NCBI GenBank assembly: GCA_037043015.1
Contig: CM073321.1
Coordinates: 36,482,420 to 36,546,419, forward strand
DNA from: Bryum argenteum
Taxonomy: Eukaryota > Streptophyta > Bryopsida > Bryales > Bryaceae
DNA length: 64,000 nucleotides
Reading direction: 5' to 3'
In this document: positions 1-64,000 of the stretch, one piece after another
Numbering within the stretch: the stretch's first letter is position 1
How the letters are laid out: the number at the start of each line of letters is the position of its first letter
Position numbers and translations under genes: made by a program
Notes under the pieces: model-generated
Database searches by the model: none
Told to the model about the DNA's origin: nothing
The model's input: the letters and a program-made list of their open reading frames with translations, nothing else

Positions 1-960
1 ATTTTTTGCCTTTATAAAGCACTGTTTAAATGAAGTCGATAATGGGTATTCAACATGAGTAGCGGCAAGACATGCACAGGACCGTAGAGGTATCGACAGC
101 AAGCGATGGTAGAAGGAGGACATCGTCAAAAGGCATTGTCTTTGAAGACATCCTATGAAACATTTTGTAAAACATCACAAAAAACACCTCCAAAACATCA
201 TCGCAAACATCTTCAAAACATCATATAAGACATCTTTATAAAAAAATTTGTAAGACCACAGAAAATATCCTATACACATCTTTCAAAGCATCATCTAAGA
301 CATCGTGCAATATAAGAAGTAATCACTACGATGTCTAAGTGGATAACTCCGACGACGCACTTAAACTACTAAACACATTACTGTAGACATTGTAAGATGT
401 CTCATAAGACATTGTAAAATGTCTCAAAAGACATTGTAAAAGATCTCATTAGACATCCTTGAATGTCTCGTAAGACATCTTTATATGTCTCGTAAGACAT
501 CCTCACATGTCTTTCAATGTCTTTTATGACCATTATTTCAATATAAAAAATAGTCAAAACCATGCTGACGTGGCATACTACGTCCAATTTTTCTAGATGC
601 CACGTATATTTCGTGGGTGCCAGGTCAGATTTTCTCGGGTCCACATTGGATTTTGGCGCCACCACGTCACGATTTGATTGACCACGGAAAACTCCACATC
701 AGGATGAAGTTCATCGACATGTGGCACTGCCCGTCCACATAGCGCTGATGTGTTCTCTACGTGACCCACTTCTTACCCTCCCAAGTTTACCTTGACACAT
801 CATATCTTCCAAGACATCTTCCTATATTTCAAATGTCTTCTTGATGTCTTCTTAGACACTAGCCCAACTTTTAGTCTAAAAGTCATTTTTAAGACGTCTA
901 ATCGACTTTAGATGTCTTATTTAAGACATCTAGAATTCGATGGTTTTCTTGTAGTGGTTA
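1..960. repeat. Degenerate short tandem repeats (AGACATC/GATGTCT family)
   Basis: Motifs of the kind AAGACATC, GATGTCT and GTAAAACATC recur every 15-25 bases in both orientations, most densely at 120-530 and 800-950. No convincing coding region is seen. Palindromic pairs such as GATGTCTTATTTAAGACATC occur near 920. The pattern resembles subterminal repeats of a DNA transposon, but no element ends were identified. Confidence 0.6.
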
Positions 961-1925
961 AACTGTGAAGCCGATCCCGGACCAAAATCGGTTGTGCATA
1001 GCGCATTGGTATTTTGATCCAAGAAGGCCGCAACAAGCAAATCATCCTCTAATGACTTTGATAAGAGTGACAACCCACACTCATCTAGTGAGGAGGGCGG
1101 GAAAGACCATTCATCTCCTCTTCAAGCTAGCCAATCTCCAGTAGCTCAAACATTGGTCTCTCCGAATCTTGACTAGACAAACGTGCAAGTTCCGCCTTTA
1201 AGTTAAGAGGGTCCATCTTAGCGGCGAAGAGCTCCTCCCACTTCATTGGCAGCACGCAGTGGTCATTCAAGTTGTTTCGCAAGTACATCGCTCGTAGTAT
1301 AGAGAAATCTTTTGGCTAACTTATCCAAAAGCAACCTTGTTACAAACAACCGTGCTCGACCGTCGCAACCTAGTCCACTGAGCAAACGGCGGTGGTAGAC
1401 TAAGCTCACACCGAGCTAACACATGCTCCTGGGTGTCATGCTATCATGCATAAGTTTTGTCTCACCAACTCGTTCGATGACGAGGCGACTCGTCGGAAAA
1501 CGGACACCACGAAGGTACATGATGACGTTTATGGGGCAGACAATGATGACGACGTTGTTTTGGGGCGAGAGCGGTTGCCACGCAACAAGACAACATCGGA
1601 GAGCTCCGTTGACGATGGTGAGGATGTTGGTGACGTGCCCAAGTCGATGGAGATCAAGGATGCTTTGCCGGCTCAGTGATCGGTTCGATCATGGAAGTAT
1701 AACTCTTGGTTGACGAAGGGAGTTTGGAACTTATCAAAGGACAACCCCAACAATAATCTGGAGATCAGGTTCTTTCACTTCTTGGAGGCGCTAGACTTGC
1801 ATAAACCAAAAGAAGACAAGGAGGATCTACACGTTCCGGTTGGGCCACAGGAGGAGGGTGAGCCTTCACAACCTAGAGTCAAGGTTGCACTAGAACAGAA
1901 CAACGTCCTTGGAGACGCTGTTTAA
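961..1925 (+). other. No recognised gene; short overlapping open frames
   Basis: Open frames of 96, 77 and 71 codons overlap at 1423-1925. The last (1710-1925) encodes an acidic, Pro/Glu-rich peptide without a family I recognise. Its frame opens at a TTG or GTG rather than an ATG. It could be a remnant of a transposon gag or coat-type protein, but nothing supports a function. Confidence 0.25.
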
Positions 1926-2700
1926 CGGGGGTTTTAATGTTGTTTAACACGGATTAGCGTAGACAATTTCTTTAACGCGAAAATGCAAAAAATGTCACGA
2001 ACGTCATTATTTTAACGTCGCGTGTTCAAACATGTTAAATGAATTCACATTTTAACGTGCTACGCTAATACACGTTATTTAGGTTTAGAGAAAGTTACCT
2101 AGGTTAGTAAATCAAGAAGTAACCTACCTGCCACGTGAGCATTTCTCCCGTTTGTGCATTCCACGTTAGATTTGTCATGGACATTCCTTGATTTTTTTAA
2201 TTCCTCGTCAGAACTTACGTGGAGAAGTCTCTGTCCTCGTGATGGATGAAAATTTGCTGATGTAGCATGGAATTATCATGTAACATTTAAATTTTCAATG
2301 GTTTAGATTGTGACATATGGCGTGATTGTGTACTAAGCGTATATTCTTGCATCAAATTTAGGATTTCTGTGTTTACGTAAACGCGGCGTGACTTGTTTTG
2401 GTGTTAATTTTAACATTGATTCACATTGATAAACGCATGTTGTAACTCGTTCTGGATAACGTCCTCGGACGTAGGATGATAGAGGATGACGTTTGTATTA
2501 TTTACACATCTAATTGGACATTTGTGTCAAAAGAAACACACTAAAGTGTTCATGTTGACGCATATCGGAAACAATTATGGCACTTACAAACAATATCAAA
2601 CATAATCGATAACGTTCTGTGACGCGACATAACGGAATGCAAAACGCATTAATCAACGTCATGGAAAACACATTGTAAATACATCATGTCCGCGTATAGA
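1926..2700. repeat. TTAACG-rich subterminal-type repeats, left cluster
   Basis: The motif TTTAACG or TTAACGTG and its complement CACGTTAA occur many times at 1925-2090 (for example TTTAACACG, TTTAACGCG, TTTTAACGTCG, TTTTAACGTGC, ACACGTTATT), then more sparsely to 2700. The same motif reappears at 5020-5110. This is the layout of subterminal repeats of a CACTA-like element. The element boundaries are not visible to me. Confidence 0.4.
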
Positions 2701-3455
2701 CTGCACTTCAGTGTGCGCACTACAACATGGAAAGTCAGCCAATTGCATTTAAGATGGAACTGATACAATGTTCTGTCATTCAAAAACAGAATGCATCAAG
2801 GCTACCTGTACAGTGTGGTAGTGTACACCTTCCTACATAGATGGCGTAAGTCTACTTCATGGAGATGCGGATGACGCCTACGCCTTCCAAACGGTGTGTA
2901 CAACAAGGGTTGCTCATGCTCGTCACTTCTTAATCTGTGCAGCCTTCATCATTGCACTGCCAATGGTGAGATCAAAGTCAAACATCATGCAAACACTCTC
3001 GGGTGAAGATTTAGTATAAATAACCTCTTGCATACCTTTTTGAAGCATTTAAAAGACACTCTTGCTTTCGTTCCCGGCTAGTTTATCCAAACTCCCAGCT
3101 TTGTCCTATATACACAATTGACTTATCATCACAAGGGTAGGGGAAAGCAACACATTGCGTCAACGCCTTCAAATGGGATCTACTTTTCAATTCAGCCCGT
3201 TATTCAAGCTTGCAAGATTGTGCACAAACATGTCGAGCCTGCACATTGGAATACGAAGAGAAATTTGAAATGCAGTTTATAATCACTTTTTAAAAGGGTG
3301 TCACTTTTTCTTCTTTTGGATACTGACCAGATCAAAACAAAGATTGTTCATCGAGGTTAGAATCTGCACAAATAGAAAATAGAGGATAAATATTATGTTA
3401 AAACCTTGCACCTGCCTACACGTAAAATATATAAAGCAAACCAAATTGCGTCCAT
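2701..3455. other. Non-coding stretch, nothing recognised
   Basis: There is no open frame of note, no tandem repeat and no RNA gene that I can recognise. Confidence 0.4.
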
Positions 3456-3888
3456 TTACAATATATGCACCGTGATAGTGAACTCTGATCGCAATTGAAG
3501 AGAGATATTAAATCCTAAGTTTTCATATTCAGGGTCCGTGGTGCCACGAATCTGCTCGAATCGCACTTTGTTCACCTTAAGCTGCACACAAATTTGAGTG
3601 GAAAGGTCAGCGTAAAGTATTTTTCTCCTACCGACATTCTGCAGATTTAACACCGCGAGGAGCATTTGCATTTCACCCTTTCCCTCATGAAAAAAAAGAA
3701 ATTGTGCAAGAAATTCTTCTATCAAAGATTTTTTAAAGAGCCGGTTAACTATAAACAGATGATAAGCTTGTATGTGGGCACATACCAACATACCAAGATC
3801 CTTGATATCATTTTTGTAGTAGAGTTCTTGGAGGTTTACTGATGCTTGCACTTGAATGAGAGCTGCACTTAAGCCATTCCAAGCACCT
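3456..3888 (-). CDS. Hypothetical exon-like open frame, 131+ codons
   Basis: The frame is open from 3851 and continues upstream to a possible AG acceptor near 3888, where it reads A-W-N-G-L-S-A-A-L-I before the MQASVN start. Composition is protein-like: mixed hydrophobic and charged residues, helical segments, no low complexity. It ends at a stop at 3456. I do not recognise the family. It lies between two TTAACG-motif clusters (1926-2700 and 5020-5110), so it may be cargo or an internal exon of a DNA transposon. It could equally be a chance frame. Confidence 0.25.
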
Positions 3889-5019
3889 GCATGTATGTGC
3901 CTCTATTTGTCTCATGAGAAAATAGAATGCTCCGTTTTAGGTTGTTTTCATGCTAACATAGCAAACAACTCGTTGCCAAAGAAAAACTTCAAAAGATGAC
4001 GTTGACGAGAGTACAAACTTGGCGCTCCCACGAAAGCAGACAACAAGATTCCTAACTTCCACCGTAGCACTTACCAGCGAGCAGAGAGCGTCTACATTTG
4101 TCGTTGTCCAAGTGACCTGCCCATATTCTTTTTAAGTTGTACGACAGGAACTCCACTTTGTCTCAAATGCAGATATCTGTGTCCAACAGCACCCAGATTT
4201 TAAAGCTTTTAGAAAATCTAAAAGCTCATACAAAGAAATATGTCTACACCTACGCTTCAACAAGTTGATGGCATATTAGTATCGCAACAATCACTCTTGA
4301 GGCCACATGCCACTAAATGAAATCAAGAACCTGTGATACTCGGAATGCACCATGGATATGATAAGCTCATGACCTAGAACCTATTTGGATTATTTTGATG
4401 AATTAAACCTTAAATTCAAAGAGAGCTTAAGTGTGAACAATCTATTTGTCTTGCCGCAGTTTTGAACAAAAAGAATGGTATGCTGGAAGTTGAAAATGAG
4501 GATGAGAGGGAGCAAATCTGTACGTGCCATTGGTGATCTCCTTCCTTGTCCAACCAAAGATAGGGTCAGCGCGAACTTGCTACTCGTACTTCTTGTCCAA
4601 GAAATACTCTTGGAGCTCCTTGGAACGCTGCCGCTAGTACTCGTTGTTTGTAGCCAAGAACTTTGACGGCGTCACTTTCGTAGGATGGGCGGGAGATGAA
4701 GAGGACGACAAGGACGGCAACGAGTGGGAGGAGTGGGCAGAGCAGGCGACATCGCAATCTACGATGCAGCACTAAAAAAAGCAAGCTTATAAAACCCTAA
4801 AACCATGATATTGTGAATTTTGTAAGCAATAAGCGCAAACATAAGTGAAGTGGCGAACAAAAGTGAAGTGGAGAGCAATGGAGGTTGGCTTGCTCCTCGT
4901 TTTAGAGGGTTTAATTGACCGGCTGACTTTGTAGCTGCCCACCAATTAAATTGACGGGTAGAAAAAGGCTTGAATTTTGGGGTCAGGGTTTAAAGTCGTA
5001 TCTTATATGCGCACTTGAA
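3889..5019. other. Gene-poor stretch
   Basis: Only short overlapping frames occur on both strands around 4475-4784, in a GC-richer patch. None matches a family I know. No RNA gene or repeat array is seen. Confidence 0.35.
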
Positions 5020-5112
5020 TTTTTAACGTATACGTTAACGACTGTAAGCATGGGTTAACGTGCCAAAAGATTACTTAACGTGTGTGTTACCGAATTCTAC
5101 GTTAAAATGCGT
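5020..5112. repeat. TTAACG-motif cluster, right
   Basis: Motifs TTTTTAACGTATACGTTAACG, GGGTTAACGTGCC, CTTAACGTGTG and TACGTTAAAATGCG lie within 95 bases. They match the cluster at 1926-2090. The cluster sits directly upstream of the CACTA-type protein fragment at 5396-6037. Confidence 0.45.
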
Positions 5113-5395
5113 TATGATGTGTTACTGTGTACATTGTTTCCCTCTAGTCTTACGCAGACCCTCTTTGACTTCTGTTCATGCTTGCACACCTCACTAATGC
5201 TAATTGCACACCCCAGGGCGTACGAGGTGGAGCAGAAGTCGAGGAGCACACTACGCCGCTAGCAAAATCGTGCAAGACATGGGCGAAGGAGACGTTAGGA
5301 CTAAGCCATGCCTTCACAGATGAGGGCTTTGCAACTATTTCTAGATTGGTTAACAATAGCCATCGACACCAACCGTACTACTAGCTTAAGGCACA

Positions 5396-6037
5396 TTGAT
5401 GAAACCACGTATGAATTATTTAGGCCTCTTCCGCTTTGTGCAACTGCGTATTACTCAATGTAGGCTTATGGCATTTACTTCTGTTGTCCTTAAGTTGAAG
5501 CTTCATATAATTATGGACAGTGGAGTGTACGCAACTTTCATTGACGATGCAGGGGCAGAGATGGAGGAGTTCGTGGGTTGGATTGAAGAAATACTTAAAT
5601 TAGAATACAGACACACATACGTCCTTGTTCTAGTTTGTTCATGGATTTAAGGAGGAATAGGAGGTGTTGTAGCAACAATGAAGCAGGATGAACATGGGTT
5701 TTTTTCCGTGAATTTCGCAGGTAACTACAAAGAACCTTTGGGTCCCTAATCATTTGTATTCCCCATTCACGTATATGAAGTGTTTTTTGTGTCCGACAAA
5801 GGCGCGTGGAAAGTGGTCTGCAAGGTTGATGTTCGAGGCATCCGTGGCGGTCGCGCCTTTACTAAAGGACATGATGCGGTTGCGCAAATCTTTAGTCCGG
5901 TTTCATCACGTGCCAATAACATGAACGCACATGGAACAGAACCTTTACGAGCGGAGGACTTCATAGTTAATGGGTCTATTGTAGAAAGACACGTAGAGCA
6001 GCAACGTAGAGGTGGTCGACGTGAGATACGTTACTAG
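5396..6037 (+). pseudogene. CACTA (En/Spm) transposase C-terminal fragment, DUF4216-like
   Basis: Read with interruptions, the frames give VYATFIDDAG, VGWIEEILKLEY and then, around 5680-5850, KQDEHGFFSVNF, FVFPIHVYEVFFVSDK and WKVVCKVDVRG. This order matches what I know of DUF4216 at the C-terminus of plant CACTA TNP2 proteins: an (I/V)EEIL strand, then 'DE.GF..VNF', then 'FV...QV.QVFFV.D...W.VV..' segments. At least two in-frame stops break it, after 'CSWI' at about 5650 and after 'KEPLGP' at about 5749. The catalytic DDE part is absent, so this is a decayed remnant. The CACTA assignment is inferred from motif order without a database search. Confidence 0.5.
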
Positions 6038-7029
6038 TTTTCTTGAAATACATCTTAGAACTCATTCTGTCATTAGGAACGCACGAGTTTCAGTTGACAC
6101 CACCCTAAGATGCTGACTAGATGATACCCTACAATCGACGTCGACGATAGCCTCTTGGTGAGCTATATTGATGTGTTTCTCCATATACACTTTAACGCAT
6201 ATTATCTCACCTGAAATACAAATAAACGCAACATATGTCAATGGAAGCGCGCGTGTCACTATTGACACATCCCAACAGGTTGATTGGGTCAAACCCTTAC
6301 AATCCACGTCAGCCATAGCTGCCACATAGTTAAACGCATTTAGTGAATATCATGTTTCGATATTATTGTGATAAAATGGCACAAGCTCGAAAAAAGAAGT
6401 TCACAATCCTATTGATTAGCTCAGCTTCGTGATGGTGATGTCGTAGAGTTTGAGCTGAGCAATGATGTGATGGAGTTCGGAATCATAAGTTGTGAATTCA
6501 GGTAATCGAGGACACAAAGTGCACTCCAATCCGCTTGCACGCGAGGTAGGAGTATCGTTTCTTTATACTGGAAACACGCCATCTCGTTCGCTCATATTTG
6601 CGCGGGATTCTCTTCAACAATAGATTGCACCCGGAAAGCAGGGTCCATATGGTCCCGCATCCCGAGTATTGCCTACGACTAATACAGCGTAGGAATTTCT
6701 TCTTCCGGGTGCAACTCGAGTGTCGCATGTAATTCATCTGCTGAAAAAGTGGCATGGATGTTAAAGATCCCGTCGATGTATTTTGATCCATCGACTTCAA
6801 GTTGGTCAAAGATGAGATCTCATTGTTCGTCATGGTTTGTGTTGACATTGCTAGCTGCTCTATCTTGCTGGATCTAGGGATTTCAAAAGTTGAGGACCCA
6901 AGAAAACAGGGGACAGAAGCTAAGAGTAGGTAGATAGAAACTCCAGTCCTTTCTAAGGGGCCGGCGTGAATGAAGTGTCCGTTTATAATGCTAATAACCC
7001 GATGGTCACTAGACAAGGAGAAGTTAGAA
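6038..7029. other. Unassigned region with a 172-codon open frame on minus (6498-7016)
   Basis: The minus-strand frame is Arg/Ser/Cys-rich and has no recognised domain. Alternative frames of the same strand (around 6520-6800) read more like protein, for example DGIFNIHATFSADELHAT, but hit stops. I consider this decayed transposon sequence and not a host gene. Confidence 0.25.
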
Positions 7030-7276
7030 CAATACTATTTCTCCCTCTTGAGGGTGGACACTATAACTACGCTAGTTTCTAGCCTAGTTACTAGTGCCTT
7101 AAAGATACTTGACATAGTATCCCCCCAAAGGGCTTTGAGGTAACTATACAACAAGGCCCTAGGACCTCTCACAATATTTGGGTAGACTGTAATGGTGAAC
7201 ACCATGCCGGATGGGGAATTGAACCCAAGACCTCCTCATTGGGGCCTAAGCCCTAACCACCAAGCCAAGGCTTGGT
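7030..7276 (-). mobile_element. tRNA-derived SINE
   Basis: On the minus strand the head reads TGGCTTGGTGGTTAGGGC (7267-7250), an RNA polymerase III A-box. About 25 bases on is GGTTCAATTCC (7225-7215), a textbook B-box. The sequence does not fold into a full tRNA cloverleaf and continues into a unique body of about 180 bases towards 7030, as in plant SINEs. The 3' tail and target duplication were not resolved, so the outer limits are approximate. It lies about 1.1 kb downstream of the ROP gene, in the same orientation. Confidence 0.65.
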
Positions 7277-8375
7277 GTGCCTGCTAGGAGGGTGCATGCT
7301 GATGTCATGTTGGGAGACACAAAACACAGAGTTGAGATAATAAACTGAAAAGAGAATGATCTTTCTGACTGCACCTTAACCTGCCATTATGCCTTAACCT
7401 GTCATTATGATCTGTAACTACCAGATTGAGTACAAGGATCCTGGCGGCTGCGGGAACTTTACGTAACGAAAAGGGAACGTCAGGACTCGAGGACTGGTGT
7501 TGATCTGGAACATAGCTTGGAATTGAATAGAGTCCTTGGTGGTTCCCCTACTTGACAAGTCTTGCTGTTGACCGAATTTCTTCACTTCTAACTGTAACAT
7601 CTACAATCTTGTGTGCTTTGTGCCGTGTTTCGACTCAATCTAACCTTCGCGCAGTTCCCGTATTTAATCCTACGGGCCGCTTCACAATGAGCATGCAGAT
7701 CTGTGATTCAAGCCGTATTTGCGTATCTACCCTATGTTACTTCGTGTAACAGATTCATCAAAATAACTGTAAGGTTCAAGCACCAAGCAGTACATTGAGA
7801 AATAAATTTGAGCATCAAGCACTGTAATCAAGAACGTATTTTGACTCTCGATGAAGATGGCATAGAGGTGTCAAGGAGTGATCAAGATACAATAAGCCTT
7901 CTGATTTAGATTCTTGATTGGAGACTACACGGCTGATTTGTGCGTGTAGCAAAATAACAAGTTCAATCGAAGAAAAGAAACAAAACAACACCCCAACTGA
8001 TGAGCGGCACCTGGTGGAAGAATACATAAGTGAGGGTGTTTCCAGTGCACTGCCTCATAAGTCTGCACGGCCACGTACTTCAGCTCCTTTCTGGCGGCCA
8101 GAATTGTTTGAAAAGAGCATTCAGGCATTAAGCAGCCCCGTAGTTTCAGCACCATATACAAAGTCAATTCCCAGATCTCACACCGGATCGCCAGCAGGAA
8201 AGACCATAAATCCAGTCGTACCAATCCCCACTGAGCAGTGGATAAAGATCGTGTGTTTCGCTCGTGGATATTAAAGTACAAAATTTGCTCCTACAGAACC
8301 ACATCGAAGATTGCTGACGTCACCAGTTGAGATCAGCTCCAAAACCTGAGCCGGTTCATTGGATCACTGTCATTT
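7277..8375. other. 3' flank of the ROP gene
   Basis: Overlapping frames on both strands at 7815-8281 are mutual shadows with no recognised domain. The part nearest 8375 is probably the 3' untranslated region of the ROP gene. No terminator or polyadenylation signal could be fixed. Confidence 0.4.
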
Positions 8376-11060
<2,685 letters not shown>

Positions 11061-13044
11061 ACTCAAAAGTTCCCCTCGAAATAAGAATTTTCCTTCTTAT
11101 ACTAAGCATTAAATTAAATTCCTTGATAGTGGCTTCTTTTAAGACTATCACTTCAAAAAATTGGTATATTATGTCATATTAGAGTTTATGGGATTAGACT
11201 CCTTATTAAAATTTTCTTCACTCTCTTCCTCAATATATCCCTCTATTATTATGATAGAGGGCTTGCTAGAAGAGTTGCAGTACGGCTGCTCTAGATATTA
11301 AATATATTCGCGCTATCAAGTCCTGTTTTAGCCTTCTTTCAGTAAATTGCGCATAACATAGAAAGTTATTTTTTTTCTTCTCGCGCGTGTATTCTCCTTC
11401 CATTGATACATTTGCTTTTCGAGCCACCTAATTGCGGCCCTCAGCAATGAATCATATCAAACACCTTATATGCCTTGAGCATAGCGAGTGACGCACGATG
11501 CATCCCCTACCCAGATACCATTCCATTGATACCGGCTATATCTCCCTCTCTACGCATAGACGTACATTATATGGAACCCACCTCCTGATATCTTCCTCTA
11601 GTGTACTTGTCAATGTAAAGATAGCCGAGAAAAAAACATTTCATTCATGAGTACATAAGCTGCATGTTATTATTTATCATTAATAATATCTTTACGAAGT
11701 TGTTACCATTAGATCCATTTATGTGATATATGATTAATTTTGAACCTATGGTTGGTCACAACATATAATGGTGAAGAAATAAGCTTGAGAATCCAATGAA
11801 TGGTGAAATTAAGCAGTGAAATTGGCAATATTTTAAAATATATTTCCTCAAACTTAAGGACCCTATTATCATTAAATGGGTAGGAATAAAAATTTGAAAT
11901 AGTTATTTTATAGTAAATCATTACTCCAAAACCGTGTATACAAGTCCTACACCTTTGTAACTTCTTGGAGTAGGCTCCTACAATATTTCTTAAATAATGA
12001 ACATTGGTAAGTTCATATACAAGTGAAATAGAATTAGAGTTGATGTCATCATAAGAGTCACACCATATACATGCCCTATTTACTATGACAAATAAAAATA
12101 CAAATAAAGTTCTAGGATAAAAATCCTCAACTTCCCCTTTGCACATAGTAGACTAACGATGCCAAAGATTGCCTAAATTAAGTTTGCATAAATTTTAATT
12201 GTTTTGATCTCACAAATGGTGAAGATCTAATGGTCAAAAAATTACATGGTAGTATCAATTGTAAAAAGGTTTGAGACCCTATGGTTGAAACCAGACAAAT
12301 TTAGAAACAAAATTTGAAAAATAAAAAAGTTAAAAAAACCTGACCATACATCAGTTCTAACAAGGTGGTAGAATAGTGCGGACTTTGGTTTTGGATGTCC
12401 AAAAATGCTTGGATTTTTGGAGTCAATACACAATTCTTTATTTTCTTACTCCATAGAGTCTCATACTCATTTTTGGTAAAAGTACTAAATGCTCACGTGC
12501 CATACTTAGCCATTTTAGATTACAAACCAAAATTTCAAAAATCCATCATTTCTTCATCCAATATTTGTTTCATACAAGATTTGTTGAATTAGATTCCAAA
12601 TCAAGACTAGTCTTATAGTTATCAGACTCTTATTATATACTAAGAAGGCGTAAGCTTACAACAAGCTTTCTTTTGCTTGTTTCATATATTTCCTTCATGA
12701 AGCATGATGCATGTCTCACTATTGCAAACCTATGCTTTGAATTGAAAAAATAAATTATAGCAAAAAAATTTAACGAATATATATATATATATTCATTTTT
12801 TGAAATTTTGAAATTATTTAACTTTTTTAATTTCTTTTTCATAAATGGTATACCTTAGGATAGGTCAACAACATTTCAGTTTGAAGAATTTTGATTGGAA
12901 CCCTTTTGGTATGAATTGAACCTTCAGGATTTGTATCTCCATTTAAAAATATGGCATGCATTTAGTGGAAGCGCTCTAATAATGAACATTGTTTTCTTTG
13001 CAAAAACATTGGCAATTTCCAATATTGCAAGATCATTATTTAAG
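11061..13044. other. AT-rich intergenic DNA
   Basis: Open frames here (for example 11709-12146 minus) are AT-driven, rich in Ile/Asn/Tyr/Phe, and match no family. A 28-base segment near 12210 (GATCTCACAAATGG then AAGATCTAATGG) is the reverse complement of sequence near 43141, and so belongs to a dispersed repeat. A short TA run lies at 12778-12791. Confidence 0.45.

Positions 13045-13081
<37 letters not shown>
13045..13081. repeat. Poly(A) tract, 37 bases
   Basis: An uninterrupted run of 37 A lies just outside the left end of the 15.4 kb element. It could be a retroposon tail, a slippage tract or an assembly artefact. No retroposed gene is recognised upstream of it. Confidence 0.9.
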
Positions 13082-13084
<3 letters not shown>

Positions 13085-13117
13085 CATTTTTTTTTATACA
13101 AGGGTGTAACTGAGATG

Positions 13118-13127
13118 ATGGTCAACG
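13118..13127. repeat. Putative target-site duplication, left copy
   Basis: The 10-mer ATGGTCAACG lies immediately outside the left terminal inverted repeat. An identical copy in the same orientation lies immediately outside the right one (28511-28520). Mutator-like elements make 8-11 bp duplications, so the length fits. Confidence 0.75.
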
Positions 13128-13169
13128 GGATGTTGCTTAGATGTGAGCCACGAGCCACGAGCAACGAGC
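13128..13169 (+). repeat. Left terminal inverted repeat
   Basis: It starts GGATGTTGCTTAG and contains GTGAGCCACGAGC, which is an exact 13-base match to the reverse complement of the right end. Nine mismatches in 42 positions indicate an old or relaxed inverted repeat. Next to it (13168-13235) the motif AACATGTGAGC..CGAGC repeats about three times, as in subterminal repeats. Confidence 0.7.
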
Positions 13170-14046
13170 GAGAACATGTGAGCGGCGAGCAAGAACATGT
13201 GAGCAACGAGCACAAACATGTAAGCAAGTCACTGTTCACATGGAAAATTGTTTGTAAGTTCCCTAAATTAGTGAGAAATGAACAACTTTGTAGAAATTGA
13301 AACAAGAAATTAGTCTGTGAGAAAGGGGGCCTATAAGCGTGGAATATTGAAATTCAACGGTAATAGGGTATATAAATTGATAATTTAGGAATCCTTTAAA
13401 AACACATATATGAAAGCCATGAAATAAAACGTACGAATAATAAAAAAGGGACCACGAGATTTATCAAAGAGATAAAATATCAATAAAAAAAAATAGAAAA
13501 CACATAAGTTATGCGATAGAAAATTTTGGAATAAAAAATTGGAAATCAAAGATTATAGACAAATAGAAACAAAGGATATCAAACAGAGCAAATGGCAAGT
13601 CGAAGTAAAAAAAATAAATAAATAAAACGAAAAAAAATAAAATAAAAAAATACACGAAGACTTCCAGAAACAATAATAATGAAAAAAATCCAAACTACGC
13701 AAATACAAATAGAGGAACAAAGGACACATAGAGTATGGGGGAAAAATGAAATAAGAAACCCTTAAAACAAATAAGTGCATAAAGGTGAATATGCTACACA
13801 TAAGAGAATGGATGGATCTTCAAGAAACTAATGTGGTTATAGTATATCATATATAACAAGCTCGGGGAATGACGATATATTGAAGATTTCATACATAAAG
13901 GCAGTTCTCAAGTATATCAAATATATTAAAACCATATTAACACATAAGATGAATTGAATAATAACCAAATTGCTGCGTCATTATACTGCTACTTTAAGGT
14001 CTATGAATATCAACTTGCAGAATAGGCTTGCAGTAGTTTGAAGGAT
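13170..14046. other. Element interior between left end and transposase, non-coding
   Basis: After the short subterminal repeats to about 13235 the sequence is AT-rich, with A-rich runs (13440-13700). No supported gene is seen. It is probably the 3' flank of the minus-strand transposase. Confidence 0.5.
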
Positions 14047-17000
14047 TCACTCTTTCTCTACAATTCCATCAAGCTCTAGAATCTGCATGACCTCGTTGTA
14101 GGAATATGTAGGCTGGTGAATGAACTTCTCTGTCTCATAGTTCATCTTACATAAGTATCGGAAAACATAACAAAGGTGTTTGCAAGGCACCCACTTCCTA
14201 CTCGCTGCCTTAGAGCTCATACCTACAAAGTCTTCACAAGTACATTGTGGAATAGTGCACAATGAAACAAGGTATGCCTTGTCCTTGTCATTGACGATGG
14301 TGATGACCACACCACACCCCGGATTCGGAACCACAGTCACGCCAGTGATGTAGTATTCGTTCATGTGGCCTGTACTCATCCATCTATTTTTGTGATCGGC
14401 GCTAGGGGCATCTGGACTTCGACGACACTTCTTTCCGAACCTGGTACTGGGATGAGCATCCATGGGGTCGGGAGCATGGAATTGCGAACGTGGTATAGGA
14501 ATATTCACCTGAGATTGGAACTTTTGCCGGGGTGATAATGCTTCTTGTTGTTGTAACTGGAACCTGGCATCTTCGAGCTTCAGAACCTCTTCGCGTGTCA
14601 AATTGGTTCCAAACTTCACGAGCCAAGATAGAGGGACGATGGGCCAATCCAAAACAAATGGCCTTTTGCTACCCATAACACAACGATGAATGTCGTCCGA
14701 GCAGAAAAAGAACTCCGCTTCAACATTGCGACCCTTCCTAACATCTTCCTTCATGCCTGCGTAGGTTGGTGCTGGAGTGCCATGTGCTCCTTGTGAAATC
14801 TTGGTTCTGCACGCCTCCCTTGATATGGCTTGAAGCGCTTGACACTGCCTCCCCAAAGACTTGGGAAGTCGAGCAATGTGCCATTGCTTCGGATCACAGT
14901 TCGACTCCATCACCCTTGTGGTGTGAGAAACATGGTGTTGGAGGCTTTTGAGAGACTCCTCAATTCGTTGCTTGGTTGACCTAGTGTTTGGCTTGGAAAT
15001 GGAGTAGTTTACCTTATCCGGGCGATGTGAATCGAACTCAGACCCCGCCGGTAAATCGAGCTTCTTCTTTGTGGAACCAAAAATCTCAGCCCCTTCAAGA
15101 ATAATTGGATGATTTGGGAGAGCCCCAGCCCCGGAGAATGACTTCATGGCAGCGGCAATGAGTTTAGGACCACCGCTGTTTGTTGCTGCCCTTAGCATCA
15201 GAGCTGCTTTGTCAGGGCCCTTCCCTCCTTGTCCACCTTTGAGCCATTCACGATAGTTGGTGATCTGCATAAACGCTCGAACCATGTCGTCCACTGTTGC
15301 TTCATAAAGTGCACTCCATGGTATTGCCGGACTGCATCAACCACTTGTGATGGACAGACTCTGCTAGATTACATGAAGGCATGTCTGCACGTTGTTCCAA
15401 TGTCAAATCCTGCAAATCCAAATGATTTGTGAGTGTCTATTCAAGTGACAATGTGTCGTTTTTGTTGGAAGAAAGAACATGGAGAAAAGAAAATTGAACT
15501 CATCAATATCATTTGGCCGCCCCATTGCCTATATCGATGGTGCCAAAAACCCAACCATTCTGATAAAGATGCCAAACATTCTTCTCTTGCAGCGCCAGAG
15601 GTAGCCCACCATGCACAAATTGCATGGTATTTCTCGTCAGCCTCCATATGGATCTTTGCATCTCTATAATTTTGGCAAAGTTGCTTATGTTGATATTGCA
15701 ACTCTGGTTTGATGTACTTTGTGGTATATTTATCAAGGTTTGCAGACTAATGATAAAAGCAGGTACGTTCACGTCCCTCCATAGGCTCATCGGGTTTACC
15801 TGATCCATACACCTTCCTGACCGCAATCCAATTTGTTTGGGCACTATCCGCCATGAATCCTTTGAAGTTGACATTCAGGACGCCATTCTCGGCCATAACC
15901 TTGTTAAGGTTCTTCCAAAAGAGAGTCTGAGCAACCGCATCTTCAGATTGCATATCACAGCAGGCAATTGTCATTACCTTGCAGTAACTAGTGTCGTAGA
16001 CATGGCATGCCACGTCATCCACTCTTTCACTCGTTTGACGTTGTCAAACATAATCCATGCATCTTGGAGGTTTCCTCCCGCTCGCATACGCTTCACGAGG
16101 TCCACCCCACTCCCTTCCAGGTCCACAGACATCTTGAAAATGAACACCTTGTTGTCACATTGTCTCGGAAACCTATTCTCGTGCACTAACTTGAAGTGGG
16201 GATTCTTCTTGAGGTCGATATTCCCCTCCATGGGGGCACGTGAGGCTTCACAAGGCGTCTTGAAGCTGAGACTATATTCCTGCAATTAGGAGATGCAAGA
16301 GGGGCAAATCGATCCATGACTGATTCCGGACTAGGCTCCATTTCACCAGGGGTAGGAGTCTTGAAGAGAAACTCCGCAAGGAAGTTCTTACTCGCTGCCA
16401 TTTGTATAGCAAAGTTTGTTGCTTTTGGAGTGCGTGACACCTTAGAAGCTAAGAACTCATAAGTGAGATCTAAAGAGTCACGACATACTCCTTCAGCAAC
16501 TGGAAGACTATGACGGCCGAGATGAATAAATGCGCGGTGCAAATCAGGATTGGATGATGTGACATGGTACAGTTGGGCATCACAAAGTACTAGGCAAGAA
16601 GGAGGTCTTAGACAAACCTTACACATAAAGGCAGATTTTAGGGGAGGGGGTCCGCCGACTTGAAATTGAGAATAAGTGATACCTGTCCACTGTGTATTGT
16701 TTCGGAGACCACCATTTCGGAGAAGGTAGCCGCAGGAGTCGTTTGCACACTCTAAATGTCCGGCGCAAACAGAGCGTCGGAAAATGAGGGAGTGGTCGTT
16801 TCTGATGTTTGAGGTTTGGTCGTGCACCACGGTTTGCCGTCATATATCCTATCCATCCCGTCCAGGCTCTTGCCGTATGTTGTTGGCAACCCTGCTGGTA
16901 GAGGCGGAAGTAAGAAAATAACATCCCCGTTGTAAGTGGTGGGGATGTACTTGACCACTTCGACCCTGATGTTGTCGAAATCAATATTTGACAGTGCGGA

Positions 17001-17598
17001 TTGGGACCGTGGGCGGACAGCAGTTGCCTTCAAGGCATCTAACATGGAGCTGTGTTTGAGGGAGAACGTAGGACTACGTGGTGGCCTAGCTGCACTACTA
17101 GATGGAGTCCTCTGAAGTTGTGGATACTGATCGATCGAACAACATTCGATATTGGGGTTTGTTTGAAAGGGAATTGACTTGTGCTGGCCAAATCTACTGT
17201 TGGAACTATGTCATCATCTGAATCACTCAAAAGCGTAATGGGCATGGTGTCTTGTTCAATCTTCACTTGCACAGGAGGGGTGAGAAGAACTGTAGAGGTG
17301 ACAGAAGCGGGAGTGAGGGAGACTGTAGACCCATGCAATGCTGAGGTAGAAAACCCAAATACTTTAAATGACCCAAGAGCATCCAACCTTCTGAATCACC
17401 TTGCCTACTCTTCAATTGGAGAACAGTCTCCACTACTTCATTGATATCGGAGAGGATCTCCTGTTCAACATACATCCTCTCGATGTCAAGACCAAACTTA
17501 GCTTCTAAGATGGATTCGGTCACAAAGACATTGCCATCTTGATCAAGGAGCAAAGTAAAAGGAATACCCACACCGTTAGCACGAATGGACGCCATCAT
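14047..17598 (-). pseudogene. Mutator-like (MULE) transposase with SWIM zinc finger, frameshifted
   Basis: Cut-and-paste DNA transposase remnant. From the ATG at 17598 (MMASIRANG) the pieces run in order. (1) An N-terminal region contains ITLLSDSDDDIV, which resembles a SUMO-interaction motif. (2) A Cys-rich segment reads CAGHLECANDSCGYLL, then FMCKVCLRPP and CDAQLYHV. (3) The core has DVACHVYDTSYCK, IACCDMQSEDA, GFMADSAQTNW and RERTCFYH, matching the MULE DDE fold. (4) A C-terminal 415-codon open frame (14047-15294) ends in CTCEDF...CKHLCYVF, a CxC-CxH SWIM finger. Frame changes near 17390, 16800, 16280, 16020, 15750 and 15400 show that at least several indels broke it. Some may be introns, but no clean GT-AG set was found. 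It is divergent from the methyltransferase-like gene. Confidence 0.75.
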
Positions 17599-18446
17599 GA
17601 AATACAAGGAAAGAGAGTTTAGAACGCCCTGAAATGCAGAATACTCTCAAGGAGGAAGAATGTAATGCCAAACACCATATGCGGCTGAACACTTGATATG
17701 CGCAGTACTGATGAAAATTAGAGAATTGCGATGAAGTTGAGCGTCTTAAAGATGGAAACCAAGCAAGTAATGAATGAACTTGGTATGAATACTTCTACAG
17801 CCATAAATACAATAAGACTTGAATAAAGTATGATGAGTAGGCAATCGCCGTTAATAAGAAATATAACGGTATTGTCATTAAATCAACCACTTAGAATAGT
17901 GGTGGGTCGACGTTCATATTGATGGTGTAGATCACTAGTCTATTTTAATAAATGACCAAAGGAAACTATTTATGATGATTACAAAGAATGCCGCCGGATT
18001 TCGAAGGACTTTAACAACTTTAATAGGAAGTCGTGATGCTAAGGGATATCTTTAAGTGCGCCTCAAGTATTTAGAATGGTCAGATTATAGAGCTAGATAG
18101 TGGCGATTTTTTTTTTTTTGAATGAACAGTTCATACTTAAAGTGTAGGTTGACAAAGAGCCCGACAGCCATCACCTATAATGCGAAAGGGTCAATTTTTG
18201 ATGTGTTTATTACTAATTTAAAAAAAGTAGAATGACGATATTATACCCCGCCGTCTGTGAAGGATACTCATAATATAATAGAATATATTCGCATACTAAA
18301 TATTTTCATGGTGTTTGTCAGCAATTGATGCCATGTAGTATTCGACTGTGATAGAAGATGAGTGGAATGTTAAGGTATAGATTTAGAAGGGGGCTTCTTC
18401 AGTGCTCTTTAGTGCTCAAGAGAGTAGTCTTACATATTCCATACAC
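17599..18446. promoter_or_regulatory. Divergent intergenic region between transposase and plus-strand gene
   Basis: 848 bases separate the transposase start (17598) from the ATG at 18447. No coding frame is seen. The region is AT-rich with a T run at 18111-18120. By position it should hold both promoters, but no elements are assigned. Confidence 0.4.
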
Positions 18447-18854
18447 ATGAAGGAGGGTAAAACGTCCACTCCCTTGACTACTCTGAAACCTAGAACGAAG
18501 AGGAGGCGGGCGCGAACGGACTTTTCGTATAGGAAAGCGAGACAAAGGAAGGAAACACGTAGGATGGTAGAATTGGACAACAATATTCCAAGTACACCTG
18601 TAAAAGGTGGGGTAGGTGGGCCGTCTTTAGGTTTGAGATATAGAAGCATTCGTAATCTCAATCTAGAAGCCATAGAGGAAAGAGAAGTTGATTTCGTAGA
18701 GGGCAATATCGACGAGCATATCTGTGAAGGTGAAGCATTTGAAATGTCCGAAGGGCGTCGCCTAGAGTTTAAAGACAATCCCGAGTCAGCGTAGCCTCCA
18801 ATCAAAACTATAGAATCTCCGTTAGTAGAGATTGATGACTCTGATTCAAAAGAA
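18447..18854 (+). pseudogene. Probable first exon of the methyltransferase-like gene, with an in-frame stop
   Basis: The ATG at 18447 opens 115 codons: a basic stretch (KPRTKRRRARTDFSYRKARQ), then an acidic half with SLGLRYRSIRN. A TAG at 18792 interrupts, but the frame continues to VEIDDSDSKE and a clean donor GTAAGT at 18855 in phase 0. A 27-base mini-exon (VAPKTCVEE, about 18955-18981) ending at another GTAAGT could follow. The next confirmed exon starts in phase 0 at 23728, so these could splice together and give a basic/acidic N-terminus (nuclear signal and SUMO-interaction-like motif). The stop means this copy is broken, or translation starts downstream. Linkage to the downstream exons is inference. 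Confidence 0.4.
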
Positions 18855-20071
18855 GTAAGTCTTCATTATCATTTACTGGAAATCGTTCCGGAATCGTTTT
18901 AGATTATAACCGTTTAGAAATGTTTCTTATGTATTTAAGGTTCATATTTATTTGAGGTTGCTCCAAAGACATGTGTGGAGGAAGTAAGTGGACTATCTTT
19001 GTTGAGAAAATTCGACAAAAAAATTAGGTTTTCTCAGTGTGTATGTTAGTAATTTTTAAATGAGGAAGTGGAAAAAGCAGTCTCCCATCAAATCAGTCAT
19101 AACCTAATGTTTCGAAGTCAATGTGGTGGGGGAGATCTAATGTGCTCAAAGTAGAGTTCATACACATGTCTGACCAACCTTTAGAGTTCGCTCGAACTTG
19201 ATTGCGCTCATACTCGCCGTCTATTTCTCCATATGAACCAGATGACCGAAGGAGAAGGGTTTCGGATTACAAGGCACTTCGAAAGAGGTGGAGGGCGCAG
19301 GAGGAAGGGCGACGGGGTTCAAAGTGAGGTGTACAGCGGCTACGTGAGGCAAGGCTTCATCGTTGAGGGTAATGCGGAGGCGATGGGAGGTGATGGGAGG
19401 CCGACTAAGCGAGGCGGCACTGTCGAGGAGCAGGTGGGAGAGGACGACCGTGCGAGAGAGCAAGAGCAGGAAGGCGAGGACGAACAAGCGGATTGGGAGG
19501 AGCATGCGGACGCCGAGCTCATGAAGAATGGAGCCGATGAAGATGAGGGCAGCGGCGAGGTAAGTCAATACTCTTAGAAGATAATGCGACTGTAAAGGGT
19601 GGGGAGGGGTTAGATAGAGAGAGTTTGCGGCAGGTGAGCAAGAGGGAGGGGAGGGCAAGTTGGGTGGTGCGGTTGAGGCCACGAAGCGAGGTTGGTGAGG
19701 AGGGGTCTCGTCGTCGTTCCGCATTCCCTGCAGCCGGTTTTGGAATTGAAACCGACCCCGGAAACCCAGTGTCGGAGCAGACAGTGGGCCGAGAGGGCAT
19801 ATCCGGGGCTGTGTTGGCGTCGTTGCCGCTGGCCATAGCGGAGCTCTGTGCAATCGCCGTCCTGCTCAACATGGCAGGTAGCCGCAATCCCAGTTATCTT
19901 ATCTATTTTATGAGTTGGCTCTTGCATTACCGCGCTTCGTGAAGTCTCGTTGCTGCAAATGCTCTCACATCATTTACATTGTCAGGTAAGGGCATACCCA
20001 TTAGGTCTATTGTATCAAATGAAGTGTGAGAAGCTCGCTTGCTGAGAGGCTGAAGTTCCTTCGGTTTGCAG
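18855..20071. other. Intronic/captured DNA upstream of the CDKB fragments
   Basis: A GC-rich patch at 19230-19880 gives long overlapping open frames on both strands (up to 210 codons, minus), which are composition shadows. One copy of the hairpin repeat described at 21598 lies at 19765-19788 (one arm mutated). The sequence TTTATGAGTTGGCTCTTGCATT near 19909 recurs at 22841, so this block shares ancestry with the second hairpin array. Confidence 0.45.
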
Positions 20072-20490
20072 GCTTTTGTGTGTGGAGCATGTCGAGAAGA
20101 ACAACAAACCAATGCTCTACTTGGTCTTTGAGTACATGGATATTGATCTGAAGAAGTACATCGACGTTCACGGTCGTGGACCGGCCGGAAAGCTCCTTCC
20201 TCTCAAAGTTGTGCAGGTACTTGTCCCCATCTGAGGCTCAGAAGTTACAGTAGTATTCAAAAGAGCAACGATTGGAGGCTTTTTCTTGGATAATAATGTT
20301 CTTGTGTCGATCTTATTGCAGAGTTTCATGTATCATCTGTGCCCAAAAGGTTTGGCTCATTGTCATGGCCATGGAGTGATGCACATTGTTTGGCTCATTG
20401 TCATGGCCATGGAGTGATGCACATTGTTTGGCTCATTGTCATGGCCATGGAGTGATACACATTGTTTGGCTCATTGTCATGGCCACGGTT
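20072..20490 (+). pseudogene. CDKB: B-type cyclin-dependent kinase (CDKB) fragment, two exons
   Basis: Exon 20072-20216, flanked by AG and GT, reads LLCVEHVEKNNKPMLYLVFE then YMDIDLKKYIDVHGRG, the hinge and helix D/E region of plant CDKB, a mitotic kinase. After an intron with a GCAG acceptor, exon 20322 onwards gives SFMYHLCPKGLAHCHGHGVMH. Instead of the following HRDLKPQN, the last 38 bases are tandemly repeated about 3.6 times and the sequence then switches to an OPR fragment. The ATP-binding N-lobe is absent. It is therefore a captured and rearranged fragment, not a working kinase. Confidence 0.8.
20350..20488 (+). repeat. 38-bp tandem repeat made from CDKB coding sequence
   Basis: The unit starts GTTTGGCTCATTGTCATGG and ends GATGCACATT. 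Three full copies and one partial copy start at 20350, 20388, 20426 and 20464. The unit encodes GLAHCHGHGVMH just before the kinase catalytic loop, and 38 is not a multiple of 3, so each copy shifts frame. Confidence 0.95.
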
Positions 20491-20528
20491 CCATAACCAA
20501 GGCGTGTCCGACACGAAGGAGAACTGCC

Positions 20529-20848
<320 letters not shown>

Positions 20849-21494
20849 GCATGTTTCGTAAGAACTATACTAATATAAGATCATATGAACTGAATACATG
20901 CATCGGGCTCTTCTACAATTGCTGTTCGTCTTGAGTAGAAGTCCCTGACAAACAAGCCAGGGTTGTATATAAAACTGACAGAAAAACCCTGTCAGTGAAC
21001 GATTGGACTCCTTACTCTTCCATGACTTACTCTTAACGTGAATACAAATAATATATCTCTTACATATCATAATTCAATTGTTTCATAATCTTCCTTTTCA
21101 GCAACTTTTCTTTCTTTTGTACTCCCTTTCAGTCTCGCTACGTGCACTGCCTTTCACTCTGATGAAACGAAAGCGGCACGCAAGGCGCAGAATCCTCATC
21201 CCAAGAAGCAGTTTTCCTTCTTTTGTCTTTTAACGTCTGTGACTAGATGAGAGGTCAACTCTTGGAGCGAGGGAAGTCTTAATTATGTAACTTTTGTTAC
21301 TTTGCTGATAAACTTCAAATGGCTTGCAAGTTCACATCATAGTTGCTCGAACGAATGTGTTTTCGTTCACAAGTCCAGATAATTTCCGTTTTTCAACCAC
21401 ATTTTGTGCTGATTCTTGAAATCGGATGTTTAGGGTAGCTCTGATCTGTTTTGCTCGCTCTTCGTTGTATTGATTTGCGTAATTGGCGTTTCAG
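20849..21494. other. Non-coding spacer between captured fragments
   Basis: AT-rich, with no supported coding region. It may derive from OPR 3' flank followed by a CDKB intron, because an AG acceptor ends it at 21494. Confidence 0.4.
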
Positions 21495-21600
21495 GGATTC
21501 GAAGCCACAGAACTTGTTGGTGGATAAGCAAACTCGCCGTCTCAAGATTGCAGACTTGGGTTAGGTCAAGCATTCACCGTGCCGATGAAGAGCTACCGTC
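21495..21600 (+). pseudogene. CDKB: CDKB catalytic-loop exon, frameshifted
   Basis: After a TTTCAG acceptor the exon reads D-S-K-P-Q-N-L-L-V-D-K-Q-T-R-R-L-K-I-A-D-L-G, corresponding to the kinase DLKPQN catalytic loop and DLG (DFG) motif. The Leu of DLKPQN is Ser here. One T is missing after DLG (GGTTAGGTCAAGC), which creates a TAG. In the shifted frame the sequence continues GQAFTVPMKSY, the CDKB activation loop. It then runs straight into the hairpin repeat array. Pseudogene fragment. Confidence 0.85.
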
Positions 21601-21816
21601 ACCGAGCCTGCAAACCCACTGTCGGAGCAAACAGTGGGCGGCGAGCGCGAATCACCGAGCCTGCAAACCCACTATCGGAGCAGACAGTGAGCGGCGAGGG
21701 CGAATCACCGAGCCTGCAAACCCACTGTCGGAGCAGACAGTGGGCCGCGAGGGTGAATCACCGAGCCTGCAAACCCACTGTCGGAGCAGACAGTGGGCCG
21801 CAAGGGCGAATCCGGG
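21598..21816 (+). repeat. Hairpin-core tandem array 1 (about 54-bp unit, four copies)
   Basis: Each unit reads ACCGAGCCTGCAAA followed by CCCACTGTC, GGAGCA and GACAGTGGG, then a GC-rich linker (CCGCGAGGGCGAATC). The 9-base arms are exact complements around a 6-base loop. Copies begin near 21600, 21652, 21706 and 21760. Copies 1 and 2 have one mismatch in the stem. The reading frames through it are repeats without protein character. Confidence 0.9.
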
Positions 21817-21828
21817 GCTTGGAGAATA

Positions 21829-21893
21829 TTGTTCTTGTGTCGATCTTATTGCAGTGTTTCATGTATCAGCTGTGCAAAAAAGGTTTAGAGAGC
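21829..21893 (+). pseudogene. CDKB: Second copy of a CDKB intron-exon junction
   Basis: GTTCTTGTGTCGATCTTATT, GCAG and then TGTTTCATGTATCAGCTGTG duplicates the intron end and exon start at 20298-20342. It encodes FMYQLCKKG, closer to the CDKB consensus than the first copy. It shows that the captured kinase DNA was duplicated within the element. Confidence 0.8.
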
Positions 21894-22965
21894 AATACCA
21901 GATTTTTTTCCACTGGTTCGCTTGCAATGCAGATAATGGGCTGTGAGGTTGATTCGGTGTCAGCCTCTGTGTCGCATGTTGATCAAACTCTACCGCCTCC
22001 CAATAATTTGTTGGCTCTGATGTAAGTTCTTTTACCGAAAATCTGTCGTATCATTTGAGACTCTTGAAATGGGATTGGAACTTCATGCAAACTGATGCTT
22101 ACGACTAGATGCTAACGTTGTGATGCTAATCATTGTGATGCTTTTCTGTTCCAGACAATTATGGAACGGAAGTGCTGGAGTTGTCAATATCTGCTATTCT
22201 GCATCGACAAAAAAGGTACTAGTAATTTCCAGTTAGAATTGCTATTCTGACTTTTCCATAAACGCGATTGTTATGTTGATTTTTAGCTGTGACTCACGTG
22301 TGTAGATGTTCTGGAGAGTGGTGGGTTCCCTCGGCACAGTGGAGGCCGAACGCTTGGTGCAGAATGAACACCACGGTTACAAGGTAACGAAACCATCCAA
22401 ATTTCAATACAATGTTTCACTTTATGGCCTGTACTGTTCAAAAATCTTCGTCTTTCTTTTCTGTGTAAAATGTTTGAGGTTCATAACATTTCAAATATTA
22501 GACTGTGTTGTCCAGTTTTTAGAAGGCATATACTCAGATGCAAAACTCTTCTGCATGATGAAGGTTTTTTCTTCATTATGAAAATAAAAAATATAAACGC
22601 CGCACAATCTCTTCCTCAAATTGATGTCACCCTGTATAATTACCGTTTCGTTTCATTTCACTGCCCTCGACCTATGCATTTAATTATTGTTTAGACGTAT
22701 ATCAAGTCTGATTTAGTTATTGATACGCGCAGCTGACCTTGTCCGCAAGATGCCTCTCTTTAGTGGCGATTCTGAGCTCTAACAGCTCCTCCATATCTTT
22801 AGGTTTGATCCGATTGCTCCCTCGACCATGTTTCTTCTTTATGAGTTGGCTCTTGCATTTTGTGATGGAAAAGTCCTGGACTCATCGGCTGGGCATAATG
22901 TGTAGGAGGGACGCTTAGTGCAGCATGCAGTCTTCGGGGCCCAGTCAGGGTACCCCCCGTTTTGG
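21894..22965. other. Element interior, unrecognised exon-like pieces
   Basis: Two short stretches end in donor-like GTAC/GTAACG (22155-22215 and 22306-22384), but I do not recognise what they encode. From about 22841 the sequence repeats the block seen near 19909. No other feature is seen. Confidence 0.3.
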
Positions 22966-23560
22966 AATTGTCGCCGACCCTGGAAACCCACTGTCGGAGC
23001 AGACAGTGGGCCGCGAGGGCGACTCCGGGGCTGTATGCGGTCTCGTCGTCGTCACCGCGTTCACCCTCTTGGAACAGTTTTTGAATCGTCACCGAGCCTG
23101 CATACCCACTGTCGGAGCAGACAGTGGGCGTGAGTGGCGACCGGGTCAGATGCGGTCTCGTCTGCTGCCACGCGTTCACCCTCTTGGAACAGTTTTTGAA
23201 TTGTCACCGAGCCTCCATACCCATTGTCGAAGCAGACAGTGGGCCGCGAGGGCAAATCACCGAGCCTGCAAACCTACTGTCGGAGCAGACAAAGAGCCGC
23301 GAGGGCAAATAAGGTGTTGTGTGCGGTCTCGTCGTCGTCACCGCGTGCACCCCCTTGGGACGGTTTTTGAATCGTTACCGAGCTTGCTAACCCACTGTCG
23401 GAGCAGACAGTGGGCCGCGAGGGCAAATTTGGGGCTGTGTGCGGTCTCGTCGTCGTCCCTGTGTTCGCCTCGAGCAGCCGCTTTTGGAATTGTCACTGTG
23501 CCTGCAAACCCACTGTCGCAGCAGACAGAGGGCCGCAAGGGCGAATCAGGGGCTGTGGAC
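22966..23560 (+). repeat. Hairpin-core tandem array 2 (longer unit)
   Basis: The same CCCACTGTC-GGAGCA-GACAGTGGG hairpin occurs near 22988, 23104, 23393 and 23509. Degenerate copies lie near 23219 and 23271. Here the hairpins are separated by about 115 bases including GGTCTCGTCGTCGTCACCGC and a CACCCTCTTGGAACAG-type segment. The 233-codon plus frame and several shadow frames are products of this array. It lies about 170 bases upstream of the first confirmed exon of the methyltransferase-like gene. Confidence 0.85.
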
Positions 23561-23727
23561 CTTGTCGTCGTGTTCGCGTTCCCCCTTCCAAGCTCAGCCA
23601 GACCGTGCTATATTTTTATATATTGATTTACTTCTGTAGAATGGTTCTCACATTATAGACAATACAATGTGGCTTCTTTTACTATGCTTTCAATTGTTTT
23701 TAATATTCTGTTGATATTCTCTTTTAG

Positions 23728-26700
23728 GAGTCGTCTCATCGCATCACGGAGATCAAAGACCATGCCCAGATTTCGAAGGAAAGTGAGGTATTTAAAGTGA
23801 TTCGAACTTTAGAATTCTGTGGAGTGGTACATTTATAGCTTCAATTTTCTTTCCGTTCACTTAACTTCTTTAATCGCTTGGTCATTAAAAGGCGCACATG
23901 ATTTGGTCATGTGGCTCAACGAATCTGAAATGAGACTTTTATTAACACTTTTATTAACGAGATGATTTCGTGATTCTTTCAGTATGATCTTCTCTAATGT
24001 TTTCACTTTTCGAAGAGTTGAGATTCAATATTTAATTGTATAATATTTGGCAGGAATTTCAAACTCAAGACGTGTTGCCAGCAACTTCCTGTCCCATTGA
24101 CTTGAACAACGCTCTTGAAAGTGAAGTGCGGCATCGAACACAACACAAGGTGGATTCAATCAACGTCCTCAACAGCCTCCGAATTCAACCCTTGAAGAAG
24201 TCGCGGTTGCTTGTTCCCTTGTGTCGGATGATATCAATGGCCAAGGTGGGGCCAATTGGTGAAATGGGAATACAACATCTCAAGAGGGATTTTGTGAAGG
24301 GCTATCGAGATGGAGACCGTGTCATGTACATTTCTATGTACAACAACGAGGAGTTGTCATCGGATGTTACAGACGTGGTTAAGTCTTGTTGGAGCCCACT
24401 TTGGCAATCAACGAACCAAGCTTACGAAGAAGAGCTTCAAGGTGATTATGATCTACGGCAATTCTCTGGAAAGATGTTCTTCGTTTGGGAAGGTAACCAT
24501 CGCCTCCATGCATGGTTAAGACATATTAACAATCATCATGGCGAGGACCCGGTTTGGCACATCTCTGTGCATTGCATTCTTTTAGATCCCCATGGCAAAA
24601 TTGGCAACCTTCTTCATGCAATGCACGATATCGACTGGTAAGTATGTACCCCTTTCTACCTCTTACTTTTCATCCACACTCTTGAATGCGAGGTTTGTTG
24701 TAATACCAGTATTGCTAATTATCTTTTTTTTTGTGTAGGTCTACTGAAAATGATCACGTGAAGAGTAATCTTCTAGCAAAGCTTTTCCGCATCCGATCGT
24801 TTGGTCCGATGAAGTTGGAGGAGTTCAGGGATCTCCTCACTCCAGATGAGTACCGGATCTGTTTGACTAACAAGCCATCTAATCCGAGATGGTTTTCATT
24901 GACAACAAAAATATTCATTGCGTTCCTTTACCGAGTAAGTATTCATTCAATACTTTGTTATCATTTGTTCCGTAGATGTATGCATTGTCTGAATTCGTTT
25001 TAATTTATTTTCGTTTTACAGCGGAAGGTTGCGGCAACTTTGGATGACGCCGCTAGGGCATACACTGAAAAAGTACCCAAGGAGGATCAAACTGCTACTG
25101 GAATTTGGGAAGCGATGACGTTGGCAGCGGATAACATGGTCGATTCCATTAAGATGAAAGATTTCACCAAGTATTTGGCCATCGCAAATCCCAAAAATGG
25201 CGTCGACTTTCTTGGCGAGGTGAGACTCTTCACACTACTACAGTAGTTACATTGTTTATAGTTTACTATCACTCAATTTATCTACATGGTTATGTGATGT
25301 TATTCTTCCGGATCAATCGGCATTTTAGTGAATTTCAAAAACCTGAGATGATACTTGATAAGCTCCAGAAGATTGTTCCCGCTAATGTGGAAGCCAAATA
25401 CAAAGCGCGTTGGCTAAGGTGGTGGAACTCTTCCCCTAGTTCGGGGGTTTCGTATAGATTTCTCCCGCCAAAATTCAAGGAAGCCGACCTCGACCCATGG
25501 TTGAACAAGGCTGCATTTTGGGCGGGGGTATAGTCTTTCAAAACCATTATTGTGATTGATATCTTCTAGCTTTTTGTATTTTTTCATCTCCTTGACCACT
25601 CTAAGTAATTGAATTGCATCTTCTAGTTGGAGGAAGCTGTTATATGTGAGTTCGAGGACATATGCAAGGCGGAGAAGCTCACCATCAATTGGAAGGCATC
25701 CCCAGACGTTCAGCGACCAGATGCTTATGTCGAAAGTTGGCGTATCCTTTTATGGGAGAAGGCCTTTCCAACGTTTCTTGGTCCTCGGCCTCAGAAGGTT
25801 TTTGATAAAGAGTGCAAATTCAGCAAATTTCCGGGAACAGCTGAGGTTGTCAAGAAGAATACGTACCGGTATGATTACTAAGACTACCTCTTCTGCATTT
25901 TAAACCTATTCGTCTTCCTAATTCTGTTACCTTTTTATAACTATAACAATGTCTTTGTAATTGTTCAGGTACTTCAAGGGGGAGCTAATTCCGAAAGGAG
26001 CCAATGATGTTCAGGAGCTCCCAAAGTACTTTGCGGCATGGATTCAGAAAGGTTCAGACTCGTGTATCTACACTGCTGTTCAGCTGAAAATGTTCAAACC
26101 ACCACATTTAGAAGCCGGGTGCTGGTACCTCGTTTGTAATCTTGGATTTGTCATTGATTTTGAGGCGGAAGTGAAGTCTATTCATGATGGCGGAGTGCAG
26201 TTACTGGTAGGGGTCAAAGAATCTGTGCAAGTTATAGAGGACGACGACGTACAGCAAGATCAGTCATCTGCTCCACCGCCAAAGTCTAGGAGAGGGCGTC
26301 GCTTGCGCGCTGCTTCAGAAGCGGCTCATCCTACGCAACCTCGAGCATCGGAACAAACCCAGGCGGAGTCCACCGCGCATGGGCCGGGGCAAAGCACAGA
26401 GTCGCAATTGCAAATCCTTAGTTTACCTTGTCCCTTTTCTTCCACCGTGCCTTCCTTGGTCAACGCATTAGAGTCTTCCAAAGGTCTCATTGAGCAGAGG
26501 AAGGCAAAGCAAATTCCCATGACTACCTCTTCACCCATGATTCCAAATTCGGCCGAGATTTTTATCTCCAACAACTCGGTGGAGTCATTGATGACTTCGC
26601 ATTTGAAGAACTACCAGCTCAACGGTGGTGATCTAAGAAGGGTTGAGTTTCAAGACTTCATTCGCAAGGTACGATGCAGAACTTTGACTGGTCTTGTGTG

Positions 26701-28123
26701 TTGGAGTTATTTGAACATTCTAAAGTATAACTTGGCTTACTGCTTTCTTTCAGGTTGGAAAAGGTTGCCAAACACAAGTTTCGTTACATTGCATCAATGA
26801 GAAGCATTCTGGGATCGACTTTATTATTGCCGACATCCCTGAGAATCTACCCATGCCAACAATTCTTACTCCGTCTTCAACAGTTCCGTCTTGGAACTCA
26901 TGGGAAGTGTGGTATGTGGAGTCCATCTTTGAATTCGCAAGGATGTATTTGCAGAATGATGGCGCTCTCCTCCTTTTCTACTGCGATGATCGAGACCTCT
27001 TTACGGAAGTATTCGATTTGGCTTATAGTTACGACTTTGTTATGGCCAAAGACTGGTGGGGCATCAACAAACTAAGTTTGGCTTCTCCAAGGGATCCTAA
27101 CTCAATGGTATTGTTCCGCTTAACTATTTCTTGATCACGTTTTCATAGTCTGTAGTGATGTTTTTTTTCCATGCTTCCTTACATCTATGGGTGATTGCAG
27201 TCTATTCGGTTCTGGATTCACCTCTTCGTTCGTGGTGGCGACGTGACATCCAAATTCTCCTTCTATACTGAGAATTGCGAAATGTCCAATGGTTTTGTTA
27301 ATCTCACAAAATTTGATGCACTCTTTAACTTTACGAAGACGGAGACTCAATTAATGAATAGAAATGTTCCATGGACAGGACCAAGAGAGAAGGACCCTTT
27401 GTTTCTGCGGATACTCATTGAGCAGCTTACCAAGCCTGGCGATATAGTCCCCGACTGGAAGGCAGGAACAGGTAAGCATTGACTGATTAGGTTCGTATTT
27501 TGTATCATCTCGCATTCCGTATTGAGTCTCATTTCCCTTTCTAATTTCATTTTTCTTAATTACAGGGGCTACCATTAAGGCTTGCCAGCTTATTGGTGGT
27601 CATGTATTGGCGTTTGAAGAGGACGCTCTTATCTTCAACGCACTTGTAGCTCCATATGTTGCGCGAAAACCACTCTTCGTGCCTCCTCGCCATCCCAGAC
27701 CTCCAGCAACCGATGAACCGCGCACCAAGAAGCCAAGGCGCAACCGCTTTGATTGTAAGTAAGTCTTACTCTAAATTTCATATTTTTTGTTTCCTACCGT
27801 CGTTCTTTATATGCATCTATTCGTACTGTTATTAACCAGTATTTGGTTGATATTGCAGTGTAGTTGCATCAACACAACTTCATCTATCAAGACCCCAACC
27901 CATTCCATCGTGGCGTTTGCACTCGAGTCCGATTCAAGCATATGTTCTTCTAGAATATGCTGAAGATTTAGCACAAGCGTTTCAGTCCCGCGTCGTTAGA
28001 TATGTTCCTAGTCGAGCCGCTACTTGTGATCCTAGGACCCTTGTGTTTATGGATACAGAGGCTGTAGTAGGAGATTCTGAGTTCTCGAGATCAGAGAGTA
28101 GTGGCGATTATAGCATCTCTTGA
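23728..28123 (+). CDS. ParB-like / DNA N4/N6-methyltransferase-like fusion gene, 11 exons
   Basis: Exons 23728-23787, 24054-24637, 24739-24934, 25022-25219, 25348-25527, 25627-25868, 25969-26668, 26754-27107, 27201-27471, 27566-27758 and 27859-28123 keep phase across GT-AG introns and give 1080 open codons. The acceptor at 25348 is the least certain. Residues about 75-180 end in FVWEGNHRLHAW, like the GxHR motif of ParB/sulfiredoxin-type domains. A middle part holds PKSRRGRRLR. Residues about 700-985 follow the beta-class order of DNA methyltransferases: DFIIADIPEN (747, DPPY position), a strand NDGALLLFY, AKDWW, then LTKPGDIVPDWKAGTGATIKACQLIGGHVLAFEED (motif I and acidic end). The catalytic DPPY reads DIPE and the usual DPF reads DWK, so activity is doubtful. 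The true 5' end is uncertain. Function is unknown. Confidence 0.75.
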
Positions 28124-28468
28124 GTTTGAACGTCGTTTCCGACATTTGTTGTTTTCGTTTGATTTGATATGATTTGATTGGATTTGATTATGTATCGCTT
28201 CACATCTTTCTTTTGCACACTTCTAGCATAATTGTACTGGATCATCAAGGTTTGTTAATGGATTTAGAATTTATGTTCTTAGATTTGTCCATGGTAATAG
28301 GTGTTATAATTTTTACTTCACTACAAACTCAAAATTGGTCTCCCTAAATATAACCAGAATCTTCTATTCATAATATCTTACATTCCGAAAATCCACGGTC
28401 ATAGGCACTCTTGGCCAAAACTCTTTTCTTCTTTTCTCCATTAAGTTAAATCGGTGAGCCTGCTCGTG
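28124..28468. other. 3' flank of the methyltransferase-like gene
   Basis: AT-rich and non-coding. It runs from the stop at 28123 to the right inverted repeat and probably contains the 3' UTR. Confidence 0.5.
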
Positions 28469-28510
28469 GCTCGTCGCTCCCTGCTCGTGGCTCACTTCTT
28501 AGCAGCTGCC
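28469..28510 (-). repeat. Right terminal inverted repeat
   Basis: The reverse complement starts GGCAGCTGCTAAGAAG then GTGAGCCACGAGC, and matches the left end at 33 of 42 positions. GAGCCACGAGC-type motifs repeat inwards to about 28453. Confidence 0.7.
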
Positions 28511-28520
28511 ATGGTCAACG
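28511..28520. repeat. Putative target-site duplication, right copy
   Basis: ATGGTCAACG, identical and in the same orientation as 13118-13127, starts at the base after the right inverted repeat. Confidence 0.75.
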
Positions 28521-29804
28521 CCTCGTGAGAAAAGCAAGAGACTTTTAGGAAATAACTAAGTTTAGAAAAATTCAATGTGTCATGCCCTTAGTGTCAATGT
28601 GTGCATTTTGTCCCAACTAAATAATAGGAGCCAAACGAGGAACCAAAATCATTTGTCATAACAATAATAATTGTGAAAACGAGAAATAGAAATAGAAATA
28701 TACAAGGTGAATCACAATTGTACAAGCTTTTATATTAACACGACACCAAACATCTAAAGGAGTATGGAGCTCACTTGTTGGACTCCTATGCGTTTTCCAA
28801 GTATTCAACCTTCCACATGATCTTAGCAATCTCTATGGAAAATTGAAATAAAGAAGTCAATCGTGTCACTAAGTGACAACAACATAAAGGTAGGTACCAA
28901 AGGGAGGAGACCACAACAACAAAATAGGGGCAAAGAGGGACGAAGGGGCCACCAAAAAAGAAGGTACAAGGGGTTCAAAAGAGCCAACCAGAAAAGAGGC
29001 ATGGGGAGGGGCGAAAGAGGGCAAACGCTCACCTTTACTTATCTTTCAAATAATGTTTCAAGCAATATGTACATATGGGTCCCGTGGGATGAATTGCCTT
29101 GGTAGCCAACTTTTCCAATGTTTTCCCAACGTGTGGGGGGCAAGGTTAGCAACTACCATCCTAGACTTGTATTTTATTGTTTCTCCAATAAATTGTAGAT
29201 GAGGATAAATTAAGAAAAAGAGAGAAAAACACCACCTAAATTTCAATGTATATATCAGTAGAGGAAGATGAAATACTAAACTAGGTATACAATAATGAAC
29301 CTCTTGGCAAGCAAACATGTTTTTGTAATATGATCCATAGTTAACCCCTGAAGGAGAAGCTGAACAAGAGTACATCCGGACCGCCATATCTAGTATTCAC
29401 GAACAACTTTCTTTTGGGTTTGAATTTGGAGAATCCAACCATGATAAGATCTTGCATACAACTATCTAATTAGTCCACCCACCAATTAATTTTTAAATTT
29501 TCATCAAATTTCTAAATAAATTTAGTATGGATCTTGAGATAATATTGAGTCACAATCTTAAATTTTGTAAAAACAACATATCTTTCTTAAGCAAATCGAC
29601 CCAATTGGGGCTTCTCTCCTCTAACCATGGAACATCGGAGCCCATCACCGTGGATGATGAGGAAGTTGGAAAGATGTTTTTGGATGATAACATGTTGTCT
29701 ATTGTCGAGTATCATGAAATCTCAGAGTCATTCATTGGACACTTTGTCTTCACTTCGACGTTCTAGAGTTAAGGGTCAACATTTTACCAAAATTTATTTC
29801 TCAA
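28521..29804. other. Gene-poor DNA
   Basis: Small frames (28863-29105, 29527-29766 plus; 29058-29387 minus) have no recognisable domains. No repeat array or RNA gene is seen. Confidence 0.4.
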
Positions 29805-29824
29805 TATATATATATATATATATA

Positions 29825-29855
<31 letters not shown>

Positions 29856-29870
29856 CATATATATAAGAAA
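29805..29870. repeat. (TA)n microsatellite
   Basis: Mostly alternating TA with a few C interruptions (ATACATATATA). Confidence 0.95.
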
Positions 29871-29874
29871 AGCC

Positions 29875-30140
29875 TTGTAAATTTAGTTACAAAGACAACC
29901 TCGTAATCCTCACGTACAAAAAAAAAACATGGTACTTCGAAATTACAAAGATTCCCTCGTAATTTTAGGTAACAAAGAAAACCCTGTAATTTCCCGTAAA
30001 AAAGAAAAACTCGTAAGCCCTGGTTACAAAGAAAACCTCATAACTCCAATTACAAAGCAAACCTTGTGATTTCCATTTACAAATAAAACCTCCTAACTCC
30101 CAATTATAAAGAAAGCCTCGTAAACCCAATTGTAGTTCCC
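29875..30140. repeat. Degenerate tandem repeat (TTACAAAGAAAACCTCGTAA family)
   Basis: A 26-30 base unit, roughly AATTACAAAGAAAACCTCGT, is repeated about nine times. The same unit recurs at 33228-33400 and once near 41080, so it is a dispersed family. Confidence 0.75.
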
Positions 30141-30299
30141 GACGACAATTGCAATTTCTAATTGATTGGGGTATAAAGCACGACGGTTGCAATTTCCAAC
30201 TATAACAACGGTTTCATTAAAAGTGCAATCCATCACGTACAAGTCCACATTGACAGAATTTTTCTAGATTCATGAATTTGAGTGAAAATTTGTCTATAT

Positions 30300-30545
30300 A
30301 GAATGTGTCGCATGTGCCTTGAGCATGAGTGAGGTCATCAATGTGGAGAGGGTGTGCCATGTGCCTCACCTCCGTGAGCGTGAGTGAGGCTACTGACCAA
30401 TGTAAAGGGGGTGTGCCATGTGCCTCACCCCTCGAGTACGAGTGAAGTATATTATCAATATGGCAAGGGTATGCCATGTGTTTCATGCCCTTGAGTATGA
30501 GCAAGGCTAATTACCAATATGCTGAGGGTGTGCTATATGCTTCAA
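30300..30545. repeat. Tandem repeat of about 60 bp (GTGTGCCATGTGCCTCAC family)
   Basis: About five copies start near 30303, 30354, 30414, 30474 and 30530. Each carries GTGCCATGTGCCTCACCCC and GAGT(A/G)(C/T)GAGTGAGG. The frame on the minus strand (30217-30504) is made of this repeat. Confidence 0.75.
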
Positions 30546-31925
30546 TTCTTTAAACTTCAAAAATACTAATAACCATGCAAATGGTGTAAAATTATCCTCC
30601 CTCTTTAGGAAATGATCAAGGCTAAGTACTTATTTTGGAAGCATGAGAGATGCTTTACCTCTTGAGATTGCTCTAAAAAGAATTTCCTCACTAATAACAA
30701 TAAATTCAAGGCTTTGACGCTTGACCCTTTTACTCATGTACTTATGTTGTTATGTAATGGAGTAATGTGAAATTGCTTTATGTCCTCTGAAAACAGAAGA
30801 GTGGTCTGCTATCAATAATTCAAAGGAAATTTTAGAGACTACAATTTTCAATGCAAATACTAACTGGAAAGATACAGAAAGCTCGTGTTATACTAGCTTG
30901 ACGTAGGGTGGTTTTTAAGAAGATCATGCCGCACGACTTTGACACAATCAGGAGCTCTAAACTACGAGAAGATATATGGAGTTGACCTAAAATTCGAATA
31001 AACATTGTGAAAACTTTGAAGCATTTGGGGATGGAAACTACCAAGTAGGGTGATATTTAAGGAGTGCTCTGCGGCGATGGTGTTGCTGTTGCGTACTCAA
31101 AAGGTGCAATCTCAAGCAAGGTCGTGAATGGGTGGGTGTCATCAATTGGTAATCGAATTTAGGGTTTTGGGATTTGGAGCGGGATGGTAAGAGCTCTCTC
31201 TCCTGTGCAAATTCTGACCTTGTTTGATGAACAGAATACTACGCATTGGGTCTGAAGCACTACTGCTCAATCCCAAATACGATATCAACATTTAGGTACT
31301 TCATATTTGATCGACGCCTCGTTGCGGAGTACATAGATGTGTCCACAGAAGAAAGACAACAATTATGGGTGGAGACATGTTTAAGTGAAGTGCTTTGGAT
31401 TCAATTTGCATATGCATATTATTCTTACAGGTGCATCACTTTTGCAAATTTAATGCAGAAAGTATAATTTTCACGTAATAAATTAAATAAATATGTTCAA
31501 ATGTGAAGGCCATCTTGGTAGGTTGATTGGGTTGTGAAGTTTCTCAATAACGTCAATGCATGTTTGAGATATATGATTGACTTTTAATCACCTACATTCT
31601 TGCATACACGCGATATTGGCGGCAAAATCAGTAATTAGTTCAGTGGGTGGTTATATTGTTACTACGTGCTTACCAATTTTATGTAATTGTGTTCCCTTTG
31701 AAGCCGAATTGTAACACGTTTCATCTTGTAATTGCTTGAATGTCATGTGGATGCCTCATAATCTATCGTGAAAACTCAAACATGACACTACCATGGTGCA
31801 AGTTTGAAGGTCATCTTTTGATTGGAAGGAAAAAATTTAGGAGGAAAATCATTTGTATAAAGTTAAGAAAAATTAGTATGATCTCATAAGACAAACATGA
31901 AGCTCCAAATTAGGTTGTAGTTAAA
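30546..31925. other. Gene-poor DNA
   Basis: A 73-codon plus frame (31246-31467) reads like protein (FDRRLVAEYIDVSTEERQQL) but is not recognised. It could be one exon of a lost gene. Nothing else is supported. Confidence 0.3.
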
Positions 31926-32495
31926 TTATGAGTTTAATGTTTTAACTTGTGGTTTTGGGATAAGACATGTGCCGCACCCCTTCAAGCTCTTGAAGCATTT
32001 TAAAGTTGCGGGTTTTTGGGTGAGGCATGTGCCACACCCCTTCAAGCTCTTAGAGTATTTCAAGTTGCTAATTTTGGAGTGAGGCATGCGCCACACCCCT
32101 TCAAGCTCTTGTACCATTTTATAGTTGTGGGTTTTGGGGTGAAGCATGTACCACACTCATTCAAGCTCTTGGAGTATTTTCAAGTGCCAGTGTTTGGCGT
32201 GAGGCACGTGCCACACCCCTTCATACTAGTTTTTAAGTTGTAGGTTTTAGAATGAGGCATGTGCCACGCCTTCACACTCTTGTAGTATTTTTAAGTTGTT
32301 GGTTTTGCAGTAAGGCATGTGCCACATTCCTTCACACGTTTGTAGTATTTTCAAGTTGTGGATTTGGCAGTGAGCACGTGCTACACCCGTTCAAACTCTT
32401 GTAGTATTTTCAAGTCATGGATTTTGTGGTGAGCATGTGCCACACCTGTTTAAGCTCTTGCAATTTTCATAAGTTGAAGCATGGTGTATGGCATG
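31926..32495. repeat. Tandem repeat of about 59 bp, roughly ten copies
   Basis: The unit contains GAGGCATGTGCCACACCCC, TTCAAGCTCTTG(T/G)AGTATTT and TCAAGTTGTGGGTTTTGG. Copies are spaced about 59 bases and become less similar to the right. Both strands give open frames (76 and 75 codons) simply because the unit lacks stops. Confidence 0.85.
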
Positions 32496-33227
32496 TGTTT
32501 CACCCCTTCTTTCATAATTTATGTATTCTATATGCATAATTAAGAATGACAAGTACAAATTGATCAAAACCTAGTTAAAATTCTTGTGTAGGAAATTTAT
32601 TGTGGTTTTTCAATGACCTTCAAAGTTTTTATTTGTGAAAGCATTCTAATTGATTCATCGGGTTGTGCATGGTTTTAAACTTACCAGAATAGAATTGTGG
32701 TATGTGATTGATCTCTTATTTTAGATCTTGAAATCTTATTTGTGCTTTACTTGAGTAACGCACATTGGTCTCCCCCTTAAAATGTTTTGCTGAAAATTTC
32801 GGAATAATATGTAATTGTAACTAATATTATAGTGAAGATGGCTTATTTTGGAATTTTTTGAAACTAGTATTATGTAAATTGAAACTAAACCAAAGTGTTA
32901 GATTGTTACATATACATTCAAAAATTTGTAATTAGAATATTACAAAATAATCTCAAAAAAACAGTGGACATATCAATGAGCACTTTTAACGAAACGATTG
33001 TTCTGTACAAAGAAGACTACAGTTGCAGTTGCAATTCCCTAATAAGATAGGGATCGAGGAACAAGGCTGAGATTTATTGACTTAGAGAAGAAGACGATTG
33101 CAATTCAAAAGAGGGTAGGATTTGTCTGTCTTATAAAGAATGGCCGTCGCAATCTTCGACAAAGGATTGGCCCATGTAAAATGCTGCTAGGATTACATAT
33201 ATGATGGATAAACTTTCATGAATGAAA
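32496..33227. other. AT-rich intergenic DNA
   Basis: No coding frame, RNA gene or array is seen. A segment near 33130-33220 (AATGGCCGTCGCAATCTTCG..AAAATGCTGCTAGGATTA) recurs, diverged, near 40965-41040. Confidence 0.4.
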
Positions 33228-33400
33228 ACCTTGTAATCCCTAGTTACAAAGAAAACCTCACAATCTTCAATTACAAGGTACAAAACCTTGTAAACTCAGT
33301 TACAAAGGAAACCTTGTAATTTACAATTAAAAATAAAACCTAGTACTTTCCATTTACAAAACCTCATAGCTTCCAGTTATGAAGCAAACCTTGTAATTCC
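33228..33400. repeat. Second array of the TTACAAAGAAAACCTCGTAA family
   Basis: About six degenerate copies of the 26-30 base unit also seen at 29875-30140. Confidence 0.65.
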
Positions 33401-33446
33401 AATTGCAATCTCTCACGATAGTTGCAATTTCTGATTGATTGGCGTA

Positions 33447-33636
33447 TAAAAGAAGACAGTTGTAATTTCCAACTGACGGCTCTTGCAATTTCCAACTGAT
33501 GACAGTTGTACTTTCCACTTGACGACAGTTGCACTTTCCACTTGACGAAAGTTGCACTTTCCACTTGACGACAGTTGCACTTTCCACTTGACGACGGTTG
33601 TACTTTCCACCTGACGATAGTTGCACCTTCCAACTA
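33447..33636. repeat. 23-bp tandem repeat (CAGTTGCACTTTCCACTTGACGA)
   Basis: About eight copies with few differences. On the minus strand this yields repeated VKWKVQLSSSGK-type frames (89-107 codons in three phases), which are repeat products and not genes. Confidence 0.9.
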
Positions 33637-34617
33637 TACAGAGAACAACCGCTGTAGTTGCAATACCTGGACAACACATCAATCGATCAACAAAGCTCAA
33701 ATTGAACCTTACATTTTTCTTCAAATCAAAATTGGTTTTGGGAGGCTCCTATGAAAAGAGAAAAATTCAACCAACCTTCACCATTATGATCTCAAAAATA
33801 AAAATAAAAGTCAATACTTCAAATCTGATATGTGAGTAAAATGTTCACGTAAAGATGGGATTTAACAAATAGATCTTCTGAATGATTGCTTAGATTGAGC
33901 TTCTTCATGCTTGAAGTAAAAGAAGGTCAAATTTTGAAGTTTAAGTATTCTTGCATCAAGAATAGTTATGTTTTTTTACAAGAAATCTGCTAAATTTAGC
34001 TGATGACCATGTATTAGATCATACACTACACTTTTTGATATATAATTTGACTTGGCATTTCAACCCCTAGACACAAAAGTCCCAATATAAAAAAAGGCAA
34101 ATGGTACAATACATAGGCAAATGCTGGAGATCATAGGAAAAGAGATAAGAAAGAATTTTCAAAAGCACTAACAAATGGCATATGATCTCTCAGACACCGG
34201 ACCCATATTTGAAGGGACTCTATATGGAGGGAGGAATATATTGTGCTTGATGACTTTTTTATCTTGCAAATGGATGATGTTGCTTATGTCTCCAAATTTT
34301 GAACAACAACACCACCTTGGTATTTGTCCAAAAGACATTAAGATTTGTATAGAATTGTGTATCAGGCTTTGTGCTAAGTGTCAAGTGTTACCTAGGGTCC
34401 TTTTACACTATGAATTTAAGAGCCATGACCAGGAAAATTATAATCCTTCTCATGATGAGGATTTATATAAAAATATTGAACTTAAACTTCTCCCGGTCCA
34501 AATCCACTTTACACACCAAGAGTGACGAAGACAATCATGAAGCCACTTTTGACTTGTCATGGTCTCGGCTCTTGGCAAAGACCCATGACCATCATACTAC
34601 TAAAATCATAACACCCA
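33637..34617. other. Gene-poor DNA with an unassigned frame (34175-34525)
   Basis: The 116-codon plus frame contains a short Cys pattern (CIELCIRLCAKC) but no recognised fold. No further feature is seen. Confidence 0.25.
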
Positions 34618-34850
34618 GCTGGACGTTTACTTTAACTTTAACTTTTACTTTTACTTTATCTTTTACTTTATCTTTTACTTTATCTTTTACTTTATCTTTT
34701 ACTTTAACTTTTATTTTACCTTTTACTTTATATTTACTTTATATTTTACTTTACTTTTACTTTACTTTTACTATTACTGTTACCTTTTACATTTTATGTT
34801 ACTTTTTACTTCTATGTTTACTTCTTAACTGTACTTTTACTTTTCCACAG
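34618..34850. repeat. TTTACT-rich simple repeat
   Basis: The hexamer-like units TTTACT, TTTTACTTTATC and TTTAAC are repeated almost without interruption. The open frame here encodes alternating Leu/Thr/Phe and is an artefact. Confidence 0.9.
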
Positions 34851-34974
34851 TGTTTTTGAACGTTGAGTTTGTGGGTTTGTGAAAATGCACTTGTATGTTG
34901 CAATTCGAGCTTACACACAACACATTGCAAACTTTTTTGACACATTTGAGTTCAACACTTGAAGATTTATGACA

Positions 34975-35155
34975 AATTGTGAAATTGTGAAGTTGTGAAG
35001 TTGTGAGGTTGTGATCTTGGAAGTTGGAATTTACAAACTTGGAGTTGCAAAATTGCAAGTTCAAGTTGTGGAGATTGAAATTGCAAGTTTTCAAGTTGAA
35101 ATTGCGAGTTTTGAGGTGAGATTGCAAGTTTTGAAGTTGAAATTTCACAAATTGA
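34975..35155. repeat. Degenerate AAATTGCAAGTTTTGAAGTTG repeats
   Basis: GAAGTTGTGA and TTGCAAGTT units recur every 10-25 bases. The array abuts the GC-rich inverted repeat. Confidence 0.7.
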
Positions 35156-35160
35156 AGTTC

Positions 35161-35360
35161 AGCTGCTGCGCGAGACAGCAGCTGGCGCAGTTCTGCGTTT
35201 CACAAAACTGCGCCCGCGCGAACGAACCGCGCGCGCAACTGCGCGCAGTCGCGTGGTTCTGCGTGAATTGCGCAGTTCGCGCAGAACCGCGCGACTGCGC
35301 GCAGTTGCGCGCGCGGTTCGTTCGCGCGGGCGCAATTCTGTGAAACGCAGAATTGTGCCG
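35161..35360. repeat. GC-rich inverted repeat with arms of about 80 bp
   Basis: Arms 35184-35263 and 35280-35360 are reverse complements with only about five mismatches, separated by about 16 bases. They are extremely rich in CG/GC dinucleotides (CGCGCGAACGAACCGCGCGC). A small hairpin (AGCTGCTG..CAGCAGCT) lies at 35161-35183. The composition contrasts sharply with the AT-rich flanks. The fold would be very stable as RNA or as a DNA cruciform. It could be a foldback transposon, a small-RNA precursor or an inverted duplication. Confidence 0.85.
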
Positions 35361-35880
35361 ATTGATGTTCCTGTTTTTTGTTTTTTGTTTTTTTATTTTT
35401 TATTTTTTTAAAATTTTTTATTTTATTTATTTTAATTTATTTTAATTTTTTTTAACCTAAATTTTTTATTTTTATGGAATGAATGATTCGTGAAGCACAG
35501 TGCATTGGAGGTAAACTTCTTGGAGTGGAGCAAGTGGTGGTAAACTTCTTGGAGTGGAGCAAGTGGTGGTAAACTTCTTGGAGTGGAATCTCTTGGAGCA
35601 CAAGTCTAAAAGGTATTATCATTGACTTTACTCTTGTGATTTTAAAAAGATTGAAATTAGGATTTATAGTAGGATTTTTTTCCTACACTAAATCCTACTT
35701 TATAATAATTTTTGAAATCTTTGTTGGATTTATTGGGGTTTAGAATAGGATCTTTGTTATCCTATATTAAATCTTATATTTTTGATAACCTTCGTTGAAA
35801 TTTTGTAGACTTTATATGATTTATGATAGGATCTTCATCATCCTATCATAAATCCTACTTTTTTATTGTCTTTTTAGACA
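35361..35880. other. AT-rich DNA with a 29-bp triplicate
   Basis: A T-rich run (35370-35480) is followed by three copies of GGTAAACTTCTTGGAGTGGA-GCAAGTGGT (35510-35590). Several inverted pairs of the kind AGGATTTTTTTCCT then TAAATCCTACTTT precede the Helitron protein. Confidence 0.6.
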
Positions 35881-38800
35881 ATGGCACGTGCTTTGTCTAC
35901 CATTGATAATTTTCTAGATGTCAATGTTGATAGTGTTGGATCAATGTGCATCCAATGTCCAAAATGTTTGGCATTTCGTTTTAAAAAAGAAAAAATACCA
36001 TTTGTTGTTACAATGGCAAAATTGCCAATGAACATGTTAATCACCCAATTGTCCATCCAATGCTCAATGAGCTTTATATGGGCACTACACCTAAATCTCG
36101 AGAGTTTATTAAATATATTCGAAAGTATAATCAAGCTTTTGCATTTACGAGTATGAGAAGTAAGTTTCAATCTAGCCAAGTTGAAGGTAGAGGGGTATAT
36201 ACTTTTTGTAAACGGAGAATTATGCCACCACATTGGAAATTTACAACCCGATTTAGACCAAGGTGCTAAATTTGCACAAATTTATTTCTTGGATGATGGT
36301 TTACAAACGAATCGTCGTATGGAGATTTTTGATGATCTTCATCGTGATACTCTTAATAACATTCAAGAAGTTTTAGAATCCGTAAATGCATTAGTTCGAG
36401 GTTTTAAGTCTTCGCGTGATGTTCTTCAAAGGGGATCAAACATGGGACTTCGTATCTCCGGTGAAGTTCCTTCTGGAGAACATCCCCGTCGATATAATCG
36501 CCAAGTACTTCCGAAGTTCTTGCTATTGTTCTTGATTTAACAAGACATGAATTTAGGTAGAGATATTATTCTTCACCAACACGGTGGAAATTTACTACGA
36601 ATAAAAGAAATTCACCCAAACAGAGACGATGCTTTATCCTATCCTTTGTTATTTCCGAGGGACAATGTGGATGGTCACCGACTTTTAAAGCAAATCTTTG
36701 GAGTGACTTTAAAGTCATATGTCCAATATTTGCTTCAAAAGCGGCCGGAATCTAATGTACTACATAGGGTGGTAGATTATTCCAAAGAATATGTGGTAGA
36801 TCAATATTTACGTGTAGAACATGAAAATTTGTTATTCATTAGACAACATCAAAATGAACTTCGTGCGAGAATGCTATCGGGGATTGTAGATGCTTTGCGG
36901 GAGGACAATAGAGCACGCATTGGGCGTCGCATTGTCTTACCCGCAACATTTATTGGCTCCCCTCGATACATGCAAAAACTTTTTCATGATAGTATGGTTT
37001 TGGTTAGAGTTTTAGGAAAACCCGATTTGTTTGTGACAATGACGTGTAATCCGACCTGGCCCGAGATTCTTAATGAGCTTGAACAGGTCAAAGTCCTCCA
37101 GATCGTCCGGATGTTGTTGTACGTGTTTTTGAACTTAAATTAAAAACTTTGATGGATGAGATTACCAAGAAGAATGTCATGGGAGAGACAATTGCTTTTT
37201 GTTACACTATTGAGTTTCAAAACGTGGTCTTCCTCATGCACACATTCTTCTTTGGTTAAAAGACAAGGTCAATGATTGTCACCTTATAGATAGAATAGTA
37301 TGTCTTTGAGATTCCCGATTTAGATAGACAACCTCAATTGTATGCCGCAGATTTGCCAAACATATGATGCATGGACCTTGTGGTTTGGACAATCCCAATT
37401 GTCCATGCATGGAAGACAATAGTAGATGTACAAAAACTATCCTATGCAAGTTCGAGATACTACCGAGGTAGATGGTGATGGTCATGTTTTTTATACCGTC
37501 GTCGAAACCAAGGTCGATATGTCGAGAAACGTGTACATGGACAAATCGTTCGCTTAGACAATCGATGGGTTGTACCATACAATCCATATTTGATAGGTCG
37601 ATTTAATTGTCACATTAATGTGGAAATTTGTAGTTCGGTAAAAACAATCAAATACCTCCACAAGTATATTTTTAAAGGTCCAGATCGTGGTATTGTAGAA
37701 ACAGGATGAAGTTGTAGATGAGATTAAAGATTTCTTGGAAGGTCGTTATGTGGCCGCCAAGAAGCATGTTGGAGACTTTTTGGTTTTGAAACTAACAATA
37801 AGAGTCATAGTATTTGTCGTTTACCCGTTCACCTTCCCTGGTCAACAATATGTTACTTTTGAGGAGGCAACATCTTTGCAAACGGTGATTGATCAAAATC
37901 TTTGAGACTAAACTCACTAAGTTTTTTGAGCTCAATCGCCACATTCGTGCCTTGATTGCTTCCGCAATCAAGGCAATCATATGCTTCTTCGTTACATGGA
38001 TCTTCCACTCCATTACAAGTGGGATGTGAAGAAAAACATGTGGGAAAGAAGACTACGTAATATTAAAGTTTTTGGTAGGATAAATATGGTTCCCATGGGT
38101 ACCAAGTATTTTACTTACGTTTGTTGTTGACTCATGTTGAGGCACCAACTTCATTTTTATGACCTACTTTGTTTTAATGGTATTGTGCATTTAACGTACA
38201 AAGCCGCTTGTATTGCAAGAGGACTTTTACATGATGATATTGAGTGGGAAAATTGTCTACAAGAGGCAACTCTCATTGCGTTGCCTAAGCAAATTCGGCG
38301 GTTGTTTGCAACACTTCTTGTGTTTGGACAACCACTAGATCCTCTTAGTTTATTAAGGAGTCATCTTGATGCTATGTCGATGATTGGCGCAATGATCAAA
38401 ATCGCTATTGCAAAGCGATTTTGTCCATTGAAGAATATTTGTCATCATCGATAAACATCTTCTGATTTTTTAATATCGAAGAATTGAATGAGTTTGGTTA
38501 TCCAAACATTGTTGATGTTGGTAGTGATACCAATGACAATATTGATTTTGATAACCAAAACATTACTTTTCTAGAAGAGGATGTAGGTAGACTCAACGAA
38601 GAACAAAACATTGTTTTTAATGCGGTGACCTCTCTTTGTTTTAAATTCGATTCTTCAAATAGGCTTTTCTTTTTAGATGGTCCGGTGGTACAGGTAAGAC
38701 TTTTTGTATAACACCATATTAGGTTATCTTCGTGGTCGTAATGTCAAGTGTATGGCAATGGCAACAAGTGGAATTGCCGCATGCCTTTTGAATGAAGGGC

Positions 38801-39960
38801 TTAACGGCACATTCATCTCTTGCTATTCCTTTACTGTACCGCACGATGCATCAATTTGCAACATTAGTGCCCAATCTACATTAGGTCAAAGCTTACGTCA
38901 AGTACAATTGATTGTACTTGATGAAGCTTATCAGCCGACATCGTTTATGTATGAAGCTATAGATAGATCTTTGCGAGATATACGCGGTATAGACAATTCA
39001 AATGGCGGTGTTGTAGTTTTATATGGTGGTGATTTTCGCCAAACTTTGCCCGCCCGTAGTTATGCGTGGAGGTCGCAAGCAAACCGTTGAGGCTTGCTTG
39101 CGACATTCATATTTATTTCCACCGATGCAACATTTTCATCTCGACCACTAACATGCGTTTGCAAAGTCAACCGGACTTTCAACGATTTTTGCTAGATATT
39201 GGTGAAGGCAAAACCGGTCCAAAGGTAGATTTACCGCCCCAATTAGTTGCTCCCGGAAATTCTTTAGATGGTCTCATTGATGCTATTTTTGATGATCCGG
39301 TTGATTTTTTCAACGTGTCATTTTGGTCATTCGAAATGATGATGCTCAAGAAATCAACCGAAAAATTACCGATCGTTACCCGGTGATGTGCATCAATGTT
39401 TTAGTGTCGACTTTGTTCACGAGAATGATGAACATGCTCATCATTATCCCGTAGAGTTTTTGAATTCTTTACAATTGAGCGGTTTGCCTCCTCACCAATT
39501 AGATCTTAAATGTGGTCAATATTTGATGTTGCTAAGGAACTTGAATCCGCAAAAGGTTTGTGCAATGGTAGTCGTTTGCGTCTTTTGCAAGTGTCTTCCA
39601 GTGTGTTGTTGTGCAAAATTGTAGAAGGACGCTATCGTAGCCAAGAGGTGTTGATTCCTAGAATCACCCATCATTGCAATGATAGCCGCTTGCCATTCAC
39701 ACTTTGCCGGAAACAATTTCCTGTCACTGGTGCTTTTGCCATGACAATTAACAAATCGCAGGGCCAATCATATGATCGAGTCGGCATTTATCTTCGTAAT
39801 GAAGTATTTAGCCATGGTCAATTATATGTGGCAATCGCCTCGTGGTAGACATCCCGCAAACATTAAGGTTGCCAATGACAACAATGAAGCCGTGAGAACG
39901 GTGAAAAATGTTGTTTATCATGAGGTTTTTACATGACATTGTCATGTATAATATATTATT
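35881..39960 (+). pseudogene. Helitron RepHel protein (Helitron-like N domain and PIF1 helicase), frameshifted
   Basis: Rolling-circle transposon replicase. Pieces in order: a Cys motif near the start (CIQCPKCLAFRF, 35950); a helicase-like N domain at 36547-37143 (HPNRDDALSYPLLFPRDN, RMLSGIVDAL, DLFVTMTCNPTWPEI); the segment NCHINVEICSSVKTIKYLHK (about 37610); the PIF1-type helicase from 38484 (LNEEQNIVFNAV, FFLDGP, then MATSGIAACLL, LIVLDEA, VVLYGGDFRQ); and the C-terminal TINKSQGQSYDRVGIYL. At the Walker A site the sequence has lost single bases (GGTCCGGTGGTACAGGTAAG), breaking the G-T-G-K-T frame. There are further frame breaks near 36540, 37100-37800, 38120 and 39080-39510. It cannot make a full protein. 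Confidence 0.85.
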
Positions 39961-40928
39961 AATTCCTCTTAATTTTTACACCTGAAATAAGTGGATGGAA
40001 AAGTTAAGAGTTTGTTTCAAACTCTGCATGTTTATGCACGCTTCGGCGACGTCCCCTTCCATCCAATTGTATTCTTTTGGTGTTTATCATTATCATGTTA
40101 TTGTTTCAAATGAGACATCTTACAAGTTGTGTAAATGAAGATTGCTATACATAACCGGTCAAGAAACCACAATTGACATGTAACACACAAAAAACATGCA
40201 TAAAAACAAATGTGATGAACATATTCTCAAGCTTTCAAAGTTTAGACTCTAAATTCTTCTTTTTGAAGACACTATAAAATGTCGATTTTCGAAAAAAATT
40301 CACAATCTTTTTCTATCCTACAAGATGAAAATGCACCTAATAAGTTCGAATCAAGTCGGAATTCAAAAAAATATGTATTTTGGGAGATAATAACTCACTT
40401 TGTTAAATTAATTCTGCACAAAATACAATTTCATCCACACTGGATGAAAATATGTGCGATAGATGAAAAATCGCGAAGGGATGACAAATCTCACAGTGGA
40501 TGCAAATCGCGTTGAATGGAAAAAATGTTGGGGATGCAATGGATGAAAAATAGGTTATGGATGAAAGTTGTTGCAACCTCGCTCCCCACTTCAATTCTTT
40601 TACCACTCACATTTTTCTCAAAAATGATCGAAATGAAGCGCCGTTTGTTGCATCATACTTGAAAATGTTAAGATTTTGTTTGAGGAATGTCTGCTTCGGT
40701 CATATTGCATTCTTTTGGTGTTCAATTATATTGTCTCCCTTGAAGCAATGTATCATTCAATTGAAAAAGGTTATACTTTTGATTTTACAATTCAATGAAT
40801 GTATATTTTCCAATGCAAACATTCTTTTGTTACCTTCCTTATTTTTTTACTTTCCTTTTGTGTAATAATATAAAAACCACATTAAAATGGTTGGACTAAT
40901 GCGTTGCAACGCAAGCGCCAACCGCTAG
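35881..40928 (+). mobile_element. Decayed Helitron, 5' end not located
   Basis: The coding remnant is followed about 970 bases later by a typical Helitron 3' terminus. The 5' TC end should lie upstream of 35881 but was not identified, so the start given is that of the coding remnant. The 3' part (39960-40900) has no supported gene; the 78-codon frame at 40279 is not recognised. Confidence 0.7.
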
Positions 40929-40929
40929 T
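40901..40929 (+). repeat. Helitron 3' terminus: hairpin and CTAG|T
   Basis: GCGTTGCAACGC (40901-40912) is a perfect 6+6 palindrome. Twelve bases later comes CTAG followed by T (40925-40929), matching the CTRR-T rule for Helitron ends with a hairpin 10-12 bases upstream. Confidence 0.75.
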
Positions 40930-41109
40930 GAAAATTATAAAAAGGTAAGATTTGACTAGCTTATAGAGAATGGTTGTCGCAATTCCGGACAAAGATTTGG
41001 CCCACATAAAATGCTGGTAGGATTAAATACATATCTGATGGATAAACTTCCTTTGATGAATGAACACCTCATAATCTCCAATTGCAAAGAAAACCTCGTA
41101 ACTTTAATG

Positions 41110-41147
<38 letters not shown>

Positions 41148-41807
41148 TTAATTTTTAATTTTTTCTCTGAAAAGATTGTATTTCAAAATTTCTAAGTGGC
41201 TTCAAGATGGCAATAACAAAATGTATTCAAACCTCTCACTCTCTTGTCGTTGTATTGTTCACTTGGAGAGCGATAAGTAGTCTTGCCATTGGTGTGATGA
41301 CGTGGGGGGATACATCCAAGAATAGACTTAAGTAACACTCTATTCACCCTAGACTCTATATAGGTTGGAGTTCTTTTTATACAAACATTGAACATCATTC
41401 CTTTTTTTTAATTGTAGGGTTTGTACATAGCTAATATTACAACCACATTCTTACAACTTTGGAATTGCAACCTATAAGTTAATCCCTAACTTTCTTTACA
41501 TGTTTATGGAGCTTGGAACCTCAAATCTGCAATTTTCTACCTCTATGCACTTCTCAAAGTGTGAACCAAATTTTCTTACTTTTTTTAGACTTCCAATTAT
41601 TAAAACTCATAATTAAGCAGATCCTTAGTCATTGTTCCGAAAATTGGGTGTTGGATGTTTATCATATAGAAGATTTATTGAACAATATGCATAATCCTAG
41701 GGATGAGATTCCAAGTTGTATGTATAAATATCATGTAAAGTATGTCTTGAGAAAAGTGAAGGGAACACAAGAAGATAGATATATCCTTACTTTCGTTAAC
41801 ATAAGAA
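40930..41807. other. Non-coding DNA with a (TA)n tract
   Basis: A (TA)n run lies at 41108-41142. The 99-codon frame at 41513-41812 resembles no family I know. The segment near 40965-41040 is a diverged copy of 33130-33220. Confidence 0.4.
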
Positions 41808-42480
41808 GATAGGTGTAAAGAGGTAGTTGTCAACCTCTTGCCATCCTCTATTGTTGTCATTACAAACCATACCATTGAACGCTTTAGGCAACATATGAAG
41901 ATAAGTTTTTTTATGAATATGTAATTCACAACCTTTTGCCCCTCTTAATTGATGTTGCAACAATTCATAGCAAACCACCATTTTCACTGAAGTTCCTACA
42001 ACCACGTTTGTATAATGAACATTGTATGAAATAGTAGGAACAAGTGTATAAAAGAGAATGGCAGATATTGCCACTGTTATATTGTTGACATCTGAAACCA
42101 AGATTCGATGAGGTTTTTGAAACACAAACAGATGAGATTTTCGAGACACATATAGATAAGTCTCAAAAGTGAGTGCCAACCATTTGCCTCCCTTCTACGG
42201 TTGTCACTTCATACCAAGCTTTATATATTCTTTTGAAACACTAACATGTAAGTGTCCAAAAGTTATAGCCAACCAACCTTCAACATGGTGTCGCTATATG
42301 TCAATAATATTGGTTCTTTTTTTGCATTGTAACCATCATGTGCTCTAAAATGATTAAGAAAATTGACTAAAGAACTTGGCTGGCTATGACGGTGGTGAAG
42401 ACTAAAGAACTTGGCTGACTATGACGATGGTGACGGTGATGAATTTGTACATTTCAAAAACTATTTTGTACCTGAAAATT
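41808..42480. repeat. Diverged duplicated segment, copy A
   Basis: GTAGTTGTCAACCTCTTGCC, ACAAACCATACCATTGAACG, TTTAGGCAACATA and GCTATGACGGTGGTGA occur here in the same order as in 46226-46810. No intact protein is seen. Confidence 0.6.
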
Positions 42481-44534
42481 TCAACAAAAGAATCTTGGCT
42501 CAAATGGTAGCCTTCCAACGGGGACAACTTTTCCATAATTTCTAGAGGGGAAATAGATCCTTTGCATTCATCCATGCCCTATATTCAATACATCTTCAAT
42601 TAGGTTAAGGTTCCCACCACTAAAACTAGACTATGATTGAAATCCATCCCAAAAAAATTAAAGGAATATCTTACCATGGATGAAAGAGATTTAGCTCCTT
42701 AAAAATCATCCATTTTTTTCACTTTTCACTATAAAAACAACATTGCGTATCCAATACCAAATTTATTTGGATAAAAAAACTTGCAAATAGAAATTAGATT
42801 GCATCAAAAGATTATAATTGTGTAATTAAAAAAAAACATAAAATAAATATTTTTTTGTTTCACATAATAAGCTTGCAATGGTAAAACTAGCCCCATGTAT
42901 GAAAACCCAAAAACAAAAGACCCTTCACAAAATGCATGCCATTAACTCATTTGACCACACAAACTAGACTTAATCCCTAAATTTCCTTGATGTTCTGGTA
43001 GCAAGGAGTCTTAAAACTGCCTGTTTTGAGTCTCATTCACTCGCGGCCATCTGCATCAAATTTTTTTACAAATTTGAGAAATCCAACAATAAGATCTTGT
43101 ACCTTACTTGATTTTGATCTGCTGCTGAAAATTTTAACCGTTAGATCTTCTCCATTTGTGAGATCGTAACGTTCAAAGTTGATGCAAAAGTTTTTTTGGT
43201 TGTTGCCCGGGACACATAGTGCAAATGGTGCCAAGGGCAAGTTGAAGTTCCTTACCTCAAAAATTTATGGCATATTTTATTTTTAAGTAGGATTCCAAGT
43301 TAGCTACCTGCATGCAAAATTTAGGAAACCGATTTGGTGCATTTGAACCTTCATCTAATTTTTTAGGGGGATCAAGGTCTAGAATGGATATGGATGCTAC
43401 TTTTAGGACATATTGGAGTTGCAAAAAGACAACTTGGAATATGCAAGATCCGGACGGTGAAGGTGTCCATCAAAAAAATTGTAAAATTTGGCCACAAATT
43501 TCATCAAAAAATTCAAAAATCTCAAGAAGTTATGAATTTCCATGAGTAAAAGACAAATCCTTTAGATGTAAGAGAGAGGGGCAGCTCGATGGCTCCTTTC
43601 TTGCTCCTCCAATTCTCATTTTGCAAGTAATGAGGCACAAACAAAATGGTGGGGTCGCATTCATTGTAGTTACAACTACACCAATCAAAATCTAGTAAAC
43701 ATGGCTAAAATTGTAAGTGCGCTCTCCCACTAACCTCCACACTAAATAAAGAGAGGATCGGAATAAATGATTTGCTAGATCTAATTGTTGACGCGTGTCC
43801 AATTTTGGTGTAAAAGCAGCTGCAAGCTTGGCAATCGTTTTGGACTGTAGTTGATTGTCGTTGACTGACCTGACATTGCAAATTTGATCCTTCCGCTGAA
43901 CGTGCCACCTGTTGCTCGAGTATCCGCGATTTGGCGGAGCTCGAGCACCCGCTTGGCCAACTAGTCGGGGCTCGAGTCTGCCTAGCCAGCTGGTACTAGA
44001 GCCGGAGCTTGGCCAGCCCACCCCCGCTGACCCCTCCCAGCTGAACAGAGCCGATAGCGATTACCGCTGTAAGCCCGGCCTCCCGCCTCTTAATGTCAGG
44101 CTGCGGCCTTTGCTCGATTTTGTGCCTGGCTAGCACTGAAGAAACTGGGAGCAGACTTTTGAGCATCCCGAAAACAAAACAAAAAAAAGAAAACAACAAA
44201 AAAATGAAAACCAAATTCCTTTCACAATAACATGAGCTTGATTGTGTGTCCAAGTAAAGATTGGGAAGTGCTCCGATGTCATCATACTTGCATCCTACAA
44301 TAGTGGAAACAAAAAATTGTGAGTTAAGGGGAAAAAATAGAATCACAAATTGCTTGCAAAAATTACAAAAAAATATGATCTTATAAAATATTGTAACATA
44401 TCAAACTAATAAGGTCCCCGTCCTCCTGACGGAGAAAATCTTTACATGGTAATTTCAAAAAAGTATCCCGTGTTTACCATTTATGAAACCGTATTATCAT
44501 TTTTTAACTTTTGTCTGTGGTCCCCGAGGCTCAA
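42481..44534. other. Gene-poor DNA
   Basis: There are scattered dispersed-repeat segments (for example TTAGATCTTCTCCATTTGTG at 43141, related to 12210, 45945 and 47340). A GC-richer patch at 43900-44150 has CTCGAG and GGCCAGC motifs and overlapping shadow frames. No gene is recognised. Confidence 0.4.
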
Positions 44535-44665
44535 GCAGTGCGTCTAGGGCCCTCGAGCAATGCGTTTGGGGCCCCCAAGCAGTGCGAGTGGGGCCCTCGA
44601 GCAGTGCGTCTGGGGCCCCCGAGCAATGCGTCTCGGGCCTCCGAGCAATGCGACTTGGGGCCCCT
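44535..44665. repeat. 22-bp GC-rich minisatellite, six copies
   Basis: The unit is GCA(G/A)TGCGTCTGGGGCCCCCGA, with copies spaced exactly 22 bases. Frames on both strands are repeat products. Confidence 0.9.
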
Positions 44666-44803
44666 GAGTTCATAGGTTAGTAGGTTAGTATGTTGGTAGG
44701 TTGGTACCCCTGGACGGTAGGAAGGATCGCCGTACAATATTTTATTATAAATATAGATGGTGGGGAGATATTCAATAGATACAAGAACTCCATATCTAGA
44801 CTA

Positions 44804-45007
44804 TCAATAGCGACCTGCACGACACCGTGCTATGGCGGTATGCCAACGCTCATAGCAACGTCTTTTGGGGTGACACATAAACTTACCGCCACACTTGTAG
44901 CAATAAGTGTGCGCTCTCTTCACTTTGCACACAACGCATTGGTGTCGTTTCATCGCGACGATTGAAAGACAAATCGCATTTAGTGCTTCTTGTTGGCCAA
45001 CCCCCAT
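44804..45007 (-). pseudogene. Cys/His-rich C-terminal remnant of a DDE transposase, piggyBac-like
   Basis: The frame ends in HQCVVCKVKRAHTYCYKCGG, then CHPKRRCYERWHT. The CxxC, CxxC, C..C and H spacing resembles the zinc-binding tail of piggyBac-type (DDE_Tnp_1_7) transposases. No catalytic part is present around it, so this is at most a remnant. The assignment rests on cysteine spacing only. Confidence 0.35.
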
Positions 45008-46225
45008 TTTGTATCAATAGGTTTATCTCTAATCCCATTCTAAACACCCTGCCCCTCGCTAATCTTGGGCACTTATCCACGTTGCCCGCCAAAATCTGAC
45101 ATCACCCATGGTTGGCCGAAAGCATTGCCTGACCTGCCCCACCCAAGTTTGATTTCAAAAACATTCCAAATTAGGCGGGAAATTAGGAATGTTTTTTTCA
45201 AATTGTCTACCACACCTTCTTCATAGAACAACCCACCTATTGTAAAAAATGTGTCCAAAAATATTAATTTTTGCTCCAAAAACGACCCTGACCTAAAGCA
45301 ATAAAACCCGAATCAAGTTTTAAGGATATTTAGGGGTTAAGTTGGGATTCAACCCAAGTGATTTTTTCAAAAACGAAGTCCGATGAAGAAGTTATGGTTC
45401 TTTAAAGTTTCTTTTCTGTATCCAAAATGTTGTATTCCGACACTAGGGATGTATAGGAGTTACAACACCAAAATAGAATCTAAGTGCAATGAAATGCATG
45501 CTATTAATCTATAACACCTTGCATAGGTTTGCAAGTTTCACCACACAAACTAGACTTGATTTGGGATCCAACATAAGTCATCTTGTCTAAAACATTGTTT
45601 GAATGAAGAATTTTCAGAGTTTGAAATTGTCATCTAAATCGTTGTTCTTCAACATTTTGGTTGTTTAAGAGATAGTGTGCATGGTTTTAGGGATAAGGTT
45701 TCAATGAGATTGGTATATTTGAATCAATTTATATGGAATCAAAACATGATTTGAAACCAAAAAGTTGATGCTTAAATGATTGTTAAAAAGAATATTTTCA
45801 AAAGAGGAGTTTTTCAACTCTAGGTTTTTTCTAAAATTTGTTCTCTTTTGATGCTAGATAATTTTCTAAACTTGATGGCATGTTTTTAAGAATATAATGG
45901 CACTTTTAATGATTGACTTGTACATTTACATGCACACCAAGTTTTAGATTGAGATTCCTCACTATTTGTGAGATCATATTGGTCAAAGTTGGAGAAAAAA
46001 TAAAAAAGCTAGTGTACCAATTATTTGAGCTTTGTAGTATACAAATAAAACACCCTTTTATCTTATTCACTCCAATGGAGTGAGTTTATTATGATTCATT
46101 CATTTCAATCACCCATAGAGACTGAATTATTTAGCAATACTATCATAACAATTTGGATAAATAATCACCAACCACCTACCTTCTCTTCTACATTTGAGGG
46201 CGTAAAGCAATACCCCTAATACTTG
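45008..46225. other. AT-rich intergenic DNA
   Basis: No supported gene. Segments near 45490-45560 and 45940-46000 are diverged copies of sequence at 42930-43170. Confidence 0.4.
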
Positions 46226-46810
46226 AAAAAAAGGTATAAAACAAATAGTTGTCAACCCCTTGCCCTCCTTTATTGTTTTTGCTACAAATCATACCATCAA
46301 ACATTTTAGGCAACATAGAGAGGTAATGTTGCATGAATATTTCATTCATAACATTTTGCCTTGATTTTTGTTGCAACAATTTATTACCATCATGTTTCTT
46401 CATTGAAGTTGCTACAACCAGGTTTGTATAGTAAATGTTTTAGAAAACACTACTAAAAAAGTGTATAGAAGATATTGGCAAACATCTACCCCCCTTCTAT
46501 TGTTGTCATCTCAAACATTTTTTTTTTTCTTCTTTTTAAATTTATTATTATTTTTATTATTTTTTTGAAACACAAGTAAATAAGTTTCAAAAAGTGACTG
46601 GAAATCCACTGGCCCCCTTTCTACAGCCAAACCAGATTCTATGCATTTTTAGAAACAATAATTGCAATCGATAAGTTTTTGGATGTGACTTCCAACCATC
46701 CTCCAACTTGTTGTTGCTACATCCGTTCTTTTTCTTTTTCCATTGTACCATCTTGCATGTTGACATGATCAAAAAATTGACCGCTACCTAACTATGACGG
46801 TGGTGGATAT
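46226..46810. repeat. Diverged duplicated segment, copy B
   Basis: Same order of shared blocks as 41808-42480, in the same orientation, with many substitutions and indels. Confidence 0.6.
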
Positions 46811-49745
46811 TGAAATTTTTTTGACTCACCGTAGGAACCAACTTGGAGTTGGAAAAGAAAGTATGACTCTAACAATTTATTAAAGTTATGAAATGCCTTC
46901 GAAATGATGACTCACAATTAATAGATAGTCAATGAACTAGTCTCTTCAAGGATCAAAGTGGGAGGAAATTGGTCATTCTCAATTTGTAAAGAACGCATAA
47001 TAAGACTCTAAACTATCAAGGTCCTTGTCGTCACTAGTTGTGAGTGAATTCACCACAAAGACTCCCTCACTCTTGGTTTTGCTTCGATTCCAAGCCCAAA
47101 CATTTTGAACTTGGTGTGGAAGGAACATTTACTTTTGGTACTCTAGCATGTACCTCAAAGAACATTTACAATTTTGGTTACCAAGATTTCAACTTTTATA
47201 AAATTAAGCAAGAATATAATTTATTCTAGCACAAATAAAGATTATCACACTAGGATGTTTGCATAACATTGGGATTACAAAGCTTTTTTTGTAATTGGAG
47301 TTAGGAGAAAAAAAAACCAAGTCAAATTTGATGGTTACGATCTCACAAATACAAAGAATCAATGGTTCAAATTCGGGATTTCTATCAAATGCCAAGTAAC
47401 TTTCAAGATCTCCCTATCGGATCCTCTAAATAATGCTGAGATTGAGTTCCAATAGGAGAAAGCCCACATGAAAGGGTTAAAAGTAATATTTTTTTCATAA
47501 TATTTTAATTGAATGTTTTTTAACTGCAAGGTGTATATGGTAAAATTTGCAAGCCCAATTCAAATCTTCATGTGAAATTCTTTGTCTACAAGCCAAATAC
47601 AATAGCTTTTCTTTTTTAAAAGCTTTGGGATATATGTTCATTACCAGATAACTACTCAATATCCCAAGTCACCCAATGTCAAGGGCACGGAAAGACACAA
47701 GGATATTTTGAACAGAAACTAACAAGAACTTGGATTAACAGAACGAGAACACGAACAACACCAAGAAAGGTGAGAACTACAAGAGATGTGTTGTCGAGAC
47801 TGAAGAACCCTTAAACCTCGACTCCTATGTATACTACCAGATGAGAAGCTTCTTCCAAGACTTCTCAAGCAAATTCCGAGACTTCTCTAGCAACTTTCGA
47901 GACGCTTCGAGAAGCTTCTCCATCTTCTAGAAGTTTCTAATGTATGTCCGTGACACGCAAGTTTGAACCTTCATAGATTTTACAAGGACAACCTTTAACT
48001 TGTTTTGTAAATTTTTATATGTTTTTTCTTTCGAAGGTTGTCCGAATTTGAGATTTTGGAATTTCTTTTAAAAAAAAATGCCTGAAAATCCAAAACTTGC
48101 AAGCTACCTACCCACTGTTCTTTTTTACTCTAAACTAGATACAATTAACGCGAAGCATATTTTACCAAATTTTATTCAATATCTTCTTTTGTATAATAAT
48201 TTACGTGAAGGTTTAGAGAGTCAAATGAGGCTCCAAAATCTTTCATGGGCATGCTCAACTTAATTTTCCACACGAAGAAGAATATGGGAAATATTCAACA
48301 AGATACGATAGGTCTGTTAAAGGGTCTCGTTGACTGTAATTTACGATACAAAGATCTTAAGTGAAATTGGGCCTGAAGTTATCATTCAATGTCTAATGTT
48401 GAGTTGTGGACAATATTACATTCAAATGCTATAGATTACATAATCAAAACATCAGGAGCAAAAGTTGTGACACCATATTACCTTGTAAGGTGTACGCAAA
48501 CACATTCCATCAGCATTGTGGTGGTCCGAGTTTGATTGTCCTTGACCTCATTTGAGCGTCACAATGCGTCCAAAGGCAAATATCCTTAGCTATACGAGTA
48601 TTCAACTAGAGCGTCTTCAAACGTTGGCAAGTCTTAGCCGCTTATGCATTGAGATGTATTATAAACTTTTTAGATGATCAAATTGAGAAAATGTGAGGCT
48701 TTCGCTAATGATAAGTAAACGTAATAATAAAATATATAAAAATCCTCAAAAAACAACATGCATGACTAATGCAGTAGGCCAACTAAAAATAGATGGTTGT
48801 ATATAGTCCAAACCAAACAGGGCAAAGAAACACCTACTACGATCATAGTAAAGCACCATCAAAGTGCTGGTCACACTAAGCAACCCTATAGTCTATAAAC
48901 TCAAGCACATTTGGGCTAAAGCTTTCATGTGTAGTTCACAATAAGATAGGAGATGGGTCAGCAATCTAATCCTAAGCACTCCTCTTTGCATAGGATGTCA
49001 AGATGAGTGTTGACAGAGGACTGTTGTAGAGAATTGCATCACTAATCAAGTCTCCTATAGAATCCGCGATTTTAAAAGTACAAAAAAGTCAGTACAAGAT
49101 ATTAGCAAGTGTTGTAATCAACGTTTGGAGCCAACAACTCGCTTTCTTCTTAAGCAGGAGAATCATTTTTGTAGGCCAATAAAAAACTATGGAATATCTC
49201 TTCATCAACTTCCATAGCCATGAGGTAACAGTTTGTGCGCGTGCAATTACAGGAGAACCTAAAGATTTAGAAACTCACGTTAGAAATACAGAATATGTAA
49301 ATTTATTCATTGGTTGGTTTGAGCAAAGAATTGCTAGTACTAGCGCTCTTGTTGAGGACAATGTCTTTCTGATACGTAAGAAAATCCACGAAGCATTGGA
49401 TAAAAGAGGGATTCTTCTTCTACGAGGCGCGCCACGGCATACCATTTGTACGATAACACAATGACTCATTGACCACAAAGTCAGGGACATCGCAAGTCAA
49501 AGACATTGCAAGAAAATGAGTTTTTAACCGACAGAATTCTAAGGAGAGAACGTTGGGTGCTCGAGTAAAGAAAATGACAAAGGCGTCATCTTTACATGAG
49601 CGGAATGATCTGCAATCGACTCGGAGTACGCCAATCGCGACAAGGCGCATTCATTTGGAAATACCTCTTGACTTCGATCAGTACAAGCGCTGCTTGGGGA
49701 TTTGGAGATAATGGGGTACGCAATGTTGTTATCCAAGTTCAATGG
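46811..49745. other. Gene-poor DNA
   Basis: The only protein-like frame is 49189-49464 (91 codons, FINFHSHEVTVCARAITG), which I do not recognise. Clustered CTTCTC/CGAGACTTCT repeats lie at 47850-47935. Nothing else is supported. Confidence 0.35.
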
Positions 49746-50260
49746 AAAGTAAAAGAGAGAATACGAACAATGAAAGCTTATACTCATGTAGAGCAATGTT
49801 GCTTGAATGATATAATTTCTTCTCTCGAACGCCTTTATTTGTAATACCTCTATGGCACTTATCAACGACACTTATCTTCCACCCTTATCGACCTATCTAT
49901 CACACTTATCCATCTATCCACCACATATCCTTTACTCGTATTCAACTATCTACTGCACAGATCTACTACACTCTTTCCATTGTACTTATCTTCCTATCCA
50001 CTATACATATCCTTTACTCATATTCACCTATCTACTACATAGATCTACTACACTCTTTCCATCGTACTTATCTTCCTATCTACCATACATATCCTTTACT
50101 CTTATTCACCTATTTACTACACAAATCTACCACACTCTTTCCATCGTACTTAACTTCCTATCCACCATACATATCCTCTACACTTATCCACCTCATTCCT
50201 TACTCAACTTATTCATTCGTTACTTTAGTTCACTTTCATAAACTACGAGCAATCTAATCT
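49746..50260 (-). repeat. Copia element 3' LTR (approximate limits)
   Basis: Shares with 54457-54860 the ordered blocks GAGCAATGTTGCTTG, ACCTCTATGG(C/T)ACTTATCAA and CACTTATCTTCCACCCTTATCG, and a long run of CCACCTATC/TACTACAC motifs. This copy has an internal expansion of CTACTACACAGATCTACTAC-type units (49930-50150). Exact TG..CA ends were not fixed. Confidence 0.7.
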
Positions 50261-50561
50261 TCAACACTCCCACATTCTGAGTAGTTTCTACCTCACACTC
50301 CCATTGCCTCCGTAAGCTTCTTCTGTCTCACCTAAGCAAGTTCCTTGGTCAACACATCAGCCATCATATTCTTTGTTGGATATTACCACAAGCTCACCTC
50401 CCCATCCTCCAACCTCTCGGAAATGAAGTGGTGTTCTACATTAGTGTACTTCGTATGAGAATAATGCTTGGGGTCCTTGGCAAGGGCAATGCATCCTTAG
50501 TTGTCATACATGATCCTCGTAGCTCTCCTTTGCACAAATCTAACATCCTCCAATAGTTGTT

Positions 50562-53500
50562 TTAGTCACAAAGCCTCATATGGGCCTGTACTCTACCACT
50601 GGGCCTGCACTCCTCCATATTTAACCGCTTGAGCACCTCCTTAATGTACTTGAGATGGCTCATGGTCATAGTACGTGAGTTGCAATTCCTCTCAAAAGCG
50701 ATATCAAGGCAAAACTCCAGAGCTCCAAGATCACTTATCTCAAACTCCTTCTCAAGCTTGGTCTTCAACCAGTCTAAAACTGCATCATCACTAGCCAAGA
50801 TAATCGAATCATGCACGTTGATGATCACAATCAACTAACACTGTCTTGTTTGCTTCACATACAAAGAGTGATCCGCATAGCTTCTAGAAAAGCACTTTTT
50901 GGTAAAAAAATGTCAATCTCTTGGTACCATGCCCTTGGTCATTGGTTGAGCCCATACAACAACTTTTTGAGCTTGCAAACAAGGTGTTGAGTGCACTCTT
51001 CAACAAAACTAAGAGGTTGGTCCATGAAGATGTCCTCCTCCAACACACCATTATAGAACGCCGTCTTCACATCCATAGGTTTAATCTCCAAGTCTATGGC
51101 TACGTCAATCGCCAAGGATGTAACGAATGGTGGTAACTTGGCCACGAGTGTAAAGGTCTCATGGAAATCAACACCCTCCACTTCACAAAAGCCCTTTGCC
51201 ACCTACCATGCTTTGAAACGCACGATGTTGCTTTGTGCATCCCTCGCGGTCCTAAATACCCACTTGCAATCAATACTCTTGTGGCCCTTTGGCAAAGGGG
51301 CCAACTCCCATGTGTCATTGGCCATTAGAGATGCGTACTCCTCTTGCATGGCCACGTCTTACTTGCTTGCATCCACACTTTGGAAAGCAACACCTAAGGA
51401 TCATCAAAACAAGCCGAAAGATCATCAACATAAGTCATGTATGCACGTTCTACCTAACTAGGTGGTGGAAGAATGTGGTTCAATCATCACTCACCTGGCG
51501 GTCTCCTCTCCCTCAATAGATACCTTGAGCATTGTGCACGATGCCCCTCTCTAATCTCTTCATGTAGTGCTAGCTTCTCTTCTAAGACCTCTTCCTCTTC
51601 TTTCTCTTGTAGTTTATGCACACCTTTAGCCTCCTCTCAAACTTGTGCCTCTCCTAAAACGGGCGATGAAGTGGAGGTGCATCCACCACAATCACCGTAG
51701 GTGGCTCTAAACTCCCACATGAGTGCATCTCTACATTTGCATCTCGACAAGTGGCCTCTTCCACAAATACCACATCACGACACTTGAGAATTTTCTTGGT
51801 CTCCAAACACATCAACCTATAAGCCTTGGTTGCTTATCAATGATCAAGAATCACGCACCTTGCGCCCTATGCATGAAGTTTAGTCTTCTTCTCATCTGAC
51901 ACCTTTGCACAAGCTATACGGCATGACACACAAATGCCTCTTTGGGTATCTTACCAACAAGTGCATTAGTTGGACACTTATTGCATGTGTACACCGCTGT
52001 AACCACCGCTTCCGCCCAGAGGTTATTTGTTGAGGTTTGGTGGTGTAGCATGCTCTTTGCCATCGCTACAATGGTACAATTTGCTCTCTCCGCCACTTCA
52101 TTTTGTTGAAGTGTGTATGGTGTTGATAGTTGTCTCTCGATGCCATGTGCTTGCTAGAAGCACTCAAAGGCCTTGGAAGTGAACTCCTTCCTATTGTTGG
52201 ATCGAAACACCTTGATCTTGTGCTCCGATTTCTTCTCCACAAGGGCCTTGAACTCTCCAAACTTGGCAAACACCTCTCCATTGAACTTCAACACATACGC
52301 CTACGCCTTTCTAGAGAAATCATCATTGAAAGTCACAAAGTACAAGCAACCGCCCATTAAAATGGTCTTAATTCGACCACAAACATTGGAACGCACTAAC
52401 TCCAGTAGCTTGCTTGCACGTTGACCTCTCTCTCTTGGAAATGGAGTCGTAGAAGTCTTGTCTTCAATGCATCCTTCACAAACTGCTCAATTTGATGCAC
52501 CATCATTGATTTGCATGCCTAGCACCATGCTTTCAAGGGCCTTAACTCTCTTGACATTCAAATGCCCTAGGCGTCTATGCCATAGCTCCAAAGAGGCTAA
52601 TTGTGGTATTTGGTAAGCCACATTGGCCATTTTATGCATGGAAAAGGGCATTTCATACAAACTCCCAACTCTAGACAATGTAGCATGTACGTTCCTATTG
52701 GCACCCCCTCACAATGCATGTATCATCATCAAACTCCACCTTGTAACCATTTAGAGCAAGCTTGAGTACGGAGATCAAATTCCTTTTGAACTTTAAGATG
52801 TGGAGCTCTTTTTCATATTGAGCTTGTGCTTCAATTTCATCACCATCACCTCCTCATCAATGGTGCCAACTTCAACCGCATGCACGTTGCTATCATTTTG
52901 TAAGTGCACATTTTGTAGTGGTAATAATACCTTATATGTCCTATGGGGTGTCATGTATTAGGTGGCTCCGGAATTCATGATCTACTTGACAATGGTATTG
53001 TCATTTCCATCATTGATTTCCGAGACATGCTCCTCCTCCATCTCCACATTGCTTGCATTAATAGTGCTAAGAAACACGTACTACTATTCATTGTCTTTAG
53101 AGGTTGCAAGATTAAAGGTCTCCTCCTCCTTCTTTTTATTTAAGAAGCAATACCGCGCAATGTGACTTGGTTTCCCAAAATTGAAGCACAACTTGGTCCG
53201 TTTTGCATCTTTTCTTTGTTTTGGGACGCCACCAACGTTGCCTCATCACTTTGAGCACCCTTTTACTTCTATTTGGAGACTTTATGGATCAACCTGAACA
53301 CCGCAAACTCAATCGTAAGATCAACAAATTTTAAGGTCTCTAAAGCGGTTATCAAGTACTGAAATGAAGGAGGCAAGCTATCCAACAACGTCATAAAAAT
53401 ATCCTCCTCCTTCATGAGAACTTCCAAGGAAGCAAGTTGATCTCTAAGAGCCTTGATGTTGTTGATGTGCTTCAAAAAGTTAGTCCCTTCTTCCATCTTG

Positions 53501-53855
53501 ATTGTCACGAACTTGCGCCTTAAGAAGAGCGTATTTGCCAAACTTCTTGTCTTATGAATGTTACAAAGCACTCTTCATTCTTCCGCTGGTTCTTTGCAAC
53601 TCTTGATGTGAGTTTGTTGGGCATCCACCAAATTGAGCACAATCATAGATATGGCCTTTTTAAACCCCTATCCTTCTTGTCACTTGTGCCAGATGATGGA
53701 GCCTCGTCCATGTCTTCGACAATCTTCTGCAAGTCCATGGAAGGGAGTGTGAAGTTCATTTCGAGCTTCCACAAGTTGAAGTAGGTGCCATTGAACTGCT
53801 CAAGCACCCCCACTCTTTCACCCTCAAAAGAAGTCATGGTAAAATACAACCGCAT
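50562..53855 (-). pseudogene. Ty1/copia gag-pol, decayed
   Basis: Minus-strand order is that of copia. Gag starts MTSFEGERVGVLEQFNGTYF-NLWKLEM (53855-53643) and continues LLDSLPPSFQYLI (53269-53571). A zinc knuckle near 53170 reads CFNFGKPSHIARYC, with the second Cys replaced by Phe. GAG-pre-integrase follows as LWHRRLGHLN (about 52590) and integrase C-terminal part as MAERANCTIVAMAKSMLHH (52096-51914). Reverse transcriptase reads GVDFHETFTLVAKLPP and MDVKTAFYNGVLEEDIFM (51202-50939), and the RNase H side SDLGALEFCLDI (50834-50562). The catalytic YVDD is NVHD here. Multiple frameshifts separate the parts. Not functional. Confidence 0.85.
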
Positions 53856-54456
53856 CCCTTACAACACCAAGCACTAAAATATAGCTGCTAAACACTCAAA
53901 TCACCTCCTACAAGTGTGCAAATACACTTGTGCACAATAATGTGCACAAAAGGCTTCTTCTACACTCAAAGAAGCAAGATACACTTCCTGCCGCTTAAAT
54001 CAAATCTACAACAAGCTCTATAACCTTTAAATGCTTGATCTAGTTCTCTACCTCACGCGCAAGATGTCGTTGTACTTTTAAGTACTCAATTAGATCACAA
54101 TAAGGACTTTCAAGCTCAAAACCATTACAAACAAATCATTTGGTAGCTCTTGAAGCAAGTGAGCACCTCTAGTGTGATAGGAAGACTCAAACTACAACAA
54201 AGGAGCCTTACAAGCCTCCAACGTCTTAAAGACTCTTCTACACATCTCGAAATCACCTCCGATTGACTCCAAAACGTTGCAAACACCTCCAAGTGGCTCG
54301 AAGGGCACCTCCAAGGCTCCAAAAGCTTTGAAGTAGTGCAAATCAGCCCTTCTTGTGCATGCAACACCTCCTCAACCTCCCATGTCTCCAAATGTATTCA
54401 AACTCAACCTCGCTACAAGAGTAGTGGGCCTATAACGTATTGAAGCTCTATAGAAA

Positions 54457-54860
54457 GAGAGATAAAGAATACAAACAATCAAATCTTACACTCAAGTATA
54501 GCAATGTTGCTTGCATGAAATAATGCCTTCTTTAGAAGGCCTTTACTTATAGTACCTCTATGGTACTTATCAAGCACACTTATCTTCCACCCTTATCGAC
54601 CTACCTATGACACTTATCCACCTATCCAATACCGTTTTCTTCTACTCTTTTCCACCTATCTACTACACTCAATCCACCACACTTATTCTCTAGTCTTTTC
54701 CACCTATCTACTACACTCAATCCACCACACTTATTCTCTAGTCTTTTTCACCTATCGACCCACACTCTATCCACCATACTTATCTTCCACGAATATTCAT
54801 GTCATGCCTTACTTATCTTATCCACTAATAACCTTAGATTACTCTAATCAATTACGAGAG
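54457..54860 (-). repeat. Copia element 5' LTR (approximate limits)
   Basis: Direct repeat partner of 49746-50260. It includes GTATAGCAATGTTGCTTGC, ACCTCTATGGTACTTATCAA and CACTTATCTTCCACCC blocks, and ACTACACTCAATCCACC duplicated near 54660-54730. Confidence 0.7.
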
Positions 54861-55179
54861 GTACGTTTACCTCGACTTGAATTAATATCAATGATGTATT
54901 TTCATTTGTTCTATGTTTAGTGATGGATTTTAATTCTGAGTTATCAATTACTACTTTTTTAATGTCGTGAGTATCTAGATATACTTCCAAACAAAAAAAG
55001 GGATCTGCTCTTGCTAGAGTCCACCACATGGAGTTTTATGCATCTGATTGCGACGACGACAATCATAAGAGTTTTTGTGAGGTTGAGCATTTGTTCTACA
55101 CCTTTAATTTGTAGTTCTATTGCATTTATGCATTGGTGATTGTCTAAATCTCCGGACGAATCATGTTTTTTGATTGACA

Positions 55180-56830
55180 GGACTTAGAGGCTTTCGTCAA
55201 TCTAGTTTTGCCGAAACACTTAAAGAATTGTCTCGCTTCCAAGAACCAAATGGGTGACCAAATTTATGAATCTTCTCAATTACGGAGAAGACCTTGTTGC
55301 CAGAGGTATTTGTCAGAGTGTGGACTCCAAAAAAGTTCAAAAGTCTAATAACGCGCCATTAAGTGAAGACCAAGTGGTTGTGCAGATCGTAAAGTCCTTG
55401 AATTTGAACTTCATACCTGCTTCATATACAAAACAAGGAAATGGAAACTTAGTCATGCCATGCACAAGAGGTGGTCACTACTTAATCATTTACATGTTGA
55501 TGAATACTACGCTGCTATTTATGCCTGCGATCATCCAAGGAGAAAGGGCTTTGCTGGTATGAGTTGGGGCAATAAAATCCTCGCTTCTTGAGGACCAAGA
55601 GAGAAGAGGAGCTACTAATGTTGGAGTGTGTCAACTTTGTTGCGAGCAAAGTATCTTGCTACAATCACTGTTGTCAATATTTTTAATGGCTCTACAAAAA
55701 CAGATGTATGAGGCTTTAGATTTTGAATCTAAGTTTCAATTCAAGATAGATGTCCATTATCGATTTCATCAGGCAATCGACGGGAGTATGATGGTAACCA
55801 CTAAAGGCAATGACGTTTGTGTGCCTGCATTGCAATATATCAGTGGAGTTCTTCTTTGAACGTTCTATAGGGGGAAGGCGGAAGCTGAGGCCAAACTACA
55901 TGCTCGCCAAGATGGGAACGTTGGTGAGAAGAAACCTCGACTGCATGTAAAGCAAGTTGTTGCTAATTTGAGGATATTCATCAATAGTGCTATTGATGCT
56001 AAGCCTCTTAAAGCAAAGACGTTGACAACTGGTGACAAGGTGGTAGCGCAGACCTTGCCGACATCTTTCAAATAGAAGGATGCTATTCTAGGTATTAATA
56101 TTGTCAACGAGAATTTGGGCATAAAGTTTATTTCCCAGAGTACCCGTAGCATGATCAGGAAGGAAAAATTCTCGGAATACTCAAAAAACGCGCCAATGGA
56201 CAATTTTGCTCGTTGCTCCTTCTATGACCAAACGGAGAAATTGATCAAGTTAATGGTATCTGGGTCATGTCAACGCGATATATCGATGAAGAACTTAGAA
56301 GAGCATTTTAGTCACCAGGAAACTCATCGCCAATACTATTACATGGTGTGTTCTCTTTCTATCCAAAAACCAAAGAATGTCATTTGTATAATACACGACA
56401 AGATGGATCATGCAAAGACTGCATACCCTTTGTTTTCAAACAAGACAAAAGCAAATGATGCACCGATAAAGCTTCCGATTGTGGTCACCAGCATGATTGC
56501 TCACAAGCATAGCTATGTTTGGTACGCGCATTATGGGCTCGATATCTATCGAAGTAATTGCAATCACACAATTGAATCAATATTGCAGCTTCTTCAAAAT
56601 CTTAAAGGAGTTCCTATTTCTTCTTCAAAATTCTTATTTGCAAATTGAGGGTTGTGTCTTATATTTGAAGCGGTATTAACTGGAAAAGAACGGTGTTCGG
56701 TCGCTCTTCTTCCACAAAGTGAAGTTTCAGGGATGACAGAGCCTCTACCTCCTATCCAACAAGTGCAACTCGACAACGCACCTTCAAACACAAAGAACGA
56801 TTCATGTTTTGCTTCTGGTCTCCTCTAGTA
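55180..56830 (+). pseudogene. DUF7869-like DDE transposase family member, broken
   Basis: Pieces align in order with the intact minus-strand protein at 57946-60237. FQFKIDVHYRFHQ and GNDVCVPALQYISG (55730-55855) match IKLDVHRQFHTNG and GIDVCPLAWMQIMG. NFARCSFYDQTEKLIKL, HDKMDHAKTA and WYAHYGLDIY (56200-56550) match NFARCSKCDEFDSLMKL, HDKMDHSKTA and RYAHFGLDIF. QVQLDNAPSNTKN (56760-56800) matches NVQMDNAVSNNKN. Stops and frame changes occur near 55565, 55859, 56072, 56646 and 56826. The VGHTHDDID end is missing. Its substitutions show a separate lineage, not a recent duplicate. It faces the intact copy tail to tail. Confidence 0.85.
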
Positions 56831-57945
56831 CACATGAGATGTGGGCGCTTTTTTCGAGAGTCCTGCACAACAAGAGAAGCTTTAAATTAAATCTCAAGAT
56901 TCACATGATTGCTAATGCATGATTTAGCTAATAATCCAATGACTTTAGGAAGTAGGCAATTTCTATGTAATCAGGTAAGCAAAGGTGAATCACAAAGGAA
57001 AATCTGGAAAATAAAGTCATGTTCCCTAAATCAAAAGTCTAAGTGATTATCCATGTCATTGATGTAATTCAAATCTTTTTCAAAAACAAGCCTAAACAAC
57101 ATTTTGGCTATTTAGAGCATAATTTCTTATTTGAGATTCATAAGAACCTCGTATTCGTTATAATGGGAGAAGAACAATCTCCCAAATTAATACATAGAGT
57201 TCAATCGAGCTAAAATTCACTCAGTTATTGGCCACACCGTAAGCATATGCATTATGAAAATAAAATTTCCATTAAATTGGGAGGTCCACTTAGATCAAAA
57301 CATTATGTAGAAAGCATGTCATGGGATGAAGAAAATAAAACAGAGTGATTAAGACCCTTGTGTTAGCAATATGATAAGCACTTGTCGTAGATTGGATCAA
57401 CATCGTAATATGAAGAATTGGATTGCATCAACCCATAATTTGAATATATAATAGGAAATGAACAAAATACAGTATAATATGTAATTCACTTACGACTATA
57501 TATTAGAATACAAAATAAATGGTCTAAGAGTCGGCTATCGGATGCGTAGAGCATCATTGATAGAATACTACTCTTCTGAAGATGTGGCAAGTTCTCCCAA
57601 AGAGGCCTTTATGATATTGATTTGAATTTCAGGTATTGAAATAGTCATATCTTGCCCCATTCCGTCGTCCCCCCTAGGTTGCCTTGTTCTAGATTTCCAT
57701 GCTGTGAAAATGGCATCCGTACTTTGAGATGAAACGTCGACGCCTCTCTCCACCGTCCAACGTAGCTTTTTGTTTACATCTCAACCTGTATAATACTTTT
57801 GAACATCCCTATCCCGTGATATGGGACGAAAGAACTGGATTTCTACGGTATTCGGTAAGTGTGGGTTTGAATTTGGATCAAACATAGCACGCCCTATCCA
57901 AAATGGACAGCCATCTGTGCCACATGGACGTAGAGCAACAAAATA
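56831..57945. other. Spacer between the two transposase copies
   Basis: AT-rich. A 61-codon minus frame (57568-57753, SQSTDAIFTAWKSRTRQPRG) just downstream of the intact gene could be a lost C-terminal piece, but it is not recognised. No palindromes of the 60.5-62.4 kb type occur here. Confidence 0.4.
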
Positions 57946-60237
57946 TCACTTGTAAAGGTCACGTCCAACTCGGAATGACGGAGTTGGTCGATGACGTCTT
58001 TGACCTACAAAGTGGTCATCCTCGCCGTACTCTTCACGAAGTGTCCCCTCCAATGTAAACTCATCTTCTACAACATGCGCGAGACGAGTTGATGGCCAAA
58101 ACCCATGTTCCAACTCCGGAGCTTCTTGAAGAGTTGACGGGATACCAGGCTGCAAGGATATTAGTGTATCCATAGGTATACAAAGAGCATCCTTTACGTT
58201 GCTCCAATAGTATGAGAGAGGCTCGTACAGTCGCCGTGATTCGATTGACTCACGTGATAATCGCTCCCAATGGTCAACAAATCTTGAAACTCCTTTCACA
58301 ATCTCGGGCAAATGACGCATTTGCATTGGCTGCACAGCTTGTAATACCCCCCTAGGCCATAGCGATCTACCCTCCAAATCCTCCTTCCATAACTTAATGC
58401 CCCCCTCATCACCTCTAGGAAGCCATTCATCGTCATGGCAAAGAATTTTGTACTTCATAACAGGGCACCCACTTGCATCGAGGAAGAACTTGAACTGATG
58501 CGCTTTTGTATGTCCAACCAATGCTTCATCACCCTCTAGCAACCACTCTTGAATGAAAGATTTGAAGTTAGGAACCTCTTGAACGAGGTGAGGAATGACA
58601 GGAAGTGACTCTAGCTTCATGAAAGATTTCATGAGAAGAGGGATAGTAGGATAATCCTCCTTATGCAAAGCCATGCTCCAACAACCAAATAATGCATCTA
58701 TGTCATCATGAGTGTGACCAACTAGCATAAAATTAACATATACTTCTCGAAATACCCGTTTGGCTACGAGAAGGGACCAGAAACTGAAGACAAACCTATT
58801 TTTGTTATTACTAACAGCATTGTCCATTTGTACATTTAATATGGGGGGCAATGGCCTAGGTGGAACCAAAATGTCTGGAATCGGGCCAAGTGGATCCAAA
58901 CACATCTCTGAACCATGAAGAAGAGCTGCGTAAAGAGGATGCGAAGATGCCTCTGTAAAAAGTTGTCTGGAGGAGGATTTCGGCGGAGCCTCCAGATCGC
59001 GTAGGAGCTTCGCAAATGACCCCACAGTGTAATTTGCATCATGTGAGAAAATATCTAATCCAAAATGCGCATAGCGCTGATCTACATGTCCATGAGCTAA
59101 AATGCCTACTACTGCTAGAGGCAATTTCATGAGACCATCTAAGTTCTTCACCTTGTGGGATAAGGCATGGGAGGCTGTCTTCGAGTGGTCCATCTTGTCA
59201 TGCATAATAGTAAGAACCTCATGAGGCATCGTCTTCGACCTAAAACGATTGAGGTAATACAAATCCCTATGAGCAAAGGCCGAGTCCAAGTGCGCACTTA
59301 GTTTCCTCGACCATAAAAGTGCGGATTGACTTCCTGGTAAGGTGAGCTTCATCAAGGAGTCAAACTCATCACACTTTGAGCACCGTGCGAAATTGTCTCC
59401 TGCCCTCTTCGCATAGTACTCAGGATAGCTAAGTCGGCGGATTTTGCTAATGCTTGAAGCTGACACTGGTGGAAGCCCGCATTCAGCAAGATGTTCACAT
59501 ATAGGCGGAATCTGATTTTTCCACTTAAAACTTGCAGGAAGTATCTTCGTTACAACCTTCTCCCCTGAGGAGAGGCTATGAGACCTGTGAGGCATGTGGT
59601 CAGCATGCCTAGCAAGTAATGCGCCCAAGACAGCAGAAGCTACAACAGTATGACCCCTGGGCTTTTGTTTTCCAGTATTCCCATGATGTTGGGCTTCGAA
59701 CCCAGTTGCTGCATTCAAAGCGTTGCGATAAAAGATGCTAGAACTAACACCCATAATTTGCATCCACGCTAACGGACATACGTCTATGCCTTCAAGTGTC
59801 ACCACATTCCGCCCATTACCGTTTGTATGGAATTGTCGATGAACATCTAGTTTGATGTGATTTCTGAACTGCACTGTTGTGTTTTCATACATGCGAGACC
59901 TAAGAACCTTTATCTTGTCTCTAGGGTAGTGTTGGACACAGTTTCGGCTACAACAGGTATTCGATGCGACTTCGTTGATTGACTGCTGAGTCAACAAGTT
60001 TTTTGCTCTGCGAGGTGCTGGAGTAGGAACATTCCTTTTGGAATTGTCATACGTACGAGTGCGTCTACCATTGACCCGACCCTGTTCTTTAACCCATCGG
60101 TTGTACACATCCCGCTGCGTATGGTGCAAAAGACTAACACCGTCCAAAAGAACTCGATCAATGGGCCACGACTTGAAGGAGTAAATCCAGTCGTCAGGAT
60201 TGTCCACAGGCACAAACAAAGTTGAAATTTGCACCAC
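57946..60237 (-). CDS. DUF7869-like DDE-type transposase, 763 open codons
   Basis: A single open frame. Conserved blocks: DVHRQFHTNG, GIDVCPLAWMQIMGVSSSIF, NFARCSKCDEFDSLM (Cys pair), MHDKMDHSKTA, HVDQRYAHFGLDIF, NVQMDNAVSNNKN and NFMLVGHTHDDIDALFGCWS. The D/N and GHTHxDID blocks are those I associate with the DUF7869 domain of plant, algal and animal DNA-transposon proteins. The Asp residues of HDKMDH, QMDN and HTHDDID are candidate catalytic residues (inference). The given start is a GTG. The frame stays open upstream to about 60395, and an ATG in another phase lies at 60446 behind a good CTGCAG acceptor, so the true N-terminus needs a splice or a frameshift. No internal stop suggests recent activity. 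The palindrome array begins about 270 bases upstream of the reported start. Confidence 0.7.
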   Translation of the reverse strand: MVQISTLFVPVDNPDDWIYSFKSWPIDRVLLDGVSLLHHTQRDVYNRWVKEQGRVNGRRTRTYDNSKRNVPTPAPRRAKNLLTQQSINEVASNTCCSRNCVQHYPRDKIKVLRSRMYENTTVQFRNHIKLDVHRQFHTNGNGRNVVTLEGIDVCPLAWMQIMGVSSSIFYRNALNAATGFEAQHHGNTGKQKPRGHTVVASAVLGALLARHADHMPHRSHSLSSGEKVVTKILPASFKWKNQIPPICEHLAECGLPPVSASSISKIRRLSYPEYYAKRAGDNFARCSKCDEFDSLMKLTLPGSQSALLWSRKLSAHLDSAFAHRDLYYLNRFRSKTMPHEVLTIMHDKMDHSKTASHALSHKVKNLDGLMKLPLAVVGILAHGHVDQRYAHFGLDIFSHDANYTVGSFAKLLRDLEAPPKSSSRQLFTEASSHPLYAALLHGSEMCLDPLGPIPDILVPPRPLPPILNVQMDNAVSNNKNRFVFSFWSLLVAKRVFREVYVNFMLVGHTHDDIDALFGCWSMALHKEDYPTIPLLMKSFMKLESLPVIPHLVQEVPNFKSFIQEWLLEGDEALVGHTKAHQFKFFLDASGCPVMKYKILCHDDEWLPRGDEGGIKLWKEDLEGRSLWPRGVLQAVQPMQMRHLPEIVKGVSRFVDHWERLSRESIESRRLYEPLSYYWSNVKDALCIPMDTLISLQPGIPSTLQEAPELEHGFWPSTRLAHVVEDEFTLEGTLREEYGEDDHFVGQRRHRPTPSFRVGRDLYK

Positions 60238-60504
60238 AATAACAGATTCACCGAGGGGTCCTGAAGAATTAGTAAGGGCACTGGATCGTAAAGTCCAAGG
60301 TAAACCTTCGGCAAATTTGAGACATGGCTGTTGTGCAAAGCCACAGTTCTTCCCGACCAGAGTCGAGGTGGAACAACCTCAAAATCTGGAATATCCAGGT
60401 TCACTGAGGGAACAACGGACTCCTCCTCAGCGGATGAGGTGCCCATGCTGCAGATGCACATGAACATAGATTTAAGTTATAAGAAAGTCACATTAAAGTC
60501 ACAA

Positions 60505-62430
60505 TAGCTCGATTCGAGCTTAACTGCACAACTTTGCGAAGTAATTGAATGTAGCTCGAGGCGAGCTAAATTGCGCGACTTTGCGAGGTGCTGTAATTTA
60601 GCTCGAATCGAGCAAATGCTAATTTTCAGATTTGAAGAACCTCTAATGTAATTATTTAGTTTAGCTCGAATCGAGCTAAATTTCACAGTCTAAGGATTTA
60701 ATAGAGTAAATCAGCTCTATTATCTTTTTAGGTAAATTCTGGATTACTTAGGGTCACAGTTTAGCTCGAGTCGAGCTAAACTGAGTTACATATTGGGCGA
60801 GGGTGATTCATCAGTTTAGTTCAACTCGAGTTGAACTTACCAGATTTCAAATGATTGTAATGAAATCGTTTCGTTTAGCTCGAATCGAGCTAAACTTCAT
60901 AGTTTGAGGATTACAATATTTACATTAGATCAATCTTCATTGTAGGTAAACTCAGACATACTTAGGGTCACAGTTTAGCTCGAGTCGAGCTAAAGTGAGT
61001 AACATATTGGGCGAGTGGGGTGCCTTAGTTTAGCTCGACTCGAGCTAAACTGAATGTATTTCAATTCTCTCAAAAGCAAATGTCTAGTCTAGCTCAACTC
61101 GAGCTAAACTTACCAGATTTCAAATGATTGTAATGAAATCAATTAGTGTAGCTCGAATGGAGCTAAACTTCATAGTTAGAGGATTAGAATATTCACATTC
61201 TCTCACTCTACTTTTTAGGTGAATCCAGACATACTTAGGGTCAGAGTTTAGCTCGACCCGAGCTAAACTGAGTTACCTGCTGGGCGAGTTTGATTCATCA
61301 GTTTAGCTCGACTCGAGCTAAACTTACCAGATTTCATATGATTGTAATGAAATCGTTTAGTTTAGCTCGAATCGAGCTAAACTTCATAGTTTGAGGATTA
61401 CAATATTTACATTAGATCAATCTTCATTGTAGGTAAACTCAGACATACTTAGGGTCACAGTTTAGCTCGAGTCGAGCTAAAGTGAGTAACATATTGGGCG
61501 AGTGGGGTGCCTTAGTTTAGCTCGATTCGAGCTAAACTGAATGTATTTTAATCCTCTCAAAAGCAAACGTCTAGTCTAGCTCGACTCGAGCTAAACTTAC
61601 CAGATTTCAAGTGATTGTAATGAAATCATTTAGTGTAGCTGGATTAAAGCTAAACTTCATAGTTAGAGGGTTAGAATATTCACATTCTCTCACTCTACTT
61701 TTTAGGTGAATCCAGACATACTTAGGGTCAGAGTTTAGCTCGACCCGAGCTAATTCGAGTTACCTGCTGGGCGAGTTTGATTCATCAGTTTAGCTTGACT
61801 CGAGCTAAATATACCAGATTTCATATGATTGTAATGAAATCGTTTAGTTTAGCTCGAATCGAGCTAAACTTCATAGTTTGAGGATTGAAATATTTACATT
61901 AGCTCAATCTTCATTTTAGGTAAATTCAGACATACTTAGGGTCACAGTTTAGCTCGAGTCGAGCTAAACTGAGTAACATATTGGGCGAGTGGGGTGCCTT
62001 AGTTTAGCTCGACTCGAGCTAAACTTAATGGATTTCGATTCTCTCAAAAGCAAACGTCTAGTTTAGCTCGAGTCCAGCTTAACTGAATGGATTTCAATTC
62101 TCTCAAAAGTAAACGTCTAGTTTAGCTCAAGTCGAGCTAAACTGAAGCATAGTTTGTGCCATTTGGATTCTGTAGTTTAGCTCGACTCGAGCTAAACTGG
62201 TTAATTTTTAAAAAACCCTATTGAACATTTTGTTTAGCTCGAATCGAGCTAAACTATTATGTCTACGGTTAGTCATAGTTTAGATCGAGTCGAGCTAAAT
62301 CGCTCGACTTTGCAAAGTCCTGTAATTTAGCTCGATTCGAGCTAAATTCCTCGACTGTACAAGCCCCGCAATTTAGCTCGAATCGAGCTAAACTGCTACA
62401 CTCTGATAGTCCTGCTATTTCTCTCGACTC
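60505..62430. repeat. Array of about 31 palindromes (TTTAGCTCGA-TCGAGCTAAA)
   Basis: Near-perfect 20-22 base palindromes, core TTTAGCTCGA(A/G)TCGAGCTAAA, recur about every 60-100 bases. Between 60870 and 62000 they form a higher-order repeat of 487 bases: the marker CATAGTTTGAGGATT recurs at about 60897, 61384 and 61871, with seven palindromes per unit. Mutations inside one arm are often compensated in the other (for example AGTTCAACTCGAGTTGAACT near 60816). The array lies directly 5' of the open transposase gene. Confidence 0.95.
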
Positions 62431-63642
62431 GGGCTTAATGACTTTCCAAGAATTACGGCGCATATTTCGGAGTACCGCTTCTCCTCATTCCCTGAAAGCA
62501 ATAGTTTTGCACTCGAGACGGATGCAATGAAAATGAACGCTAGCCTGCACTTACATTGAAAACACAAAATCTGAAGCATCACAGCAACGGCGTCCACGAC
62601 ACATACGGAACGCTACTCTGGGTTTAGGGTTTATGACGCCGAAATTGAATTGTAAAATGCATGAAGCACGTACGATACCAGAGACACAATTCAATAAACT
62701 GCCATATGCGTGGAGTCTTACCTTGACGCTTGTGTGGAGCTCATCTTGATCCCTACGTGCAGCGTGCTGGAATCTGAAACGCCGACGGAGCCCGAAACCG
62801 CGAAGGAGGAGCATCACCTTCAGAGAATGAGGAAAAAAGAATCAACATGGCCACGTTCTCAGAGGTCCTTCGGATTCGTCTGGCCTTTCCCGCGCTCCAC
62901 CTTATCTCGAGATGAGGCGGGAAATACAAATGCGATTTGTCAGGAAAATCGATGGTGAGATTCCGACGGGAAAATTTCTTCTCCCTATATTTCTACATAG
63001 AAGTAGAATCCGCGAATTCGAGCGGGAATCCACCCGCCATTCCTGCCTACTTCGACGAATTCTGTACATTCTTGCTACAAGATCAATCGTAATATTACAC
63101 TCATTGGCCGAAATAGGCTTCCAATGAAAGCATGCATTTCAAAGTTATCATGCCATTATTGACCATGCAATTAAAAGTTAGGCATACTCAAATAGTTTAA
63201 GTTTGAAAGTTATAATCTTCAAAGTTAGTAATACTCATTTTCACCGTAGTTAGGAAATAAATTTATAATGTTCTATTAAATGAATAGAGAAACGAGTAAT
63301 TTAATTGTTTTTATGGACATTGAGGATTATGTGTATTGCTTAATGTGATTCGATTCATTATTAGTCTCACTACATGGGGTTTTATTGCATGTAGATATAG
63401 TATGTTTCACATGTCAACTTCAATGGATATATTGTATATAATGGATTGTAATTATGCATCTTCTCCACTTGGGTGTTTCTTAAGCGTATTGTGGCATTTC
63501 AAAGTCCCTCATATTGAATACATTTAATATGAGTATTAATCATAGCAAGTCATGTTTCGTAAAAAATTTGGTTTTCTATATGATTCATTGTCAATATGAA
63601 AGAGTTTTCTCAAAAACTCAATTGGACCATTTTGCACACAAA
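62431..63642. other. Region 5' of the palindrome array, possible leader exon
   Basis: On the minus strand an ATG at 62817 opens 32 codons (MMLLLRGFGLRRRFRFQHAA...) ending at 62722 in a consensus donor GTAAGA. This could be a 5' exon joined over the array to the CTGCAG acceptor at 60448, but nothing proves it. The rest to 63642 is AT-rich and without supported genes. Confidence 0.3.
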
Positions 63643-63800
63643 ATAAACCCTAAACCCTTAACCCTAAACAATAAACCCTGAATCCTCAACCCTAAACCCT
63701 AAACCCTAAACCCTAAACCCTAAACCCTAAACCCCAAACCTTAAACCCTAAACTCTAAACCCTAAACCCTAAACCCTAACCCCTATATCCTAAACCCCAA
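63643..63800. repeat. Interstitial plant telomere repeats (AAACCCT)n
   Basis: About 16-18 degenerate AAACCCT units, several of them consecutive and exact, inside ordinary sequence. The G-rich strand is TTTAGGG, the usual land-plant telomere. Degeneration and flanking unique DNA argue against a chromosome end. Confidence 0.95.
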
Positions 63801-64000
63801 AATCCTAAACACTATACTGTGAAACCTCAATACTTAACTTGGATTGCTAAACATCTCATACAACATCTACAACATTACGAACACTTTAATTGGTATGTTT
63901 GCTTTCACTCATAATTTTAGGCTTTTGTTCATCTAATCATCTTGCGAGAGCAAGTCTATAATTATTCTTAATTATTTATGCTAGGTTTTATGCACCAAGT
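63801..64000. other. End of window, nothing recognised
   Basis: AT-rich, no coding frame, no repeat. Confidence 0.5.

Follow-up and report, generated by a model that had tools for sequence, protein, structure and literature searches.

A spliced ParB–methyltransferase gene carried by a putative MULE-like DNA transposon in Bryum argenteum

Previous studies of algal transposons have already described the pairing of a ParB-like domain with a methyltransferase domain (PMC12477816), so the statement in a preliminary description of the present locus that such a gene was undescribed does not hold. The closest case is Sola1-1_Ec32, a 1104-aa accessory protein with ParB-like and N4/N6 methyltransferase domains from the Ectocarpus Sola-1 element, and that article proposes that such proteins attach to the transposon encoding them and modify it (PMC12477816). 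Through the same source, ParB–methyltransferases are also reported from transposons of green and red algae (Iyer, Abhiman and Aravind 2011; Petroll et al. 2025); by description, the domain pair and the transposon setting are common to these and to the moss gene. Sola1-1_Ec32 is similar to the gene reported here in length, domain pair, strand opposite to the transposase and location in a giant DNA transposon, but its carrier is a 21.5-kb element of the Sola-1 superfamily, whereas the carrier here is provisionally classed as MULE-like; in this comparison, made by description only, section 5 of PMC12477816 reports neither palindromes nor motif IV. The TET/JBP genes of fungal DNA transposons, as outlined in PMC12730594, likewise place a DNA-modifying enzyme on a eukaryotic DNA transposon, but with the opposite chemistry and unrelated enzymes. 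Titles and abstract openings in the literature revealed no ParB–methyltransferase from a land plant or a MULE. What the moss locus adds to the published cases is the carrier, the site arrays and the motif IV, of which the last two may be shared by the published proteins.

We analyzed a 64,000-nt stretch of B. argenteum DNA (the window), in which the gene lies within an element of 15,383 bp (pos. 13128–28510) with the ends GGATGTTGCTTAGATG... and ...CTTAGCAGCTGCC (Table 1). The earlier placement of the gene inside a DNA transposon was borne out by terminal inverted repeats, target-site duplications, an adjoining transposase gene and repeated copies. An exact flanking direct repeat was present in all 11 copies compared (the window copy and 10 fetched ones), with a length of 10 bp in 7 and 9 bp in 4. 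The upstream region (13500–22600) is repeated together with the gene: by hand count, 22 of the 24 copies having the left part contained a methyltransferase exon within 75 kb, and the other two, both on contig C8, kept only 3′ pieces of the gene. The transposase was recognized from its position and motif alone, with the CxC...CxH motif and a D..D..E-like stretch both identified by eye; comparison with Pfam yielded no family above the cut-off and nothing beyond chance level, and at E ≤ 5 only GT-D, below the cut-off. Copy L055 has two long ORFs here, of 807 and 447 aa, that match window 17646–14047 piecewise, and the longest single transposase ORF across the ten loci read ranged from 406 to 807 aa, so most copies look damaged too. 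Elements of the Mutator/MULE superfamily have target-site duplications of 8–11 bp, and the ends, duplications and SWIM-like motif provisionally identify a MULE-like element by the familiar features of that superfamily. The element also contains a 38-bp tandem repeat (20350–20485; 3.6 copies, 98%), and a run of 37 A bases (13045–13081) lies just beyond its left end.

Table 1 Positions in the window of the element and of the ParB–methyltransferase gene
Feature	Position	Strand	Remarks
Left target-site duplication ATGGTCAACG	13118–13127		identical 10 bases at 28511–28520
Left terminal inverted repeat, begins GGATGTTGCTTAGATGTGAGCCACGAG	13128–13169	+	13134–13169 pairs with 28469–28504; end also present in 10 further copies
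21-bp tandem repeat with GAGCAACGAGC	13159–13227		after left terminal inverted repeat
Transposase gene, broken here	14047–17646	-	several frame changes; C-terminal CxC...CxH SWIM-like motif
Proposed first coding exon	18447–18854	+	ATG, 408 bp, phase-0 GTAAGT donor
24-bp palindromic site, CCCACTGTC-6-GACAGTGGG type	19765–19788		
Four 24-bp palindromic sites, 53-bp spacing	21615–21797		starts 21615, 21668, 21721, 21774
Five palindromic sites, ≤3 mismatches	22987–23532		starts 22987, 23105, 23220, 23391, 23509
Palindromic site with 4 mismatches	start 23273		within the 22987–23532 array
Exon 1, model of the preliminary description	23728–23787	+	phase 0
Exon 2	24054–24637	+	ParB/sulfiredoxin-like domain; GNHRLHAW at residues 167–174
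Exon 3	24739–24934	+	splice sites compared across copies
Exon 4	25022–25219	+	splice sites compared across copies
Exon 5	25348–25527	+	acceptor at 25348
Exon 6	25627–25868	+	splice sites compared across copies
Exon 7	25969–26668	+	middle region ends; then low-complexity linker and onset of methyltransferase domain
Exon 8	26754–27107	+	motif IV DIPENL (residues 747–752), NDGALLLF
Exon 9	27201–27471	+	GPREK ... PGDIV(L/P)DWKAGT, first half of motif I
Exon 10	27566–27758	+	remainder of motif I and acidic residue after it (FEED/FEDD)
Exon 11, including stop codon	27859–28123	+	splice sites compared across copies
Right terminal inverted repeat	28469–28510	-	pairs with left end
Right target-site duplication ATGGTCAACG	28511–28520		identical to left

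Rebuilding the gene from the sequence (23728–28123, plus strand) gave the 11 in-frame exons claimed previously, with 1080 codons plus a stop and GT-AG borders at every intron; the frame requires the listed exon 5 acceptor, since the alternative at 25329 disrupts it. These exons contain no start codon. The gene probably begins at the 18447–18854 exon, whose joining to 23728 is predicted from phase alone. This exon is also present in five loci of diverged subfamilies (L060–L063, L066) and is open in L062, L063 and L066; its dN/dS in six pairs was 0.40–0.64 in the phase-0 frame versus 0.76–1.40 in the other two frames. It codes for KPRTKRRRAR (TPKRRRKRG in L063), and we propose that it would supply a basic, nuclear-signal-like stretch to the protein. 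The window copy contains an in-frame TAG at 18792 inside this exon.

A same-genome search with the region 22500–29500 revealed at least 84 matching pieces, with 31 of the 153 candidates scored, several pieces near full length at 92–96% identity and others at 78% and 72–73%. Twelve of the 19 other fetched loci end at query position 6011–6014, corresponding to window 28510–28513, and 17 of the 19 were aligned, with the partial loci L022 and L025 excluded. Splice dinucleotides were conserved in these 17 copies with few exceptions, and the length differences that members of a subfamily have in common were divisible by three (exon 7, −6; exon 10, +3; exon 11, −39 or +3). At least one frame-breaking exon indel was found in 12 of the 17 copies, and three were truncated; besides the 11 exons of the window, only L012 and L015 were fully open. 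Between subfamilies, dN/dS was 0.18–0.30. Values against L027 and L028, computed over about 1050 codons, were 0.229 for the window with either, 0.192 for both L015–L027 and L012–L027, 0.194 for L023–L027 and 0.179 for L024–L028; L015–L023 gave 0.227, and the window against L023, L024 and L026 gave 0.276–0.301. Intron identity of the window copy was 58–60% to L027 and L028 (58% to L027) and 73% to L023. As judged from these alignments, the gene is under purifying selection across element subfamilies, and the conserved splice sites and low dN/dS uphold the earlier view of it as a spliced gene. Comparison of the window with four near copies gave a dN/dS of 0.51–0.78, indicating that the window copy is drifting; the L012–L015 pair gave 0.193. 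A further sign of drift in the window copy is VPD at motif I, where VLD stands in the 11 other rows shown.

There is virtually no probability that the exons are chance open frames assembled by the gene model, given the splice-site conservation, the low dN/dS and the alignment of the motifs across copies. Metagenome relatives also argue against such an artefact: in alignment most of them stop where exon 2 ends or just past that point, while P0044 reads through an intron into exon 3 sequence. For exons 2–11, the chance-exon reading was rejected on the selection test and the conserved splice sites. MULEs capture genes, which gives some ground for regarding this one as a Pack-MULE-like passenger, taken from the host or from bacteria and without function for the element. 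We consider such a passenger very unlikely, because the examined subfamilies retain the gene; it has the same exon edges in them, its protein sequence is under selection, and the domain pair also occurs in other algal transposon superfamilies (PMC12477816). The ParB–methyltransferase gene is an accessory gene of the DNA transposon, provisionally a MULE-like one.

Both domain assignments of the preliminary description stood up to comparison. The N-terminal part is a ParB/sulfiredoxin-fold domain, with a match to the nucleotide-binding fold and the motif GNHRLHAW, and the C-terminal part is related in fold to beta-class N4/N6 amino-methyltransferases. Domain alignments comprised 38 relatives of the methyltransferase and 55 of the ParB-like domain, and GNHR[LVH]xAW was present in 45 of the latter. 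Bacterial ParB is a CTP-dependent DNA clamp, and ParB/Noc and KorB act at palindromic parS-type sites. The N-terminal fold and a GxxRxxA-type motif are common to these proteins and the moss protein, and the resemblance of repeated palindromic sites near the gene to parS-type sites is one of analogy only; unlike in the bacterial proteins, no HTH or C-terminal dimer domain was identified in the regions whose fold was modelled, which lie outside residues 215–590.

In the C-terminal domain, motif IV precedes motif I, as in beta-class N6/N4 DNA methyltransferases, and both the SAM-binding motif I and the acidic residue following it are present (VLD..AGTGA and FEDD in sister copies; VPD and FEED in the window). 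The moss protein shares fold, motif order, motif I and the following acidic residue with CcrM and further DNA amino-methyltransferases of the beta class (6pbd, 1g60, 8urk, 1boo), and differs from them in having DxPE rather than DPPY, a ParB-like fusion and a spliced gene. The DxP-first order had been noted correctly before, but not that the catalytic motif reads DIPE where DPPY, of the pattern (D/N/S)PP(Y/F/W), is expected. Motif IV was DIPENL in the window and in 10 of the 11 other copies shown, and one copy had DIPQ. Among the metagenome relatives, D.PE[NG]L was found in 30 of 38 and DPP[YFW] in none; P0011 contains [DNS]PP[YFW] elsewhere, yet has DIPEGL at the motif IV position. A PF01555 search of the genome returned only two exon-sized matches, G000:C7:9878472-9878624 and L070 (G000:C4:20498001-20500600), the latter from a distant third family with DTPF at motif IV and a nearly canonical motif I. 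N4-methyltransferases exist in Marchantia.

Such motif IV counts, together with the persistence of DxPE while the whole gene is under purifying selection, are also consistent with a catalytically dead domain that serves as a SAM- or DNA-binding platform, as METTL14 and MTA9 are platforms for their partners; the protein would then be a ParB-like clamp and silencing blocker, and no writer. We regard this pseudo-enzyme reading as rather unlikely: the motif I region is conserved (GDIVLD..AGTGA, FEDD), and the divergent L070 of the same genome has an aromatic residue in its DTPF, both indicating that the lineage derives from enzymes, and DxPE could represent a changed active site. A motif change common to most relatives and kept by selection raises the question of what the methyltransferase fold does without DPPY.

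The preliminary description had missed the palindrome arrays and the size of the gene family. Ten copies (≤3 mismatches) of CCCACTGTC-GGAGCA-GACAGTGGG lie in the interval that separates the transposase from the ParB exon, and the arrays sit upstream of that exon within the proposed first intron; the array at 22987–23532 is built of 115–118-bp and 53-bp units, and the sites within one array are non-independent. Allowing any central six bases, CCCACTGTC-6-GACAGTGGG occurred at 120 sites in 258.8 Mb, and the reversed pattern at 0. Among the 50 of these sites that were listed, 37 were within element copies and the other 13 lay no more than 2.9 kb from truncated ones, with copy intervals entered by hand from genome matches. 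Conservation over four groups (10, 46, 15 and 11 sites) was 0.97–0.99 for the 24-mer and 0.60–0.90 for the 45 bases on each side, a contrast that is overstated because sites were chosen by likeness to the 24-mer. Compared with window 21615–23532, L063–L065 carry the central hexamer in reverse orientation beside the same outer flank, with unchanged arms. The CCCACTGTC-type site was absent from the five diverged-subfamily loci examined (L059–L062, L066), in which perfect copies of AGCTTTCGG-2-CCGAAAGCT number 4, 1, 1, 1 and 2, respectively; this second palindrome occurs at 14 sites genome-wide (control, 0), 14/14 in element copies. The same inverted-repeat scan of the rest of the window revealed 11 dispersed inverted repeats whose sequences differ from those of the palindromes.

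Palindromes of another kind, whether serving in transposase binding, as promoter/enhancer or insulator elements, or being mere hairpins from repeat expansion, would also fit a position flanked by the divergent transposase gene on one side and the ParB exons on the other, and the 53-bp and 115–118-bp tandem units resemble ordinary repeat expansion; the ParB-like domain would in that case act elsewhere. MULE transposases have binding sites near element ends, which is in line with a transposase role, but the repeats at the left end (GAGCAACGAGC) differ in sequence. The core palindrome is moreover better conserved than the surrounding unit, and its central hexamer is seen in both orientations beside the same flank with constant arms, so that we see a role unrelated to ParB as rather improbable.

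The gene belongs to a large family. Genome searches with the exon 8 and exon 2 proteins (best 150 of 903 and best 150 of 1112 first-look candidates scored) listed matches with E values no worse than about 6e-22 and 2e-48, respectively. Among the matches listed, about 30 (exon 8) and 28 (exon 2) were in or near the element family of the window at ≥65% identity, and at least about 120 per search had 40–56% identity. Several ParB and methyltransferase places are paired 2.5–2.7 kb apart on one strand, as judged by eye. L067, in which the exon order is identical, is a member of a separate family of at least 20 copies; one copy of that family (C1:17971267-17974984) has an upstream tandem array of about 351-bp units. 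A full-length protein search for metagenome relatives gave no match, probably because these relatives are exon-sized. Searches with two short patterns, which distant relatives could escape, found no relative in IMG/VR viral contigs or in a prokaryote genome collection.

Our joint reading, held tentatively and at somewhat less than even probability, is that this accessory gene of a MULE-like element encodes a protein whose ParB-like domain loads onto the element's own palindromes and whose methyltransferase-derived domain marks or binds DNA. It follows the proposal of PMC12477816 and adds candidate binding sites. The ParB-like domain would load onto the palindromic arrays, probably with a CTP-type switch by analogy with bacterial ParB, and would then spread along the element; the methyltransferase-derived domain might mark the covered DNA by methylating adenine at N6 or cytosine at N4 or, if catalysis was lost with the change in motif IV, act through SAM-dependent binding alone. 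The element could thereby either recognize its own copies and protect their expression from silencing by the host, or control its own genes. A further version, which we consider doubtful, is a partition-like self-recognition system in which a ParB-type clamp, fused to a remodelled methyltransferase, would load onto palindromic sites within its own gene and spread so as to mark or shield the element, protein and site would co-diverge into mutually incompatible pairs (CCCACTGTC versus AGCTTTCGG subfamilies), and DxPENL would define a new non-DPPY class of the methyltransferase fold. Because the genome holds over 20 copies of a single element family, with palindromes that differ among subfamilies, and no fewer than 120 additional relatives, protein–site specificity is testable by swapping pairs. 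Transposon-borne enzymes that modify or mark DNA bear on escape from silencing and on the origin of eukaryotic 6mA and 4mC writers.

Elsewhere in the window, an ORF with a Helitron_like_N domain (36541–37143, plus strand) represents part of a Helitron, and an 810-aa ORF with DUF7869 (PF25273) lies at 57946–60378 on the minus strand, with a shorter ORF resembling it on the opposite strand (56076–56648, plus). An Rfam scan of the window found no family. In the same assembly, G000:C12 (114,600 bp) is the host plastid genome contig; it contains psbA, whose D1 product has a short C-terminal tail. Among 53 PDB matches of this protein, the best include land-plant chains (7oui, 8c29, 3jcu), which rank above Chlamydomonas 6kac, indicating a host of the green lineage and probably a streptophyte. 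The contig also contains, 9 kb from psbA, a 30% identical D1-like match that is probably psbD.
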